Origin: Halococcus saccharolyticus DSM 5350
Lineage (GTDB): Archaea; Halobacteriota; Halobacteria; Halobacteriales; Halococcaceae
Assembly (NCBI RefSeq): GCF_000336915.1
Contig: NZ_AOMD01000030.1
Location: 124,509 to 188,508, forward strand
Direction: 5' to 3'
Length of the DNA stretch: 64,000 nt
Both the position numbers and the translations under genes were made by a program. The notes under the pieces were generated by a model. The model had not been told where the DNA came from and ran no database searches. It was given only the letters and a program-made list of their open reading frames with translations. Below, in pieces: positions 1-64,000 of this stretch (the stretch's first letter is position 1; each line of letters begins with the position of its first letter).

Positions 1-9
1 TGCATTCGA

Positions 10-702
10 ATGACCGACAACACGAACCAACCGGACGACACTACGAGCGGCGGGACCAGTTCGACCATCGAACTGCCGACCGTGACAGCGAACGACCTCG
101 CGAATGCGTCGATGCCCTCCGAACGAGTCGGTTGTATCGTACTCGCCGCGGGAACGAGCAGCCGGTTCGGGGACGAGAACAAACTCCTCGCCGAGACCGA
201 GGGCGAGGCCCTGGTGCGGCGCGCGGCGGCGACGGCGCTCGCGAGTCCCGTCGACGAGGTCGTGGTCGTGGTGGGTCACGAGGCGAGCGCGGTCCGCGAG
301 GCGCTCTCGGGGCTGAACGTCGGGGTCGTGACGAACGACGACTACGAGGCAGGCCAGAGCACGTCGGTCCATGCGGGTGTGGTGGCTGCGCGCGAGCGCA
401 ACTGGGACGCGGCGGTGTTCGCACTCGGGGATATGCCCCACGTCGATCCCGCCTCGATCGAGCGACTACTGAAAGCGTACGCAGCCGACCACGCCACGAT
501 CCTCGCGGCGGCGTACGACCGAAAGCGCGGCAACCCCACCCTGTTCGACGCGGCCCACTTCGACGCACTCGCGGCGATCGAGGGCGATACCGGTGGTCGG
601 GAGTTGATCGTCGGCAGCGACGATGCGGCTCTCGTCGAGACCGACGATCCCGGTGTGGTGCGTGACGTCGACCATCGAGACGACATCGATCGACTCGACT
701 GA
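10..702 (+). CDS. mocA: MocA-family molybdenum cofactor nucleotidyltransferase
   Basis: Predicted to transfer CMP (or another nucleotide) to molybdopterin, giving the dinucleotide cofactor used by xanthine-dehydrogenase-family enzymes. The N-terminal nucleotide-binding signature LAAGTSSRFG followed by a Lys (residues ~46-59) and the later GDMPHVD metal/substrate motif are typical of the MobA/MocA GT-A fold; about 200 residues of domain is the usual family length. The first ~34 residues are polar and low-complexity, so translation may instead begin at the ATG at 112, immediately before the domain. Selenium-dependent hydroxylase loci in bacteria carry mocA next to yqeB/yqeC; here it lies at the left edge of the same gene set. 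A generic sugar or cobalamin nucleotidyltransferase is less likely given the neighbours. Confidence 0.85.
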   Translation: MTDNTNQPDDTTSGGTSSTIELPTVTANDLANASMPSERVGCIVLAAGTSSRFGDENKLLAETEGEALVRRAAATALASPVDEVVVVVGHEASAVREALSGLNVGVVTNDDYEAGQSTSVHAGVVAARERNWDAAVFALGDMPHVDPASIERLLKAYAADHATILAAAYDRKRGNPTLFDAAHFDALAAIEGDTGGRELIVGSDDAALVETDDPGVVRDVDHRDDIDRLD

Positions 703-973
703 CTGCCGGGATCCCCCCTCGGCCCAGCGTTGCGGGGTCGTTACCGAACGGTACTTCGACGTCGTCGAAGCGACGACGACCGATACCCGCCGGAACGATC
801 ATGAGGGCAACATTTTATGTGCGTCGAGCGTGGGATACCGGTCGGAGGTAGCGATTCGCACGATCCGGTGTGTGTTCATCGGGGCGCACAGCGGTGGCCA
901 CGTCGCGCGGTGCGTGACACACGGCCCCTGGTGTGCGTCGAGCGGCATCGCTGCCACGCCACCAGGAGAACGC
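703..973. other. Intergenic, no gene seen
   Basis: No convincing coding region. A TATA-like ATTTTATG lies near 810-817. The 13-nt string TGTGCGTCGAGCG occurs twice, near 819 and 931, without an obvious role. Confidence 0.4.
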
Positions 974-2689
974 ATGAACGGAAGACGCTTAGCGACTACC
1001 GAACGGTTGATAGTAATTCACAGTCCGGACAGCGACGGCCCGCTCGAACGGGTCCGTGACGTCGCCGACGACCACGATATCGAGATGGCGGCGGTGCCAG
1101 TCGGCGACCCTATCGCGGACGTCGTCGACCGAACCAAGGAAACTTTTGGGGTGACTCTCGGCGGCGACGGCACGTTCTTCGAAGGAGTGCGTGCGTTCGC
1201 GCCGCGAGAGATCCCCTTCATCGGCGTGAACACCGGGACGCTCGCCTTCCTTGCGACCGTCTCCCCCGCCGACATCGAGCCCGCGCTTGAAGAGGCGCTC
1301 CAGGGTCATGCGACCGTCAACGAGCGCCAGCAGCTCCAGGTCACGGCCGACGGCATCGACAGTACAGGGATCAACGACGTGATGATCGAGCCGGTCCCGC
1401 CGGAGAACGCGTTCGACCGGAAGATCACCAGGCTCGAGGTGTTCGTCGACGGCGAGTACGTCGGCGAGTACGACGGCAGCGGCGTCGCGGTCGCGACCCC
1501 GACGGGCTCGACCGGCGTCTCGCTGTCGGCGGGCGGGCCAGTCCACTTCCCGAAGAACAACGGATCGCTTCAGGTCATCCCACTTCACACCCACCGGATG
1601 GGCGTGCGACCGCTGGTCGTCGACGCCACCTCGGAGATCGAGATCGTGTCGATGAGCGCGGCCAACCTCCTCGTCGACGGCGGCCGGGCACAGACCCAGC
1701 TCGACGCCGACGACGTGGTGACCGTCTCGGGCGCGGACGCGACCGCCAAGATCGTCACGACCAGCTACGACGACGACTTCTTCACCTCGGTCTCGGAGAA
1801 ACTCGGCTGGAGCGTCCGCGAGGATCGGGACGACCGTGGCAGCCACGAACTCGTCGCCGACCGTGATACCGGCGCGATCGAGGGTGCCGATCTGCTCACC
1901 CGCGCCCAGCGCGTTGCCGAGGAGGCCGCCAGGAGCGTGGGCGAACCGCTCCGGGAACTCCACGGCGAGACCGAGTCGGTCGAGCACAAATCCGACGCGG
2001 CCGACGTCGTGACCGAGGCCGACTACAAGTCCGAGAAGCTCATCACGACCATCATCGACAACGAGTTCCCCGGTCACGGCATCTACTCGGAGGAGTCCGT
2101 CGCAAAGGAGGCCGACGGCGAGTACACGTGGCTGCTCGATCCGCTCGACGGCACTGGCAACTTCGCGAACGGCAACCCGAACTACGCGGTCTCGATCGCG
2201 CTCGTCGAGAACGGCGAGCCGGTGGTGGGCGTGGTCTACGCCCCCGAGACCGACGAACTGTTCAGCGCGACTGTGGATGGTGAGGCGCGCCGGAACGGCG
2301 AGCCGATCGCGCCGACCGATCGCGACAGGCTAGAGGAGAGCGTGCTGCTCTCGGGGTACGATCCCGACGGTTCGTTCCTCTCCCATTGCTATCACGAGAC
2401 CCGAGGCGTGCGCCGACTGGGGGCCGCCGCGCTCAACCTGTGTTACCTCGCGAGCGGCAGCGCGGACGCGGTCTGGGAGTACGACACCTACCCATGGGAC
2501 GTGGCCGCGGGGGTCGTCATCGCGCGCGCCGCCGGCGCGACCGTCACGAACCGGGACGGCTCGCCGTACACGCTCGACTTCGACCACGACGCGCGCAACG
2601 ACCTGCTCGGGACGAACGGCTCGCTCCACTCGTCGCTGGTGGGCCACCTCGAAGGCCTCGACGCGGCGGTGCCGGCGAGCGGCGACTGA
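974..2689 (+). CDS. Fused NAD kinase and inositol-monophosphatase-family phosphatase
   Basis: A 571-aa protein with two enzymatic domains. Residues ~10-290 are an ATP-NAD kinase (GGDGTFF near residue 63, later PTGSTGVSLSAGG), which makes NADP from NAD. Residues ~300-571 are an inositol-monophosphatase-type phosphatase (DPLDGTGNF and WDVAAG metal/phosphate motifs), a fold that in archaea includes NADP phosphatases and fructose bisphosphatases. The frame is open upstream to 623, but the ATG at 974 follows an AGGAG six bases upstream and starts just before the domain. The methanogen bifunctional NADP phosphatase/NAD kinase MJ0917 has the domains in the opposite order. The C-terminal activity could be NADP dephosphorylation or another phosphatase; sequence alone does not decide. 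Confidence 0.88.
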   Translation: MNGRRLATTERLIVIHSPDSDGPLERVRDVADDHDIEMAAVPVGDPIADVVDRTKETFGVTLGGDGTFFEGVRAFAPREIPFIGVNTGTLAFLATVSPADIEPALEEALQGHATVNERQQLQVTADGIDSTGINDVMIEPVPPENAFDRKITRLEVFVDGEYVGEYDGSGVAVATPTGSTGVSLSAGGPVHFPKNNGSLQVIPLHTHRMGVRPLVVDATSEIEIVSMSAANLLVDGGRAQTQLDADDVVTVSGADATAKIVTTSYDDDFFTSVSEKLGWSVREDRDDRGSHELVADRDTGAIEGADLLTRAQRVAEEAARSVGEPLRELHGETESVEHKSDAADVVTEADYKSEKLITTIIDNEFPGHGIYSEESVAKEADGEYTWLLDPLDGTGNFANGNPNYAVSIALVENGEPVVGVVYAPETDELFSATVDGEARRNGEPIAPTDRDRLEESVLLSGYDPDGSFLSHCYHETRGVRRLGAAALNLCYLASGSADAVWEYDTYPWDVAAGVVIARAAGATVTNRDGSPYTLDFDHDARNDLLGTNGSLHSSLVGHLEGLDAAVPASGD

Positions 2690-2788
2690 CTTCCACGCTG
2701 ACGCCACTCCTCCACAGCAACTGAACACAGCGATCGTCGCCGAACGAATTCTTCTTCGCTTCTATGGACCCGAACCAAATCACCTGAC

Positions 2789-4141
2789 TCAGCGATCGCT
2801 CTCGACGCCCAGGGGTCGCGCGAGGAACGAGCCGTCGCCTGGCTCCGACAGCACCTCGTGATCTCGGGCGACGACCGCCCCATCCCGGATCACGGTGTCG
2901 ATCCGTCGGCTCCACTCCTGGCCCTCGTACGGCGTCCAGCCGCCGTTGTACGCGAGATCGTCTGCCGACACCTCGTACTCGTCCTCGCGAAACACGACGA
3001 GGTCCGCGTCCGCACCCGCCTCGACGATCCCCTTTCGGGGGAAGACGCCTGCTTCGCGCGCCGGGCGTTCACAGACGAGTTCGCATAGCCGCGGCCACGT
3101 GATCCGGCCCGCGTCGACGCCCTCGCTCGCGAGGAACTCGAGCATTGTCTCGATGCTCGGCAGGCCCGCGTACGGCTCCCAGATGTCGTCCCAGCCGCGG
3201 GCGCGCTCCTCCTCGTAGGTCGGGAAATGCTCGCTCGCAACGAGATCGATGGTGCCGTCGGCGACCGCGTCCCAGAGTCGCTCGACTTCCCTCCCGGATT
3301 TGAGGCTCGGGTTCACCTTCAGATACGGCCCCTTCTCCGCGACGTCGTCCTTCGAGAACGCAAGATAGTGCGGGCAGGTTTCGAGCGTCACCGGCACGTT
3401 CGCCCGCCCGTCGAACCGCGCGGCCTCGCGCGCGCCGCTGCCACTGGAGATGTGGACGACGTGGAGCGGGCAGTCGGCGTACTCGGCGAACCACCCCATC
3501 CGCGAGATCGCGTTGAGTTCGGCCTCGATCGGCCGCGAGTCCATGTACACCTCGGGGTCGGAGCCCTCGATCTGCCCGCGCGCGTGATCGAGGAGCCCCT
3601 GGGTCTCGCAGTGGACGCGTACCTTGCCGCCCGCCCTGCCCACACGGTCCATGAGCGCGACAATCTTCCGATCCTCGATCCGGTACGGGTCGGCGGTGAA
3701 ACACTTGAAATCGCGCGTTCCCTCGGCCATGAGTCCCTCGACGTCGAGCCCCGGATCGTCGACGTTGCCGGCGACGAGACCGAAGTCGACGTGGGCGAGC
3801 CGGCTGCACTGGTCGCGCTTGCGCCGGAACGCCTCGGGATCGGTGATGGCGGTTTGAGTGGGGAGTTCGACCACGGTCGTGACGCCGCCGGCGACGGCGC
3901 TCGCGGTCTGGGACGCGAAGTCGATCCTCTCGGGGAACAGCTCGGGATCGTGGAGATGGTTGTGAATGTCGACGACACCCGGCAAGACGGGCTGTCCGTC
4001 GGCATCGACGGTTTCGTCGGCATCCGCGTCGATATCTGTGCCGACTTCGGTGATACGACCGTCGTCGATCGCGATCGTCGTGGGTCGAGTGACGCCACGC
4101 GCGCTCACGACCTGCGCGTCGGTCACGAGGAGGTCTGGCAT
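2789..4141 (-). CDS. Dihydropyrimidinase/allantoinase-like cyclic amidohydrolase (HyuA/AllB type)
   Basis: A 450-aa metal-dependent cyclic amidase expected to open a hydantoin- or allantoin-like ring. The order of motifs is that of dihydroorotase/allantoinase/dihydropyrimidinase: DIHNHLHD (HxH), DFKCFTADP (the Lys that would be carbamylated), RVHCE, LHVVHISSG. The position of the metal-binding/catalytic Asp, usually S-D-H, reads S-E-H (E304), which is unusual. The frame is open far upstream, but the ATG at 4141 begins the beta-sandwich segment correctly. It is divergent from the SsnA-like gene, sharing a ~150-bp promoter region. In bacterial purine clusters the equivalent neighbour is hyuA, so it may act on a ring-opened purine intermediate and not allantoin itself. 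Confidence 0.82.
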   Translation of the reverse strand: MPDLLVTDAQVVSARGVTRPTTIAIDDGRITEVGTDIDADADETVDADGQPVLPGVVDIHNHLHDPELFPERIDFASQTASAVAGGVTTVVELPTQTAITDPEAFRRKRDQCSRLAHVDFGLVAGNVDDPGLDVEGLMAEGTRDFKCFTADPYRIEDRKIVALMDRVGRAGGKVRVHCETQGLLDHARGQIEGSDPEVYMDSRPIEAELNAISRMGWFAEYADCPLHVVHISSGSGAREAARFDGRANVPVTLETCPHYLAFSKDDVAEKGPYLKVNPSLKSGREVERLWDAVADGTIDLVASEHFPTYEEERARGWDDIWEPYAGLPSIETMLEFLASEGVDAGRITWPRLCELVCERPAREAGVFPRKGIVEAGADADLVVFREDEYEVSADDLAYNGGWTPYEGQEWSRRIDTVIRDGAVVARDHEVLSEPGDGSFLARPLGVESDR

Positions 4142-4262
4142 ACTCCTCCGAACGATGGCCTGTCTCAAAACCCTTGGTGTCGTGCTCATGTGCCCGCTGT
4201 GTGGCGACTGACGGCCGCAGCGACGGCGAGGTAGTCCGGGGCGACGATCGGACTGGGGATAC

Positions 4263-4270
4263 TTTTTTAT
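4263..4270 (+). promoter_or_regulatory. TATA-like box of the ssnA-like gene
   Basis: TTTTTTAT centred about 28 nt upstream of the ATG at 4295, the normal spacing for a leaderless haloarchaeal transcript. It argues for the ATG at 4295 over the GTG at 4292. Confidence 0.6.
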
Positions 4271-4294
4271 CGGTCGTGGCTGACCCTCGGAGTG

Positions 4295-5590
4295 ATGTTG
4301 CTGAACGCAGGCACGCTCGTCACGATGAACGACGAGCGCGACGTACGCGAGGAGGTCCACGTCGTCGTCGAGGACGGCGAGATCGTCGGGATCGAGGACG
4401 GGTACGCGCCGGGCGACGCGATCGACGCCCGCGACGAGGTCGTGATCCCGGGGCTCGTGAACTGTCACACCCACATGTACGCGCTTCCGATCCGCGGCGC
4501 GCCGCTCGACGTCGCCCCGCAGAGCTTCTACGAGGCGCTCACCGACATTTGGTGGGAGGTCGACGAGGCGTTCACCGAGGAGGACGCACGGCTGTCGGCG
4601 CTCGGTTCCTGTGCGGAGATGCTCGCGGGCGGCGTGACGAGCTTCTGTGACAACTACTCCGGGCCGAACACGCTGCCCGGCGCGCTCGACGCGGTCGCCG
4701 ACGGCGTCGCCGCGACCCCGATCCGTGGGCTGATCACCTTCGAGACCACCGCCCGCAACTCCGAGGACGAAGCGATGGCGGGTCTCGACGAGAACCAGCG
4801 GTTCGTCGGGGAGGGCGAGGACGAGTACGACCGCGTGAACGGCCACTACTGCCTCCACACCCTCTTTACCAACACTGAGGACGTCGTAGTCGAATGTACG
4901 GAGCGGGCGCAGGCCGATGACCGGCCGGTCCAGATCCATCTCGAAGAGGGTCGGATCGACGTCCATCGATCGATCGAGGAGTACGGCGAGCGCCCGGTGC
5001 AAGCCCTCGAATCGATGGGCTTTCTCGACGCCGACGTGATAGCGGCCCACTGCGTCCACGCGACCGACGAGGAGATCGAGATCCTCGCAGACCACGACGC
5101 CCGCGTGGCGCACAACCCGTACTCGAACGTCAACAACGCCGTCGGGATCGCGAACGTCGAGAAGATGCAGGCGGAGGGGATGACCATCGGGATCGGTGAC
5201 GACGGCTGGGATCCCGACATGTTCGAGACGATGCGGTCGGCGGTCGGGATCCACAAACTGAAGCAGCACAACCCGAGCGGGTTCGATGGCGCGAAAGCGC
5301 TCGAATGGGCGACGCGGGGCAGTGCGGCCGTCATGGGGATGGACGACAGCGTGGGATCCATCGAAGAAGGCAAGCGCGCGGACTTCGTCACGCTCGATCT
5401 CGGCCCCAACCCGGTGCTTCCCGAAAGCGCGCCGTACTACGTTGTGAGTGCTGCGAGTCGCGGCGACGTCACCCGTACGATCGTCGACGGCAGCGTGGTC
5501 TACGAGCGCGGTGAAGGTGTCCATAGCGTCTCGTCGGACGATCTTGCCGCCGTTGGCGACGCGAGCAGCCGGCTGTGGGAGCGGCTGTAG
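4295..5590 (+). CDS. ssnA: SsnA-like amidohydrolase (purine-pathway aminohydrolase)
   Basis: A 431-aa member of the deaminase-type amidohydrolase superfamily. Metal ligands are visible as NCHTHM (HxH), QIHLEE, AAHCVHATDEE and GIGDDGWDPDMF. The IWWEVDEAFTEEDARLSALG segment, the ETTARN segment and the NQRF stretch resemble SsnA, the aminohydrolase of selenium-linked purine clusters, more than classic guanine deaminase. SsnA is thought to hydrolyse a purine-derived ring during anaerobic urate breakdown. It is divergent from the HyuA/AllB-like gene. Confidence in the superfamily is high, in the SsnA assignment moderate; another deaminase specificity is possible. Confidence 0.75.
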   Translation: MLLNAGTLVTMNDERDVREEVHVVVEDGEIVGIEDGYAPGDAIDARDEVVIPGLVNCHTHMYALPIRGAPLDVAPQSFYEALTDIWWEVDEAFTEEDARLSALGSCAEMLAGGVTSFCDNYSGPNTLPGALDAVADGVAATPIRGLITFETTARNSEDEAMAGLDENQRFVGEGEDEYDRVNGHYCLHTLFTNTEDVVVECTERAQADDRPVQIHLEEGRIDVHRSIEEYGERPVQALESMGFLDADVIAAHCVHATDEEIEILADHDARVAHNPYSNVNNAVGIANVEKMQAEGMTIGIGDDGWDPDMFETMRSAVGIHKLKQHNPSGFDGAKALEWATRGSAAVMGMDDSVGSIEEGKRADFVTLDLGPNPVLPESAPYYVVSAASRGDVTRTIVDGSVVYERGEGVHSVSSDDLAAVGDASSRLWERL

Positions 5591-5787
5591 TCCCTTCTGA
5601 CCGCGTTTCGAACACCGGCTCGTCCGCCGTAGCTGCTGCCGTCTAGCCGTCCCGACTCCTTCACTCCGGTTTTATACAGTCTAAGGGTGTGAAAAGAGAC
5701 CGTGTATCGACTTGTTTTCGCTCTAGGTCCGGCGGCATGTGTACGATTCGTTAGCCATATATGTACATCCCGCATAGCGAGGAGCGA

Positions 5788-6432
5788 ATGAGCGCAGAAT
5801 CACGCTGCAAAGTCGAGCGCAACGCCGAGCGCTACGACCTCACCGTCCCGTCGACCCACGATTCCGTCGACGACTATCTGCTCTTCCGGTGGCTGGGGCA
5901 CGGCGATCGGGCTGCGGAGGGGTATCGATCGCTGACGGAGTGGTTCAACAAGCGACTGCTCCGGGCCAGTTACGACGAACACGGCCGGGAGACGCTCGCG
6001 ACCCAGCTCGACGCCGATCACGCGATCCTCACCGGCGACGACGACCTCGAACGCGCGGAGCTCATCGACGTCCTCGCCGCGACGGGCATCGACGGCGAGG
6101 CGCTCCGCGACGACATGATCTCGTGGGGAACGATGCGCAACCACCTCAACGACTGTCTCGGCGGTGAGAAAGGTTCCCCGGAGGCTCGAACCGACTGGGA
6201 GCGCGAGAGCGTGCGGATCGCTCGCGATCGGACGGCAGACCGGGTCCGCGAGGCGCTCGGGGCGCTCGCCTCGAAGGACGACCTCGACGGCGGCGAGGCC
6301 GCTACGGTCGAGGTCCAGGTCCAGCTGACTTGTGGGGAGTGCCCGCGCCGGGTGCCGCTCGACACGGCGCTCGATCGGGAGTACGTCTGCGCCGAGCACC
6401 ACGACCGCGTGCCGAGCGAGGAAACACCATGA
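5788..6432 (+). CDS. rdfA: RdfA-type rod-determining factor
   Basis: A 214-aa protein resembling haloarchaeal RdfA: it begins with a CKVERNAERYDL segment, then a short helix-turn-helix-like region (WLGHGDRAAEGYRSLTEWFN), a helical middle and a C-terminal CxxC (LTCGECP) with a further Cys and His-rich tail. RdfA is a haloarchaeal factor required for rod shape. The frame is open from 5761, but the ATG at 5788 is preceded by GGAG and starts at the family N-terminus. Its stop overlaps the next start (ATGA), so it is translationally coupled to the SMC-related gene, a pairing seen in other haloarchaea. The region upstream contains a semi-palindromic motif at 5672-5691. Confidence 0.75.
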   Translation: MSAESRCKVERNAERYDLTVPSTHDSVDDYLLFRWLGHGDRAAEGYRSLTEWFNKRLLRASYDEHGRETLATQLDADHAILTGDDDLERAELIDVLAATGIDGEALRDDMISWGTMRNHLNDCLGGEKGSPEARTDWERESVRIARDRTADRVREALGALASKDDLDGGEAATVEVQVQLTCGECPRRVPLDTALDREYVCAEHHDRVPSEETP

Positions 6433-8213
6433 CCTGGCATCTCGATATCGAGAACATCGCGGGGATCCGTCACGGGACAGCGACGCTCGAACCGGGCCTC
6501 GACGCGATCCGCGGTACGAACTGGGAGGGGAAATCGAGCTTCATCCAGGCGCTCGAAACCGCACTGGGGGTGGCGTCGCCGCTCACCGAAGGCGCTGACA
6601 GCGGCCACGTGGAACTCGACGCGGACGACGCGTCGATCGCGGTCGAACTGGTTCGGGACGGCCGGACCGTCCGGCGGGAGGGATCACCCTACCTCACCGA
6701 CGAGTACGACCGCAAGCGGGCACGGCTGTTCGCCTGCCTCGACGAGCGCAACCCGGTCCGTCAGGCGGTCGACGCCGGCGAGAACCTCGAAGCGGTTCTG
6801 ATGCAACCGCTCGACATCCAGAACATCGACGAGGAGATCGGGAGCCTGAAACACGAACGTGAGCAGGTCGAGGGGGAGCTCGCGCAGGCGAACGAGGCCG
6901 CGGACCGAATCCCGACCGTTCGCGACGAGATCGAGCAGCTCGAAACCGAGATCGAGGATGCGAAGGGACGGATGAGCGAACTCTCGACCGAGGACGACGG
7001 TTCGGACGAGCGCGACCGGCTGAGCGAGCTCCGGGCCGAACGCGACCAAGTCGCCTCGCGGATCGATCGCTTCGAGAACACCGTCGAACGCACCGAGGCG
7101 ACGCTCGCAGACAAACGGGAGGAGCTCGAATCGCTCACGATTCCGGAGGAGTCGTCGGTCGAGGAGGACCTCGCCGACGCCCGTGAGGAACTCCAGAGCG
7201 TGAAAAACGACGTCGACCTCCTCCAGTCGCTCTACTCGGCCAACCAGCGCGTGCTCGAAGAGGATCGCCTCGGCCTCGTCACCGACGTCGACCACCAGCT
7301 CACCGACGACGCGGTCGCGTGCTGGGTCTGTGACAGCGAGACGTCGCGCAGCCAGATGGAGGCCCGGGTCGACGCGCTCGGCGAGCGCGTCACCGACCTC
7401 CGCTCGGCGGTCGATACCCATCGAGACACCGTCGATCGACTCGAAGCCCGTGCCGAGGAGTTCAACCAGACCAAGCGACGCGAGCGCGACCTCGAGGAGG
7501 CGATCGCGGACCACGAATCGAACGTCGCCGACCGCCGTGATCGGCTCGCGGAGCTGCGGACACGGCGTGACGAGCTCGACGACGAAATCGAGACGCTCTC
7601 GACCGAAGTCTCGGCGACCACCGACGAGCTCACCGACCTCGAAAGCGAGGTCAAGTACCGCGAGATGGAACTCGAGGAGTACCGCGACGAACTGGCAACG
7701 CTCGAAACCCGCGCCGACCGCGCCGACGACCTCGAAGCCGAACGCAAGCGCCTTTCGACCGAGATCGCGGACCTCCGCAACCGGAAGGCCGAGGTGAAAC
7801 GCCGCACACGCGAAGCGTTCGACGACGCGATCGGCGAGATCGTCGCCCGGTTCGAGACCGGGTTCGAGACCGCTCGCCTCACGGCGAACTTCGATCTCGT
7901 GGTCGCCCGGAACGGCCGGGAAGCACAGTTGAGCGCGCTGAGCGAGGGCGAGCGCGAACTCCTCGGGCTCGTCGCCGCGCTTGCGGGCCACGCCGCCTTC
8001 GAGGTCGGCGACACCGTTCCCTGCCTCCTCGTCGACGGCGTGAGCAGCCTCGCGGACGAGAACCTCCACACCCTCGTCGAGTACCTCCGCGATCGGGCGA
8101 CGTACATCGTTTTCACTGTCCACCCGGAGTACACGGCGTTCGAGGGCAACGAGATCGAACTCGACGACTGGACGGTCGTCTCCGACGAGCGGTCGGTCAC
8201 GGCTCCCCAGTAA
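6429..8213 (+). CDS. Archaea-specific SMC-related ATPase (ASRP/Rad50-like)
   Basis: A 594-aa Rad50/SMC-like protein. The N-terminal Walker A is degenerate (GTNWEGKSS, residues ~31-39). Two long charged coiled coils (roughly 125-285 and 315-470) flank a zinc-hook-like CWVC motif near residue 300, and the C-terminal head contains a signature LSEGERELLG and Walker B-like LLVDGVSSL. It is coupled by an ATGA overlap to rdfA, so the two probably work together in cell-shape control or chromosome/DNA transactions. It is much shorter than SMC or Rad50 (about 800-1200 aa). Confidence 0.85.
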   Translation: MTWHLDIENIAGIRHGTATLEPGLDAIRGTNWEGKSSFIQALETALGVASPLTEGADSGHVELDADDASIAVELVRDGRTVRREGSPYLTDEYDRKRARLFACLDERNPVRQAVDAGENLEAVLMQPLDIQNIDEEIGSLKHEREQVEGELAQANEAADRIPTVRDEIEQLETEIEDAKGRMSELSTEDDGSDERDRLSELRAERDQVASRIDRFENTVERTEATLADKREELESLTIPEESSVEEDLADAREELQSVKNDVDLLQSLYSANQRVLEEDRLGLVTDVDHQLTDDAVACWVCDSETSRSQMEARVDALGERVTDLRSAVDTHRDTVDRLEARAEEFNQTKRRERDLEEAIADHESNVADRRDRLAELRTRRDELDDEIETLSTEVSATTDELTDLESEVKYREMELEEYRDELATLETRADRADDLEAERKRLSTEIADLRNRKAEVKRRTREAFDDAIGEIVARFETGFETARLTANFDLVVARNGREAQLSALSEGERELLGLVAALAGHAAFEVGDTVPCLLVDGVSSLADENLHTLVEYLRDRATYIVFTVHPEYTAFEGNEIELDDWTVVSDERSVTAPQ

Positions 8214-8257
8214 ACTGCGGACGACGACTCCCTTTCACCCAGCGCCAAGGACGGTGG

Positions 8258-9112
8258 CTACTCCACCCGCTGCACGGCCCGTTCCAGAATGAGTTCGGCG
8301 ACCGTTTCGGACTCGATCGTCTCCACCCGTCCCTGCTCGTCGTCCGTTCGCCCCGCCTCGGGAGCCGACTCGTCCTCGTTTGCGGGGAACCGACGCACTC
8401 GATACGAGTCGACGTCAGTCCGGTTGTTCGAGAGGCGCTCGACGACGGTAAAGCGCTCGTCGGTTCGGGTATCGATGTACGTCCCGTCGACCTCGAACGC
8501 GACGATGGGCACGTCGGTCGGCCACTCCCACCCGAACTCCCGGACGTACCGATCGATCCGCCAGACGAGGCGGTCGACCGACGTGTCCTCGGCACTGTCG
8601 GTCTCGCTCGCCACCACAGCCGCCGTCGACGCCTCGCGAAGGGCGCGGTCCCAGTAATCGGTCACACAGGTTTGAAGATCGTCGACGAGGGTCCCGTCGA
8701 CGAGCCGCTCCTCGATCGGGTAGCTCAGGTCGATCGCCACGAGAGCGTGCTGGTCGAGCTGGGTGAGACACTGCTGGCACTCGATCTCGAAAACCTCGAC
8801 GGAGAGCGGCGAGTTCACGGTGACGTGGGCGATCTCGTTCTCGCAGTTCGGACACCAGAGAAAGAGCACGCCGTTGTCGGGTCGGTCGAGCTCCGCCAGC
8901 ACGGTGAGACCCGGTATCGCTGGCTCCCCGGTGTCGACCGTCGGTGGCTCGGCCTGTTGCTCCGTCGTCTCCTCATCGAGATCGACGTGCTGGGCGAGGC
9001 GACGGTCCTTCAGCAACGATTTGATGACCGAATCGTGCGAGGAGTGCGACTCCGCGTCACGAATCGCCTCGATCCGTTCTTTGGTCCACTCCCGTACACG
9101 GACTGTTGGCAT
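8258..9112 (-). CDS. Haloarchaeal protein with ribbon-helix-helix-like N-terminus and C4 zinc site
   Basis: A 284-aa protein of unknown function. Residues ~1-45 (MPTVRVREWTKERIEAIRD, then SHDSVIKSLLKDR) look like a ribbon-helix-helix DNA-binding segment. A CPNC...CQQC pair ~25 residues apart suggests one structural zinc. The rest is acidic and without recognised motifs. It is convergent with the SMC-related gene and has its own TATA-like box. A transcription or adaptor factor is possible, but no target can be inferred. Confidence 0.7.
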   Translation of the reverse strand: MPTVRVREWTKERIEAIRDAESHSSHDSVIKSLLKDRRLAQHVDLDEETTEQQAEPPTVDTGEPAIPGLTVLAELDRPDNGVLFLWCPNCENEIAHVTVNSPLSVEVFEIECQQCLTQLDQHALVAIDLSYPIEERLVDGTLVDDLQTCVTDYWDRALREASTAAVVASETDSAEDTSVDRLVWRIDRYVREFGWEWPTDVPIVAFEVDGTYIDTRTDERFTVVERLSNNRTDVDSYRVRRFPANEDESAPEAGRTDDEQGRVETIESETVAELILERAVQRVE

Positions 9113-9136
9113 ACCGTATGCGTATTCGACACACTG

Positions 9137-9143
9137 GTATAAT
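9137..9143 (-). promoter_or_regulatory. TATA-like box for the zinc-site protein
   Basis: ATTATAC on the minus strand, centred 28 nt before the ATG at 9112, consistent with a leaderless transcript. Confidence 0.5.
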
Positions 9144-9209
9144 CCCTTCTCTTCATTACCGGTCGTGATGCGTGATCGAATCGGGAGCCGACGACTCCTC
9201 GATCCCCTC

Positions 9210-9386
9210 TTAGTCGCTCGTTCTGGTGACGTAGCCCGCGATCCGGTTTCTGACTCGGCGGGATTCGACGCTGGTCAACTCCTCGACCGCCTGTTTGTTC
9301 GACTCGAAGTCGGTCGTGAACCGATCGGGATTGCGTTGTTTCAGGGAGTCGCCGATGTCGATGATGTCGTGTGGATCGATCGTCAT
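9210..9386 (-). CDS. rps17e: 30S ribosomal protein S17e
   Basis: A 58-aa protein matching archaeal S17e: [20 protein letters not shown] followed by [10 protein letters not shown] is the family core, and the length is right (about 60 aa). The frame is open to 9437, but the ATG at 9386 matches the usual N-terminus and has a TTTATT box at 9412-9418, about 28 nt upstream. A housekeeping gene located inside the catabolic island, which shows that the island is interleaved with core genes. Confidence 0.92.
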
Positions 9387-9411
9387 ACGGTACCACCGGT
9401 CCCGTGAACGG

Positions 9412-9418
9412 GAATAAA
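9412..9418 (-). promoter_or_regulatory. TATA-like box of rps17e
   Basis: Minus-strand TTTATTC about 28 nt upstream of the ATG at 9386; it supports the short S17e start. Confidence 0.55.
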
Positions 9419-9508
9419 CCTTCGGGAACGACCACACCCATAGTTATTTGTATCCGTATTGCATTGCGTCACCTACGTGTGTGCCCATAGCACACCGGAG
9501 TGATTACC

Positions 9509-10054
9509 GTGGAAATCGAGTTCACACTCAACGACGAACGGACGACCTTCGACGCCGGCGCGGACGAGCTGCTCGTGACGGCGCTTCGGCGTGAGGGATA
9601 TACGGGCGTACAGTGTGGCTGTGACGGGGGCGTCTGCGGCGCGTCGAAGGTCCTCGTCGACGGCGAGGCACGGATGGCTTGTGGGATGGACGCCGCCGAC
9701 GCTGGCGGCACCGAGATCGAGACCATCGAGGCACTCGGCAGCCAGGACGATCTCCATCCGATCCAGCAGGCGTTCGTCGACCACTTCGCAGTCCAGTGTG
9801 GGTTCTGCATCCCGGGGATGATCATGCAGGCGAAGGAGCTGCTCGCGGCGAACCCCGATCCCTCCGAACGGGAGGTCCGCGAAGCCATCGACGACAACGT
9901 CTGTCGATGTACCGGCTACCAGAAACCCGTCGAGGCGATCCTCGACGCCGCAGAGCGGATGGACGGCGACGACGGCGCGAGTGGTCAGCGATCCGTCGCG
10001 ACGGATGGAGGGAACCCCACTGACGGCCACGAACGAGGTGATTTCGATGAGTGA
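9509..10054 (+). CDS. [2Fe-2S] small subunit of molybdenum hydroxylase, set 1
   Basis: A 181-aa xanthine-dehydrogenase/CoxS-type iron-sulfur subunit that would pass electrons from the molybdenum centre. The C-terminal cluster motif is normal (CGFC, then CRC). The N-terminal plant-ferredoxin-type motif is altered: the expected C-x4-C-x2-C reads C38, C43, S46, with C58 downstream and an extra Cys at 36; the paralogue at 12713 has the normal C38/C43/C46. The GTG at 9509 is favoured over 9500 because GGAGTGA precedes it at Shine-Dalgarno distance. Its stop overlaps the start of the large subunit. No FAD-binding subunit gene is present. Confidence 0.9.
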   Translation: MEIEFTLNDERTTFDAGADELLVTALRREGYTGVQCGCDGGVCGASKVLVDGEARMACGMDAADAGGTEIETIEALGSQDDLHPIQQAFVDHFAVQCGFCIPGMIMQAKELLAANPDPSEREVREAIDDNVCRCTGYQKPVEAILDAAERMDGDDGASGQRSVATDGGNPTDGHERGDFDE

Positions 10055-12485
10055 GAACGATCCGAAACCCGACGGTGGAACCGCATCGCAATCGTCGTCG
10101 GTCGAGCGCGAGGCGCTCGACGATCATCCTCTCGAATGGGACGAGCCGGAGAACAACCGGAAGGCCGACGACGAGCGCCAAAGCGTCTCCCGACCCGCCG
10201 AGAAGGACGACGACCGCAAGCTCGTCACCGGCGAGGCGAAGTACACCGCCGACTACGAGGAACAGTTCCCGGATCTCGCCCACGCCGCGGTCGTTCGCAG
10301 CGAGATCCCCCACGGCCGCGTGACGGCGATCGATACGGACGCCGCAGAGTCGATGGACGGTGTTCACGCCGTCCTCACGCCGTGGTCCGATGGCTGTCCC
10401 GACGCGAAGTACACCAGCGCCGGCCAGTCCTATCCCGAGCCCAGCCCGTGGGACATGAACGTCCTCAACGAGCACGTCCGGTACGTCGGCGATCCGATCG
10501 CTGCCGTGGCCGCCGAGGACGACGAAACCGCCACGGCGGCGGTCGAGACCATCGGGGTCGAGTACGAGGAGTACGAGTACGTGCTCGATCCCGAGGAAGC
10601 GTTCAGCGAGGACGCGCCACAGCTGTTCGCGGACGAGGACGTCGAGAACGAGATCGTCGGCCACGACTACGACCGCAACCGGATGTCGAACATCGAGGGC
10701 GAGCTCGGTGACGTCGCGGCCGCCTACGACCGTGAGGACACCCACGTCCACGAAACCGAGTGGTCGACCATTCGTCAGTCACACGCCCAGGTCGAGAAAC
10801 ACACCTCCCTCGCGTACACCGACGAGGACGATCGCCATGTCCTCATCACGAGCACCCAGGTGCCGAACCACACTCGTCGCCAGCTCGCGCACCTGTTCGA
10901 CGTCCCGGTTCGGGACGTCCGGGTGACGAAACCCCGCGTCGGCGGCGGGTTCGGCGGCAAACAGGCGATGGTGGTCGAGCCGATCGCGCTCGCACTCTCG
11001 CTCGCGGCCGACAGACCGGTGATCTACGAAGCCAGCCGCGCCGAAGAGTTCCAGGCGATGCGCTCGCGCCATCCCATGCGGGTACGCGCCCGTTCGGCGG
11101 TCACCGACGACGGCGATATCGAAGCACTCGAACTGTACGCCCTCTCGAACACGGGCGCGTACGGCAGCCACGGCATGACCGTCGCGGGCAACGTCGGCAG
11201 CAAGCCGATGCCGCTGTACTCGAAGGTTCCCAACGTCCGGTTCGAGGCCGACATCGTCCACACCAACACCCCCCAGACCGGCGCGATGCGTGGCTACGGC
11301 GCGCCGCAGGGCACCATCGCGCTGGAGGGCCATCTCGACGAGGTCGCGCGGGACCTCGATCTCGATCCGATCGAATTCCGCCGGGATCACTACATGGAGG
11401 TCGGCGATCTCGACGAGATCGCGGGCATGATGGGCGGTGAGGGGGCCGAACGCCGCATTCGATCCTGTGGACTCGACGACTGCATCGAGCGTGGGAAAGA
11501 GGCCATCGGCTACGACGAGATCGAACAGCCCGAGGCGGAGCATCGACACCGCGGGATCGGAATGGCGCTCTCCGCGCAGGGCACCGGCGTCGCGGGCGAC
11601 GAACTCGGTGGGGCGCAGATCATGATGAACGAGGACGGCTCGTTCCACCTCCAGGTGGGCGGGGTGGACATCGGCACCGGGGCCGACACCGCGTTCATCC
11701 AGATCGCGGCCGAGGTGCTCGGGTGTGACGAGCGTGACATCGTCATCAAGACCTCCGACACCGACAACACCCCGTTCGACTACGGGGCGTACGCCTCCTC
11801 GACCACCTATATCTCCGGGATGGCGGTCAAGAAAGCGGCCGAAGATGCCAAAGAGCGGATTCTCGACTGGGGCTCCCGGCTGCTCGACGAGCCCGTCGAA
11901 GACCTCGACACCGCCGACGGCGAGGTGTACAGCGAGGCGACCGGCGAATCGGTCTCGCTCGAAGACGTCGGCTACGAGTCGGTCTACGGTGACGAGGACC
12001 GCGAGCACATCCTCGGCAAGGGCAGCCACTCGACCGACGAGAGCCCGCCGCCCTTTGCGGCCCAGTTCGCCGACGTGACGGTGGACGCAGAGACCGGCGA
12101 GTTCGAGGTGAACAAGCTCGTCGTGGCGGTCGACTGCGGCGTCGCGATCAATCCCGGCATGGCCGAAGGGCAGGTGGAGGGCGCGAACCACATGAGCTAC
12201 GAGCTCGCAGTCAACGAGGGGATCACCTTCGACGACGAGGGCCGCGCCGAGGTGGCCGACTTCGACGAGTACGACTTCCCGACTGCCGCCGAGTCGCCGC
12301 CCATCGAGTCGATCCTCGTCGAAACTCACGAGCCGACGGGCCCCTTCGGCGCGAAGTCCGTCGCCGAGGTGCCGACCAACACCGTTCCGCCCGCGCTGAG
12401 CAACGCGGTCCGCGAGGCGGTTGGTGTCCGGATCGACGAGATGCCGATCACGGCAGCGAAGATCAGATCGCGACTCGACGAGTAG
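10047..12485 (+). CDS. Molybdopterin-binding large subunit of molybdenum hydroxylase, set 1
   Basis: An 812-aa xanthine-dehydrogenase-family catalytic subunit. Seen in order: acidic N-terminal extension (~55 aa), KLVTGEAKYTADY entry to domain 1, the cofactor loop GGGFGGKQ (~299-306), GAMRGYGAPQG, and the C-terminal GAKSVAEVPTN carrying the catalytic Glu. The residue after GGFGGK is Gln306 where xanthine oxidase has Glu802. It lacks the CoxL AYxCSFR loop, so it is not CO dehydrogenase. The ATG at 10047 follows GAGGTGAT and overlaps the small-subunit stop. Together with maturation genes nearby it is a candidate selenium-dependent purine hydroxylase; substrate unknown. Confidence 0.9.
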   Translation: MSENDPKPDGGTASQSSSVEREALDDHPLEWDEPENNRKADDERQSVSRPAEKDDDRKLVTGEAKYTADYEEQFPDLAHAAVVRSEIPHGRVTAIDTDAAESMDGVHAVLTPWSDGCPDAKYTSAGQSYPEPSPWDMNVLNEHVRYVGDPIAAVAAEDDETATAAVETIGVEYEEYEYVLDPEEAFSEDAPQLFADEDVENEIVGHDYDRNRMSNIEGELGDVAAAYDREDTHVHETEWSTIRQSHAQVEKHTSLAYTDEDDRHVLITSTQVPNHTRRQLAHLFDVPVRDVRVTKPRVGGGFGGKQAMVVEPIALALSLAADRPVIYEASRAEEFQAMRSRHPMRVRARSAVTDDGDIEALELYALSNTGAYGSHGMTVAGNVGSKPMPLYSKVPNVRFEADIVHTNTPQTGAMRGYGAPQGTIALEGHLDEVARDLDLDPIEFRRDHYMEVGDLDEIAGMMGGEGAERRIRSCGLDDCIERGKEAIGYDEIEQPEAEHRHRGIGMALSAQGTGVAGDELGGAQIMMNEDGSFHLQVGGVDIGTGADTAFIQIAAEVLGCDERDIVIKTSDTDNTPFDYGAYASSTTYISGMAVKKAAEDAKERILDWGSRLLDEPVEDLDTADGEVYSEATGESVSLEDVGYESVYGDEDREHILGKGSHSTDESPPPFAAQFADVTVDAETGEFEVNKLVVAVDCGVAINPGMAEGQVEGANHMSYELAVNEGITFDDEGRAEVADFDEYDFPTAAESPPIESILVETHEPTGPFGAKSVAEVPTNTVPPALSNAVREAVGVRIDEMPITAAKIRSRLDE

Positions 12486-12647
12486 ACACGCTCCCGATCA
12501 CCGTTTTCGCTCGCTGTGTGCCCGTCGCGTGTGTTTTTCGCTCCCCGCTGTCCGGATTGCGGTGAGCCGCGTGGTTCCCACCGCTCGCAACCGCCCGGGA
12601 CGACGATCTTTATTCCATCGCAGATGATGACCGAGCTTCAACAGTCA

Positions 12648-12655
12648 TTTTATAC
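12648..12655 (+). promoter_or_regulatory. TATA-like box of hydroxylase set 2
   Basis: TTTTATA-type box about 60 nt before the ATG at 12713. This implies a short leader, with GGGTGA near 12700 as a possible ribosome binding site. Confidence 0.45.
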
Positions 12656-12712
12656 GCCCCCCTCTCGAACGACAGGGTAGCCAGTACAGATGGTGGCAAG
12701 GGTGACACTACG

Positions 12713-13276
12713 ATGCAAGTGAATATCAAGCTCAACGGGAACGCGAAACAGTTCGATGTATCGAAGACCGACAGCCTCCTCGACGCACTCAGAAAGAACG
12801 GGTACACAGGTGCCAAACGCGGGTGTGACACCGGTGCGTGCGGATTCTGCACGGTCGTGGTCGATGGCGAACCGGTCAACTCCTGTGTCACGCCGGTCGC
12901 GAAAGCCGACGGCGCGACGGTCGAGACGATCGAGGGGCTCGGCAGTCAGTCGAACCTCCACCCCGTCCAGCAGGCGTTCGTCGATCACTCCGCGCTCCAG
13001 TGTGGGTTCTGTATCCCGGGGATGATCATGCGCTCGAAGGCGCTGCTCGAGGAAAACCCCGATCCCACGGAGGCGGAGGTCCGGGAGGGGCTCTCGGACA
13101 ACCTCTGTCGGTGCACCGGGTACAAGAAGATCGTTGAGGCGGTGCTCGACGCCGCCGAACGGATGGGGGATGACGGCACGGGCGGCCAGCAATCCGTTGC
13201 GACGGATGGCGGGAAGGCAGACGGATTCGTCGCCAAGAACGGCGAGTGCTGCGGCGAGGGGGGTGAGTGCCGATGA
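12713..13276 (+). CDS. [2Fe-2S] small subunit of molybdenum hydroxylase, set 2
   Basis: A 187-aa paralogue of the set-1 iron-sulfur subunit, with all expected ligands: C38, C43, C46 and the downstream SC for the first cluster, CGFC and CRC for the second. The C-terminus carries an extra Cys-rich tail (GECCGEGGEC) not found in set 1; whether it binds metal is unknown. Its stop overlaps the large-subunit start (ATGA). The two sets are a tandem duplication separated by ~230 bp containing a separate promoter, so they may be expressed under different conditions. Confidence 0.92.
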   Translation: MQVNIKLNGNAKQFDVSKTDSLLDALRKNGYTGAKRGCDTGACGFCTVVVDGEPVNSCVTPVAKADGATVETIEGLGSQSNLHPVQQAFVDHSALQCGFCIPGMIMRSKALLEENPDPTEAEVREGLSDNLCRCTGYKKIVEAVLDAAERMGDDGTGGQQSVATDGGKADGFVAKNGECCGEGGECR

Positions 13277-15717
13277 GCAAACCCGACCAGCCACCCGAGG
13301 TCGACGATGACGACGGTGTCGTCGATCTCGAAAGGGAGGACCACCCGATCGAGGGAGACGAAGCAGCAGACAACCGGACGGCGGCCGACGAGCACGAGAC
13401 CATCACCACTGAGACCGAGAAGTACGACGCCCGGAAGATCGTGACCGGTGAGGCGCGCTACACCGCCGACTACCGGAATCGGTTCCCGGACCTCGCCGCG
13501 GGAAAGGTCGTCCGAAGCGACATCGCCCACGGCTACGTCACTGACATCGACACGAGCGACGCCGAGGCGATGGACGGCGTTCTCGCCGTCATCACGCCGT
13601 GGGACGACGTGGTGCCCGACACGCTCTACTCTCCGTCGGGACAGTCCTATCCCGAGCCGAGCCCGTGGGACACGACAGTGCTCCGCGAGCACGTGCGGTA
13701 CGTCGGCGACCCGATCGCGGCCGTCGCTGCGACCGACACCGACACCGCCGATCGTGCAGCCCGAAAGATCACCGTCGAGTACGACGAGCGCGAGGCGGTT
13801 CTCGATCCGGCCGACGCGACCGATCCCGACGCACCGCGGCTGTTCGAGGAGGACGAAGTCGAGAACGAACAGGCCGGTGCGGACTACGAGCGCAACCTCG
13901 AATCGCACTTCGAGGGCGAGATCGGCGATCCCGAGCGCGTGTTCGAGACGGCCGACGCGGACCGAGTTCTCGAAACCGAGTGGGAGACACCCTACCAGTC
14001 CCACTGCGTGCCAGAGCCCCACACCACCATCGCCTACACCGACGAGGACGACCGGTACACCTTCATTACGGCCACGCAGGTGCCGTTCCACACTCGTCGG
14101 CAGCTCGCACACCTCTTCGACGTGCCGATCCGCGACATCCGGGTGACGAAACCCCGTGTCGGCGCGGGCTTCGGCGCGAAGCAGGAGATGGCGATCGAGC
14201 CGATCGCGTTCGCGCTCCACCGGAAGGCGGGGGTGCCGGTAAAGCTTGAGATGACCCGTCAAGAGGAGTTCACCGCGCTCCGATTCAGGCATCCGACCGA
14301 ACTCAAGTTCAGAACCGCCGTCGACGACGACGGCGACCTCGCGGCGATGGACCTCGACGCCCGCGAGAACTCCGGAGCCTACGGCACCCACGGGATGACG
14401 GTCGCGGGCAACATTGGTACGAAGGCGCTGCCGCTGTACCCGCGCGTGCAGGACGTCCGGTTCGCGGCCGACATCGTCCACACCAACCTCCCGATGGGGG
14501 CGGCGATGCGTGGCTACGGTGCGCCACAGGGGATGTTCGTCGTCGAGGGCCACATGGACGAGCTCGCGCGGCGACTCGGCGAGGACCCCATCGCGTTCCG
14601 GAAGCGACACGCCGTCCGGGAGGGTGACCTCGATCGGACCGCGGCGATCATCAAGGAGGGCGAGCGTTTCAACCGCCGGATCAGATCGTGTGGAATCCGC
14701 GAGTGTATCGAGCGCGGGAAGGAGGCCATCGGCTACGACGACCTCGAACAGCCCGAGGAGGACCATCTCCATCGGGGGATCGGGATGGCGCTGTGTGCCC
14801 AGGCCAGCGGGGTTGCGGGCAAGGAACTTGGGGCCGCTCAGCTCAAGATGAACGAAGACGGTTCGTTCCACCTCCAGGTGGGTGGGGTCGACGTCGGCAG
14901 CGGCAACGACACGATGTTCACCCAGATCATCGCCGAGGTGCTGGGCTGTGTCCCCGAAGACGTCATCGTCAGGTCCTCGGACACCGATCTCACGCCTCAC
15001 GACTACGGCGCGTACGCCTCCTCAACCACCTACATCAGCGGCCGCGCGGTCAAGAAGGCGGCCGAGGACGCCAAAGAGCGCCTCCTGTACTGGGGCGCGA
15101 AGATGCTGGACGAACCCGTAGAGAACCTCGAAACGGGCGGCGGCGAGGTGGTGAGCGAGGCGACCGGCGAATCGGTCACCCTCGAAGAGATCGGCTACGA
15201 GTCGACGTACGGCGACGACGAGCGCGAGCAGATCATGGGCGGCGGCCATCACTCGACCGACGAGAGCCCGCCGCCGTTCGGCGCGCAGTTCGTCGACGTC
15301 ACCGTGAACGAGGAAACCGGCGAGTTCGATCTCAACGAGCTGGTGTTCGCGGCGGACTGTGGCGTCGCGCTCAACCCGCCGCTGGTCGAGGGGCAGATCG
15401 AGGGTGCCCAGCACATGAGCCTCGAACTCGCCACCAGCGGCACGCTCGAGTTCGACGAGGACGGTCAGCCCGAGACGCTCGGCTTCCGGCAGTACGGGAT
15501 GCCCCGGACGACCGACCACCCGCCGATGGAGACCATTCTCGTCGAGACCCACGAGCCGACGGGCCCCTTCGGCGCGAAGTCGATCGGCGAACTCCCGACC
15601 AACGGTGTGCCGCCCGCACTGAGCAACGCGGTCCGTGACGCTGTCGGTGTCCGGATCACCACACTCCCCATCACCACGGAGAAGGTGAAGCGAGCGCTCG
15701 ACGCGAGCGACGACTGA
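13273..15717 (+). CDS. Molybdopterin-binding large subunit of molybdenum hydroxylase, set 2
   Basis: An 814-aa xanthine-dehydrogenase-family catalytic subunit, paralogous to set 1 over its full length. The cofactor loop reads GAGFGAKQ (Gln304), which departs from GGGFGGKE in two glycines and in the Glu that orients xanthine in the bovine enzyme. AAMRGYGAPQG and the terminal GAKSIGELPTN with the catalytic Glu are intact. The ATG at 13273 overlaps the small-subunit stop; two more codons upstream (13267) are possible. Together with set 1 it may provide two successive hydroxylations (for example hypoxanthine and xanthine) or act on different heterocycles. Confidence 0.9.
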   Translation: MSKPDQPPEVDDDDGVVDLEREDHPIEGDEAADNRTAADEHETITTETEKYDARKIVTGEARYTADYRNRFPDLAAGKVVRSDIAHGYVTDIDTSDAEAMDGVLAVITPWDDVVPDTLYSPSGQSYPEPSPWDTTVLREHVRYVGDPIAAVAATDTDTADRAARKITVEYDEREAVLDPADATDPDAPRLFEEDEVENEQAGADYERNLESHFEGEIGDPERVFETADADRVLETEWETPYQSHCVPEPHTTIAYTDEDDRYTFITATQVPFHTRRQLAHLFDVPIRDIRVTKPRVGAGFGAKQEMAIEPIAFALHRKAGVPVKLEMTRQEEFTALRFRHPTELKFRTAVDDDGDLAAMDLDARENSGAYGTHGMTVAGNIGTKALPLYPRVQDVRFAADIVHTNLPMGAAMRGYGAPQGMFVVEGHMDELARRLGEDPIAFRKRHAVREGDLDRTAAIIKEGERFNRRIRSCGIRECIERGKEAIGYDDLEQPEEDHLHRGIGMALCAQASGVAGKELGAAQLKMNEDGSFHLQVGGVDVGSGNDTMFTQIIAEVLGCVPEDVIVRSSDTDLTPHDYGAYASSTTYISGRAVKKAAEDAKERLLYWGAKMLDEPVENLETGGGEVVSEATGESVTLEEIGYESTYGDDEREQIMGGGHHSTDESPPPFGAQFVDVTVNEETGEFDLNELVFAADCGVALNPPLVEGQIEGAQHMSLELATSGTLEFDEDGQPETLGFRQYGMPRTTDHPPMETILVETHEPTGPFGAKSIGELPTNGVPPALSNAVRDAVGVRITTLPITTEKVKRALDASDD

Positions 15718-15805
15718 CGATCCCGCTGGGGACCGTCGTTCTTGGAAGAACCGTTTTGCGACGAAGCTGACGAAGCAACTCCTTCCAGTCGAACCTCGAT
15801 ACGCT

Positions 15806-16033
15806 TCAGACCGGCGCTTGGGAGCTCACGGGCGGATCGACCCGGCGGAGTTCGTAATACGACGTGAACTTCACCGCGTCGTAGCCGGTGAGTTCGTTCG
15901 CGGTTTCGAGCCCGACTGACGTGGTGGCGTCCTCCCGAACGAGGCGCGCGAGGCTCTGTTTCGCTCGCTCCGAAAGCTCGTCGTAGTGACAGACACTGGC
16001 GTCTTCGGGGACGGTACCGACCTCTCTGGACAT
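15806..16033 (-). CDS. Small haloarchaeal protein of unknown function
   Basis: A 75-aa acidic protein (80 aa if the ATG at 16048 is used). It has a CHYDELSERAKQSLARLV helical segment and a C-terminal FTSYYELRR strand. No catalytic motif is recognised. It is convergent with hydroxylase set 2. The acidic, haloarchaeal composition supports it being a real gene. Confidence 0.55.
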   Translation of the reverse strand: MSREVGTVPEDASVCHYDELSERAKQSLARLVREDATTSVGLETANELTGYDAVKFTSYYELRRVDPPVSSQAPV

Positions 16034-16267
16034 GATTCTAGCACCCATGGTGCGGTCTCACACTCGCGTTTTCCGTCGAGGCTCTTGAAGATGTCGTTCC
16101 GCCGACCGGCCACGAGCCGCCAGTCGATGCGCCGACAGCGACGCAACGGTGGGGAGGGAAGGAGGTAGGGGGGAAGAGGGACAGTGAGGCAGCCGAACGC
16201 GTGGTGTCGCCGCATCGCCGGCCAGCACAGGGACAACGGTTTAGTGGCTGCTCCCGGGAGTAGGGAT

Positions 16268-16603
16268 ATGAGCCGGTCAGCCCTCACGACGTACCTCGTC
16301 CTTCGCGAGCTCGACGAACCGATCGACCGAGCGGCAGTCGACTCGGTTCGCGATCGGATCGAGGACGGCGTGCGCGAGGTTCTCAGGAGTGGCGTCGAGC
16401 TAGAGTGGGACCGGACTGACGTATTGGCGAACCACGACGGCGAGATCGTCGCTCTCCTCGACGAGTTCCGTCTCGACGGGGCCGACGCCGAGCGGGTCTT
16501 CGACGACCACGCCGACGCCGCCGAAGTGCCGATGACGTCGGTCTGGGCGCTCGACGACCGCATCGACGGCGAACACGTCGAGCGACGCAAATCGCGGCGG
16601 TAG
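16268..16603 (+). CDS. Small haloarchaeal protein, possibly ferredoxin-like fold
   Basis: A 111-aa acidic protein. Alternating strands and helices (TTYLVLRELDEP, LEWDRTDVL, EIVALLDEF, TSVWALDDR) suggest a duplicated beta-alpha-beta, ferredoxin-like arrangement, but no family can be named. The frame is open to 16184; the ATG at 16268 gives a protein without the Arg-rich, non-haloarchaeal leader. Convergent with the acetolactate-synthase-like gene. Confidence 0.55.
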   Translation: MSRSALTTYLVLRELDEPIDRAAVDSVRDRIEDGVREVLRSGVELEWDRTDVLANHDGEIVALLDEFRLDGADAERVFDDHADAAEVPMTSVWALDDRIDGEHVERRKSRR

Positions 16604-16663
16604 AACGAGCCCGATCGGCAGTGACAGTGCGGTTCGGTTCCTGATTCGTTCGTCGATGGACCG

Positions 16664-18259
16664 CTACTCCACCGGCACTTCGACGAGCGCGATGTCGTCG
16701 TCGGGAACGACGCGAGCGAGCACGTCGTCGAGCTCGTCCCAGCTCTCGGGGCGGTACCCCTCGATCCCGAAGCTCTCGGCGAAGGTGACGAAATCGGGGT
16801 TGGTGAGCTGCGTACCGGTACTCTCGCCGCGGTGCTCGGCCTGCTTTTCCGAGATCAGGCCGTAGTCGTTGTCGTTGTAGAGCAGGATGGTAAACGAGCA
16901 ATCGAGCCGGGTCGCGGTCTCGATCTCGGCGGCGTTCATCAGGAAGCCCCCATCGCCGGTGGCGGCCACCACGTTGCCGTCGATCGCGAGATCGGCGGCG
17001 ACCGCACCGGGGACCGCGATCCCCATCGTCGCCAACCCATTGGAGATGATGCAGGTGTTCGGCTCGTAGGTCGGATAGTCCTGGGCGATCGCCATCTTGT
17101 GACTGCCCGTATCCGAAATGAGGACGTCCTCGTCGGCCATCGCATCCCGGAGCAGTGGGAGCGAGCGCCGGACCGAGAAGGCGTCGTCGCTGTTGGGTCG
17201 GCCGAACTTCGCTGCGACGACGTCTTCGCGGATGGAGGCGTACCACTCGGGATCGGTGCCGATGTCGTCGCCGTACTCCTGGATCGCGCGCAGCCCCGCG
17301 GAGACGTCACAGACGATCTCGACGTTCGGGTTGTAGTGGGCGTACACCTCGGCGGGCTCGAAGTCGAGATGGACGATCCGCTTGTCGCCTGCGGGGTTCC
17401 AGTCTTCCGGATCGTGTTCGGCGATGTCGTAGCCAACCGCGAGCACCGCGTCGGCCTTCCTGACGGCGTCGGCGATCCGGGTGCCACCGCCCGCTTCGGC
17501 TTCGTACTGGAGCGCGAACAGCGAGTGGTCGTCGGCGTCCGAGACCGCACCTTTCCCCATGTAGGTGGCGACCACCGGAACGTCGGTCGCGTCGACGAAC
17601 GACCGGAGCCGTTCCGATGCGCGAGTGCGGATCGCCCCGTTGCCCGCGAGCACGATCGGCCGGTCGGCGTCGGCCAGCAACGAGACCGCACGCTCGACCG
17701 CCGTTTCGTCGGGGCTCGGCCGCCGGATCCGGCTCCGCGTCGGTAGTGGAGAGGCATCGGTCTCCGTTCCCGCCACGTCCTCGGGAAACTCGAGATGGGT
17801 CGCGCCGGGCTTTTCGTGTTCGGCGAGTTTGAACGCTTTTCGTACCGACTCGTGGACGATTTCGGGATCCGAGATCTGGGTGTTCCACTTCGTGATCGGC
17901 TCGAACATATCGACGATGTCGAGCTTCTGGTGGCTCTCCTTGTGGAGGCGTTCGAGCCCACCTTGACCGGTGATCGACACCACGGGACTCTTGTCGAGCT
18001 GTGCGTCGGCGACGCCCGTCATGAGGTTGGTCGCACCCGGGCCGAGCGTCCCGAGACAGACGCCCGCATCGCCGGTGAGTCGGCCGTAGACGTCGGCCAT
18101 GAACGCCGCGCCCTGTTCGTGGCGGACGGGGATGAACTCGACCGACGAATCCCGGAGCGAGAAGAGGAGCTCCTCCAACTCCTCTCCGGGGAGGCCGAAG
18201 ACGTGATCGGTCTCTTCGACTTCGAGGCATTCGACGAGGAGATCGGCTGCGGTCTGCAT
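16664..18259 (-). CDS. Thiamine-diphosphate enzyme, acetolactate synthase-like
   Basis: A 531-aa three-domain ThDP enzyme: an N-terminal pyrimidine-binding domain with the cofactor-activating Glu48 in VRHEQGAAF, a central Rossmann-like domain, and the C-terminal pyrophosphate motif GDGGFLMNA...NDNDYG. The best fit is the acetolactate synthase large subunit or a catabolic AlsS-like enzyme. Glyoxylate carboligase, which would suit an allantoin pathway, replaces this Glu with Val, so it is disfavoured. No regulatory small subunit is nearby. The frame is open to 18709, but the ATG at 18259 begins the domain. It is divergent from the first AzgA permease. Confidence 0.8.
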   Translation of the reverse strand: MQTAADLLVECLEVEETDHVFGLPGEELEELLFSLRDSSVEFIPVRHEQGAAFMADVYGRLTGDAGVCLGTLGPGATNLMTGVADAQLDKSPVVSITGQGGLERLHKESHQKLDIVDMFEPITKWNTQISDPEIVHESVRKAFKLAEHEKPGATHLEFPEDVAGTETDASPLPTRSRIRRPSPDETAVERAVSLLADADRPIVLAGNGAIRTRASERLRSFVDATDVPVVATYMGKGAVSDADDHSLFALQYEAEAGGGTRIADAVRKADAVLAVGYDIAEHDPEDWNPAGDKRIVHLDFEPAEVYAHYNPNVEIVCDVSAGLRAIQEYGDDIGTDPEWYASIREDVVAAKFGRPNSDDAFSVRRSLPLLRDAMADEDVLISDTGSHKMAIAQDYPTYEPNTCIISNGLATMGIAVPGAVAADLAIDGNVVAATGDGGFLMNAAEIETATRLDCSFTILLYNDNDYGLISEKQAEHRGESTGTQLTNPDFVTFAESFGIEGYRPESWDELDDVLARVVPDDDIALVEVPVE

Positions 18260-18356
18260 GTGCCGCGCTACACCCAGCAGGTACATTAGTTCGTCGCTGG
18301 CATGCGAAGCCACATCACTTCCACCTTTCTCGGTCCCTGTTGTCTCATCACAACTG

Positions 18357-18362
18357 TTAAAT
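18357..18362 (+). promoter_or_regulatory. TATA-like box of first AzgA permease
   Basis: TTAAAT about 29 nt upstream of the ATG at 18389. It is followed by TGGTGTGGTGTGTC (18367-18380), an element repeated at the second permease. Confidence 0.5.
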
Positions 18363-18388
18363 CGGATGGTGTGGTGTGTCATAACGGC

Positions 18389-19834
18389 ATGGCCGATGGC
18401 ACGGAATCCGCAGTCGGCAGTAGCGACGCGACCATCGATCTCTCGGTGTTCGCCGACTACTTCGGCTTCGCGGAGCACGGAACTGACCTCAAGACCGAGG
18501 TGCTCGCCGGCGTAACGACGTTCGTAACGATGTCGTACATGGTGGTGGTCATCCCCGCTCTCATGGTGGGAACGAGCGGGAAACCGGGGATCACGGTTCC
18601 CGGCTACCCGCCGGGTGCGGTCCAGCAGATGCTCGCGGTCGCCACCATCTTCACCGCCGCGGTCGCGATCTTCGTGATGGCCTTCTACGCGAACCGGCCG
18701 TTCGCCCAAGGTCCGGGACTCGGTCTCGCGACCTTTTTCGCGTTCACCGTGGTCGGCTCGATCGGCGTTCCGTGGCCGACGGCGCTCGCGGCGGTGTTCG
18801 TCGAGGGAATCCTGTTCATGGTCCTCACGATCACCGGCGCGCGGAGCCTCATCGTGAACGTGCTTCCGTCACCGGTAAAACACGCCATTGGGACCGGGAT
18901 CGGCCTCTTCCTCGCCGTCATCGGGCTCTCGGAGATGGAGGTCATCGTTCCCGATCCCGGGACGATCGTCGCGCTCGGGGAGATCGCGACCAACCCGGTC
19001 GCGCTGCTCTCGGTGGCCGGGCTCTTCCTCACGCTGATGCTCTACGTGCGCGGAACGACGGGCTCGATCATCCTCGGGATCGCCGTCACCGGCGGGATCG
19101 GCTACCTCGCGACCTTCCTCGGCGTCGTTCCGGAAGGAGTGCTCGCGCCCCAATCGCTGCCGAGCGCCCAGTACAACATCGCGCCGCTGCTCGGCACGTT
19201 CCTCGACGGGTTCGCCGACGTCGACGGACTGACGTTCTCGCTCATCGTGTTCACGTTCTTCTTCGTCGACTTCTTCGACGCTACCGGCGCGATCACCGGT
19301 GCCGCACAGGCGGGCGACATGCTTGACGAGGACGGAAATTTCCCCGACATCGACGAGGCGCTGATGGCCGACGCGGTCGGCACCACGCTCGCCGGGATCC
19401 TCGGCACGTCGGCGGTCACGACCTACCTCGAAAGCGCGATCGGGGTCGACGAGGGCGGACGGACCGGGATGACCGCGATGGTCGTGGGGGTACTCTTCCT
19501 CATGACGCTCGCGTTCGTCCCGCTCGCGGCCGCGATCCCGGTGTACGCCTCCCACCTCGCGCTGGTCGTCATCTCGTTGCTGATGCTCAGAAACGTCGCC
19601 GAGATCGACTGGGACAACCTGACTCATGCGATCCCCGCGGGGTTCACCATCCTCGTGATGCCGCTGACGTACTCGATCGCGTACGGGATCGCTGCCGGGA
19701 TCATCGCGTACCCGCTGATGAAGACCGCGGTCGGCGAGTTCGACGACATCAATGTGGGCCAGTGGCTGCTCGCGGGTGCGTTCGTGGTCTACTTCTTCGT
19801 CCGTACCGGCGGCGTGATTCAGGGATCGATGTAG
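18389..19834 (+). CDS. AzgA/NCS2-type purine permease, divergent paralogue
   Basis: A 481-aa integral membrane transporter, about 12-14 hydrophobic segments, of the AzgA (guanine/hypoxanthine/adenine) family. Family landmarks are recognisable but altered at likely substrate-contact sites: GLGLATFFAFTV instead of GLGLNAFFAFTV, and FFDATGAITGAAQ instead of FFDTAGTLVGVGQ, compared with the neighbour. The GTS..TTY.ES..GV..GGRTG segment is retained. The ATG at 18389 has a TATA-like box ~28 nt upstream. A tandem duplicate of the following gene; the changes suggest a different purine or related heterocycle as substrate. Confidence 0.88.
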   Translation: MADGTESAVGSSDATIDLSVFADYFGFAEHGTDLKTEVLAGVTTFVTMSYMVVVIPALMVGTSGKPGITVPGYPPGAVQQMLAVATIFTAAVAIFVMAFYANRPFAQGPGLGLATFFAFTVVGSIGVPWPTALAAVFVEGILFMVLTITGARSLIVNVLPSPVKHAIGTGIGLFLAVIGLSEMEVIVPDPGTIVALGEIATNPVALLSVAGLFLTLMLYVRGTTGSIILGIAVTGGIGYLATFLGVVPEGVLAPQSLPSAQYNIAPLLGTFLDGFADVDGLTFSLIVFTFFFVDFFDATGAITGAAQAGDMLDEDGNFPDIDEALMADAVGTTLAGILGTSAVTTYLESAIGVDEGGRTGMTAMVVGVLFLMTLAFVPLAAAIPVYASHLALVVISLLMLRNVAEIDWDNLTHAIPAGFTILVMPLTYSIAYGIAAGIIAYPLMKTAVGEFDDINVGQWLLAGAFVVYFFVRTGGVIQGSM

Positions 19835-19894
19835 CGCCTGGTTCGCGTGCTCTCGGGGATCGTCGGGTTGAATGGCGACGAACCATCCAAAGAA

Positions 19895-19900
19895 TTAAAA
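19895..19900 (+). promoter_or_regulatory. TATA-like box of second AzgA permease
   Basis: TTAAAA 28 nt upstream of the ATG at 19927. The downstream element TGGTGTAATGTGTC (19905-19918) matches the first permease promoter at all but two positions. Confidence 0.5.
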
Positions 19901-19926
19901 GGACTGGTGTAATGTGTCTCGGTATC

Positions 19927-21390
19927 ATGGCAGACGATACCGGATCGGCGTCGAGGGGTAGCGACGGGAGTGGCGGGACGAACGACTCGGTGTTCGCGCG
20001 GTTCTTCGGGTTCGCCGAACACGGCACCGACCTCAGGACCGAAGTCCTCGCGGGGATCACGACGTTCCTCACGATGTCGTACATCGTGGTGGTGAACCCC
20101 TCGATCATGACGGATCAGCCCGGCGACGACGGATTTCAGGACGGGATCGCGATTCAGGGGTACTCCCCGGACGAGGTCGAGCAGATGCTCGCGGTCGTCA
20201 CGATCCTCGCGGCGGCGGTTGCGATCTTCGTGATGGCCTTCTACGCGAACCGGCCGTTCGGCCAGGCACCCGGATTGGGACTCAACGCCTTCTTCGCGTT
20301 CACCGTGGTCGGTGCGCTCGGTATTCCGTGGGAGACGGCGCTCGCGGCGGTGGTCACCGAGGGCGTGCTGTTCGTCCTCCTGACGGCGGTCGGGGCGCGC
20401 GAGTACGTCATCAGACTGTTCCCCGAACCGGTGAAGTTCTCCGTCGGCACCGGGATCGGCCTCTTTCTCGCGATCATCGGGCTCCAAGAGATGGGGATCG
20501 TCGTCGACGACGCCGCGACGCTCGTGACGCTCGGCAGCGTCGCGTCGGACCCTGCCGCGCTCCTCGCGGTGCTCGGCTTCTTCCTGACGGCCGTACTCTA
20601 TGCCCGCGGGATCAGGGGATCGATCGTGATCGGTGTCGTTCTCACGACGGTCGCGGGGTATCTCGCGACCACCGCCGGATTCGCCGAACCAGGTGTACTG
20701 TTTCCCGAGTCGCTGCCGAGTCCACAGTACGACATCACGCCGCTCGTGGGTGCGTTCATCGAGGGCTTCGGGAACGTCGACGCGTTCGCGTTCTCGCTCG
20801 TGGTGTTCACGTTCTTCTTCGTCGACTTCTTCGACACGGCGGGCACGCTGGTCGGCGTCGGCCAGGCCGGCGGCTTTCTCGACGACGACGGCAACCTGCC
20901 CGACATCGACAAGCCGCTGATGGCCGACGCGATCGGCACCACGATCGGCGGTATTTTGGGTACGTCGACGGTCACGACCTACGTCGAGTCGGCGACGGGC
21001 GTTGAGGAGGGCGGTCGGACCGGGATGACCGCACTCGTGGTCGGCCTCCTGTTCCTCGCGGCGCTGGTCGTCGTGCCGCTCGCGGCCGCGATTCCCCTCT
21101 ACGCCTCCCACATCGCGCTGGTGGTGGTTGCCCTCCTGATGCTCCGGAACGTCGTGGAGATCCAGTGGGGCAATATCGCTCACGCGATCCCCGCGGGGCT
21201 CACCATCCTCGTGATGCCGCTGACGTACTCGATCGCGTACGGGATCGCTGCCGGGATCATCGCGTACCCGCTGATGAAGACCGCAGTCGGCGAGTTCGAC
21301 GACATCAGCCTGGGCCAGTGGCTGCTCGCGGGCGCGTTCGTGGTCTACTTCTTCGTCCGTACGAGCGGCACGCTCCAGGGTGCGGTGTAG
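19927..21390 (+). CDS. AzgA/NCS2-type purine permease
   Basis: A 487-aa membrane transporter with the canonical AzgA motifs GLGLNAFFAFTV, FFDTAGTLVGVGQ and GTSTVTTYVESATGVEEGG. AzgA-family proteins import adenine, guanine or hypoxanthine with protons. The C-terminal ~80 residues are almost identical to the upstream paralogue (ILVMPLTYSIAYGIAAG onward), which suggests recent duplication or gene conversion. It has its own promoter. It would supply substrates for the deaminases and molybdenum hydroxylases of the island. Confidence 0.92.
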   Translation: MADDTGSASRGSDGSGGTNDSVFARFFGFAEHGTDLRTEVLAGITTFLTMSYIVVVNPSIMTDQPGDDGFQDGIAIQGYSPDEVEQMLAVVTILAAAVAIFVMAFYANRPFGQAPGLGLNAFFAFTVVGALGIPWETALAAVVTEGVLFVLLTAVGAREYVIRLFPEPVKFSVGTGIGLFLAIIGLQEMGIVVDDAATLVTLGSVASDPAALLAVLGFFLTAVLYARGIRGSIVIGVVLTTVAGYLATTAGFAEPGVLFPESLPSPQYDITPLVGAFIEGFGNVDAFAFSLVVFTFFFVDFFDTAGTLVGVGQAGGFLDDDGNLPDIDKPLMADAIGTTIGGILGTSTVTTYVESATGVEEGGRTGMTALVVGLLFLAALVVVPLAAAIPLYASHIALVVVALLMLRNVVEIQWGNIAHAIPAGLTILVMPLTYSIAYGIAAGIIAYPLMKTAVGEFDDISLGQWLLAGAFVVYFFVRTSGTLQGAV

Positions 21391-21487
21391 ATTTCCGGCC
21401 ATTCTCCCGTCACTCGGGACTATCGTCTCCGTTTCGAACCCTGCTCGGCGAGCGAACGGTTTTAGGGGCGGGTTCCGTAGGGCGGGT

Positions 21488-21859
21488 ATGACGAGGCTCG
21501 GAATCCTGCTTACCGGTGGGCCATTCGACAGCGAGCGCTGGCGGACGGCCTACGAACTGGGCCGTGCAGCGCTCGCCGCCGGTCACGAGGTGACGTACTT
21601 TCACTACCTCGACGGGGCGCTCGTGCCGGTCGCCGATCAGACCTTCCCCGACTGCGCCGACGGCGGCCTGTTCGACGAGATGCCCTCCGAGAAGTTTCAA
21701 GAACTCGTCGATCGTGGGGCCGAGGTGATCTGCTGTGGGCTCTGTGTCGACGCGCGCGGGATCGACGCCGCAACCGACTACCCCGACGGCGTCGAGGTCG
21801 GACTCCTCCCGGATCTCGCCGACCTCCTCGGCGAGGCCGACAGGGTGGTGTCGCTGTGA
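21488..21859 (+). CDS. DsrE/TusD-like sulfur-relay subunit
   Basis: A 123-aa DsrE-fold protein. The CCGLCVDARGI segment (C82, C83, C86) corresponds to the TusD/DsrE active-site Cys region that carries a persulfide. First gene of a tightly overlapping run dsrE-dsrF-dsrH-yqeB: its stop overlaps the GTG of the next gene. TusBCD/DsrEFH complexes accept sulfur from TusA and hand it to a downstream acceptor. Here the coupling to an XdhC/YqeB protein suggests delivery of sulfur or selenium to the molybdenum cofactor instead of tRNA. Confidence 0.82.
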   Translation: MTRLGILLTGGPFDSERWRTAYELGRAALAAGHEVTYFHYLDGALVPVADQTFPDCADGGLFDEMPSEKFQELVDRGAEVICCGLCVDARGIDAATDYPDGVEVGLLPDLADLLGEADRVVSL

Positions 21860-22209
21860 AGCGCGACGTCGCCGTCCTCCTCACGCGCGCGCCCTACGGC
21901 CGGGTCCACGTCCCCGAGGGACTGCGTGCGGCCCGCGGGGTCGCCGCCGGGTTCGATCGCCACGATGTCACCGTGGTCTTCACCGAGGATGCGGTGTACG
22001 CCGCCCGTGAAGCGGTCGATCGTGCGGCGCTCAACATGCCAGGCCACATCGAGGACCTCCTCGCCGAGAACGGTCGGATGGTCGCCGATCGCGAGGCACT
22101 CGCGGTCCGTGAGGTCGACGAACGTGAACTCGCCGACGACGTCGAAGCGGTGTCGGGCGATGCGGTCGCACAGATCATCCAGGATGCGGATCACACGATG
22201 GATTTCTAA
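21856..22209 (+). CDS. DsrF/TusC-like sulfur-relay subunit
   Basis: A 117-aa DsrE-fold protein with the TusC/DsrF landmark TRAPYGRVHVPEGLRAA. It contains no cysteine, as expected for the structural subunit of a hexameric DsrEFH/TusBCD complex. Starts with GTG inside the preceding stop (GTGA), so translation is coupled. Confidence 0.82.
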   Translation: MKRDVAVLLTRAPYGRVHVPEGLRAARGVAAGFDRHDVTVVFTEDAVYAAREAVDRAALNMPGHIEDLLAENGRMVADREALAVREVDERELADDVEAVSGDAVAQIIQDADHTMDF

Positions 22210-22210
22210 C

Positions 22211-22456
22211 ATGCTATATCTCATCGACAAACCGCTCGCTGACCTCGGCCTCCGGACCGCAGCGCGCGACGACAACGCACGGATCGTCCTGATCCAGGAC
22301 GGCGTGTTGCTCGACCCCAATCTCGACGTCCCGATCTACGCGGTCGAACGCGATGTCGACGTTCGCGGCGTGGACCTCCCGGACGGCATCGAACCGATCA
22401 CCTACGAGGACCTGATCGAGCGCCTCTTCGCCAACGAGGTGAAGACGTTCGCATGA
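22211..22456 (+). CDS. DsrH/TusB-like sulfur-relay subunit
   Basis: An 81-aa protein with the LIQDGV strand typical of TusB/DsrH. It lacks the cysteine found in DsrH of sulfur oxidisers and so resembles TusB, the relay-type version. It starts one base after the dsrF stop, and its own stop overlaps the yqeB start (ATGA). It completes a three-subunit relay complex. Confidence 0.8.
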   Translation: MLYLIDKPLADLGLRTAARDDNARIVLIQDGVLLDPNLDVPIYAVERDVDVRGVDLPDGIEPITYEDLIERLFANEVKTFA

Positions 22457-24033
22457 GCGTCTTCGAGCGTGCGCACACGCTGGCCGAGCGCGGCGAGTCG
22501 GTCGCGCTGCTCACGGTCGTCGGCAAGGACGGCAGCGCGCCGCGGGAAGTGGGCGCGCGCATGCTGGTGACTGACGACGACGAGTACGGCACCATCGGCG
22601 GCGGCAGCGTCGAGGGGCTCGCGATCGACGCCGGCCGAGCAGTGCTCGACGGCGACGAGAAGCCGGGCGTGCGGACCTACGAACTCCATCCCGACGGAAA
22701 CACCGGGATGGTCTGCGGGGGATCGATGGACGTGTTCGTCGATCGGCTCCGTGGACGAAAACGCCTCGCGATCGCCGGTGGCGGCCACATCGCGACCGAA
22801 CTCGCTCCGCTCGCCGAGCGGCTGGGCTACGACGTGACCGTGATCGACGACCGCGAGGAGTACGCTGACGGGGAGCGCTTCCCCGACGCCACCGAGGCGA
22901 TCCACGGCGACTACGGCGCGGCGCTCGCCGACCTCGCGCTCACCGACGAGAGTGCGGTCGCGGTGGCGACCCGGAGCGGGACCTTCGACGCACGCGCGGT
23001 CGGCGCGGCGCTCGACGCCGGCGCGGGCTACGTCGGCCTCGTGGCTTCCGCAACGAAGGCGGACCACGTCCTCGACTCGCTCGCCGACGACGGCTACGCG
23101 TGGTCCGATCTCGCGCGCGTCCGCGCGCCGATCGGCCTCGATCTCGGCGGCGGTAACCCTGCTGACGTCGCGCTCTCGGTCCTCGCGGAGATGAGTCGGG
23201 ATCGCCACGGCGCGTCGGGCGACCGGATGGCGACGCTCGCCCTCGACGACTGTGTCGTGGTCCGCGGCGGCGGCGACCTCGGCAGCGGCGTGGCCTACCG
23301 CCTCCACCGCGCGGGCTACCCCGTGGTCGTGACCGACGTCGAGCAGCCCACCGTGGTCCGCCGGGCGGTCGCGTTCGGGACGGCGATCTACGAGGGCGAG
23401 GTGAGCGTCGAGAGCGTCGTCGGCCGACATGTAGGGGGCATCGACGACGCGATCGGCGTGCTTCGTGATGGCGACGTGCCGGTGCTCGCGGACCCTGAAG
23501 GGGCTGTCATCGACGAACTCGATCCTGAAGGGGTGGTCGATGCGATCATGGCGAAGGGCAAGTACGACACGGGCACCCGACGGGCGGACGCGGACGTCGT
23601 GATCGGCCTGGGGCCGGGGTTCGAGGCTGGCACGGACGTCGATGCGGTGGTCGAGACCGATCGCGGCCACGAGCTCGGTCGGGTGTTCTACGAGGGCACC
23701 GCGAGCGCGTACGACGGCGAGCCGGGAACCCGCGAGGGGTACACCCACGAACGGGTGTTCTACGCGCCGACCGCGGGCGTGTGGGAGCCGACGGTCGAGA
23801 TCGGGGAGTGCGTCGTGGCGGGCGATCGGCTCGGAACGGTCGCGGACGACTCGGTCGAGGCCGAGATCGATGGCCTGGTTCGGGGATTGGTCCACTCGGG
23901 CGTCGCGGTCGAGGAGGGGACCAAGCTCGGCGACGTCGATCCCCGTGGCGAGGCGGTCGACTACCGGAAGATTTCGGACAAGGCGCTGTGTCTCGGCGGC
24001 GGGGTGCTCGAAGCACTACTTCAGTTGGAGTGA
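22453..24033 (+). CDS. yqeB: XdhC-YqeB molybdenum hydroxylase maturation protein
   Basis: A 526-aa two-part protein. Residues 1-~255 are XdhC/CoxI-like (SAPREVGARMLV, GTIGGGSVEG, MVCGGSMDVF and a GGGHIATE Rossmann motif), the family that binds Moco and handles its sulfuration. Residues ~259-526 are the YqeB/EF2563-type domain (VVRGGGDLGSGVA, GLGPGF, then a C-terminal biotinyl-like hairpin region). E. coli YqeB has a similar length and the same composition, so the fusion is not new. YqeB is a marker of selenium-dependent molybdenum hydroxylases. Coupled by ATGA to dsrH. Confidence 0.88.
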   Translation: MSVFERAHTLAERGESVALLTVVGKDGSAPREVGARMLVTDDDEYGTIGGGSVEGLAIDAGRAVLDGDEKPGVRTYELHPDGNTGMVCGGSMDVFVDRLRGRKRLAIAGGGHIATELAPLAERLGYDVTVIDDREEYADGERFPDATEAIHGDYGAALADLALTDESAVAVATRSGTFDARAVGAALDAGAGYVGLVASATKADHVLDSLADDGYAWSDLARVRAPIGLDLGGGNPADVALSVLAEMSRDRHGASGDRMATLALDDCVVVRGGGDLGSGVAYRLHRAGYPVVVTDVEQPTVVRRAVAFGTAIYEGEVSVESVVGRHVGGIDDAIGVLRDGDVPVLADPEGAVIDELDPEGVVDAIMAKGKYDTGTRRADADVVIGLGPGFEAGTDVDAVVETDRGHELGRVFYEGTASAYDGEPGTREGYTHERVFYAPTAGVWEPTVEIGECVVAGDRLGTVADDSVEAEIDGLVRGLVHSGVAVEEGTKLGDVDPRGEAVDYRKISDKALCLGGGVLEALLQLE

Positions 24034-24100
24034 ACCCACGCCGATCCGTGCATACTGCCGGAGACGGTACGTTTTTGCTACCGTCGGGCGAGGAGCGAGT

Positions 24101-24769
24101 ATGCGAGTCGCACTACTCGGCGGTACCGGCGACATCGGTGAAGGCATGGCGCTTCGATGGGCACGCGACACCGACCACGAGATCGTGATCGGGTCCCGGA
24201 ACGCCGAGAAAGGCGAGTCTCGCGCGGCCGACTACCGGGATCGCCTTAGCGAGCGCGGCGTCGACACCGACGTTTCGGGAACCGACAACGCCAATGCCGC
24301 GGCGGGGAGTCGGATCGTCGTGGCGAGCGTTCCACCGGCGTACGCCGCCGACACGATCGAGGCGGTGCGCGACGACCTCGCCGAGGAGGCGATCGTCGTC
24401 AGCCCCGCGGTGGCGATGGCGCGCGACGAAACCGGCTTTCACTACGACACGCCGGAAGCGGGCAGCGTCGCGGAGACGGTCGCGGCCGTCACGCCCGACG
24501 AGGTGCCGGTCGTCAGCGCGTTCCAAAACCTCGCGGCGGGCGCGCTCACCGATCTCGACCGCGAACTCGATCTCGATGTCGTGGTCTCGGGCGACGACGC
24601 CGACGCGAAGGGCGTCCTCATGGAGCTCGCCGAGGAGATCGAGGGACTGCGCGCGCTCGACGCCGGCGCGCTCGCGAACAGCGCCGAGATCGAGAGCATC
24701 ACGCCGCTGCTCATCAACCTCGCAATGAACAACGACGGGATGCACGACCTCGGCGTCCGGTTCCAGTAG
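24101..24769 (+). CDS. npdG: F420H2:NADP oxidoreductase
   Basis: A 222-aa protein with the N-terminal LLGGTGDIGEGMALRWA motif typical of archaeal F420-dependent NADP reductase (NpdG/Fno), followed by an IGSRNAEKG NADP-phosphate-binding segment. It exchanges hydride between NADPH and coenzyme F420. It lies 67 nt after yqeB, with a T-rich box ~28 nt upstream of its own ATG, and is convergent with selD. Together with an LLM flavoprotein and cofC in the same island it may supply reduced F420 to a reductive step. Confidence 0.88.
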   Translation: MRVALLGGTGDIGEGMALRWARDTDHEIVIGSRNAEKGESRAADYRDRLSERGVDTDVSGTDNANAAAGSRIVVASVPPAYAADTIEAVRDDLAEEAIVVSPAVAMARDETGFHYDTPEAGSVAETVAAVTPDEVPVVSAFQNLAAGALTDLDRELDLDVVVSGDDADAKGVLMELAEEIEGLRALDAGALANSAEIESITPLLINLAMNNDGMHDLGVRFQ

Positions 24770-24824
24770 CCGCTACCGCAGCTCGAACGATTCTTCGGAC
24801 GACAAAAACCACGGCGAGCGTCGC

Positions 24825-25838
24825 CTACCGCTGCACCGGTTCGATCGTCGCACCGTCGAGCGAGACGCCGCTTCCCTCGCGAACGGTGCCAACGTGATGG
24901 AAGAAGACATCGCGGTCGGCGAACGCGTGTTCGAGGTCGCCTGCGCGGTCGTCGGGCACCGCCACGAGCAGCCCGCCGCTGGTTTCGGCGCTCTCGCCGT
25001 CCTCTAGTCCGTAGCCGAACAGCGCCGAGAGCTCGGGCGTACCGTCGATGACCGGCAGCGTTTCGATCTCGATCCCGACGCCAGCGCGCTCGGCCATCAC
25101 GGCCGCCTGGCCGGCGAGGCCGAACCCGGTCACGTCGGTCGCCGCGGACACCTCGACCTCCCGTATTGCGCGTGCCGCCGCACGATTCGGCGTCGTCATC
25201 CAGGACAGCGCCTCCGTGCCGACCGTCTCGACCTCGCGGGTCGCAGTCTCGCGCACGAGGTCGGCGAACTCGCCGTCGCGCACGCGGAGCGCGCCCATCG
25301 CAGGCTGGGTCCCGAGCGGTTTGGTGAGGTAGAGCCGATCGCCTGGCTGTGCACCGTCGGCGGTGAGCAACGCGTCGGGCGGCGCGACGGCGTCGACGGC
25401 AGCCCCGGCCAACGGCCACGGATTCAGTACCGTGTGGCCGCCGGCGACGACACCGTCCATCCCCTCGATCGCGTCGGTGATCCCTGTGAGGATTTCGGCG
25501 GCGACGTCGGTGAGGTCACGCGGGAGGCCGAGGACACAGAGCGCCGAGAGCCCGTCGACCGCGCCGGTCGCGAACGCGTCGCTCGCGGCGTTGCACGCCG
25601 CGACCCGGCCGAAGTCGTAGGGATCGTCGATCACGGGCGTGAAGAAATCGATCGTCGAGACCAGCGCGAGGTCGTCGGTGAGCCGTCGGGCGGCGGCGTC
25701 CTCGCCGACGCCGAACAGCAGGCCGTCTTGATCGGCGTCGAGCCCCGTCTCGGCGAGCAGCGATTCGAGGTCGGCGCGGCCGACCTTGCACGAACAGCCG
25801 TGGAGTTCGGCGTGGTCGGTGAGTTGAGGCGATCCCAT
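24825..25838 (-). CDS. selD: Selenophosphate synthetase (selenide, water dikinase)
   Basis: A 337-aa SelD that makes selenophosphate from selenide and ATP. The active-site region reads HGCSCK: C15 and K18 correspond to E. coli Cys17 and Lys20, so this is a cysteine version with no in-frame UGA. Downstream it has the glycine-rich, Asp-containing nucleotide/metal segments DGLLFGVGEDAA and STIDFFTPVIDDPYDFGR, and GGHT. It is one base from the tusA stop. In haloarchaea SelD without selenocysteine or selenouridine genes has been taken as a marker for selenium-dependent molybdenum hydroxylases; that fits the surrounding yqeB, yqeC and xdh genes. Absence of selA/selB/ybbB elsewhere in the genome cannot be judged from here. 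Confidence 0.93.
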   Translation of the reverse strand: MGSPQLTDHAELHGCSCKVGRADLESLLAETGLDADQDGLLFGVGEDAAARRLTDDLALVSTIDFFTPVIDDPYDFGRVAACNAASDAFATGAVDGLSALCVLGLPRDLTDVAAEILTGITDAIEGMDGVVAGGHTVLNPWPLAGAAVDAVAPPDALLTADGAQPGDRLYLTKPLGTQPAMGALRVRDGEFADLVRETATREVETVGTEALSWMTTPNRAAARAIREVEVSAATDVTGFGLAGQAAVMAERAGVGIEIETLPVIDGTPELSALFGYGLEDGESAETSGGLLVAVPDDRAGDLEHAFADRDVFFHHVGTVREGSGVSLDGATIEPVQR

Positions 25839-25839
25839 C

Positions 25840-26100
25840 TCAGGCGCGACTCCGGCGCTCGTCGAGCGCGGATTCCTCCGTCACGCCGATGCGTAGCTGG
25901 AAGGTGTCGTCCGGAGTGTCGTCGGGGCCGTCGGTCACGGCGAAGCCGTGTTTGTGACACGTTCGCCGGAGGTTGCGCTCGGCGGGCGGGTAGTCGCCGG
26001 TCACGAGGAGTTCGTCGCCCGCGTCGAGTTCCTGGAGACACCGCCGAACGATCAACGCCGGTTTCGGGCAGACGGCCCCGGTGACGTCGACTTCCTCCAT
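25840..26100 (-). CDS. TusA/SirA-family sulfur carrier
   Basis: An 86-aa protein with the family CPKP motif (C11), the cysteine that carries persulfide (or potentially perselenide). It is immediately upstream of selD (1-nt gap). TusA-like domains fused to DsrE-like domains (YedF) are a known selenium-linked family. Here a TusA-like protein sits with selD and the DsrE-like subunits sit with yqeB, suggesting the same partners as separate genes. GTTATA at 26124-26129, about 26 nt upstream, could be its own promoter. Confidence 0.85.
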   Translation of the reverse strand: MEEVDVTGAVCPKPALIVRRCLQELDAGDELLVTGDYPPAERNLRRTCHKHGFAVTDGPDDTPDDTFQLRIGVTEESALDERRSRA

Positions 26101-26123
26101 GGGTCCCGTTTTTCGTGCGAGGG

Positions 26124-26129
26124 TATAAC
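26124..26129 (-). promoter_or_regulatory. Possible TATA-like box of tusA-selD
   Basis: Minus-strand GTTATA centred about 26 nt before the ATG at 26100. If used, tusA-selD can be transcribed apart from the upstream phnDCE genes. Confidence 0.4.
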
Positions 26130-26158
26130 GATGTCGTTGGCACAGGTCCCAACTGTCC

Positions 26159-27040
26159 TCAGGCGAGCCGCGTCCGGAGCCGTGCGGCGAGGTGATCCGC
26201 GACGACCACGAGTACGAACACCGCGAGGACGGCCGTCAGGAGTTGCTGGTACTGGAGTCGGCGTATCGAGATCACGAGGTAGTAGCCGATCCCGCCCGCC
26301 CCCACGAACCCGAGGATCGTCGCGGCGCGGATGGCACACTCCCAGCGATACAGCGTGTACGAGGCCATCGTCGCAGTTACCTGCGGAACCATCCCGTGAC
26401 ACACCGCCTGGATCCGGCTCGCACCGCTCGACGCGACCGCCTCGGTCGTCACCGGATCGACGTCTTCGAGGAAATCGGCGTAGAGCTTGCCGAGCACGCC
26501 GGCGTTGTGGACCCCGAGCGCGAGCACGCCGGCGAAGGGACCGAGACCGACTGCGGTGACGAACAGAAAGCCCCAGACCAGGCCCGGCACCGACCGGAGG
26601 AAACTCAGCACGACTCTTCCAAATCGGTGGATCGTGCGGCCGAGCCCGCGCCGTGCGGGCGACGCGTTCGCGTACAGCGGTCCCCGATACGTCACGGTCG
26701 CCGCGCTCGCGAGTGCCAGGGGAACGGCGAGAACGACCGCGAGCGCGGTCCCGACGACGCTGATGGCGAGCGTCTCCACCACCGCCCAGAGCAGCCCGTC
26801 GCGGAGCGACCGCCCGAGGAGGTAGTCCCGGGTCACGTCCGGCGGGAATCCCTCCGCGACGAACGCCCACATCTGCGACCGCGCGTCGGGCCGGACGAGC
26901 GCGAGCGAGTCGACCTCCGCGATCCACGCCGCAGCCAGCAACACGATCCCCAGCGCGAGCACCCGGCCGAGCGTCCGCTTCGAGAGGGCTCCGCCGCGCT
27001 CGCCTGCGACCGCCGATCGTCGCTCGGTGCGTTCAGACAT
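26159..27040 (-). CDS. phnE: PhnE-type ABC transporter permease
   Basis: A 293-aa membrane protein with an N-terminal anchor and about five further segments. The EAA-like loop [15 protein letters not shown] and the [11 protein letters not shown] segment are typical of phosphonate-type permeases. It overlaps phnC by 8 nt. It is followed after 58 nt by tusA-selD on the same strand. PhnCDE systems carry phosphonates, phosphite or phosphate; in this neighbourhood a selenium oxyanion such as selenite is a plausible alternative (inference). Confidence 0.85.
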
Positions 27041-27881
27041 GCCAGGGTGGTCTCTCTTCGGGGCTGGTTCCATCATCGTCGTTCGTCGTCTGAGCCACCG
27101 CTGAAGGAGTCTCGGCGACTGTCGAGCGCGGGGCGGTAACTGACGGCGATTCGGTCGTTGCCTTCGCAGCGTCCATATCCGGCCCGAACAGCTCGTCGAG
27201 TAGCGCGTCGGTCACCGCTGTGGCGGGACGATCGAAACACACCTGGCCGTCGGCGAGTCCGACGACGCGGTCGTAGCGCTCGCGCGCGAGGCGCACGTCG
27301 TGGAGGACGGTGACGAGCGTGCCGTCACCGACCGACTCCTCGAGCACGTCGAGCACGGTCGCGGTCGTCGAGGGATCGAGGTTGGCGGTGGGTTCGTCGG
27401 CCAACACTATCGGCGCGTCCTGGACGAGCGCGCGAGCGAGGGCGACGCGCTGGCGCTGGCCTGCACTGAGCGAACTCACGCGGGCGTCGGCCTTCTCGGC
27501 GAGGCCGACACGATCGAGCAACGAGAGCGCCGGGTCCGGGTCCACGGGCGCGAGCGGTTCGACGAGACCACGCCACCACGGGAGCGCGCCGAGCCGCCCG
27601 GCGAGCACGTTCGCGAGGGCGGTGCGCCGTCCGACCAGCGTCTCGCCCTGGTAGGCGAGCGCGACCGCGTCGCCTACCACGGGCTCGCCGTCGAGCAGCA
27701 CGCGACCGCTGTCGGGCTGGATCGCACCGCTCACCAGGCGCAACAGCGTGGTCTTGCCCGTGCCCGAAGGGCCGACGACGGCGACGTGCTCGCCGCTGGC
27801 GATTCCGAGGGAGACATCCCTTACTGCCCCGTCGTCGCCGAACGATTTCGTGACGCCGTCGAGCGTCAGCTCAGGACTCAT
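27033..27881 (-). CDS. phnC: PhnC-type ABC transporter ATP-binding protein
   Basis: A 282-aa ABC ATPase: Walker [10 protein letters not shown] (37-45), Q-loop YQGETL, signature [15 protein letters not shown], Walker [13 protein letters not shown] and switch His in LHDVRLA. It has a C-terminal low-complexity tail of ~55 residues. It overlaps phnD by 11 nt and phnE by 8 nt. The frame is open to 28019, but the ATG at 27881 gives the standard N-terminus. Confidence 0.88.
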
Positions 27882-28809
27882 TCGCTGACGTTGCTGCGGC
27901 GTTCTCCGAGTCAAGCAACCCCATCGTCCGAACCGCCGAATCCAGCGTTTCGAACTGCTCGTGGCTCGTCTCGACGTACTCGTCGACGTTCTGCTGGTCG
28001 AGGATCGTCGACTTCCCACTCTCGTCGAGCCCCGTGAACGCCGTGCGGATGGCGTCGCGGGTGTCGGCGTCGAGCGTCTTCGCTGCGGCCCATGGGTAGT
28101 CCGCGAATCCGGGTGTCCGCCAGAGTTCGACGACGCTTTCGCCGATAGAACCCTCCTCGACGAGTGCGTCGTAGATGCGGGCGTTCAGCGCCCCCACGTC
28201 GCCGCTGGCGTTCGCGATAGCTTTCGCCGTGGCATCGTGCGCGCCGACGTGGGTGAGGTTCGCGAAGTCCCGCTTCGGGGCGAGGTCGTACTCGTTCCGG
28301 AGATAGTGCGTCGGCATCACCGTCCCGCTCGTGCTGATCGGATCGCCGAAGACGAGATCCAACTCGTCCGCTGAGGTGGCGACGTCGTTCATCTTCGACA
28401 GACCGGTCGACTCGTGGGTGATGAACGCCGAGTGCCACTTCGTCGAGCCGTTCTTCGAGCCGACGACGACGGCTTCGGCCCCGGCTCGGTGGTGGGCGAG
28501 CACGTACGAGACGCCACCGAAGTACGCGAAATCGACCTGTTCGGCGCTCATCGCCTGAACGAGGCCGGCGTAGTCCGCCGTCGTCCGCAACGTCACCGAC
28601 GCGTCGAGTTCCCCTTCGAGGTAGGACTTGAGTGCCTGGTTCTTCTCGATCGCCGTGTCGGGGTCGACGTCCGGAACGATCCCGACGGTCATCTCCAGTT
28701 GCTCCGAGGAGGCCACGGAGCCGAGACATCCACCCAGTGTTCCTACTCCTGCTGTCGCGATGGTACCCAAAGCTGCACGTCTCGATAGACCGCTGGCTGA
28801 CCGACCCAT
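27871..28809 (-). CDS. phnD: PhnD-type substrate-binding lipoprotein
   Basis: A 312-aa extracytoplasmic binding protein. The N-terminus has a Tat-type SRRAAL motif, a hydrophobic stretch and a lipobox LGGC, consistent with a Tat-exported lipoprotein, usual in haloarchaea. The body carries PhnD-like features: VGIVPDVDP at the start, [26 protein letters not shown] and PWAAAKTL. It starts at the ATG at 28809 (28824 also open) and is divergent from yqeC across 102 bp. The ligand is unknown: phosphonate/phosphite by family, a selenium oxyanion by context. Confidence 0.85.
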
Positions 28810-28911
28810 GTCACGACACGGCATCCGCCGTCACATAATCGTTCCGACTCGACGGACGGCGGTCGGGCTTTTCGGCACAACGCTCATGTCGGACGGCGAG
28901 TACGGCAGGAT

Positions 28912-29667
28912 ATGCGACTCGCCGCCGCCCTCTCGCTCTCGACGCCCGAACTCGTCGCGTTCGTCGGGGCCGGTGGGAAGAAGACTGCAATGGGTCGCCT
29001 AGTGAGCGAGGCGGACGCCCGTGACCTCTGGGCCGGGTACACCACCACGACCCACACCCCGCCGCCGGAGTACCCACTCGTGCTGGCCGAGCCTGAACAC
29101 CTCGGGCAAGAACTCGCTCGAACCGACGACTCGCCGGTCGCGTTCGCACGTGAGGAGGTTCCGAACCCCGATCGCGCCGCCGAGAAAGTCCGGGGGTTCG
29201 CGCCTGGCGTGATCGACGACGCTTTCGAGTCGAGTCGGTTCGACTGGCTCTGCGTGAAGGCCGACGGCGCGCGCCGCCGCGGGTTCAAAGCGCCTGGCTC
29301 GGACGAGCCCGCGATTCCGAGCGCGAGCACCACCGTCGTCCCTGTCGTCTCGGTCGGCGTCGTCGGCGAACCTCTCGACGAAGAACACGTTCACCGGGTC
29401 GAGCGCGTGGCCGCGCTCACGGGGCTCGCGCGCGGCGAGCGTCTCACCGCCGACGCCGTCGGGCGGGTGCTGGCCCATCCCGACGGCGGCCTGAAGGGTG
29501 TGCCCGCGTCGGCGCGGGTCGTCCCGCTCGTAAACCAGGCCGACGCCGCCGATGACCGCCGGACTGCACGGGCAGTGCTCGAAGTCGCGTTCGAGCACAC
29601 CAACCGCTTCGATCGCGGGATCGTCGCCTCGCTCCGAAACGACACGATCGCCGTCGTCGAAGCTTGA
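28912..29667 (+). CDS. yqeC: YqeC-type selenium-dependent hydroxylase accessory protein
   Basis: A 251-aa P-loop protein: Walker A-like VGAGGKKT (18-25) near the N-terminus, a Thr-rich TTTTHTPPPEYP segment, and VKADGARRRGFKAP, which are landmarks of YqeC. The biochemical role is unknown; the gene is a phylogenetic marker of SDMH together with selD and yqeB. Divergent from phnD, convergent with adenine deaminase. The length agrees with bacterial YqeC (~250 aa). Confidence 0.88.
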   Translation: MRLAAALSLSTPELVAFVGAGGKKTAMGRLVSEADARDLWAGYTTTTHTPPPEYPLVLAEPEHLGQELARTDDSPVAFAREEVPNPDRAAEKVRGFAPGVIDDAFESSRFDWLCVKADGARRRGFKAPGSDEPAIPSASTTVVPVVSVGVVGEPLDEEHVHRVERVAALTGLARGERLTADAVGRVLAHPDGGLKGVPASARVVPLVNQADAADDRRTARAVLEVAFEHTNRFDRGIVASLRNDTIAVVEA

Positions 29668-29697
29668 TGACTGGTGTGACGTGAGACGGAATTCGAC

Positions 29698-31386
29698 TCA
29701 CTCGACGACCGCATCGACGTACTCCATCGACACGACATCGACGAGACCGTTGTTGGTGAGCCGGAGTTCGGGGATGACTTCGAGCGAGAGGAAGGAGAGT
29801 TCCATGATGCCGCCGTCGTGATCGAGCCCGATCTCTCGTGCTGCGTCCTCGACCGCGCCGAACTCTTCCGCGACGGTTTCGAGCGGCTCGTCCGACATGA
29901 GCCCCGCGACCGGGAGCGAGAGTGCGGTCATCCCATCCTCCTCGGCGTCTGCTGCTCCGGATTCAGGGTCGTAGGCCGCCACGCCGCCGCCGATCTCTCG
30001 GAGGTGGTTTGCGATCCTCGCCATCGCCTCGTGGGACGTGCCCGCGACCACGACGTTGTGGGCGTCGTGGGCAACGGTGCTGCCGACTGCGCCGCGGTCG
30101 AGTCCGAGGCCGTGAACGAACCCGCGACCGACGCCGCCGCCCGCGCCGTGGCGCTCGATCACCGCGAGCGAGAGCACGTCTTCGTCGGTGTCGGGACGAA
30201 GCACGCCCTCGGACCGGGGAACCTCGGTCTCCAGCCGTGCGGTCTGGAGACCACCGATGGCGTCGATGGCCCGCACCGCAACCGGGCCGTCGCCCCCTGT
30301 CGCCTCGATCGCGAGGTCCGCTCCGTCGACTGGATCGAACGAGACGGTGTCGGTCGGAACAGTCGAGGACGGTGGTTTCTCGCGGTCCGTGGTCGGATCG
30401 AGCACGCCGTCGATCAGGACGTGCTCGACGGTCCACGAGTCGAGATCGGAGAGCAGCACGAGGTCGGCGGGCGAACCTGGCCGGAGCCGTCCGAACGGGA
30501 GGTCGTAGCTCTCGGCGGTGTTGATCGTCGCCAGCTGGACTGCGGTGACGGGATCGACTCCCTCACCGATTGCCTTCGCGACCGCGAAATCGACGCCGCC
30601 GTGCTCGGTGAGGTCGGTCACGTCGCGGTCGTCAGTGCAGAGCGACAGCCACCGACTGCCGACCGCTTCAACGAGGCCGAGCAGATCGGCGAGGTTCTTG
30701 CTCGACGACCCTTCTCTGAGGTAGACCCGGAGGCCGACGTCGGCCTTCGCGCGCGCTTCGTCGAGCGTGATGCTCTCGTGGTCGGAGTCGAGGTATCGCG
30801 CCGCCTCGTGGAGATCGGCTCCCCGCACCCGAGGCATATGGCCGTCGACCGGTAGTCCGCGCTCGCGGGCGGCGTCGATCTTCGCGTGAACAGTCGAATC
30901 GCCGGCGACCACCCCAGGAACGTTCATGACCTCGCCGAGCGCCACCACGTCCGGCGCGTCGAGCAGTTCCGCCACGGCGTCGGGGTCGAGGGTCGCGCCG
31001 GCGTCCTGAAGGCCCGAGGCCGGCACGCTCGACGGTACGGTGAACCTCGCCTTGAGCGGGGTGTGTTCGGCGTCCTCGATGACGGCCCGGACGCCAGCCG
31101 CGCCGCAGACGTTCGCGATCTCGTGGGGGTCGTGGATCACGCTCGTCACGCCCCGCGGGACCACCGCCGCGCCGTATCTCGGCAGCGTCACCATCGACGA
31201 CTCGACGTGCATGTGGGCGTCGATCAGCCCGGGTGCGATATACTCGGCCTCGATCTCGCGCTCGGCCGGCCGCTCGTCGAGCGCGACGATGACTCCGTCG
31301 TCGATTGCGACCGCCCCGTCCTCAAGAGTACCGGTGTGGACGTTCACGAGCGTCCCGCGCACGACGGTGTCGACGCGATCGCTCAT
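29698..31386 (-). CDS. ade: Adenine deaminase
   Basis: A 562-aa AdeC-type enzyme converting adenine to hypoxanthine and ammonia. Family motifs: APGLIDAHMHVESSMV, VIHDPHEIANV, DGHMPRVRG, LCTDDRDVTDL, and the C-terminal SVAHDAHNVVVAG-like segment. The length is typical (550-600 aa). The frame continues upstream to 32121, but the ATG at 31386 matches the family start and overlaps the stop of the preceding deaminase gene (ATGA), so the two form an operon. It feeds hypoxanthine to the molybdenum hydroxylases. Confidence 0.93.
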   Translation of the reverse strand: MSDRVDTVVRGTLVNVHTGTLEDGAVAIDDGVIVALDERPAEREIEAEYIAPGLIDAHMHVESSMVTLPRYGAAVVPRGVTSVIHDPHEIANVCGAAGVRAVIEDAEHTPLKARFTVPSSVPASGLQDAGATLDPDAVAELLDAPDVVALGEVMNVPGVVAGDSTVHAKIDAARERGLPVDGHMPRVRGADLHEAARYLDSDHESITLDEARAKADVGLRVYLREGSSSKNLADLLGLVEAVGSRWLSLCTDDRDVTDLTEHGGVDFAVAKAIGEGVDPVTAVQLATINTAESYDLPFGRLRPGSPADLVLLSDLDSWTVEHVLIDGVLDPTTDREKPPSSTVPTDTVSFDPVDGADLAIEATGGDGPVAVRAIDAIGGLQTARLETEVPRSEGVLRPDTDEDVLSLAVIERHGAGGGVGRGFVHGLGLDRGAVGSTVAHDAHNVVVAGTSHEAMARIANHLREIGGGVAAYDPESGAADAEEDGMTALSLPVAGLMSDEPLETVAEEFGAVEDAAREIGLDHDGGIMELSFLSLEVIPELRLTNNGLVDVVSMEYVDAVVE

Positions 31387-32702
31387 GGAACCGGCTCGTC
31401 GGCGACCGCGTCGAGGTCGAGATCGACAGCACGAGCCTCCTCGCGGATCGCACGGGCGTCGGCGACCGTGAGTTCGCCGTCCTCGTAGAGCACCTCGCCG
31501 TCGACCATCGTGAACGCGACGTCGTCGCCGTGGGCCGCGAACACGAGGTGTGAGAGGACGTCGTGCAGCGGCGTCGCGCGCGTCAGATCGGTCGTGAGCC
31601 CGACGATGTCGGCCTTCCACCCCTCGCGGAGCTTCCCGACCTGTTCGAATCCGGCAGCGGTCGCGCCGTTGATCGTCGCCATCTCGAACACCGTCTCGGC
31701 GGGCGTGCTCGTGGGATCGAGCGCATCGACCTTCTGGAGCAGACTCGCCTGGCGCATCTCGGTGAACGGGTCGAGGGTGTTGTTGCACGGCGGCCCGTCG
31801 TTGCCGAGCGCGACGTTGATTCCGCGGTCGAGGTAGTCCGGGATCGGTGCGATTCCCGAGGCGAGCTTCATGTTCGAGGAGGGGCAGTAGGTGACGTGGG
31901 TGCCGGTCTCGGCGAGCACCTCGCGCTCGGTCTCGTCGGTGTGGACGCAGTGGGCGAGCACGACGTCCTCGCCGGTGATCCCGACCTCGTCGAGCCAGTG
32001 GATGTTGCGGTGGCCGGTCTCGCGCTCGACGGTCGCGATCTCGTCCTCGTTCTCGCTCGCGTGGGTGTGGATGCGGACGCCGTCGTACCGGTCGGTGAGT
32101 TCGCGAACGCCCCGGAGACACTCCTCGGTACAGCTCACCGCGAACCGCGGCGTCACCGCGTATCGGATGCGGTCGTCGAACGCGCCGTGGTACTCCCGGA
32201 TGAGCCGCTCGCTCTCGTCGAGGCCTGCGTCAGTTTCTTCGAGAAGGCCATCGGGCGATTCCTTGTCCATCAGGACCTTCCCCAGTCGCCCACGAATCCC
32301 CAGCTCGCCGGCGGCCTCGAACGCTCGATCGGCGTGGGCGACCGAGAGGTGATCCACACACGTGGTCGTCCCGCTCTCGATGAGTTCGAGATACCCGAGT
32401 TTGGCGGCGACTTCCATCTGATCGCCGTCGAGGGTCGCCTCCATCGGGAGGATGTAGTCGAACAGCCAGTCCAGCAGCGCGGTGTCGTCCGCGATCCCTC
32501 GCCCCAAACTCTGGACCGAGTGGATGTGACCGCCGACCAGGCCCGGTGCGAGTACGTCGTACTCCGCGGTCGGGTGGTCGGGGTAGCGATCCTCCAGCTC
32601 CGCTGCGTCGCCGACGGCGTCGATCCGGTCGTCCTCGACCACGACCGCGCCGTCGTGGATGACCGTGTGCGCGTCGGCGACGACGGTGCCAGCCAATAGC
32701 AT
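31383..32702 (-). CDS. Amidohydrolase deaminase (guanine/8-oxoguanine/deoxyadenosine deaminase type)
   Basis: A 439-aa zinc-type deaminase of the AtzB/TrzA/guanine deaminase group: GGHIHSVQSLGRGIADDT (HxH), RIHTHASE, LAHCVHTDETE and ALGNDGPPCNNTLD (metal Asp). Coupled to adenine deaminase by an ATGA overlap, so it probably works in the same purine salvage/catabolic step, guanine to xanthine being the obvious candidate. 5'-deoxyadenosine or 8-oxoguanine deaminase cannot be excluded. It is divergent from ygeY; a minus-strand CCTTTTT box lies ~30 nt upstream. Confidence 0.8.
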   Translation of the reverse strand: MLLAGTVVADAHTVIHDGAVVVEDDRIDAVGDAAELEDRYPDHPTAEYDVLAPGLVGGHIHSVQSLGRGIADDTALLDWLFDYILPMEATLDGDQMEVAAKLGYLELIESGTTTCVDHLSVAHADRAFEAAGELGIRGRLGKVLMDKESPDGLLEETDAGLDESERLIREYHGAFDDRIRYAVTPRFAVSCTEECLRGVRELTDRYDGVRIHTHASENEDEIATVERETGHRNIHWLDEVGITGEDVVLAHCVHTDETEREVLAETGTHVTYCPSSNMKLASGIAPIPDYLDRGINVALGNDGPPCNNTLDPFTEMRQASLLQKVDALDPTSTPAETVFEMATINGATAAGFEQVGKLREGWKADIVGLTTDLTRATPLHDVLSHLVFAAHGDDVAFTMVDGEVLYEDGELTVADARAIREEARAVDLDLDAVADEPVP

Positions 32703-32920
32703 AACCGAGTACCGGTCGCCGGTCGACGAACAAAAAGGTTGCTAGCCGTTGGCCGACGGCCGTTCCGGATGCACAGCCGGTCTCGATGGCCGCGAAGGCG
32801 CTGCTTTCAGCGACAGCGGTTCGATCGCCTGGTCCGGCGTTGCTTCGTGGTGGCGTTCGTCAATCCTTGTCGGCTCCGGTAGCTATAAGATGCCGAGTGG
32901 AAAACACACGACCGATCACG

Positions 32921-34150
32921 ATGAGCGTCGAAAGCGCACAGCCCGCCATCCAGGAGTGGGTATCGGACCATCGCAAGGACTGCATCGAATTCCTTCAGGA
33001 CCTGATTGCGATCCCGTCGGCCACCACCGTGGGCGAGGATGAGGAAGAGATCGCCAAACGAATTCAGGCCGAAATGGAGGAGCTAAACTACGACGAGGTC
33101 TTCCTCGACGACCTCGGCAACGTCCACGGCGTCATCGAGGGCGAGAACGAGGGCGCGGTCATGCTCAACTCCCACATCGACACGGTGGGCTACGGCGACC
33201 GCGACGCGTGGGAACACGATCCCTACGCCGGCGAGATCGAGGACGGCACGCTGTACGGCCTCGGCGCAAGCGACATGTTGTGTGCGATGGCCGCTCAGGT
33301 CTACGGCGGCGGCGCGCTCGCCGCGCTCGACGTCACTCCCAAGCACGACGTCTACGTCACCGGCGAGCTGATGGAGGAAGTGAGTGAAGGCCACGCGATG
33401 GAGTTCGTCGACGAGGAGCTCGATATCGATCTCAAGCGAGTGGTGATCGGCGAGGCCAGCGAGATGAACGTCAAGCGCGGCCATCGCGGACGCTGCGAGC
33501 TCAAGATCGAGCTCGAAGGCGCATCGTGTCACGCGAGCGCCCCCGAGCGCGGCGTCAACCCGCTGTACCACGCCGCGTCGATCGTCGACCGCATCGAGGA
33601 GTTGAACGAGGAGACCGCGGATCACGAGTTCCTCGGGGCGGGCACCGTCGCCGCGACGAACCTTGAGGTCGACACGCCCTCGAACAACGCCGTCCCGGCG
33701 GCCGCGACGGTCTATGTCGACCGCCGGCTCACTCTCGGCGAGAACGAACAGACCGCCCACACCGAGCTCGAAGACGCCGTGGACGCCGCTGTCGACGAGT
33801 ACGGCGACGACGTCGAGGCGACCATCGAGACCCTGAACTTCGACACGCCGTCGTGGACGGGCTACGAGATGGAGTCGAAGAAGTACTACCCGACGTGGCT
33901 GCTCGACGAGGACCACCCGCTCGTCCAGGACACCTACGAGGTCGTCGACAGCGTGCTCGATTCCGAGGTGGAGATCACCAAGTGGACGTTCTCGACCAGC
34001 GGGAACTACACCATGGGCGTCGCCGAGATCCCCACCATCGGGTTCGGCCCCTCGTGGGAGGAGTACGCCCACACCGCCCGGGACCAGGTCGAGGTCGACG
34101 ACGTCATCGACGCGTGTGCGGTCAACGCCGCGCTCGGCCGCGAGCTCTGA
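32921..34150 (+). CDS. ygeY: YgeY-family selenium-metabolism-linked M20 hydrolase
   Basis: A 409-aa M20 metallohydrolase. Metal/catalytic sites: MLNSHIDTVG (HxD), GLGASDM (Asp), GELMEEVSEG (Glu-Glu) and a C-terminal AHTARDQ His. YgeY-specific stretches include GHRGRCELKIELEGASCH, ASAPERGVNPLYH, FDTPSWTGYEM with YYPTWLLDEDHPLV, and TKWTFSTSGNYTMG; these separate it from ArgE/DapE. In bacterial urate fermentation clusters YgeY cleaves a ring-opened intermediate. The ATG at 32921 is favoured over upstream in-frame codons (32786). Confidence 0.9.
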   Translation: MSVESAQPAIQEWVSDHRKDCIEFLQDLIAIPSATTVGEDEEEIAKRIQAEMEELNYDEVFLDDLGNVHGVIEGENEGAVMLNSHIDTVGYGDRDAWEHDPYAGEIEDGTLYGLGASDMLCAMAAQVYGGGALAALDVTPKHDVYVTGELMEEVSEGHAMEFVDEELDIDLKRVVIGEASEMNVKRGHRGRCELKIELEGASCHASAPERGVNPLYHAASIVDRIEELNEETADHEFLGAGTVAATNLEVDTPSNNAVPAAATVYVDRRLTLGENEQTAHTELEDAVDAAVDEYGDDVEATIETLNFDTPSWTGYEMESKKYYPTWLLDEDHPLVQDTYEVVDSVLDSEVEITKWTFSTSGNYTMGVAEIPTIGFGPSWEEYAHTARDQVEVDDVIDACAVNAALGREL

Positions 34151-34292
34151 ACGGCCGACGGCTTCGAAGACACCCGATCCACGACCACCGACTTCCGACC
34201 GACGATTTTTCGCCGCCGTCGATCGTCCCAGCAGCGCGGCTCAGCGACTCACGATGGGTGTGCTGTCTGGAAAACGGAGTGGCGGGCGTTCG

Positions 34293-35375
34293 CTACTCGA
34301 CGACGGTGGTGCCGTCGCCGGATTCGAGCGCGTCGACCGCGTTGTCGAGCGACGCGATGACCGCGCGGCGCTCGCGCTCCGAGTCACCTTCGACGAACTC
34401 GCAGGCGGCCGCGACTTTCGGACCCATGCTGCCTTCGGGGAACTGGCCGTCGTCGAGGTGCTCGCGCATCTCGGCCGCGCTCGCCTCGTCGATCCGGCGC
34501 TCGTCGGGCGTTCCGAAGTCGACGTACGCCCCGTCGGCGTCGGTCAGGATGACGAGGATGTCGGCGTCGAGAACGTGGCCGATGACCTGGGTCAGTCGAT
34601 CCTTGTCCACGACGGCGTCGTAGCCGTCGATCTCGCCGCGGTGGCGCGCGACCGGCACACCGCCGCCGCCGCCGCAGATCACGAGGTCGCGCTGGTCGAT
34701 CAACCGCTTGACGGGCGTTTCCTCGACGATGCCCTTCGGCTCTGGCGAGGGAACCACTCGGCGGTAGTCGGTGTCGCCGGTGTCGCGGACCTCTCTGACT
34801 GTCATGCCAGCCTCGCGCATCTCGTCGGCCTTCGCTGCGTCGACGAACGGCCCGACCGGCTTGGTGGGGTTCTCAAGCGCCGGATCGTCGGGATCGATGA
34901 CGGTCTGGGTCAGGATCGTCGCCACCGGGACGTGCTTCCAGCGCTGTTCGAGCTGGCGGTACATCTGCTGGCAGAGCATGTACCCGATCCAGCCCTGGGA
35001 CATCGCGCCGCAGGCTTCGAGCGGCTGGGCCGGCGGCTCGCCCTGCTCCTGTTGGAGGAGGAGCGAGCCCACCTGCGGGCCGTTGCCGTGGGTGAGGACG
35101 ACCTTGTAGCCCGCCTTCATCAGCTCGACGACCTGGGCCGCAGTTCGCTCGACCGCCTCCATCTGCTCGGCGAAGGTGCCCTCGGCGTCGGGCGGCTTGA
35201 TCGCGTTCCCGCCGAGAGCGACCACACACAGCGGCTTCTCGCGCGGCGTCCCCCAGAACCGAGGCGGCTCGACGTCGAGATCGAACTTGGGGTCGTCGCC
35301 GATGGGTTCGTACTCCGAGGCGTCTTCGTCGGCTTCGGATTCCGGTTCCGCTCCCGATTCGGATTCTCGAGTCAC
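34293..35375 (-). CDS. arcC: Carbamate kinase
   Basis: A 360-aa amino-acid-kinase-fold enzyme making ATP from carbamoyl phosphate and ADP. Motifs: VVALGGNAI, LTHGNGPQVG, CGAMSQGWIGYML, ICGGGGGVPV and TDADGAY. It is ~50 residues longer than usual owing to an acidic N-terminal extension (residues 1-45). It follows ygeW by 4 nt, so carbamoyl phosphate released by the transferase can be used directly for substrate-level phosphorylation. The E. coli counterpart is yqeA in the same type of cluster. Confidence 0.92.
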   Translation of the reverse strand: MTRESESGAEPESEADEDASEYEPIGDDPKFDLDVEPPRFWGTPREKPLCVVALGGNAIKPPDAEGTFAEQMEAVERTAAQVVELMKAGYKVVLTHGNGPQVGSLLLQQEQGEPPAQPLEACGAMSQGWIGYMLCQQMYRQLEQRWKHVPVATILTQTVIDPDDPALENPTKPVGPFVDAAKADEMREAGMTVREVRDTGDTDYRRVVPSPEPKGIVEETPVKRLIDQRDLVICGGGGGVPVARHRGEIDGYDAVVDKDRLTQVIGHVLDADILVILTDADGAYVDFGTPDERRIDEASAAEMREHLDDGQFPEGSMGPKVAAACEFVEGDSERERRAVIASLDNAVDALESGDGTTVVE

Positions 35376-35379
35376 GAGC

Positions 35380-36396
35380 TTACCAGCCGCGCCCGCCCAT
35401 CGTGAGCGCCATCAGCGCCTTCTGGGCGTGCATCCGGTTGCCGGCCTGGTCGTAGATCACGCTCTGGGGACCGTCCATCACCGCGTCGGTTGCCTCGAAG
35501 CCGCGCTTCGCGGGCAGGCAGTGCATGTAGTTCGCGTCGGGGTTCGCGTTGCGCATCATTGCCTCGTCGCAGATCCAGTCGGTGTGCTGGTCGTGGATCT
35601 CCTTTTCGGCGTCGGTGCCGCGCTCGCCGACCTTGTACGAAACCCAGTGTTTCGGGTAGACCACGTCGGCGTCGCGGAACGCCCGCTCCATGTCGTTCTC
35701 TATCGTGAAGTCGACGTTCGCCGTCTCGGCGTTGTCCTCCGCCTGATCGACGATTTCCGGGTCGAGATCGATGTCCTTGGGGTGGGCGAGCGTGACGTTC
35801 GCACCCATCTTCGTGAACCCGAGAACCGACGAGTGAGGGACGCTGACCGGTCGCCGGACCTCGGGCGCGTAGGCGTACGAGATCACGAAGTTCTGGTCCT
35901 CGATCGCACCCTTGTGCTCGCGCACCGTCTGGAGGTCGGCGAGCGTCTGACAGGGGTGATAGGTGTCACACTGCATGTTGTAGACAGGAATATCGGCCCC
36001 TTCCTGATACGAGCGCATGATTTCGGTCCCCCGGGGGTACTCGAAGTCGACCGCGCCGCCGAGCACGCGCACTGCGAGCGCGTGGCCGTACTGCGAGAGG
36101 ATTTTCGCGGTTTCCTTGGCGGATTCGCCGTGTTCGAGCTGGAGCTGGTCCGGCGACATGATGTGGGGGTAGCCGCCGAGCTGGTTGATGCCCGCCTCGA
36201 AGGAGTTGCGAGTGCGGGTCGAGGTGTTGTAGAACAGCTCGAACAGCGAGTGCCCGGTGAGCGCGTCGTAGTGGCTCCAGTCGCCCTGGGCGAACTCGGC
36301 TTTCAGTTGGTCTGCGACATCGAGGACGGTGGTGAGCTCGTCCTTCGACCACTCCTGGGTCGTGATCATGTCCTTACCGCGGAGATCAGTTTGCAT
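35380..36396 (-). CDS. ygeW: YgeW-like carbamoyltransferase
   Basis: A 338-aa aspartate/ornithine carbamoyltransferase-family protein. The carbamoyl-phosphate motif NTSTRTRNSF, QCDTYHPCQTLADL and MHCLPA are intact. The segment ADVVYPKHWVSYKVGERG resembles YgeW and replaces the SMG loop that binds ornithine in OTC, so ornithine is not the likely acceptor. Followed after 4 nt by carbamate kinase. In bacterial clusters YgeW acts in the phosphorolytic direction on a carbamoylated purine fragment. The ATG at 36396 is chosen; the longer frame to 36588 adds an untypical basic leader. Confidence 0.85.
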   Translation of the reverse strand: MQTDLRGKDMITTQEWSKDELTTVLDVADQLKAEFAQGDWSHYDALTGHSLFELFYNTSTRTRNSFEAGINQLGGYPHIMSPDQLQLEHGESAKETAKILSQYGHALAVRVLGGAVDFEYPRGTEIMRSYQEGADIPVYNMQCDTYHPCQTLADLQTVREHKGAIEDQNFVISYAYAPEVRRPVSVPHSSVLGFTKMGANVTLAHPKDIDLDPEIVDQAEDNAETANVDFTIENDMERAFRDADVVYPKHWVSYKVGERGTDAEKEIHDQHTDWICDEAMMRNANPDANYMHCLPAKRGFEATDAVMDGPQSVIYDQAGNRMHAQKALMALTMGGRGW

Positions 36397-36411
36397 GGTA
36401 TCGACTCTCCC

Positions 36412-36430
36412 TACCTGGCAGTGGCAGGTA
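36412..36430. promoter_or_regulatory. Inverted repeat upstream of ygeW (possible operator)
   Basis: A 19-nt inverted repeat with arms TACCTG/CAGGTA (extendable to 9 nt with one mismatch) starts 16 nt before the ygeW ATG, in the divergent region shared with the LLM flavoprotein gene. It could be an operator or an RNA hairpin in the ygeW leader. Confidence 0.4.
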
Positions 36431-36629
36431 TGGTGTGACCTGTGACGGCCCCTCGAATAAAACTTCCGTCGACGCAGTTCGACCCGCAACGAGTGCGTAA
36501 TCGGGGCGTCCACCGACCGTACATTCGGCAGACTGCCGGTCGGGAGACGGTGATGTTCGCGACCGACCGTCACGCCACGCGGACCCATACGCTTTTCAAG
36601 GTGGTTGTTGTAGGAGGGGAGGAACCGCT

Positions 36630-37649
<1,020 letters not shown>

Positions 37650-37732
37650 GCTATCTGAGCGCGACCCGGCAGGTGCGTCGTCGTTACCAGCGCGCGTAAC
37701 GTGGTCCAGCCGGCTTTCCTCGCGGGAACGCG

Positions 37733-39097
37733 TCAGGCGTTCTCGCGGTCGAGCGCCGTCGTGACGTCGCCGAACACGTACTGCACGACGAACCCGGCGA
37801 GGAGCGCCGCAACAGTGAGACCGGCAGCCACCGGGTAATCGATCGAGAGCCCGAGTCCCAGGAGCGTGAGGAAGCCGAGCGCGACGGCGGCGGTGAGGAG
37901 GCCGCCGGGTGCACGGAAGGACGGCGTCACGTCCGTCCGGTAGACCCGGAGGCCGACGAACGACGCGATGTTGATGGCGTACGGGAGGACGGTGCCGACG
38001 AGCGCGGCGAGCACGATCCCGCCGACGACCTGCTTGCCGATGACCACGGCCGCAGCGGCGATCGCGACGACACAGAGTGCGACGTAGGGCGCGTTCGTCC
38101 TGTCGCTCGTCGCGGCGAACGCGGTCGGAAACGTGTCGCGTTCGGCAAGCGCACGGAGGACGCGCGCGGAGCCGGTCATCCCGACGAGCATCGTGGTGAA
38201 GATGGCGACGAGCGCCGCGACGGGCAGCGCGTAGTTCGCCAGCAGCGGGAGTCCCGCGTCGACGACGACCGCCGAGAGCGGCGCGACCATCACGAGGTTC
38301 CCGCTCGCGAACGCGCTCGGGGGGACTGAGAGATGGAGTGCGACCACGACCGCCGTGTAGCACAGCGTGGTGGTGAGGAGACTCCCGACGATCGCGCGCG
38401 GGATCGTCCACGCCGGTCGTTTCACCTCGCCCGCGGCCGCGGGAACGACCGTCCACGCGCCGTAGCCGGTGATCGCGACGCCGACGGCGGTGAGGAACTG
38501 TGTGCTGCTCCCAGTGACGAAGGGGGTGGCGTTGGCCGGCTCGCCGTTCGCGAACCCGAGAGCCGCGACCACCGCGAGCACGGCGAGGATGAGCGCGGTG
38601 AGGACGAGGTTCGTGCGTTTGGTTACGTCGATCCCGGCGAGCGTGACGCCGAGGCTCGCGACGATCGCGAGCAGCCCGAACAGCACGGTGTGGGACCGAA
38701 CCCCCGCGAGCGACGGGATCGCGCCGAGGTAGTTCGCGACGTACCACGCCGAAACCGCGACGCCGAACACCCAGCCGAGCGCGTACGACGTACCCTCCAG
38801 ATACGAGAAGAACTGTCTGACGAGCCCGTTCGAGCCGAGAGTTTCGGCCGGGAAGACCGCCGGTCCGCCGGAGTGGGGGAACGCAGTCGCGAGCTCGGTG
38901 TAACAGAGCGCGATACTCACCATCCCGACGCCCGCGACGAGCCACGCGAGGATCGCCGCCGGACCGATCCACTGGCCGGTGAACGCGGGATAGAAGAACA
39001 CCGACGAGCCGATCATTCCGCCGACACTCAACAACAGCAAGTCACGGAGGCCGACCGTCCGCGGGAGATCGTCCGGGGTTTCGCGAGCTTCCGCCAT
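37733..39097 (-). CDS. APC-family amino acid permease
   Basis: A 454-aa transporter with about 12 hydrophobic segments. The N-terminal GLRDLLLLSVGGMIGSSVFF motif (the GxG helix break of APC transporters), GTSYALGWVFG and VLRALAERDTFPTAFA are typical of the amino acid-polyamine-organocation superfamily. Substrate not predictable; within the island it might export or import an amino acid product such as glycine or diaminopropionate (speculative). Confidence 0.85.
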   Translation of the reverse strand: MAEARETPDDLPRTVGLRDLLLLSVGGMIGSSVFFYPAFTGQWIGPAAILAWLVAGVGMVSIALCYTELATAFPHSGGPAVFPAETLGSNGLVRQFFSYLEGTSYALGWVFGVAVSAWYVANYLGAIPSLAGVRSHTVLFGLLAIVASLGVTLAGIDVTKRTNLVLTALILAVLAVVAALGFANGEPANATPFVTGSSTQFLTAVGVAITGYGAWTVVPAAAGEVKRPAWTIPRAIVGSLLTTTLCYTAVVVALHLSVPPSAFASGNLVMVAPLSAVVVDAGLPLLANYALPVAALVAIFTTMLVGMTGSARVLRALAERDTFPTAFAATSDRTNAPYVALCVVAIAAAAVVIGKQVVGGIVLAALVGTVLPYAINIASFVGLRVYRTDVTPSFRAPGGLLTAAVALGFLTLLGLGLSIDYPVAAGLTVAALLAGFVVQYVFGDVTTALDRENA

Positions 39098-39293
39098 TGC
39101 GTTCGCTCTGGAGCAGAGCCAATTAGTAGTACCGATGATTGCCGTGACGACACGGTGGAATCACCTGCTGCCGCCACTGGCTGTAGACTGGGCGAGTCCT
39201 CCCTCAACGTCTCCCGGAAGAAACGATCGTTGAGTCCCGATCGGGCTCGACGAACTACCGGCTCGCCCGCCCGAACAGGGCTTTCCCGGTGGA

Positions 39294-39671
39294 TTACCGG
39301 GACGCGATGGCTTCGATCTCGACGCCGACGCCTTTCGGGAGGTTCCCCACCTCGAAGGCGCTTCTGGCGGGCGGCTCGTCGTCGAAGAAGCCGGCGTAGG
39401 TCTCGTTCATCTCGTCGAAATCGTCGATATCGGCGAGGAGGATGGTGGTTTTGAGCACGTCGCCCATATCGAGATCCTCCTCCGCGAGAATGGCTTCGAC
39501 GTTCGAGAGTGACTGTTCGGTCTGTGTCGCGATGTCCTCGTCGGCGAGCGAGTCGCCGTCGGGCGTGAACGGGATCTGACCCGCAGTGAAGACGAGATCG
39601 TCGTTCGTGGTCGCCTGGCTGTACGCGCCGACCGCCGCCGGTGCGTCGTCCGTACTGATGATGCGCTTCAC
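39294..39671 (-). CDS. ridA: RidA-family enamine/imine deaminase
   Basis: A 125-aa RidA/YjgF/UK114 protein: AVGAYSQAT, LVFTAGQIPF, QSLSNVEAIL and the C-terminal PPARSAFEVGNLPKG with the substrate Arg. RidA hydrolyses reactive 2-aminoacrylate released by PLP enzymes. It starts with GTG at 39671; the longer frame adds an Arg-rich leader. It lies near a threonine-synthase-like PLP gene, so it may clear enamine made by that enzyme; general housekeeping is equally possible. Confidence 0.9.
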   Translation of the reverse strand: MKRIISTDDAPAAVGAYSQATTNDDLVFTAGQIPFTPDGDSLADEDIATQTEQSLSNVEAILAEEDLDMGDVLKTTILLADIDDFDEMNETYAGFFDDEPPARSAFEVGNLPKGVGVEIEAIASR

Positions 39672-39769
39672 GCGCTCACCCTCACGCCGGCCCGGCTTAA
39701 CGTTTCTGGAGTGTGTGCAAGCAGTCAAACGACGGCCGAACGCCGAACGGCGTTCCGCAGGGAACTCTC

Positions 39770-40429
39770 TCAATCGTCAGCAGCATCGGACTCGGCCGTC
39801 GTCGTCACTGGTATCGGTTCCCGTCCGACCGACACTCGTCCCTGCTCCTCGACGAGTCGAACACCGGCCGTCCGAAGCCAGCGAGCCGCGTGACCGTCGC
39901 CGTGCAGCAACAACTCCGCGAGATCCTCCGGTTCGTCGATATCCATCCCGAGACGGTACGAATCGATCTCGGCGGTCGACGCACCGACGGCGTCGGCCAC
40001 GGCGTGATGGTCGCGATAGGATGCGCCGTGGTAGTCGACCCGGAAGTCCGGATGACGCGCCACCAGCGCGTTCGTCCCGCCGCCGATCCCGCGAGCGAGC
40101 ACGATATCGTCTTCCGTCTCGAACAGTTCGCTAAGTGCTGCCGGCGTCGCGAGCGCGAGATCGGCCATCACCACGGCGACCGGTGTTGAGCCTGCGTCTT
40201 CGAGGGCGGCGTTGACGGCCGATGTCAGCGGACGCTCGTCGAGCCGCGTCTCGGCGTCGATGTCGAGCGTGGCCGTCGAGAGGACAGTCGGGGCCATTCC
40301 GGTGGCCGTGATCGCATCGAGAACGTCCCGGAGCATAGCACGGGCGAAGCGTTTGCGCTCGGTCGGATCGAGAACCCCAGCGAGCCTGGTCTTCGGGCTC
40401 TGGGGATCGAACGGCACGACGACCTGCAT
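39770..40429 (-). CDS. cofC: 2-phospho-L-lactate guanylyltransferase
   Basis: A 219-aa CofC, which activates 2-phospholactate (or a related acid) with GTP for coenzyme F420 synthesis. Landmarks: VVPFDPQSPKTRLAGVLDP at the N-terminus, VVMADLAL, DIVLARGIGGGTNAL and YRLGMDIDEPEDL. The length matches archaeal CofC. Third F420-related gene in the island with npdG and the LLM flavoprotein. Confidence 0.92.
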   Translation of the reverse strand: MQVVVPFDPQSPKTRLAGVLDPTERKRFARAMLRDVLDAITATGMAPTVLSTATLDIDAETRLDERPLTSAVNAALEDAGSTPVAVVMADLALATPAALSELFETEDDIVLARGIGGGTNALVARHPDFRVDYHGASYRDHHAVADAVGASTAEIDSYRLGMDIDEPEDLAELLLHGDGHAARWLRTAGVRLVEEQGRVSVGREPIPVTTTAESDAADD

Positions 40430-40591
40430 ACTGGCGTCTCCGTCCGGTAGAAGGTAATCCCATCGCTTTCCAGCCGTTGTCCAGGTTCTCACTCACCATA
40501 GCGTCGCTCTCGCAACCGTTCAGCTAGCCCTCGTCGAAAGAAGCGTGATGGGTCGTTATCGATCCGAAGACAGTCAAAGCGAGTCCGTTCG

Positions 40592-41851
40592 TCAGTCGTC
40601 GGCCGCGGCGGGCTGGGCCTCGCCGTAGAGATCGTTGACTTCCTCGATCCGCGGGTCGACCCGGTAGGCGTCGCCGGTGGCCTGTTTCGCGCTTTCGGTG
40701 TCCTTCAGCCCGAAGCCGGTCGTGCAGATCACGACCGTCTCGTCGTCCGCGATGATCCCGCGCTCGCGCGCTTCCTTCACACCAGCGACGGGGGTTGCAC
40801 CTGCGGGTTCGGCGTAGATCCCTTCGGTAGAGCCGAGCAGTTTCTCGCCGGCGAGGATGTCGTCGTCGGAAACGAGGAGGGAGGTCCCGCCACTCTCTTT
40901 GAGCGCGCGGCAGGCCTTGATCGTGTTGCGGGGCCGGCCGACCGCGATCGAGTCGGCGAGCGTGTCGGCGATCTCGTCGATGTCGTCGTGCTCGTGGAAC
41001 GTGTCGTGGATCGCGCTCGCACCCTCGGCCTGGACGCCGAGCATCTTCGGGGTGTCCTCGACGTAATCGAGGTCATAGAACTCCCGGAACCCCTTCCACG
41101 CGCCCGCGATCGTACAGCCATCGCCCATCGAGAACACGAACCAGTCGGGGACCTCGCCGCGGACGGCCGACTGCTCGGCGAGTTCGAGGCCCACCGTACG
41201 TTTGCCCTCAACTTGGAAGGGGTTGACTGCGGCGTTGCGGTTGTACCACCCGTACTTCTCGGTGGCTTCCATCGAGAGGTCGTAGGCTTCGTCGTAGCTC
41301 CCGTTGACGGCGAGGACGTCCGCGCCGTAGACGAGCGGCTGGGCGAGTTTGCCTTCGGGCGCGTCGCCCGGCACGAAGATGCGACAGTCGAGCCCGCCGC
41401 GGGCAGCGTACCCGGAGAGCGAGGCGGCGGCGTTCCCAGTGGACGCGCAGATCACGATGTCGCGACCGTCGTTTTTGGCCTTCGTGACCGAGACCGAGCT
41501 CGCTCGATCCTTGAAACAGCCCGTCGGGTTCCGACCGTCGTCCTTGATGAGTGTAGTAACGCCGAGCTCCTCGCTGAGGTTTGGTGCATCGAGCAGACTC
41601 GATCCACCCTCTTCGAGCGTGACGACTTCCGCGTCGTCGTGGACCGGCAGGAACGGTTTGTACTTCCACTGACTCCGGATGTTGCCGTCGAGATCGGCGT
41701 CGAAGTTGTCGTGGATAACGTCGTAATCGTACTCGACTTCGAGGATGCCCTTGACCCCCTCGTGCTCGGGACAGGTGTAGATGATCTGATCCGGGTCGTA
41801 CTCGGTACCACACAACGTACACTCGAGCGTGGTGACGTGCTCCATCGCCAT
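40592..41851 (-). CDS. Threonine synthase-like PLP enzyme
   Basis: A 419-aa fold-type II PLP enzyme. The N-terminal zinc ribbon (CTLCGTEY...CPEH) and EVEYDYD are typical of archaeal threonine synthase. The PLP Lys lies in NPTGCFKDRA, where ThrC usually has NPTGSFKDRG; the phosphate loop ASTGNAAAS is intact. It starts at the ATG at 41851 (41845 possible), with TTTATATA 25 nt upstream. It may be ordinary ThrC. Its position next to ridA and the purine genes makes a diaminopropionate ammonia-lyase-like role (YgeX, otherwise missing) worth testing. Confidence 0.82.
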   Translation of the reverse strand: MAMEHVTTLECTLCGTEYDPDQIIYTCPEHEGVKGILEVEYDYDVIHDNFDADLDGNIRSQWKYKPFLPVHDDAEVVTLEEGGSSLLDAPNLSEELGVTTLIKDDGRNPTGCFKDRASSVSVTKAKNDGRDIVICASTGNAAASLSGYAARGGLDCRIFVPGDAPEGKLAQPLVYGADVLAVNGSYDEAYDLSMEATEKYGWYNRNAAVNPFQVEGKRTVGLELAEQSAVRGEVPDWFVFSMGDGCTIAGAWKGFREFYDLDYVEDTPKMLGVQAEGASAIHDTFHEHDDIDEIADTLADSIAVGRPRNTIKACRALKESGGTSLLVSDDDILAGEKLLGSTEGIYAEPAGATPVAGVKEARERGIIADDETVVICTTGFGLKDTESAKQATGDAYRVDPRIEEVNDLYGEAQPAAADD

Positions 41852-41872
41852 ACCCGGAGTATTTCGTCCCTC

Positions 41873-41880
41873 TATATAAA
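41873..41880 (-). promoter_or_regulatory. TATA box of the threonine-synthase-like gene
   Basis: Minus-strand TTTATATA centred 25 nt before the ATG at 41851, indicating a leaderless transcript and supporting that start. Confidence 0.65.
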
Positions 41881-42672
41881 TCCCGCTGCTACACAACACC
41901 CCCTCAAATCGTGAACACAGCCAGTACATAGACTGTGATGCCGGTATCCGACGATGACGTAACTCGAGGCCGGCCACCGAATGAAGAACACTCTTCACGA
42001 TCTTATACACTCTTAGGGTGTATATTAGTTCGATCCGATCGCTACACTGACGAACGAATCTGTCCGTTCTCGTGTTCCGAACGACCGAATCGTGGCGATG
42101 CGAGCGAATCGCGTTCATTGGAAAACGAGTTCACAATCACTCACCAACCTCAGCACAAACTTCAAAACAAATCAAAAATTTCTACCCGTTTTGAATTGAG
42201 AGGGCCAGTACTGATAAAACAAACTCAATTTTCGCACAATTACAAATAAAGATATTGAAGCAATCTGGGGGTAAAAATAACGAATTATGATTTAGTGTTT
42301 AAAAAGACAATATTCGTGCTTTTTGCCGATCTTACAGACACAATTCAGAAATTCTAATGGCTATGCTCAATATGCGATATTCGTCCGGCAGATGTTCCAC
42401 AACGCGGTGCTGTTGGCCGTATCTCCGATATTGTGTTGCCGATCTCCCATCAAAAATTCTGCAAAATAGGGACAATCCTTCCATTGCTCTGTGTCAGATA
42501 TTGTGTTGTTACTTTCAATCTATATGGCCAGAACGAGTCGATCAAACTCACTGATAGCAGTCGTTCGATTTGAGTGGGCCGCTGGATCATCGGTGGGCTC
42601 TGTGATGGGTTCGCTCCCGGATCGCTTCGGCGAAGAGCAACGATTAAACGGCGGGCAATCCTCGCGCCGAGT
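41881..42672. other. AT-rich intergenic region, no gene seen
   Basis: About 790 nt, clearly richer in A+T than the flanks, especially 42,120-42,560. Short open frames are present (41935-42249 and 42357-42554), but their Cys/Ser/Lys-rich composition is unlike the acidic haloarchaeal proteome and they lack motifs. A perfect 7-bp inverted repeat lies at 42004-42024. Possibly the decayed remnant of a mobile element at the island edge. Confidence 0.6.
42004..42024. repeat. Inverted repeat TATACAC-N7-GTGTATA
   Basis: Perfect 7-bp arms with a 7-nt spacer (TCTTAGG), about 155 nt upstream of the threonine-synthase-like start. A related sequence, TATACAGTCTAAGGGTGTG, occurs at 5673-5691 upstream of rdfA, so it may be a regulator site. 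Confidence 0.45.
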
Positions 42673-43686
42673 ATGCAACGACGGGCTGCGGCGGTCTACA
42701 TCGTCTTCTTCGTGGTGGTCGCGATTGCGGCGTACTCGTTGATCGCAGTGGCCGAGGAACCGACCGCCTCGATCGAAGGTCAGAGCTACGCTCAAGGGGA
42801 CACCCTTCAGGCTGGAGGACAGGCGTGGACGGTCAACGTCAGCGACGGTTCCGGCGAGGTATCGCGGGTCAATGAATCGGTCCAGTTCAGCACCTCGTTC
42901 GCGAACAACTCCACCCTCCTTTATCAGAACGAGACCTATCGGTCAGCGCCCAACGGCTCCGGCGGTGGCGGCGCAGCCGAGACCACGACGCCAGGCGCGC
43001 CCACGACTACCACTCCGTCTGGAGCAGTGTCCAACGGTTCCGACGGAACGCGCTTCCAGGTCGTGATCGCCAACGCTTCCGGGGGCAACGCCTCCAGCGG
43101 AAATGCCTCCGGTAACGCATCGACGGGCAACACCTCCGGCGGCAACGCGTCGGCCGGGAACGCATCCACGGTGAACCTCACCTCGTTCACGCTCCGCGAG
43201 TCGTTCGACGTGAACGAGCGGCTACGAGCCGATCCCGATGTCGCGAACACGGCGCTGACCGGGGTCAACGGGACTCAGTACGTCCGGTATCAGAACGGCA
43301 CGACCCAGCCGCTCGGCGAGTATCTGCCGACGCCCGAAACCCGGAACGTCTCGGTCGGTGACGAGTTCCCCTACGCCAACAACTCCACGACCGTCTCGGG
43401 CGTCAACACGAGCGGCGTGTCGCTCGCGTGGACCGGCCCCCAGACTGAATCGATGGAAATCGCGGCGGGAGAAAACGTCACTGTCGGTAATACGACGTAC
43501 GTCGCCCAGTTCGGCGCGGACAACAGTACCGTCACGCTCTCTCAGGACGTCGCCGGCTACCAGGAAGAGCTAGCCGATGTCCAGGACTTCCACGACCGGA
43601 TCCTCGGTCTCTGGGGGATCATCATCATCAGCATCTTCGCTGCCATCCTCATCGCGGCGCTCGCGTACATGCCCGTGAGAGGCTGA
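42673..43686 (+). CDS. Membrane-anchored, sequon-rich surface protein
   Basis: A 337-aa protein with an N-terminal signal/anchor (residues ~5-27), a large extracellular region and a C-terminal transmembrane helix (GLWGIIIISIFAAILIAAL). The middle holds a Thr/Pro-rich stretch and an imperfect repeat of N-A-S-G-G/S units (~138-170), giving more than a dozen N-x-S/T sequons, so heavy N-glycosylation is likely. The function is not recognised. The frame is open to 42574, but the ATG at 42673 fits the signal segment. Confidence 0.75.
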   Translation: MQRRAAAVYIVFFVVVAIAAYSLIAVAEEPTASIEGQSYAQGDTLQAGGQAWTVNVSDGSGEVSRVNESVQFSTSFANNSTLLYQNETYRSAPNGSGGGGAAETTTPGAPTTTTPSGAVSNGSDGTRFQVVIANASGGNASSGNASGNASTGNTSGGNASAGNASTVNLTSFTLRESFDVNERLRADPDVANTALTGVNGTQYVRYQNGTTQPLGEYLPTPETRNVSVGDEFPYANNSTTVSGVNTSGVSLAWTGPQTESMEIAAGENVTVGNTTYVAQFGADNSTVTLSQDVAGYQEELADVQDFHDRILGLWGIIIISIFAAILIAALAYMPVRG

Positions 43687-43799
43687 ATCTCCAAATCATT
43701 CTCTTGGGCTGAGCGTCGTCCCTCTCGCGGCTCTCTTCGTCCCTCGTTTCGTTCGTAGAACCGTCAGGAGCGTCTCGTGTCTGCTCGACGTGCTTCGAC

Positions 43800-43820
43800 G
43801 GGCCGGGAGGGATTCGAACC
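43800..43820 (-). other. Fragment of a tRNA 3' end (att-like repeat)
   Basis: 21 nt that match the 3' end of the intact tRNA-Lys at 43968-43988 with one mismatch, covering the acceptor 3' strand and T-arm, 168 nt away. Either a remnant of an integration site or of a degraded tRNA. Confidence 0.5.
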
Positions 43821-43823
43821 ACG

Positions 43824-43955
43824 CGCAGACGTGCTCGCGTTCGCTGCGCGCGTCTGCTCTAGTTCGAACCCTCGATAGCCGCTTCGCTGCTCGCGTCCGT
43901 TTTCCGTGACTTCGCTCCGCTCGTCACGACGTTTCACTCGCTCTGCTCGTGAAAC
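43824..43955. repeat. Three tandem hairpins, two sharing a loop sequence
   Basis: Stem-loops with perfect arms at 43825-43831/43851-43857 (GCAGACG), 43905-43910/43923-43928 (CGTGAC) and 43931-43937/43949-43955 (GTTTCAC). The loops of the last two share TCGCTCYGCTC. The layout recalls REP-type palindromic elements; a role as terminators is also possible. Confidence 0.5.
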
Positions 43956-43967
43956 CGCAGCAGAAGC

Positions 43968-44040
43968 GGGCTGGGAGGGATTCGAACCCCCGACCGTCCG
44001 GTTAAAAGCCGGACGCTCTGCCTAACTGAGCTACCAGCCC
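43968..44040 (-). tRNA. tRNA-Lys (anticodon UUU)
   Basis: A 73-nt cloverleaf on the minus strand: acceptor GGGCTGG/CCAGCCC, D-arm with TAGCTCAGTT, anticodon stem CCGGC with loop CTTTTAA (anticodon TTT), and T-arm with GGTTCGAATCCC. No intron in the anticodon loop; the CCA is not encoded. Its 3' end faces the AT-rich region and the island. Confidence 0.95.
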
Positions 44041-44069
44041 ACACCCGCGCTCGGGCCGTCGTGCCTAAA

Positions 44070-44765
44070 TCAGTACCGTTCCGGCGGCGAGTCCTCGGTC
44101 GGTTCCCAGGCGTCGAGCGCCTCGGCGACGAGTGCCGACGGATCGACGCCTCGGAGGGCGGCCTGGCGTCTGAGCTCGCGGTAGGTCTCCGACGGAAGGT
44201 CGAGCGTCACCTCGCCGGGCGGGACACCGTGGGCGGCGAGGGCGCGCTCCGGCGGGACGTCCGAGTTGATGTCGCTCGCGATCGATCGGACGTCCCGCAC
44301 GGTGAGATCGGCGTCGAGGGTCGCCCACGCGAGCAGGAAGCGCGCCTCGCCCGCGACTCGCGCGATGTGTTTCGCCGCGGTCGGGGCGATCTCGCCGGTG
44401 GCGACGTACTGGCGGATCGATCGCGGGAGGTCGTGGACCCGCGCCCACTTCCGGATGAACGACACCGTGGCGTCGCCGTCGGTGCGCTCGGCCGCGGCCT
44501 TGTACGAGCCTTCGCCGCGAACCAGCGCCGCACACGCTGCCGCCCCACGGAGCATGTAGACGCTGTCGGCGTCACCCACGGAATCGTCGGCGAACGACCG
44601 GACGATCTCGGCGGCGCGCGCCACGCTCTCGGGATCGTCGGGATCGAACTGGACGGCCTCGCGTGCGCGCTCGCCGGCAAAGGTGGGATCGCCCCGGATC
44701 ACCGGCTCGCCGACGGGCGAGTCGCGATCGGTCCTCGTCCCATCGGGCGCGCCGTCAGGACTCAT
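44070..44765 (-). CDS. Conserved-looking haloarchaeal protein with helix-turn-helix-like middle
   Basis: A 231-aa protein of unknown function. The middle (YKAAAERTDGDATVSFIRKW, then LPRSIRQYVATGEIAPTAAK) resembles the ParB/KorB-type helix-turn-helix region in which a long helix follows RxYVxxGEI. The C-terminus (GEVTLDLPSETYRELRRQA) looks like a ribbon-helix-helix segment. A DNA-binding role is plausible. The nearest neighbour is tRNA-Lys. Confidence 0.65.
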   Translation of the reverse strand: MSPDGAPDGTRTDRDSPVGEPVIRGDPTFAGERAREAVQFDPDDPESVARAAEIVRSFADDSVGDADSVYMLRGAAACAALVRGEGSYKAAAERTDGDATVSFIRKWARVHDLPRSIRQYVATGEIAPTAAKHIARVAGEARFLLAWATLDADLTVRDVRSIASDINSDVPPERALAAHGVPPGEVTLDLPSETYRELRRQAALRGVDPSALVAEALDAWEPTEDSPPERY

Positions 44766-44825
44766 ACCGCTTCGTGGGGACGACGAATGAAAAGTACCCC
44801 GCCGCCGTGTGTCAGCCGCACATCG

Positions 44826-44957
44826 TCAGTCGGCGTTCGCCTCGCGCTCTTCCGAGAGATGCTCCCAGATCTCGGTGCAGCCACACCCGTCGTCGACGTC
44901 GTCGAGATGATCCGTGTTCGGTTCCCGCTGCTCTTCGGCCGGCTCCGGGTCGCTCAT
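44826..44957 (-). CDS. 43-aa haloarchaeal microprotein with CxC motif
   Basis: A very short acidic protein ending in DDGCGCTEIWEHLSEERE. The CGC pair and the following amphipathic helix are distinctive. The start overlaps the stop of the upstream 27-aa frame (ATGA), suggesting coupled expression. Function unknown; metal binding or a protein-interaction role is possible. Confidence 0.6.
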   Translation of the reverse strand: MSDPEPAEEQREPNTDHLDDVDDGCGCTEIWEHLSEEREANAD

Positions 44958-45037
44958 CGATCCGCTCCCGATTCGTCGTACAGCTCCGGTGCGACGTCCG
45001 CCGACACGTGTTGGCGTTCGCCGTCGTTCTCTTTCAT
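44954..45037 (-). CDS. 27-aa microprotein upstream of the CxC protein
   Basis: An acidic 27-residue frame (begins MKENDGERQHVSADVAPELY) whose stop overlaps the next start. Haloarchaeal composition and the overlap argue for translation, perhaps as a leader for the downstream microprotein, but such a short frame could arise by chance. Confidence 0.4.
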   Translation of the reverse strand: MKENDGERQHVSADVAPELYDESGADR

Positions 45038-45261
45038 CACTCCCCCGTAGGCTAGTAGCCCGGATAAGGCCGCGCCCACCTGTAAACCCTACCCAGACTC
45101 TCGATTACCGGCAACAGTTGTCGAGATACCTGACGGCCGAATCACGGCCGATGCCGACGCCTTCGGGTGATTCCGTCGCTGCCACGCGTCACCGGACCTG
45201 TGGACGGTCGGGGCCGATCGGCGGTCGATGGGTTCAGGGGGTCGCGGCGTCGAGGACGGCT

Positions 45262-45591
45262 GTGCCAATCGACGTCCACCAGCTCGACGACGGGGCGTGG
45301 ATCAGCGTCAACGACACTCGCGAGGTCAACGTCGGCGACCTCTGGTGGCTCGCGCGCCACGATTTCTGTGCCTGCGAGATGGCGGATTTCCTCGCCGAAG
45401 GGTTCGTCGAGGTCGGCGTCGATCCCCCCGTCATCGAGGCCCGAATCGCCGGTCAGTGCATCGCCTGTGGGGCGAGCGGTGTCACCGGCTGGCTCACGGT
45501 CGGTCGAGTGAGCGACGGCGAGTTCTATTCCGTGGTTCCCGAGAGCGTCCACGTCCCCCGCCGGCGCACGCGCCTCGCTCGTTCCGAGTAA
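45262..45591 (+). CDS. Haloarchaeal zinc-site protein of unknown function
   Basis: A 109-aa protein beginning with GTG at 45262 (VPIDVHQLDDGAWISVNDT). Cysteines in FCACEM and CIACGASG form a likely C4 zinc site. Strands such as GWLTVGRVSDGEFYSVVPES follow. Longer upstream starts give an Arg/Ser-rich leader and are rejected. No pathway assignment. Confidence 0.6.
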   Translation: MPIDVHQLDDGAWISVNDTREVNVGDLWWLARHDFCACEMADFLAEGFVEVGVDPPVIEARIAGQCIACGASGVTGWLTVGRVSDGEFYSVVPESVHVPRRRTRLARSE

Positions 45592-45697
45592 CCCCCCCGA
45601 CGACCCGACGTACCGGCAACATTCTCTTCATCCGGCGAGACGCGGGGAGGATTGACGCCACGGGCGAGGGTTTAGGCGTCGGGCGTTTGGTGGCGGT

Positions 45698-47473
45698 ATG
45701 CCGAGTAAAGTCGAGGGCTGGAAAGACGAGGTCTACGGTGAGGAGGTCCGCGAGCATCTCTTCGAGTTCGCCGAGAAGGGATGGGAGGCGATCCCCGAAG
45801 ACGAACACGACGCGTGGTTCGAGCGGTTCAAATGGTGGGGGCTGTACCACCAGCGAAACGGCCAGGAGAGCTACTTCATGATGCGGATCGGGACGCCCAA
45901 TGGGGTACTGAAGCCCGGCCAACTGGAAGTCGTCGGCGAGATCGCTGACGAGTACGCCCGCGGTCCGGCCGACAACCCCGAGTTCGGCGGCGCGTACTGC
46001 GACTGGACCACGCGCCAGTCGATCCAGCTCCACTGGATTCGGATCGAGGACGTCCCGGAAATCTTCGAGAAGCTGGAGGCGAACGGGATGTCGACCATCC
46101 AGGCCTGCGGCGACTCGTGGCGCAACATCGTCGGCTGTCCGGTCGCAGGCAAGGACAAACACGAACACGTCGACGCGTGGCCGGTCGCCGAAGAGCTCCA
46201 CGAGGAGTTCAAGGGTAACGAGGCGTACTCGAACATGCCTCGGAAGTGGAAGGTCTCGGTCACGGGCTGTGACGAGGGCTGCGGCCAGGGCGACATCAAC
46301 GACCTCGCGTTCGAACCTGCCGAAAAGGAGATCGACGGCGAGAAGAAGATGGGGTTCAACGTCCGCGTCGGCGGCGGTCTCTCGCGGAAGGAACCGCGCT
46401 TCGCACGCGACATCGATGTGTTCTGCACGCCCGAGGACGCGCCGAAGGTCTCGGCCGGGATGTCCGCACTCTTTCGGGACCACGGCGACCGCGACGACCG
46501 GTTCAACGCCCGCATCAAGTTCCTCGTCGACGAGTGGGGCACCGAGAAGATCCGCAAGACGCTTCAGGAGGAGTACATTGACTACGAGCTCCCCACGGCC
46601 GGTGAGGACCTCCGCGAGGACTACACCTACAACGCGGGCCGCCAGGACGAACACGGCGACCACGTCGGCGTCCACGAACAGCCCGACGGCAACTACTACG
46701 TTGGCCTCGACGTCCTTGTGGGGCGGATGGGAGCCGAAGACACGCTCGAACTCGCCGCCCTTGCCGACGAGTACGGTTCGGGCGAGGTCCGGCTGACTCA
46801 GCGCCAGAACGTCATCGTGACCGACGTTCCCGAGGACGATCTCGACGCGTTCCTCGACGAACCCCTTCTTGAGGACTACTCGCCCGACCCGCATCCGTTC
46901 ATGCGCGGCTCGATCGCCTGCACCGGAACCGAATACTGCTCGCTCTCGATCGTCGAGACGAAAAACCGCCAGGTCCGGTACGCCCGCTGGCTCAAGGAGA
47001 ACGTCGAGCTTCCCGACGGGATCGAGGACTTCCACATTCACCTCTCGGGCTGTACCGCGTCGTGTGCACAGCCACAGATCGCCGATATCAGCCTGCGCGG
47101 GATGAAGACCAGAAAGGACGGCGAACCCGTCGAGGCGTTCGACATCGGGCTCGGCGGCGGACTCGGTGAGAACCCTCACTTCGCCGATTGGATCGCGATG
47201 CGAGTCGCGGCCGACGAGGTGCCGGGCTACATCGCGAACGTCCTCGCGGCCTACGAGGACGAATCCGACGGCTCCGAGAGCTTCCGGGAGTTCATCGCCG
47301 CACGCGACGAGGACGAACTCGAAGCGCTCGCCGATCCCGAAGAGACCGACTACGAGGACCCGTTCATGCACAACACGAAGATGACGTGGTATCCTTACGC
47401 CGAGGAGGACGACATGGACGACCGGCCGACGCCCGCCCGCGCCGACGGCACCCCGATCCCAGCGGACGACTGA
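45698..47473 (+). CDS. nirA: Ferredoxin-dependent nitrite/sulfite reductase (sirohaem, [4Fe-4S])
   Basis: A 591-aa enzyme with two ferredoxin-like and two sirohaem half-domains. In the first half: GGAYCDWTTRQSIQLHWIR, GCPVAGKD and VSVTGCDEGCGQGDI. In the second half: RLTQRQNVIVTDVP and the cluster-binding pairs CTGTEYC and GCTASC that hold [4Fe-4S] and bridge to sirohaem. The length and pattern fit assimilatory ferredoxin-nitrite reductase of haloarchaea; sulfite as substrate is less likely but possible. No nitrate reductase gene lies next to it here. Confidence 0.9.
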   Translation: MPSKVEGWKDEVYGEEVREHLFEFAEKGWEAIPEDEHDAWFERFKWWGLYHQRNGQESYFMMRIGTPNGVLKPGQLEVVGEIADEYARGPADNPEFGGAYCDWTTRQSIQLHWIRIEDVPEIFEKLEANGMSTIQACGDSWRNIVGCPVAGKDKHEHVDAWPVAEELHEEFKGNEAYSNMPRKWKVSVTGCDEGCGQGDINDLAFEPAEKEIDGEKKMGFNVRVGGGLSRKEPRFARDIDVFCTPEDAPKVSAGMSALFRDHGDRDDRFNARIKFLVDEWGTEKIRKTLQEEYIDYELPTAGEDLREDYTYNAGRQDEHGDHVGVHEQPDGNYYVGLDVLVGRMGAEDTLELAALADEYGSGEVRLTQRQNVIVTDVPEDDLDAFLDEPLLEDYSPDPHPFMRGSIACTGTEYCSLSIVETKNRQVRYARWLKENVELPDGIEDFHIHLSGCTASCAQPQIADISLRGMKTRKDGEPVEAFDIGLGGGLGENPHFADWIAMRVAADEVPGYIANVLAAYEDESDGSESFREFIAARDEDELEALADPEETDYEDPFMHNTKMTWYPYAEEDDMDDRPTPARADGTPIPADD

Positions 47474-47554
47474 CGCCCTGCTTCGACGTACTCGGCTTTC
47501 GTCGCGACCCGTGTTGCCGATACAGTTAGGAGACTGTCGCTTGTCGGCAGTACC

Positions 47555-47896
47555 ATGGAACTGAACCACTACACAGTCTTCAGCAGCGACGAGCGGCGGG
47601 TCACCACCGCGGGGTTCAGGGGTGGGCGGGTGACGGCGGTGTTCGCCGAACTCGAACTCGACTTGCGGGCCGCGGAGACACCCGGATTCCCGGCAGTGAT
47701 CGATCTGCGTACAGTCTTTGCCGAGACAACCATCACCGTTCCTAACGACTGGAACGTGGACGTACGATTGTCGACGCCGCTGTGTGAGTTCCGGGACAGG
47801 CGTTCGGTCCGTGTGGCTGGGGAGGGATCGGCAGGCGGCCCCGATCTCGTGCTGACCGGGTTCGGCGTGATCTCCGAGATCACACTCAGGGGGTGA
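47555..47896 (+). CDS. LiaF-like C-terminal domain protein
   Basis: A 113-aa all-beta protein. The pattern GGRVTAVFAELELDLRAAE, IDLRTVFAETTITVPNDWNV and GPDLVLTGFGVISEITLR, with repeated short strands and a Leu/Arg-Ala turn, is that of the LiaF/DUF2154-type beta-helix domain found in cell-envelope stress proteins. No membrane segment. The role in archaea is unknown. Confidence 0.65.
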   Translation: MELNHYTVFSSDERRVTTAGFRGGRVTAVFAELELDLRAAETPGFPAVIDLRTVFAETTITVPNDWNVDVRLSTPLCEFRDRRSVRVAGEGSAGGPDLVLTGFGVISEITLRG

Positions 47897-47998
47897 CCGT
47901 TCGGCGTGGCCGAACGCGGGGACGAATCCGACGCGACTCCTGTTCCCGTCTCCGCCTGCCCACAGTCTCGTTAAGTATCCGGCTGTCGAAACCCGTGT

Positions 47999-48280
47999 AT
48001 GAGCGACCGCATTCTGAAAGTCAACGCCTACACAACGCTCGATCTGCTCGACGGCCAGGCGGAGGGCCACGAGTTCGAGGAGGACGCGCTTGCCGTGTTG
48101 AACGTCACATCAGCCAGAAAGAACCCGGATCACGTCCAGCTCCAGCTCGAACTCGACAACACCGATCTCGATACCCTTCCTGCTCACGCCGACGAGGTGA
48201 AGCTCTCGCCCGACCAGGCCCGCGAGGTCGCGGCCGCGCTCGAAGACCACGCCGCCGATGTCGAGGCTGCGGGGAACTGA
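47999..48280 (+). CDS. Small haloarchaeal protein of unknown function
   Basis: A 93-aa acidic protein: MSDRILKVNAYTTLDLLDGQ, then a strand segment HVQLQLELDNTDLD and a C-terminal helix LSPDQAREVAAALEDHAADV. It has the look of a widely conserved haloarchaeal single-domain protein, without any recognised motif. It starts after GTGT at a TAAG-containing box ~27 nt upstream (47971-47976). Confidence 0.65.
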   Translation: MSDRILKVNAYTTLDLLDGQAEGHEFEEDALAVLNVTSARKNPDHVQLQLELDNTDLDTLPAHADEVKLSPDQAREVAAALEDHAADVEAAGN

Positions 48281-48309
48281 CTGGCGTTTCCGCGCTCGTC
48301 GTTCTTGCT

Positions 48310-48717
48310 CTACCGATCCGCTCGTCGGTCACTCTCGCTGCGCTCGCGCCATTCGCGCTGTTGCCGGCGTTCAGTGACGTGCCGTCGGCCGTCGGCCAGC
48401 ACGTCCCGCACGCCCGTCTCGAACTCGGCCGCGGGTGTGAGGAACTCGTCCGCGAACGCCTCGACGACCTCGTAGGTCCACCGTCCGTCGACCGCGCCCG
48501 CCGGAAGGAGATCGTCGCGGAGGACGTCTGCCCACTCGTCGTGCCCGGACGTGCGAAGTTTCTCGCGTGCGTCGTCCAACCGGTCCATCCCGCGACCGAC
48601 CTGGTGGTGGAACGCGACGAGATGGCCGTACCCTCGATGGAGGTGTTCGATGCCGAGCTGGAGGTCGTGGAGCGCGGCCCGTTCGGTCCCGTCGAGGTCG
48701 GTGGGCTCGTCGTCCAT
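48310..48717 (-). CDS. Helical haloarchaeal protein of unknown function
   Basis: A 135-aa, mostly helical protein with several His (HDLQLGIEHLHRGYGHLVAF), reminiscent of four-helix bundles. It ends in an Arg/Glu-rich tail. The ATG at 48717 is chosen because the longer frame to 48909 adds non-haloarchaeal sequence. Divergent from the SDR gene. Confidence 0.55.
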   Translation of the reverse strand: MDDEPTDLDGTERAALHDLQLGIEHLHRGYGHLVAFHHQVGRGMDRLDDAREKLRTSGHDEWADVLRDDLLPAGAVDGRWTYEVVEAFADEFLTPAAEFETGVRDVLADGRRHVTERRQQREWRERSESDRRADR

Positions 48718-48841
48718 ACAACGACGTTGTCGACCACAAGTAAAACTCCTCGGCGTGACGACGTTTCCGACGATTGCACCCGGGTTGGGGTGGGGTCGCC
48801 GCAACGCTAACTGCTTTCCGTATCCTCTCCCCACGACCCGC

Positions 48842-49798
48842 ATGGCATTCGACGGCGGCTGGACCGCGGAACGAATGGGGAATCTCGACGGCAAAACGGT
48901 GATCGTCACCGGCGCGAACAGCGGCCTCGGTTACGAGGCGGCGCGGGAGTTCGCGACCCACGGCGCGAACGTCGTCCTCGCGTGTCGCAGCGTCGAGCGT
49001 GGTGTCGAGGCGGGCGAACGAATCAGGGAGGACGCACCCGAAACCTCGCTTACGGTCATCGAGCTCGATCTCGCGGACCTCGCGTCGGTCGGTCGGTTCG
49101 CCGCCGACTTCACCGATACTCACGACGAACTCCACGTGCTCTGCAACAACGCTGGCGTGATGGCGATCCCGAGGAGCGAGACCGTCGACGGGTTCGAGAC
49201 TCAGTTCGGCGTCAATCATTTGGGGCACTTCGCGCTCACTGGAACCCTCCTCGAACATCTCCACGAGACCGACGGTGAGACCCGTGTCGTGACCCAAAGC
49301 AGCGGCCTCCACGAGAACGGCGAGATCGATTTCGACGATCTCCAGGGCGAGGATTCCTACGACGAGTGGGCGGCCTACGGCCAGAGCAAGCTCGCGAACG
49401 TCCTCTTCGCCTACGAACTTCACCGTCGACTCCGGAACGCCGGCGTCGACGACGTGACCAGCGTGGCGTGTCACCCCGGCTACGCGGCGACGGACCTCCA
49501 GCGCCGCGGCCCCGAGCAGGCAGGCGAGACCCTCCGGCTGTGGGGAATGAAAGCCGCGAACGCCGTGATCGCCCAGGACGCCGCGACGGGCGCGCTGCCC
49601 ATGCTCTACGCCGCCACCGACCCCGATCTGAGCGGCGGCGAGTACGTCGGCCCCGGCGGCTTCCGAAACATGCGCGGCCACCCCGAAGAACAGCGCTCCA
49701 GCGAACGCTCGTACGACGAGGCGACCGCGGCGCGACTCTGGGGTGTTTCGGAGGAACTGACCGGCGTCACCTACGACTTCGACGTCGCGGCGAACTGA
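48842..49798 (+). CDS. Short-chain dehydrogenase/reductase, retinol-dehydrogenase-like
   Basis: A 318-aa SDR oxidoreductase. TGANSGLG cofactor motif (~22-29), ACRSVERG (NADP-type Arg after strand 2), NNAGVMA, the catalytic Ser in QSSGLHE and YGQSK (Tyr-x3-Lys), then HPGYAATDLQ. The length and spacing match the RDH/WW-oxidoreductase-like subgroup common in haloarchaea. Substrate unknown. Confidence 0.88.
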   Translation: MAFDGGWTAERMGNLDGKTVIVTGANSGLGYEAAREFATHGANVVLACRSVERGVEAGERIREDAPETSLTVIELDLADLASVGRFAADFTDTHDELHVLCNNAGVMAIPRSETVDGFETQFGVNHLGHFALTGTLLEHLHETDGETRVVTQSSGLHENGEIDFDDLQGEDSYDEWAAYGQSKLANVLFAYELHRRLRNAGVDDVTSVACHPGYAATDLQRRGPEQAGETLRLWGMKAANAVIAQDAATGALPMLYAATDPDLSGGEYVGPGGFRNMRGHPEEQRSSERSYDEATAARLWGVSEELTGVTYDFDVAAN

Positions 49799-49849
49799 TC
49801 CGGCGTCACCAAGAGAAGCGTTTCAATCCGCGAGCAACCGAACCGGTCC

Positions 49850-51025
49850 TCATTCGTCGCCGAGTTCGGCGGCGGAGCCGTCGTCCGCGTCGATACCGTC
49901 CTCGTCGTCTCCATCGACGAGTCGCCCCTCGACGGTTGCCGCGCCGTCGCCCTCGTTGTCACCGAGTCGGCCGGTGTATTCGTTCCAGAGGTCGTCGTCC
50001 AGAAGTTCCCGAATGAGGTGATCGTCAGCGGTCGCGTCGTCGTCCGCCGCCAGCCCGTACAGGAGCCCGAGCCCGCCGCCCAGCGCCGCGCCGGACCGTC
50101 CTCCCTCGAAGTCGTCGGATGCGGCCGCCCGGCCCGCACCCATCTCCGCACCACGGAGTACCGACTCGGCGTCCGCCTCGGTGACCCACTGAGCGTACTC
50201 CGTGGGTGTGAGTTCCTCGGCGAGGTACGCCGACGCGCCCACCATCGCGCCGACCGACTTGCCGTCGATGTTCCGCGCGCCCGCTCCCGTCGAGGCCCCG
50301 GCGTTGGCTCGCCGTGCCATCATCGTCGGGTCCATGTCGTCGAACACGGTGTCCTCGTGGCTGCTGGCGTACGCACCCACCACGCCGCCGCCGAGCACCG
50401 CGCCCGAGAGGAGGGCCGCCGTGGAGTAACTCGCCGCGATGGCGGGGTTGGCGACCGTGACGCCGGTGGCCAGTCCCCAGAGTGCGGCCTGTTTCGGATC
50501 GGCGTCGCGGACGGTTCGCTTGAGTTCGAGCGCGCCAGCGCCCGCACGGTCGCGTGCGGCACGGACGGCGTCCCGAGTTCGATCTCGTGTCCGGTCCGTA
50601 TCGACCGACGGGAGCGGGACGTCGCGGTCGAGCGAGGGCACCGATGTCGACCGCGCGTCAGCGGCGAGTTCGCGCGACCGTTCGACACCGGGGAGCACCG
50701 GCGGGTCGGCGTTCGTGTCGCCCACTGACGTCCCGTCATCTCCGGTCGCGCGGTCGCGTACGTCGTCGAGCGTCGAGCGGACGCGGCCGAACACGCTGTC
50801 GTCGTTCTCGTCGCTCTCGGAGGCTGGAGCGGCCTCCGTCCCGTCGGCCTGGTTCGCCACATCGCGTTCCGTGCGGAGGTCGGCGAGTCGGTCGACGAGC
50901 TCGTCGGCATCGCGCGCGCTGGCCACCGCGGCGTCGGCCTCGTCGCGCAGGTGGTCGGGAAGATCGGCGAGCCGTTCCGCGAGCGCCACCTCGGTCTCCT
51001 CGTCCGTCGCGTTCGGGTCGTCCAT
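49850..51025 (-). CDS. Large haloarchaeal protein with glycine-rich hydrophobic core
   Basis: A 391-aa protein of unknown function. The N-terminal ~160 residues are acidic and helical/disordered (LADLPDHLRDEADAAVASAR). A hydrophobic, Gly/Ala-rich region follows (AALLSGAVLGGGVVGAYASS, later GGRSGAALGGGLGLLYGLA), suggesting two or three membrane-associated segments, and the tail is acidic. No family recognised. Tail-to-head with the beta-CASP nuclease gene. Confidence 0.6.
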   Translation of the reverse strand: MDDPNATDEETEVALAERLADLPDHLRDEADAAVASARDADELVDRLADLRTERDVANQADGTEAAPASESDENDDSVFGRVRSTLDDVRDRATGDDGTSVGDTNADPPVLPGVERSRELAADARSTSVPSLDRDVPLPSVDTDRTRDRTRDAVRAARDRAGAGALELKRTVRDADPKQAALWGLATGVTVANPAIAASYSTAALLSGAVLGGGVVGAYASSHEDTVFDDMDPTMMARRANAGASTGAGARNIDGKSVGAMVGASAYLAEELTPTEYAQWVTEADAESVLRGAEMGAGRAAASDDFEGGRSGAALGGGLGLLYGLAADDDATADDHLIRELLDDDLWNEYTGRLGDNEGDGAATVEGRLVDGDDEDGIDADDGSAAELGDE

Positions 51026-51078
51026 GCCCGCATGGAGGCGACGCTCACGGAAAAGCGTTCGAGCAGCGTGTGCAGCGT

Positions 51079-52371
51079 CTACACCTCGATGGTGTCGCCG
51101 AGATCGGGGGCGACGGCGTCGATCCCCCCGTTGCGTAGCTCCGCGGCGAACGCCTCGCACCGATCGCCGTGGTTGACGAGCACTCGGTTATCGCGGTACG
51201 AATCGAGGTAGCCGAACAGCCCTTCTCGGTCGGCGTGTGCCGAGAAATCGTACTGCTCGACCTGCGCGCTCACCGGCATCCGGCGACCGTCGATCTCCGC
51301 ACTTCCGGTGTCGAGAAGATCGCGGCCCGGCGTCCCCTCGACCTGGTAGCCGGTGAGCGTGATCTTGTTCACCGGGTGGCCAGAGATCGCGGGGATGTAC
51401 GTCATCGCGGGGCCGCCCGACAGCATTCCGCTGGTGGTGACGATCGCGGTCGATTGCTCGGCGATCCGCTCTCGCTGGCCATCCCGTCCTGTGACGAATC
51501 TGGCGTGGCTCGTGGCTCGCTGGAGCGCGTCGGCGTCGCGGACGAAATCGGGGTACTGGCGGAGCATCTTCGTCACCCCCTTGCCCATCCCGTCGACGTA
51601 ACACGGGATGTCGTACTCTTCGCAGACGAGCAACAGCTCTTGAGTGCGGCCGATCGCGAACGCTGGAATCACCACCGTCCCGCCCTCCCACAGCGTCGTC
51701 CGGACGCTTTCGACGAAGCGCTCCTCGACTGCGGCGCGGTCCTCGTGTGCGACGTCCGAGTACGTACTCTCACAGATCACAACGTCCGCCTCCGGACGTG
51801 CGGTGGTCGGTGGAACGAGTCGCTGTCCGCCGACGGACCCTTTGCGCTCGTTCGCGTGGTCTTCAGCACTGCCGTCGTTTCGGGGAGTTCCGGTGTGGAA
51901 ATCCCCCGTGTAGAGCAGCCGTGTCTCGCCGTCATCCACGAGGACGTGCGCGCTGCCGGGGATGTGGCCCGCGTCGAAGAACGTTATCTCGTGGTCGGCG
52001 GCAGTGAACGTCTCGCGGTAGCCGTGGTTCTCGGCGACTTCACTGACGCGTTTGAGATCGGTCTCGGTGAACGGACACCGATAGGAGCCGCCGTGGAGTT
52101 TGAGCGTGTCCCGCGCGAGGGTCCGAGCGAGCTCGCCGGTCGGCGGCGTCCAGTGGATCGAGGGGCGGGAATCACCCGAAAGTAGTCCGGGCACGGCCCC
52201 GGCGTGGTCGAGGTGGCCGTGCGAGACCACCACCGCCTCGGGATCGACCGATCCGACGGGAAAGCCCGGCGGCGTGCCCGATCGCATCCCGTAATCGAGC
52301 AAGAGGGATTCGTTGACGAGGACGGCGCTCCGGCCGACCTCGCGAGCGCCACCGAGAAAACGGAGATTCAT
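51079..52371 (-). CDS. Beta-CASP metallo-beta-lactamase ribonuclease (archaeal CPSF-like)
   Basis: A 430-aa RNA-processing nuclease. MBL motifs: SHGHLDHAG (HxHxDH), GHIPGSAHV and TGDF; beta-CASP motifs: PAFAIGRTQELL, TSGML and the C-terminal FSAHADREGL. No N-terminal KH domains, so it resembles the shorter aCPSF2/RNase J-like class and not aCPSF1. The ATG at 52371 is used; a GTG three codons upstream is also open. Confidence 0.88.
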   Translation of the reverse strand: MNLRFLGGAREVGRSAVLVNESLLLDYGMRSGTPPGFPVGSVDPEAVVVSHGHLDHAGAVPGLLSGDSRPSIHWTPPTGELARTLARDTLKLHGGSYRCPFTETDLKRVSEVAENHGYRETFTAADHEITFFDAGHIPGSAHVLVDDGETRLLYTGDFHTGTPRNDGSAEDHANERKGSVGGQRLVPPTTARPEADVVICESTYSDVAHEDRAAVEERFVESVRTTLWEGGTVVIPAFAIGRTQELLLVCEEYDIPCYVDGMGKGVTKMLRQYPDFVRDADALQRATSHARFVTGRDGQRERIAEQSTAIVTTSGMLSGGPAMTYIPAISGHPVNKITLTGYQVEGTPGRDLLDTGSAEIDGRRMPVSAQVEQYDFSAHADREGLFGYLDSYRDNRVLVNHGDRCEAFAAELRNGGIDAVAPDLGDTIEV

Positions 52372-52544
52372 TGGGAGCACTATCCGTCGAACGGGTTTCG
52401 GCCCGTCGGTTCACGGCCGGCCGCCACGTATCGCGATCGACGAGAACGACCCTACCGATCGCCGTCGCTCGCCCTCGATCGCTCCGCTCTCCTCGACACG
52501 GATGGTCCATGATACCGACCCCCAATGAATAAGTACTCCCGACG

Positions 52545-53360
52545 ATGATGATCGATGACGGAGTTTCGATGCACCCGATGGTCCCGTTCACGGCGCTCGC
52601 GGTACCGCTCCAGAGCGGCATCGTCCCGGACGGCGGTCGAGACGAGATATTCCGGTCGATCTTCGTCGTGTTTCTCGTCCTCGGGACGATCGTCGGGGTC
52701 GTCGTCATCGGGTACATGCTCTACAATGGCTACAAGTTCCGTGACCGCGGGGAGCGGGACGGCGACGACGGGATCGACCGTCCCGAACTGGGCGAACTCC
52801 CCGAGGGCGGCGGTGGTGGGCGGAAGCTCGCGCTGTCGCTCCTGTTGAGCGCCGCCATCGTGATCTCGCTCATCACGTGGACGTACTTCGCACTCGTGGA
52901 CGTCGAAACCCGAGCGACTGAGACCGACGACAGCCTCAACGTGCAGGTCGAGGGATACCAGTTCGGCTGGGAGTTCATCTATCCGAACGGCAACTCTTCC
53001 GAGACGCTCCGGGTGCCCGCGAACACGACGGTACAGCTCACCGTCACCTCGCGGGACGTCTTCCACAACTTCGGGATTCCAGCGTTCAAGATGAAAACCG
53101 ACGCTATCCCGGGTCAGACCACCGATACGTGGTTCCAACCCAACGAGACCGGGACGTATCAGGCCCAGTGTTTCGAGCTCTGTGGCGCGGGCCACTCCGC
53201 GATGAACGCGAACGTGACCGTCATGGACCCTGCGGCGTACCAGCAGTGGTACGAAAACATCACGCCGAGCAACGCCACGACGGGTAACGCGACAGCAACC
53301 AACGCGTCTGCAACGGCGAGCAACGCGACGGCAGCGACCAACGGGACCACAGCAGCATGA
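52545..53360 (+). CDS. coxB: Cytochrome c oxidase subunit II
   Basis: A 271-aa subunit with two N-terminal transmembrane segments (~32-58 and ~95-118) and an extracellular cupredoxin domain. The CuA site is complete: CFELCGAGHSAM (C-x3-C-x3-H-x2-M) with the upstream His in FHNFGIP. The C-terminal tail is a low-complexity N-A-T repeat with several N-glycosylation sequons. In-frame ATGs at 52548 and 52569 are alternative starts. Its stop overlaps the next gene (ATGA). Confidence 0.92.
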   Translation: MMIDDGVSMHPMVPFTALAVPLQSGIVPDGGRDEIFRSIFVVFLVLGTIVGVVVIGYMLYNGYKFRDRGERDGDDGIDRPELGELPEGGGGGRKLALSLLLSAAIVISLITWTYFALVDVETRATETDDSLNVQVEGYQFGWEFIYPNGNSSETLRVPANTTVQLTVTSRDVFHNFGIPAFKMKTDAIPGQTTDTWFQPNETGTYQAQCFELCGAGHSAMNANVTVMDPAAYQQWYENITPSNATTGNATATNASATASNATAATNGTTAA

Positions 53361-55885
53361 CCGATCGATCAGAACCGACGCCGGACGGGGGGTACGCGGG
53401 GGCGGGCCAAGAGCTCCCGGCGACGACCGACGAGCACGCTACGACGGAATCGCACGGACTGCCGCCGTACGGATCGGTCAAGCGGTGGTTCGTCACCACG
53501 AACCACAAGGACGTCGGGATCCTCTACACCGTGACTGCGCTGTTCTTCCTCGTGTTCGGGGGCGTTCTCGCACTCCTGATGCGAGTCCAGCTCTTTTCGC
53601 CTGGATCGGGAGTCCTCAGTCCGATGGGGTACAACCAGACCGTCTCGACGCACGGTCTCATCATGGTCTTCTGGTTCCTCTCGCCGTTTGCGTTCGGCTT
53701 CGCGAACTACGTCGTTCCGCTCCAAATCGGCGCGAAGGACCTCGCCTTCCCTCGATTGAACGCGCTCAGCTACTGGCTGTACCTCTTTTCGGGACTGTTG
53801 CTCGGGGTCTCGTTCTTCCAGGGTGGAACGTTCGCCGGCGGTTGGACGATGTACGCGCCACTGAACATTCCGACCTATACGCCGAGTATCGGGGCGAGCA
53901 CGGCGATCCTCGCCCTTCTCCTGTTCGTGGTGAGCGTCACCGTCTCCTCGGTGAACTTCCTGACCACGATGCACCGGATGCGCGCCGAGGGGCTGACCCT
54001 CCGGCGGCTCCCGCTCTTCACCTGGACCATCCTCCTCACCGTGTGGATGATGCTGTTCGCCTTCGCGGCGCTGCTCGCGGCGCTCGTGATCCTCTCGTCG
54101 GACCGGCTTCTCGGGACAACGTACTTCGCCGTCACCAGCCCCGGCGGGTCGATCCTCTGGACCCACTTGTTCTGGTTCTTCGGCCATCCCGAGGTCTACA
54201 TCGTGTTCTTCCCCGCGCTCGGCGTGATGGCCGAAACGTTCCAGACGTTCACGGGCCGGCGGATCGTCGGCCGGAAGTGGTTCATCGCCGCGATGGTGCT
54301 GGTGGCGCTCCAGAGCTTCGTGGTCTGGATGCATCACATGTTCCTGACCTCGATCAACCTCCAGATCAAGACGCTGTTCATGGCCACCACCATCGGCATC
54401 TCCCTCCCGTTCGACCTGATGGTGTTCTCGCTGATCTACACCACCATCAAAGGAAAGGTGCGCTTCGCCACTCCCTTCCTGTTCACGTTCGGCTCGCTCA
54501 TCCTGTTCATCGTCGGCGGGATCACGGGCGTGTTCCTCGGCGCGGTCGTGCTGGACTATCAGTTCCGCGGGACCTACTGGGTGGTCGCCCATTTCCACTA
54601 CGTGATGGTCGGCGGCGTCACGGCACTCATCGGCGGGCTCTACTACTGGTTCCCGAAGATGACGGGGAAGATGTACGACGAGTTCCTCGGGAAGGTCCAC
54701 TTCTGGCTGTACTTCATCGGGTTCAACCTGCTCTACTTCCCGATGTTCGTCGCGTGGGAGACCCCGCGTCGGGTGTTCGAGTACCCCGAGGAACTCACGA
54801 TCTGGCACCAGCTCGCCACGGTCGGTGGGTTCATTCTTGGAGCTTCGTTCCTCGTGATGTTCTACAATCTCACGAAGAGCCTCGTGGATGGCGAGGCCGC
54901 CGACGGCAACCCGTGGGCGTACTCCACCACCGCCGAGTGGGCGATCCCGTCGCCGCCGCCGCTCGAGAACTTCCCCGGCGTCCCGAGCTACCGCAGCGGC
55001 TCGCTCGACTTCCTCGGCGGTTCACCGGAGGTCGCGGACGGCGGCGAGGTCACCGACGGCGGCACGCTCACGACGCCCGACGCACAGGCACACGAGGCAC
55101 ACGCGGGCGAACCTGAGAGCCACGCGAGCATCTGGCCGTTCGCGATCGGCGTCGGGGCGTTTTTCGTGTTCCTTGGGCTCTCGGGCTTCCAGGAGGGGAC
55201 CCTCGCACCCGGCTTCGCCGGGGGGACCTATCTCACGTTCGCACTCGTCGGGACCGCGATCACCGGCGTCTCGCTCGTGGCGCTCGGACGCGAACGGTTC
55301 CACGCACCGACGGGACCGTTCGGGGAGAGCTGGCCATTTGAGGCGGTCGAGAACACCAAGCTCGGCGTCTGGATCTTCCTCGCCTCCGACATCGTGCTGT
55401 TCGGTGCGTTCATCGGCTCGTACGTGTTCGTTCGGATCTCCGCGGGCTGGACCGGGTGGGAGCTCGTGCCGGGTGATTCGATCCCCGGTCTGATGAACAC
55501 CTACCTGCTCCTCACGAGCAGCTTCACCGTGATCCTCGCGCTGGTCGCCGCCGAAAAGCGGAGTCGATGGGGCGTGGTGACGTGCATCACTACGACGATC
55601 CTGCTCGGGATCGGCTTCCTCGTGAACAAGGGGCTCGAATGGAACCACCTCTTCCACGAGGGGATCGCGATCTCCTCGAACGTCCGCACGTCGACGTTCT
55701 TCCTCACCACGGGGCTCCACGCCGCCCACGTCATCATCGGGCTGTTGATCGCGGTCTACATGCTCGTGCGGGCGTGGCGGGGGGCGTACTTGGATGACGA
55801 GCGCCCCCTCGAGTACTTCGGGCTGTACTGGCACTTCGTGGACATCGTGTGGCTGTTCCTGTTCCCGCTGTTTTACATCCTGTGA
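53357..55885 (+). CDS. Fused cytochrome c oxidase subunits I and III
   Basis: An 842-aa haem-copper oxidase. Residues ~40-560 are subunit I: STHGLIMVFW (haem a His), FFGHPEVYIVFFPALG (CuB His, cross-linked Tyr and the Glu of the D channel, an A-type feature), MHHMF, and HFHYVMVGG. After a linker rich in Gly, Asp and His (~560-595), residues ~600-842 are subunit III with about seven helices (LGVWIFLASDIVLFGAF, LHAAHVIIGLLIA, YWHFVDIVWLFLFPLFYI). Fusions of I and III occur in archaea and some bacteria. Coupled to coxB by ATGA. Confidence 0.93.
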   Translation: MTDRSEPTPDGGYAGAGQELPATTDEHATTESHGLPPYGSVKRWFVTTNHKDVGILYTVTALFFLVFGGVLALLMRVQLFSPGSGVLSPMGYNQTVSTHGLIMVFWFLSPFAFGFANYVVPLQIGAKDLAFPRLNALSYWLYLFSGLLLGVSFFQGGTFAGGWTMYAPLNIPTYTPSIGASTAILALLLFVVSVTVSSVNFLTTMHRMRAEGLTLRRLPLFTWTILLTVWMMLFAFAALLAALVILSSDRLLGTTYFAVTSPGGSILWTHLFWFFGHPEVYIVFFPALGVMAETFQTFTGRRIVGRKWFIAAMVLVALQSFVVWMHHMFLTSINLQIKTLFMATTIGISLPFDLMVFSLIYTTIKGKVRFATPFLFTFGSLILFIVGGITGVFLGAVVLDYQFRGTYWVVAHFHYVMVGGVTALIGGLYYWFPKMTGKMYDEFLGKVHFWLYFIGFNLLYFPMFVAWETPRRVFEYPEELTIWHQLATVGGFILGASFLVMFYNLTKSLVDGEAADGNPWAYSTTAEWAIPSPPPLENFPGVPSYRSGSLDFLGGSPEVADGGEVTDGGTLTTPDAQAHEAHAGEPESHASIWPFAIGVGAFFVFLGLSGFQEGTLAPGFAGGTYLTFALVGTAITGVSLVALGRERFHAPTGPFGESWPFEAVENTKLGVWIFLASDIVLFGAFIGSYVFVRISAGWTGWELVPGDSIPGLMNTYLLLTSSFTVILALVAAEKRSRWGVVTCITTTILLGIGFLVNKGLEWNHLFHEGIAISSNVRTSTFFLTTGLHAAHVIIGLLIAVYMLVRAWRGAYLDDERPLEYFGLYWHFVDIVWLFLFPLFYIL

Positions 55886-55896
55886 GGTGATCACGC

Positions 55897-56166
55897 ATGC
55901 CATCAACCAAACTCTACGCCGGGATCTACGTGGTGCTGTTCGCGTTCGCGACCGCCCAGGTCGCGTTCGAGTTCGTGGGGCTGCTCGAAAGCGCGTACTG
56001 GCTCGCGTTCGGGGCGATCATCGTGCTCTCGCTGATCAAGGCGCTGTTCGTCGCGGGCTACTACCAACATCTCCGGTACGAGCCGCGATCGATCACGTTC
56101 GTCGTGCTCTCGGGGCTCATCACGGCGCTCGTGCTGACGATCGCCGCCTCGTACTCGATCACCTGA
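55897..56166 (+). CDS. Cytochrome c oxidase subunit IV-like protein
   Basis: An 89-aa protein with three transmembrane helices. The VLSLIKALFVAGYYQHLRYE segment is typical of prokaryotic subunit IV (CyoD/CtaF type). It starts 11 nt after the fused I+III gene. Confidence 0.88.
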   Translation: MPSTKLYAGIYVVLFAFATAQVAFEFVGLLESAYWLAFGAIIVLSLIKALFVAGYYQHLRYEPRSITFVVLSGLITALVLTIAASYSIT

Positions 56167-56168
56167 CC

Positions 56169-56534
56169 ATGAACGTGGCCGTCTGGGGACTCGCGATGCT
56201 CGTGGTGCTTCCGCTGTTGCAGCTCCCGCTCATCGTCTATCTCTCGCGGCGCGTCGAGGCCGACGAGGAGTCCCCGCCCCCGGCAGGCTGGGGTGACGGT
56301 GTGTATCCACCCGATCCGAACGTCTCGCAGCAAGTCGATGGGGAGTCGTCCGGTGCTTCGACGCCGGACCGATCGCCACCGTCGACGCCGCCCCTGCCGT
56401 CCGCATCGCCTGCGCCGTCCACGTTGCCCGAGTCGCCTCCATCGTCCGTCCCGTCGACGATCCGCTGTCGTCGCTGTGACGCCGCAAACGATCCCGAATT
56501 CACGTACTGCCACGACTGCGTGGCGAGGCTGTAA
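56169..56534 (+). CDS. Membrane protein with C-terminal zinc ribbon
   Basis: A 121-aa protein: one N-terminal transmembrane helix (~3-24), a Ser/Pro-rich linker (~55-95) and a C-terminal zinc ribbon CRRCDAAN...YCHDC. Part of the oxidase operon (2-nt gap after subunit IV). A role in oxidase assembly is plausible but not shown. Its stop overlaps the following start. Confidence 0.7.
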   Translation: MNVAVWGLAMLVVLPLLQLPLIVYLSRRVEADEESPPPAGWGDGVYPPDPNVSQQVDGESSGASTPDRSPPSTPPLPSASPAPSTLPESPPSSVPSTIRCRRCDAANDPEFTYCHDCVARL

Positions 56535-56743
56535 TGGAGCGATCCGATCTCGGGTACGCGGTGCTGTTCTCGGTCCCGGTCGGCGTTGGCGTGTCGATGG
56601 GCGTGCTCAGGATGGCGGGCGGCGGACTCACGAACCCGATCGTCGCGGGTGCGGGCGCGGTGGCGGCACTCGTCCTCTTCGTGTTCGTCGTCGCGATGCT
56701 CGCCACCGGATCGCCGGACGAGGAGCGATCATCGGCACGATGA
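56534..56743 (+). CDS. Small two-helix membrane protein of the oxidase locus
   Basis: 69 aa with two hydrophobic helices (~8-25 and ~37-60) joined by a Gly/Asn loop. Starts inside the preceding stop (TAATG). No motif; location suggests an accessory subunit. Confidence 0.65.
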   Translation: MERSDLGYAVLFSVPVGVGVSMGVLRMAGGGLTNPIVAGAGAVAALVLFVFVVAMLATGSPDEERSSAR

Positions 56744-56807
56744 GTCACCGGCCACAAGCCGCCCGTGGAGCCGGTTGGTTTATGATAGCACGGGCCGTCC
56801 ATCGATC

Positions 56808-56984
56808 ATGCGACGCGAGCCGCTCCTCTTCGGGCTGACCGTTCTCGGGGTCGTCGTGGGGCTGGCCATCCTGCTGACCGCGGAAGCAGTCGGGGCCGGC
56901 GAGACGATGATCGTCTTCGGTGGTGTGATCGCACTCGCCGCCGTCGGCGGGCTGACCGGTCTCATCGGGGCGCTCGACGGCTGA
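56808..56984 (+). CDS. Small two-helix membrane protein
   Basis: 58 aa: MRREPLLFGLTVLGVVVGLA and a second helix MIVFGGVIALAAVGGLTGLI. Last gene of the rightward oxidase run; function unknown. Confidence 0.6.
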   Translation: MRREPLLFGLTVLGVVVGLAILLTAEAVGAGETMIVFGGVIALAAVGGLTGLIGALDG

Positions 56985-57018
56985 AAACCGGAGACGCTCT
57001 CTCGCCCCTATCGGCGGA

Positions 57019-57360
57019 TCAGCCCTGTAACCCGAGAACGATCATGTACGCGAGTACGTATCCAGCGTACAGCAGACTGAGTGCGCCGACGACCTTGAGG
57101 TGGAACACGAACAGATCGTCGGCCTCCTCGTCCACGGCGGCCTCGTAGGTCGCCTGCTCGCCGTCGGTCCACTCTCCGCGGTGGCTGTCGCCGAGGTGGA
57201 GCGTACACGCCCGTTCGGTGCGGAACGGTCGTGAACAGTACGGACACTGCGCCGCGGGTGTCTCCGCGTCCGGGATCGCGGTGTCGGGGGTGGACGTGCT
57301 GTCGGGGATCGACGAACTGTCGGGCGTCGGTGAACTGTCGTGAGCGAGTGATTCGGTCAT
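57019..57360 (-). CDS. C2H2-type zinc finger membrane protein
   Basis: A 113-aa protein. A Ser/Pro/Asp-rich N-terminus is followed by CPYCSRPFRTERACTLHL plus a second His five residues later (C-x2-C...H-x4-H), which is a C2H2-like finger, and a C-terminal helix (VVGALSLLYAGYVLAYMIVL). Overlaps the upstream membrane gene by 4 nt (ATGA). Genes of this kind lie next to oxidase genes in haloarchaea; function unknown. Confidence 0.7.
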   Translation of the reverse strand: MTESLAHDSSPTPDSSSIPDSTSTPDTAIPDAETPAAQCPYCSRPFRTERACTLHLGDSHRGEWTDGEQATYEAAVDEEADDLFVFHLKVVGALSLLYAGYVLAYMIVLGLQG

Positions 57361-58748
57361 AGATAGGGTGGTGGTGTGTACGGCTGGCCGACGATCCACA
57401 TGCTGAGAACGGTGTAAAACACCATCACGAGGACGAACGGGTACTGGCTCCGGATCGGCGCGAGCCGTCCGGGGAAGATCGCGAACGAGCGCGCGTGAGC
57501 CACCCAGACCGCGAGCATGTGGCCTGCGAGCACGAACACGAGCTGGAGCGTGCCGAACCACGCGGGCAACACCAGAGTCTGGATGGCCGCCGGCGGCGCG
57601 AGGGGTTGGGTGGCGACCGCGATCAAGGCGGGTGAGAGGCTGAGGAAGTACCCCAAGAAATGTGAGAGGTGGTAGCCGGCGGCGATCGGCACCAGCGCCG
57701 GCGCGAACCAGTCTCGGAGGTAGCGAGCGGTGACGTAGGTGTCCGCCGTCCGGCGCGACCACCGTGCGGCGACCCGATAGACGTAGAGGAAACAGCCAAA
57801 GCCAGCGATCGCGGTCCCGAGATACACCGCAAAGGGCGGTACTCCCCACCCGACGACCGCACGGACAGCCGTCGCCCACGCCGGCGTCGCGACGAGGCCG
57901 TCGTAGGTAGTGACCCAGAGCAGCGCGACTACGAACGCGGTTTCGTCCGCCCCAGTCGGCCGGCCGTCCGAAAGCGCTCCGCCAGGGAGCACGGCATCGA
58001 TTCCGTTACTGGTTCGCTGGAGCGGCGCGACCCGGCCGTACCACTGGAAGACACGCGCGATCGGGTCGACGACACCGAACCACGTCTCGCTCCCGTAGAC
58101 CACCGCACCGGCGACCGTCACGATCGAGTAGATCACGATCACGATCACGAGCGTTCGCGGCTGTTGGGCGAGCGGGCTGACGACTTCGAGCCAGACCAGC
58201 CCCACCAGTCCGACGACGCTCGGCCACGCGCCGAGACGATCGGGGTAGCTCCTGATCGGCTGGTTTCCCCGGAGTCGAGAGCCGAGCGCGGCGAGCGTCC
58301 GCCACGGGTTCACCGCGGGCCACGTATTTCCAACGAGATAGGTGGTCATCGAATAGCCCGCCCACCAGCCGGCCCAGACCGCCACGATGGCGAGGTTTGC
58401 CGCTGCCACTCGCGGGCCGATCCACCCGACCGCCACGATCGCGGCGAGAACGCCGACGCCCAGCCACCGACAACTGCCGACGGCGACGGTCCGGATCGTC
58501 GCTCGGGTCGGGAGCTCGGCACGCCAGTCGGTGACGTCACGGATGAACGCGTGGTCGGTCACGAGGCTCGTGAGCAGAAACGAGGCCCCGATGACCCCGC
58601 CGCCGGTCGTCACGACCAGCCACGACGGAACGGCGACGGGTTTGAACGTCCCGCTCAGCCCGCCTGCGTGGGCCGCCGCCTCGCCGGCGAGAGTCAGTGT
58701 GGCGACGACTGCGACGACGCTCCGAACGACGGCTCGTGACCGTCTCAT
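57357..58748 (-). CDS. Polytopic membrane protein of the oxidase locus
   Basis: A 463-aa protein with a signal-like N-terminus (LTLAGEAAAHAGG) and about 10-12 transmembrane segments containing several His (YHLSHFLGYF, LAGHMLAVWVAHA) that could be haem or metal ligands. No family recognised. Position between oxidase genes suggests a role in respiratory-chain assembly or electron transfer. Confidence 0.7.
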   Translation of the reverse strand: MRRSRAVVRSVVAVVATLTLAGEAAAHAGGLSGTFKPVAVPSWLVVTTGGGVIGASFLLTSLVTDHAFIRDVTDWRAELPTRATIRTVAVGSCRWLGVGVLAAIVAVGWIGPRVAAANLAIVAVWAGWWAGYSMTTYLVGNTWPAVNPWRTLAALGSRLRGNQPIRSYPDRLGAWPSVVGLVGLVWLEVVSPLAQQPRTLVIVIVIYSIVTVAGAVVYGSETWFGVVDPIARVFQWYGRVAPLQRTSNGIDAVLPGGALSDGRPTGADETAFVVALLWVTTYDGLVATPAWATAVRAVVGWGVPPFAVYLGTAIAGFGCFLYVYRVAARWSRRTADTYVTARYLRDWFAPALVPIAAGYHLSHFLGYFLSLSPALIAVATQPLAPPAAIQTLVLPAWFGTLQLVFVLAGHMLAVWVAHARSFAIFPGRLAPIRSQYPFVLVMVFYTVLSMWIVGQPYTPPPYL

Positions 58749-58791
58749 CCGGTCTCATCGGTTGTGGTGGATGGTTCGTTCCGCATGGCAG

Positions 58792-59241
58792 TCAGGCCAT
58801 AACGAGTCGTACGACGATCGCGACGATCAGGAGCATGCCGAGCACCCACAGTCCTGTGCCGGTCGCCTGCGCGCTCTTGATCCCCCGATATCGCGCGGAG
58901 TGATAGACGCCCCAGAAGAGATACCCGCCCATCACCGCCGCCGCCACGACCATGAGCGCCACGCCCGCGACCTGGCTGACCGCTGATGGGATCGCTCCGG
59001 TGACGAACGCGAGCGCACCGCCGCCGATCCCGAGGACTAATACGAGGAAAGCGACAGTCCAGCCCAGCGGGCTTTGGGCCGCTTCGGTGAGCGTCGTGGC
59101 TGCGCCTGTTCCCCCCGTTCCGACGTCTCCTGGGCTCGCGACGGCACTCCGCCACTCCCGACTACGTGCGAGTGCAACGACGAGCGCGACGACGACGAGG
59201 CCAGTCAGTACGGTGCTGGCGACGTAGGTGAGTGGTGCCAT
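58792..59241 (-). CDS. Membrane protein of unknown function
   Basis: A 149-aa protein with four hydrophobic segments (start ~7-25, then ~57-80, ~88-110, ~128-147). No conserved residues recognised. Upstream of, and codirectional with, the polytopic membrane protein. ATG at 59241 preferred over 59277. Confidence 0.65.
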   Translation of the reverse strand: MAPLTYVASTVLTGLVVVALVVALARSREWRSAVASPGDVGTGGTGAATTLTEAAQSPLGWTVAFLVLVLGIGGGALAFVTGAIPSAVSQVAGVALMVVAAAVMGGYLFWGVYHSARYRGIKSAQATGTGLWVLGMLLIVAIVVRLVMA

Positions 59242-59412
59242 GTGAGACCGGTACGATACCATGGTCTTCGTTGGCACTCCACTTCATTCTTCGGTCCAAC
59301 CACGAGTAACTGAACCAGGGTCGACGAACTCGTGGTGTCAGCTGTCGACAGTTGAGCGACTGTTCGGCTTCAGAACCGTTCGAAAATCAGCGCCGCAACG
59401 TAACCGGGCCGC

Positions 59413-60486
59413 TCAGCCCTCGTCGTTTTTCAGTTGTTCGACCCAGCCGGGCTGTTCGACCGAAGTCGAGCCGACGTTCGAGAACTCCAGAGTATCCACC
59501 ACGGTCACCGGTTCACCCGCGCTGAACGCGTCCGTCGTGCGTTCGGTCTGGAGCCGGTGGACGACGCCGGTCCCGGGATCGATCACGAGCGTCGAACTGA
59601 ATTCGGTAATCTCCTCGCCCCGGTACAGGGCACCTGTTTCGACACTGTCCGAGCCGTTGGCGACGTACACCGCGAGCTGCTGGCCCTCGCTCGTGACGGT
59701 GCCGCTGCGTTCGTAGTCGACCGCACGGACGGTTTCGAGGACGGTGCGGCCGGCGGTGAGACTCTCGGCCAGCGGCCGGCCGAGCTCGTCGGTTTCGTAC
59801 TCGGGTTCGTCGAACCCGTCCAGGACGTTCTTCTTGTATGCTGTTGCGCCCTCGGCGTAGGTGTACCGGGTGGCCTCCTCGGTCGGCTGCGAGACCTGGT
59901 AGGCGGTGTTCGCGTCGAGGTCAACGCGGGCCCCACTGGTGTCGGCTCCCGAATCCTCGCCGGTTCCGCGAATCGTCGAGCTGCTGTTGACGGTGAACGT
60001 TCCCGCCGCTTCGAGCCCGCTCTGGTGGGCGCTCGCGATCGAACCAGCCTCCAGCGGCGGTTCGGCTCCGATCGACGGCTCCGGCGTCGCGGTAGGGGTC
60101 GGCGTCGGTGTTGCCGTTGGGGTCGCCGTCGGGGTTGGTGTCGGTGTTGCCGTTGGGGTTGGTGTGGGCGTTGGGGTCGCTGTCGGCGTGGGTGTCGCCG
60201 TTTGCGTTGCCGTCGGCGTGGATGTTGCCGTTGGAGTCGGTGTCGCCGTTTGCGTTGCCGTCGGCGTGGACGTTGCCGTTTGCGTCGCGGTGGCTGTCGG
60301 CGTGGATGTTGCCGTCGGCGTCGCCGAACTGGTTGGGGTTGCGGTGGCGGTTCCGTTGTCGATGGTCGTTCCGTTCGTGACTGCGGAGGTCTCGGTCGAA
60401 TCCGCCCCGTTGCCCGCCAGCGAGCTACAGCCGGCGAGCAACACGAGTACGGCGACCGCGACCACGAGTACCGTCCGTCGCGTCAT
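59413..60486 (-). CDS. Thr/Pro-rich surface lipoprotein
   Basis: A 357-aa lipoprotein: signal with lipobox LLAGC (C19), a ~85-residue spacer of T-A/T-P/T-S repeats (~48-137) and a C-terminal globular domain with SGLEAAGTFTVNSSSTIRG, YTYAEGATAYKKN and VIDPGTGVVHRLQTERT strands, like LolA-type or outer-surface binding domains. The repeat is likely O-glycosylated stalk. Length of the repeat may vary between strains by slippage. Confidence 0.75.
   Translation of the reverse strand: MTRRTVLVVAVAVLVLLAGCSSLAGNGADSTETSAVTNGTTIDNGTATATPTSSATPTATSTPTATATQTATSTPTATQTATPTPTATSTPTATQTATPTPTATPTPTPTPTATPTPTPTATPTATPTPTPTATPEPSIGAEPPLEAGSIASAHQSGLEAAGTFTVNSSSTIRGTGEDSGADTSGARVDLDANTAYQVSQPTEEATRYTYAEGATAYKKNVLDGFDEPEYETDELGRPLAESLTAGRTVLETVRAVDYERSGTVTSEGQQLAVYVANGSDSVETGALYRGEEITEFSSTLVIDPGTGVVHRLQTERTTDAFSAGEPVTVVDTLEFSNVGSTSVEQPGWVEQLKNDEG
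60074..60340. repeat. Low-complexity coding repeat (Thr-Pro/Thr-Ala)
   Basis: GGCGTNGGNGTT-type six-base units encoding the stalk of the lipoprotein. Simple tandem repeat, not CRISPR: no unique spacers. Confidence 0.7.
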
Positions 60487-60672
60487 TGCTTACTCGCCCC
60501 ACCCCACGCATAAATATTATTCTGCCGGTTCGCGAAGAGGTTCGGATCGATCGAAGACCGCCGTTCACACGGCTCCTGGTCGCATGCCGCGGCCGATCGG
60601 GGGACTCGAACGCGTTTCTCCGGTGTGCGGCTTTCAATACGCTTTTGAGGGGCGACCGGCTTCGCTTCGTAC

Positions 60673-61083
60673 ATGGCAGACTTCACCGTTGTCGTGGCCG
60701 ACCCCGAGGAGGGGGCGGCCCACCAGCGTGCGGTCGAGGGACAGGACGCAAACCGCTTCATCGGCCGCTCGATCGGCGAGGAGGTCGATGGCTCGGCGGT
60801 GGGTCTCGACGGCTACACCGTCGAGATCACTGGCGGCTCCGACACCGCCGGCCGACCGATGCGCGAGGACGTCGCGGGATCGGCGCTCACGTCGATTCTC
60901 GTCGACGGCGGCACCGGGTACAAGCCGACACGCGAGGGCGAACGCAAGCGTGTCACCGTCCGCGGGCGCGAAGTCGGCGAGGAGACCCGCCAGATCAACG
61001 CGAGCATCGCCGACCGCGGCGACCAGTCGGTCGCGGAGCTGCTCGACGACGCCGACGCGGACGACGCGGACGACGACGAGTAG
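60673..61083 (+). CDS. rps6e: 30S ribosomal protein S6e
   Basis: A 136-aa archaeal S6e: [48 protein letters not shown] and [17 protein letters not shown] are family hallmarks; acidic C-terminal tail (DADDADDDE). Length as in other archaea. Core gene. Confidence 0.95.
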
Positions 61084-61085
61084 CC

Positions 61086-61526
61086 GTGCCAGAGCGGATC
61101 CCGCACGACCATCCCTCGGTCGAAACGGTGCGGGCGACGCTCGCCCGCCGTGGCCGGAGCTCCCGGCCACGGCTCGCGCTCCCCGACGACGCCGACCGCT
61201 TCCCGCTCGATACGATCCGTCTCGTTCTCGATGGAGAGACCTACCACGCACGGGTCGAGTCCGGACTCGACGGCGATCGCGAGATCACCGGCGCGTACGA
61301 CAACGCCCGGCTCGCACGCGAACGCGACGGCACCGACCGCCTCGACGAGTGGCGGCGGTCTTCGGGTCTCGATCTCGGTCGGAGCGTTGCGGTCGACATC
61401 GTGGAGTCCGGATTCCTGTACGGCGTCCGCGAACCCGGCGAGCGTGCGGTCTACGAGGCGACCGAACCGCCTGACGAGGGCCTCGCTGCCATCGCGCAGG
61501 ATCTCGACGGCGATCCCGACGGCTGA
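61086..61526 (+). CDS. Haloarchaeal protein of unknown function
   Basis: A 146-aa protein starting with GTG at 61086 (VPERIPHDHPSVETVRATLA), 2 nt after the S6e stop, so probably cotranscribed. Contains IRLVLDGETYHARVESGLDG and GRSVAVDIVESGFLYGVREP strands. No motif; the neighbour suggests an informational role, but this is only context. Confidence 0.65.
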   Translation: MPERIPHDHPSVETVRATLARRGRSSRPRLALPDDADRFPLDTIRLVLDGETYHARVESGLDGDREITGAYDNARLARERDGTDRLDEWRRSSGLDLGRSVAVDIVESGFLYGVREPGERAVYEATEPPDEGLAAIAQDLDGDPDG

Positions 61527-61594
61527 CTCGCTGCGCCCCGTTCGACGCGTCCCGATACCCGCCCGCTTTTGCCGCCAGCCCCGATATCGCCCGC

Positions 61595-62062
61595 ATGGAC
61601 TCCGCACGCACGCAGTTTCTCGCCGGCGATCGTCCCGACGACGTGTTGCTGTTCATCGCGGAATCGGCGGTCTCTGACCTCGGCACGCTGGCCCAACATG
61701 GCGAGCAGGTCGAACGCGGTGTCGTCCTGATCCTGGAGGCAGAGCGCGGCCGGAGCGCGTTCGAGGGCGCGACCGGCGTCGACCCGATGACGCTCGCGAG
61801 TTCGGCGATGAACTCCGAGGGCGACCTCGATCTCGACGCGTTCGAGGGCGAGTGTCCCGAAGCGGACGCGAACGGTGAGGACAGCGCGGACGAAGCGGAC
61901 GACGCCGCAACTGAGGAACACGCCCCCAGATTCGTCTTCGGGTTTGCCGAGGAGCGAAACGAGGAGGCTGGCGGGATCTACGCCGAGGGTGACGTGATCC
62001 ACGCGTACGCGGTCTGTGAGTGTGGAACGGCGTACTCCGACCGGTGGGTGGCGGGCGAGTGA
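61595..62062 (+). CDS. Haloarchaeal protein of unknown function
   Basis: A 155-aa acidic protein: FLAGDRPDDVLLFIAESAVS N-terminal domain, a disordered Glu/Asp-rich middle, and a C-terminal strand region with CECGTAYSDRW. No catalytic motif recognised. Confidence 0.65.
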   Translation: MDSARTQFLAGDRPDDVLLFIAESAVSDLGTLAQHGEQVERGVVLILEAERGRSAFEGATGVDPMTLASSAMNSEGDLDLDAFEGECPEADANGEDSADEADDAATEEHAPRFVFGFAEERNEEAGGIYAEGDVIHAYAVCECGTAYSDRWVAGE

Positions 62063-62084
62063 TGGCTGGCGTCGATCCCTTGCC

Positions 62085-63149
62085 GTGAGCGACGAGTCGT
62101 CGGCCACCGACGCCGCCATCCACGGGATGGTCGCTTCCCTCCGCCCGGAGTGGACGGTCGATTCGATCCGTCGCAGCGAGCACGGCACCGATCTCGTGGC
62201 GTTTCTCGACGTTTCGAAACCCAGTGGACGGTCCGACGCGGTTCTGAAGGCGACGACCGCTGATTTCGTTACACCCGAGATCGCTCGGTCGGAACCACGA
62301 CTGCTCGATCTCGTCGGCCGCGAGACCACGATTCCCGTCCCGCAGGTGTTCGGGTTTGCCGACTCCCATCCCGAGTATCCGGCTCCGTTCTACGTGATGG
62401 AGCGCGTGTCCGGCAGGAACTACGAGGGACGTCCCGCTGATCTCGACGCCGCCGCCCGCGAACGGGTGGTCGCCGAGACCGGCCGGAACCTCGCTCAACT
62501 CCACGATCTCGGGACGTTGCCGCGAGTCGGACGGGTCGGCGTCCGCGACGGTGAACTCGCCGTGCTCGACGGCGAACACGGTCGTGTCGAGGACTTCCGT
62601 GCGTGGCTCCGCGCCGACATCGAGGAGGGGCTCGACGCGCTCGCGGACGGAACGTACTACCCCGATCTCGCTGTGGAGCCGGAGCGGTTCGTCGATCTCG
62701 TGCCCGCGCTCCGCGAGGAACTCGGCGCACGTCTCGCGTCGCTCACGGAACCCGCGCTACCGCGGTACTGCCACTGGGATTACCGGTACGGGAACCTCCT
62801 CGTCGATCCGGGCACAGGCGCGACGCGGGCCGTCCTCGACTGGGCGAACCTGCTCGCTGCGGAGCCGGCGTACAACCTCGCAAAGACCGAATCCCATCTA
62901 CTCGACCCCGGAGCCGCTGACTCCACCGAGCGCGCCGCGACGCTCCGCGAACTGTTCCGCGACGCGTACGCGGCCGAACGCGACGACTGGGCGTTCACGG
63001 CCGCGATCGAGGAACGCATCGAGACGTACCGGCTCAAATGTCGCGTGGACGCGATGGCGTGTCTCCCGCTGTGGCTTCAGGACGCCACGCCGGCGGAGCG
63101 CGACGAGCGCGAGCGCCAGCACCGTGCGTTCGTCGCGAGGTATCTGTAG
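62085..63149 (+). CDS. Aminoglycoside-phosphotransferase-fold kinase
   Basis: A 354-aa APH/choline-kinase-like protein starting at the GTG at 62085 (62016 is open but overlaps the previous gene). Brenner-type catalytic segment CHWDYRYGNLLVD (HxDxxxxN) and the metal Asp in VLDWANLLAAEP are intact. Family members phosphorylate small molecules (amino alcohols, sugars, thioribose). Substrate unknown; antibiotic resistance should not be assumed. Confidence 0.82.
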   Translation: MSDESSATDAAIHGMVASLRPEWTVDSIRRSEHGTDLVAFLDVSKPSGRSDAVLKATTADFVTPEIARSEPRLLDLVGRETTIPVPQVFGFADSHPEYPAPFYVMERVSGRNYEGRPADLDAAARERVVAETGRNLAQLHDLGTLPRVGRVGVRDGELAVLDGEHGRVEDFRAWLRADIEEGLDALADGTYYPDLAVEPERFVDLVPALREELGARLASLTEPALPRYCHWDYRYGNLLVDPGTGATRAVLDWANLLAAEPAYNLAKTESHLLDPGAADSTERAATLRELFRDAYAAERDDWAFTAAIEERIETYRLKCRVDAMACLPLWLQDATPAERDERERQHRAFVARYL

Positions 63150-63277
63150 TTGCTTCCCATCTCCTCGACTTTCTAGAATATCGGTGTAACATTTCAAAAA
63201 GTCTGGAGCAGCACACTCGAATCGGTGAGTTACGTGGACCGATCGCAACACTTGCACCTGTTCTGCTGGCTGGAGGT

Positions 63278-64000
63278 TTACACAAACCCGCCCGCCCCAC
63301 CCATGCCACTCTGAAGTTCGAGCCATTCTGAAAATGTGGTGTCGAGGTCCGGAATTGGTTGTGATTTAAAACCTGTGAGGGGCATCTCTGTGGGTTTAGT
63401 CATTCCAGGCACATAGTCAATTTGTGTCTTTGGTCTAATACTGCCGTTCTGTATGGAATCAACCACTCCGCTTATCTGATCTCTAATCCCCATCTGAATC
63501 GATACTCGATTGAAGCCAGAAAGGACCTCATCGTCCGTTTCCGACTGGAGATACTCGATATACAATATCGTCCCTAACCATAGTTGGAATAATAATTCAA
63601 GATTACTATTTCTGAGATCATTTAGACAATTTCTCCATCCTGTAGCGACGTGCGACCAATTGACTACACTCCTTCCCGTCCTGATTTCACTTCGAATTGC
63701 TGCTGACGTGATTTCACACATCGCAAAATAACAACCTCGGAGTGTGTTTTCACGTGGATACAACTCATTAAAATCAGCATCTTCTCCACGCTGCCAATCG
63801 ATATCCTCGTCGTCCGTCCGAGCGGAAGCCTCAGCAGTTGCACTACTGTGGATACTGGGAATACTAAGTATTTGTACCGACGTATATCCTGTATCACGGG
63901 CGTGTTGGGCCGACCGATCCATGATTGATTGCGCTGCTCGCCAACCTAGAAGACGGATTCCATGATCTGCTGCTTCCCATTGCGTAGCCTCAGCGGTTTC
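63278..64000 (-). CDS. Partial protein of unknown function in AT-rich DNA
   Basis: An open frame of 240 codons running off the right edge; the ATG at 63922 is internal, as the frame stays open with protein-like sequence (EATQWEAADHGIRLLGWRAA). Composition (Lys, Asn, Ile, Ser; e.g. NLELLFQLWLGTILYIEY) and GC content differ sharply from the rest of the window, which suggests recent transfer. No family recognised. Confidence 0.6.
   Translation of the reverse strand, partial: ETAEATQWEAADHGIRLLGWRAAQSIMDRSAQHARDTGYTSVQILSIPSIHSSATAEASARTDDEDIDWQRGEDADFNELYPRENTLRGCYFAMCEITSAAIRSEIRTGRSVVNWSHVATGWRNCLNDLRNSNLELLFQLWLGTILYIEYLQSETDDEVLSGFNRVSIQMGIRDQISGVVDSIQNGSIRPKTQIDYVPGMTKPTEMPLTGFKSQPIPDLDTTFSEWLELQSGMGGAGGFV

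Follow-up and report, generated by a model that had tools for sequence, protein, structure and literature searches.

The supply of selenium to the molybdenum cofactor in selenium-dependent hydroxylases has been described as the least understood of the ways in which selenium is used (PMC11448449), and a locus of Halococcus saccharolyticus DSM 5350 raises the question of whether three genes of the DsrE fold take part in it. The window, the whole stretch of 64,000 nucleotides that was analyzed (GCF_000336915.1, NZ_AOMD01000030.1, positions 124,509 to 188,508 of the forward strand) and whose numbering is used here, contains four consecutive genes behind a promoter-like element, as follows:

21453..21464, + strand: putative BRE/TATA promoter element of the dsrE-F-H-xdhC/yqeB unit (upstream alignment)
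21488..21859, + strand: dsrE, DsrE/TusD-like, 123 amino acids (PF02635, 1e-20)
21856..22209, + strand: dsrF, DsrF/TusC-like, 117 amino acids, GTG start (PF02635, 6e-11; TIGR03010, 5e-7)
22211..22456, + strand: dsrH, DsrH/TusB-like, 81 amino acids (TIGR03011, 5e-6; PF04077, 6e-5)
22453..24033, + strand: xdhC/yqeB fusion, 526 amino acids (TIGR03309 YqeB, 1e-104; PF02625/PF13478)

The stop/start junctions proposed for these genes by an earlier sequence-only reading are right to the base: the dsrE stop overlaps the GTG start of dsrF (GTGA), a 1-nt gap separates the dsrF TAA from dsrH, and dsrH overlaps the fusion gene (ATGA). Order and strand are identical in all 29 haloarchaeal loci examined, and among 28 loci the dsrE/dsrF overlap is 4 nt in 27, while the dsrF/dsrH gap of 1 to 3 nt and the ATGA overlap occur in every one. 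The quartet is unbroken in 29/29 loci despite reshuffled neighbors, with the phn, mobA, ade, and permease genes relocated or absent in some. This conservation, together with an exact phylogenetic profile (detailed below), rules out a chance gene order. Alignment of the region upstream of dsrE from the 29 loci revealed a conserved CnAAACTATTAA-like element with an A+T content of 86 to 100% at positions −30 to −27. The window copy (CGAAC...TTTTA) is a weaker match, with a TATA-like core 28 to 24 nt 5′ of the dsrE ATG. The element is predicted to be a leaderless archaeal promoter, and the four genes are best explained as a single promoter-led, translationally coupled unit, which forms part of the overall reading given below. 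In 23 of the 29 loci, a molybdenum hydroxylase large subunit (MHL1-like, a relative of MHL2) ends no more than about 170 bp before dsrE, and no hydroxylase lies directly upstream in the other 6. A single operon always uniting client enzyme and quartet was rejected on account of these six loci and of the conserved promoter-like element that dsrE has of its own.

Matches to Pfam/NCBIfam and PDB profiles, with the fold of DsrH, identify three adjacent DsrE-fold genes in the order E-F-H. The DsrF profile matches DsrF 2hy5_B (3e-6). The PF04077 score of DsrH falls slightly below the curated cutoff, and its identity is confirmed independently by a profile match to TM0979 (1rhx; 3e-7) and by an AlphaFold model (pLDDT of 85) that matches TusB 2d1p_C and DsrH 2hy5_C. 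The AlphaFold model of DsrE, with a mean pLDDT of 47, was set aside. All three proteins score below the cutoffs of the TusBCD equivalogs TIGR03010/03011/03012 (21.1 versus 89.25 bits for DsrE, 29.7 versus 94.15 for DsrF, and 26.7 versus 49.2 for DsrH). The fourth gene had been assigned to XdhC/YqeB; both families are matched, and the assignment is corrected to an XdhC-YqeB fusion, with the XdhC domains at amino acids 11 to 247 and the YqeB domain at 268 to 525. Cys88 of XdhC is invariant. Cys513 of YqeB is present in 27/28 loci; it is found in haloarchaea and three Clostridia, and the position is an alanine in E. coli and two other archaea.

Complexes of the DsrEFH/TusBCD type are α2β2γ2 hexamers with persulfide transfer. 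The only conserved cysteines of the haloarchaeal DsrEFH sit in DsrE, which carries a CGLC motif and in which C56, C83, and C86 are invariant across 28 loci. Counting back from a shared RG motif, C83 occupies the position of TusD Cys78, in a stretch that hhalign aligns poorly. Of the active-site cysteines named in the sequence-only reading, C83 and C86 thus stand, C82 is missing in 1 of the 28 loci, and C56 is as invariant as the former two. DsrF and DsrH had been described as cysteine-free, as in TusBCD. Neither has a conserved cysteine in the 28 loci, but the parallel is inexact: E. coli TusC has cysteines, and some haloarchaeal DsrF proteins have sporadic, nonconserved ones.

The surroundings of the quartet contain further genes of the selenium-cofactor trait, together with possible clients:

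9500..12485, + strand: second molybdenum hydroxylase, small subunit 9500 to 10054 and large subunit 9981 to 12485, starts uncertain (Fer2_2, MoCoBD_1/2)
12713..13276, + strand: molybdenum hydroxylase [2Fe-2S] subunit, likely client (Fer2_2, 4e-35)
13267..15717, + strand: molybdenum hydroxylase Mo-binding large subunit (MHL2), likely client, start uncertain (MoCoBD_1/2; best NCBIfam match XdhA, below cutoff)
24825..25838, − strand: selD, selenophosphate synthetase (NF010705 SelD, 5e-95; TIGR00476, 3e-79; both above cutoff)
25840..26100, − strand: tusA-like carrier gene (PF01206, 9e-14)
26159..28824, − strand: PhnE/PhnC/PhnD-like ABC transporter, candidate selenium-oxyanion importer (TIGR04553)
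28912..29667, + strand: yqeC, selenium-cofactor accessory gene (TIGR03172, 2e-49; PF19842, 2e-29)

SelD, YqeB, and YqeC, the selenium-cofactor trait genes, thus occur together in the window, all above curated cutoffs. As had been noted from the letters, a TusA-like carrier gene sits beside selD near yqeB: it lies 1 nt upstream of selD (1 to 3 nt in most loci), the pair is located 0.8 to 1.8 kb past yqeB, and selD is convergent to xdhC/yqeB. C11 and C48 of the TusA-like protein (window numbering) are conserved in 28/28 loci. The best match of the PhnD-like protein is TIGR04553, “putative selenate ABC transporter substrate-binding protein” (8e-56), at 189 bits against a cutoff of 250.

Among 292 haloarchaeal genomes, the YqeB fusion is present in 22, and the same 22 contain a close SelD and a full-length DsrF; no full-length DsrF was found in any of the 292 outside the genomes with YqeB and SelD. 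The hypergeometric value for this co-occurrence (1.5e-33) takes no account of relatedness and is not read as a probability. No DsrH was matched elsewhere in the class by PF04077, a weak model that recovers only 3 of the 22. In a sister species of the same genus, selD, tusA, yqeC, and both molybdenum hydroxylases are lost, and dsrE, dsrF, and yqeB survive only as fragments. The association of DsrEFH with SelD and YqeB that had been proposed is therefore borne out, as the 29 loci and the 22 of 292 genomes show neither free separation of the four genes nor their presence in relatives lacking selD. Because of the universal linkage, the exclusive co-occurrence, and the joint decay, DsrEFH almost certainly belongs to the selenium-cofactor trait. 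YqeB also occurs without dsrEFH nearby in two nonhaloarchaeal archaea and in E. coli, showing that DsrEFH is not universally required.

The best explanation as a whole, to which we assign a probability of roughly 0.5, is a chalcogen relay from TusA through DsrEFH to XdhC-YqeB. The transcription-translation unit would ensure that a chalcogen-carrier complex and the molybdenum-cofactor acceptor are made together. The carrier would be a divergent DsrEFH/TusBCD-type assembly, with Cys83 of DsrE as the loading site and Cys86 as its partner in the CGxC pair. The TusA-like protein, whose gene is coupled to selD, would be loaded by a cysteine desulfurase or selenocysteine-lyase-type enzyme and pass the atom to DsrE, after which DsrEFH would dock on XdhC-YqeB and hand the atom, most likely selenium, to the XdhC-held molybdenum cofactor. 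The charged cofactor would then go into the neighboring molybdenum hydroxylase. DsrEFH probably acts as a chalcogen carrier; that it delivers to XdhC-YqeB is about an even proposition, and the choice of selenium as the delivered atom is tentative. We infer complex formation, the persulfide/perselenide chemistry, the direction of transfer, and the element. Several published observations bear on these steps. NifS4 sulfurates XdhC-bound molybdenum cofactor (PMC2997495), TusA has an established role in molybdenum-cofactor synthesis in E. coli (PMC5372717), deletion of yqeB in Clostridioides difficile mimics the loss of selD on xanthine and urate (PMC11448449), and TusA/TusD transcripts of M. maripaludis rise by 4.5 log2 under selenium starvation (PMC11097638). 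The presence of YedF, a bacterial TusA-DsrE fusion, in selenium operons of Clostridia adds Rosetta-stone support for DsrEFH in this relay. A more specific version, in which DsrEFH is a dedicated selenium carrier that passes perselenide from TusA and DsrE to XdhC-YqeB and thereby puts selenium on the molybdenum cofactor, with the C-terminal cysteine of YqeB as acceptor and YedF acting likewise in bacteria, is possible and somewhat doubtful.

Gene linkage is a sign of a shared pathway, not of direction, and TusA and DsrEFH may instead act before SelD. A desulfurase or lyase would then provide perselenide, the CGxC motif of DsrE would reduce it, and selenide would go to SelD, with the coupling to yqeB only balancing expression. 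The tight coupling of tusA to selD agrees with this arrangement, as do the Clostridia operon in which YedF is flanked by selD and a lyase-like gene and the finding that bacterial YedF tracks SelD, even where a species has selenium traits of another kind (PMC5322559). C86, absent from TusD, would serve as a resolving cysteine; selenide could be released reductively through it, which would suit either SelD or YqeB as the recipient. In other selenium pathways selenophosphate, the SelD product, is used directly, and it is not obvious why a protein-bound carrier would be required after SelD. However, dsrEFH is tied to xdhC/yqeB in 29/29 loci and not to selD-tusA on the opposite strand, and we consider a role before SelD rather unlikely.

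Less probable still is that DsrEFH delivers sulfur. The molybdenum cofactor would then be sulfurated on XdhC first, and SelD and YqeB would bring in selenium that takes the place of the sulfur or bypasses it. Sulfur is indeed what the characterized DsrEFH/TusBCD complexes carry (PMC3397948, PMC13293266) and what XdhC proteins receive (PMC2997495), but many haloarchaeal genomes with XdhC-type genes and without SelD/YqeB also lack DsrF, which indicates that ordinary haloarchaeal molybdenum-cofactor sulfuration does not need it. Buffering or detoxification of selenium and sulfur against damage by free selenide, by genes merely coinherited with the locus, is improbable: the locus is plasmid-borne in many species and cotransfer alone could hold its genes together, but the quartet stays intact where the phn, mobA, ade, and permease genes do not. 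Finally, family resemblance would suggest that the genes serve tRNA thiolation, as TusBCD does, or sulfur oxidation of the Dsr type. TusE/DsrC, MnmA above cutoff, and SelU are each absent from all 22 genomes, which makes such a role highly improbable, and with it the contrary outcome named in the sequence-only reading, an effect limited to tRNA thiolation. The lack of SelU also excludes selenouridine as the reason for SelD, and SelA/SelB are reported to be absent from Haloarcula marismortui (PMC2432076).

These results make dsrE, dsrF, and dsrH strong candidates to perform the missing step of selenium (or sulfur) delivery. The candidate selenium-cofactor machinery gains three obligately linked genes, and the TusBCD/DsrEFH family is tied to the bacterial YedF fusion and gains a likely role beyond tRNA thiolation and sulfur oxidation. 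Haloarcula hispanica carries the locus and is genetically manipulable, so that the question can be tested by gene deletion.

The organization of DsrEFH resembles that of E. coli TusBCD in its three subunits (order D-C-B, with DsrF corresponding to TusC and DsrH to TusB) and its single key-cysteine subunit. It differs in scores far below the equivalog cutoffs, in the extra C86 of the DsrE active-site motif, and in genomes without TusE and MnmA. The fold, the subunit order, and an equivalent of the active DsrE cysteine are shared with DsrEFH of type I, from Allochromatium, and of type II, from cable bacteria (PMC13293266). In contrast to type I, the haloarchaeal system has no DsrC, its DsrH lacks the essential Cys20, and its proposed partner is XdhC-YqeB. 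The XdhC-NifS4 pair of Rhodobacter capsulatus is a functional likeness, with a chalcogen donor acting on the XdhC-held cofactor. In the haloarchaeal case a DsrEFH carrier would take the place of NifS4, and XdhC, the acceptor, is part of a fusion with YqeB. YedF (TIGR03527), the SelD-linked TusA-DsrE fusion of bacteria, has the same CGxC motif and lies near selD and yqeB in selenium-hydroxylase operons of Clostridia, ordered xdhFSL-mobA/yqeC-selD-yedF(TusA::DsrE, CGTC)-lyase-yqeB-xdhC. A role before SelD is the one most readily guessed for bacterial YedF. In haloarchaea, TusA and DsrE are instead separate genes, and DsrE is joined with DsrF, DsrH, and xdhC/yqeB. Neither TusA (27.9 versus 110 bits in the window) nor DsrE reaches the YedF cutoff (0/3 genomes above), and hhalign of DsrE against three near-identical YedF C-terminal domains aligned the motif region alone (probability of 60%). 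The proposed kinship of DsrE and YedF is thus suggested by motif and gene context, not by a significant profile match.

The closest counterpart is the Haloarcula marismortui pNG700 locus, which shares the two molybdenum hydroxylases, the XdhC-YqeB fusion, selD, the TusA/SirA-like gene, yqeC, and the Phn-like transporter. As in the window, DsrE, DsrF, and DsrH genes directly precede yqeB; in the record, two of them carry the annotation “DsrE family protein” and one is listed as “hypothetical protein.” The orphan SelD, the XdhC-YqeB fusion, YqeC, and the SirA/TusA-like gene of this organism were published in 2008 (PMC2276186, PMC2432076), and the accessible text of the two papers contains no mention of dsrEFH. 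The locus has thus been known since 2008, and DsrEFH is its new part.

The four genes of the quartet lie on the forward strand of the window, as follows:

21488-21859, forward strand, dsrE (PF02635, 1e-20)
21856-22209, forward strand, dsrF (PF02635, 6e-11)
22211-22456, forward strand, dsrH (borderline by Pfam, backed by a profile match and by fold)
22453-24033, forward strand, xdhC/yqeB (TIGR03309 YqeB, 1e-104, with XdhC domains N-terminal to YqeB)

The stop/start coupling proposed in the sequence-only reading was confirmed at all coordinates, with a GTGA overlap between dsrE and dsrF, a 1-nt gap between dsrF and dsrH, and an ATGA overlap between dsrH and yqeB. Because a conserved TATA-like element lies ~27 to 30 nt ahead of dsrE, this gene most likely opens its own transcript, predicted to be leaderless and to span the four genes. 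Current records label the small genes "DsrE family protein," "hypothetical protein," or "DsrH/TusB family," and in a family search of the window proteins the TusD, TusC, and TusB equivalog models scored weakly, far under cutoff. Two further results support the assignment of DsrH: its profile matches TM0979 (3e-7), and its AlphaFold model, of good quality, matches TusB (2d1p_C; TM, 0.78/0.68), DsrH (2hy5_C), and YchN. The DsrF profile matched Allochromatium DsrF.

Its close relatives place the window genome among the haloarchaea. The full XdhC-YqeB fusion, a close SelD, and full-length DsrF occur in the same 22 of 292 haloarchaeal genomes, covering six genera and four families, and beyond them the SelD score falls from 346 to 68 bits. 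The DsrH family (PF04077) had no match elsewhere in the class, with a weak model that recovers only 3 of the 22 carriers. With seven further loci (L032 to L037 and Haladaptatus L133), the quartet is unbroken in 29 of 29 loci, all counts being drawn from related genomes and thus not representing independent events. The E/F overlap measures 4 nt in 27 of 28 loci, and the F/H gap of 1 to 3 nt and the H/YqeB ATGA overlap are present in all 28. The junction is therefore kept, as had been proposed for checking, and free parting of the genes in relatives without selD was not observed. Pairwise protein distances of DsrE, DsrF, and DsrH correlate with those of YqeB (r = 0.91 to 0.94). The surroundings are less stable than the quartet: phn, mobA, ade, and permease genes change place among the 29 loci, and in 23 of them a gene for a Mo-hydroxylase large subunit ends no more than ~170 bp before dsrE. 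The deposited dsrH models in loci L132 and L133 (12749-12970) start late (222 versus 246 nt); read from the conserved start, 2 nt past the dsrF stop, the protein has 81 amino acids.

The expected TusA-like carrier gene indeed sits beside selD, 1 nt away, both on the opposite strand and convergent to yqeB. Beyond them lie PhnEC/PhnD-like transporter genes and then yqeC:

27871-28824, reverse strand, PhnD-like binding protein (best match TIGR04553, "putative selenate" ABC transporter, below cutoff)
26159-28019, reverse strand, PhnC/PhnE genes grouped with the PhnD-like gene inside the selenium locus

This transporter is a candidate selenium-oxyanion importer; the Haloarcula marismortui locus carries the same Phn-like transporter. 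Two molybdenum hydroxylases, each with a [2Fe-2S] and a Mo-binding subunit, lie upstream of the quartet. In this genome, the intervals around the quartet (window 15717-21488 and 24101-24769) carry two NCS2 permeases, an F420 reductase (npdG), and a gene resembling acetolactate synthase, which set the quartet apart from both the Mo hydroxylase and selD but leave it intact. G072, a genome of the same genus, retains the flanking genes but has lost both Mo hydroxylases together with the block selD-tusA-phn-yqeC; what is left is a scar (L124, G072:C10:111000-130999, ~10070-10580) in which pieces of dsrF, yqeB, and the C-terminal part of dsrE are spliced together. The selenium module of this genome has decayed as a whole.

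Of the DsrE cysteines first read as active-site residues, C82 is missing in one of 28 loci, whereas C83 and C86, like C56, are present in all of them. Neither DsrF nor DsrH has a conserved cysteine across the 28 loci. TusA has two cysteines, C11 and C48 (window numbering), in all loci examined. Counted back from a shared RG, C83 occupies the position of TusD Cys78, and C86 completes a CGLC motif that TusD lacks, YedF has as CGTC, and YchN has as CKTC (CxxC). A catalogued selenocysteine form (UxxC) of a DsrE-like protein (PMC9312934) fits a nucleophilic role for the first position. As for the acceptor, Cys88 of XdhC does not vary among the haloarchaeal loci examined, and YqeB Cys513 is found in 27 of 28 haloarchaea and three Clostridia, with Ala in Escherichia coli and two other archaea. 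This C-terminal cysteine (CLGGG) accompanies YedF in the Clostridia (L039 to L041), with Ala in E. coli and in the two archaea (L144 and L145) that have no dsrEFH linked to it; in this small sample, it is a possible acceptor covarying with a CGxC DsrE partner.

By analogy with NifS4, which sulfurates the Mo cofactor on XdhC (PMC2997495), TusA would pass its cargo to DsrE and DsrE to the Mo cofactor on XdhC-YqeB, the cofactor then being inserted into the hydroxylase; we give this relay a probability of about one half. The main alternative, rather less likely, is that TusA and DsrEFH bring SelD its selenium in reduced form, a role that YedF may also have. The extra resolving cysteine, C86, favors delivery to SelD; that the obligate partner is yqeB, not selD, favors the relay to XdhC-YqeB. 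That DsrEFH delivers sulfur only appears more doubtful still. The linkage data do not separate these three readings. Since TusE/DsrC, MnmA above cutoff, and SelU were found in 0 of 22 genomes, Dsr sulfur oxidation, selenouridine formation, and bacterial-type tRNA thiolation are disfavored.

Reports of 2008 (PMC2276186, PMC2432076) describe this locus type, including the H. marismortui fusion gene, and work of 2024 showed that yqeB matters when Clostridioides difficile uses purines in a selenium-dependent manner (PMC11448449). No link of DsrEFH or TusBCD to YqeB was found in the literature covered, mostly outside subscription journals. Selenium starvation of Methanococcus maripaludis raises TusA/TusD transcripts by 4.5 log2, an increase that the authors left unexplained (PMC11097638). 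Outside the haloarchaea, YqeB exceeds the cutoff in two archaea (L144, 9464-10342; L145, 9672-10439) that belong to the same phylum and to family f35. Its gene there is divergently oriented to xdhC, with a Mo hydroxylase nearby, and one of these genomes has SelD over cutoff on another contig, suggesting that the selenium-hydroxylase trait exists in archaea outside Halobacteria. Because neither these two nor E. coli has dsrEFH linked to YqeB, the dsrEFH-yqeB arrangement is a haloarchaeal variant and no universal requirement. Two YqeB-bearing archaea without a DsrF match carry adjacent tusA-dsrE pairs elsewhere (G474 C5, 27626-28200; G466 C204, 6793-7364), which could be a split equivalent of YedF.

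YedF is a TusA domain fused to a DsrE domain; the literature reports its linkage to SelD and its absence from archaea (PMC5322559). A Clostridia locus (L039, 2255-11714) holds nearly the entire selenium-hydroxylase kit in a single run: xdhFSL, a mobA/yqeC fusion, selD, yedF, a lyase-like gene, yqeB, and xdhC. The separate TusA and DsrE genes of haloarchaea therefore match, in the same gene setting, what is one protein in bacteria.
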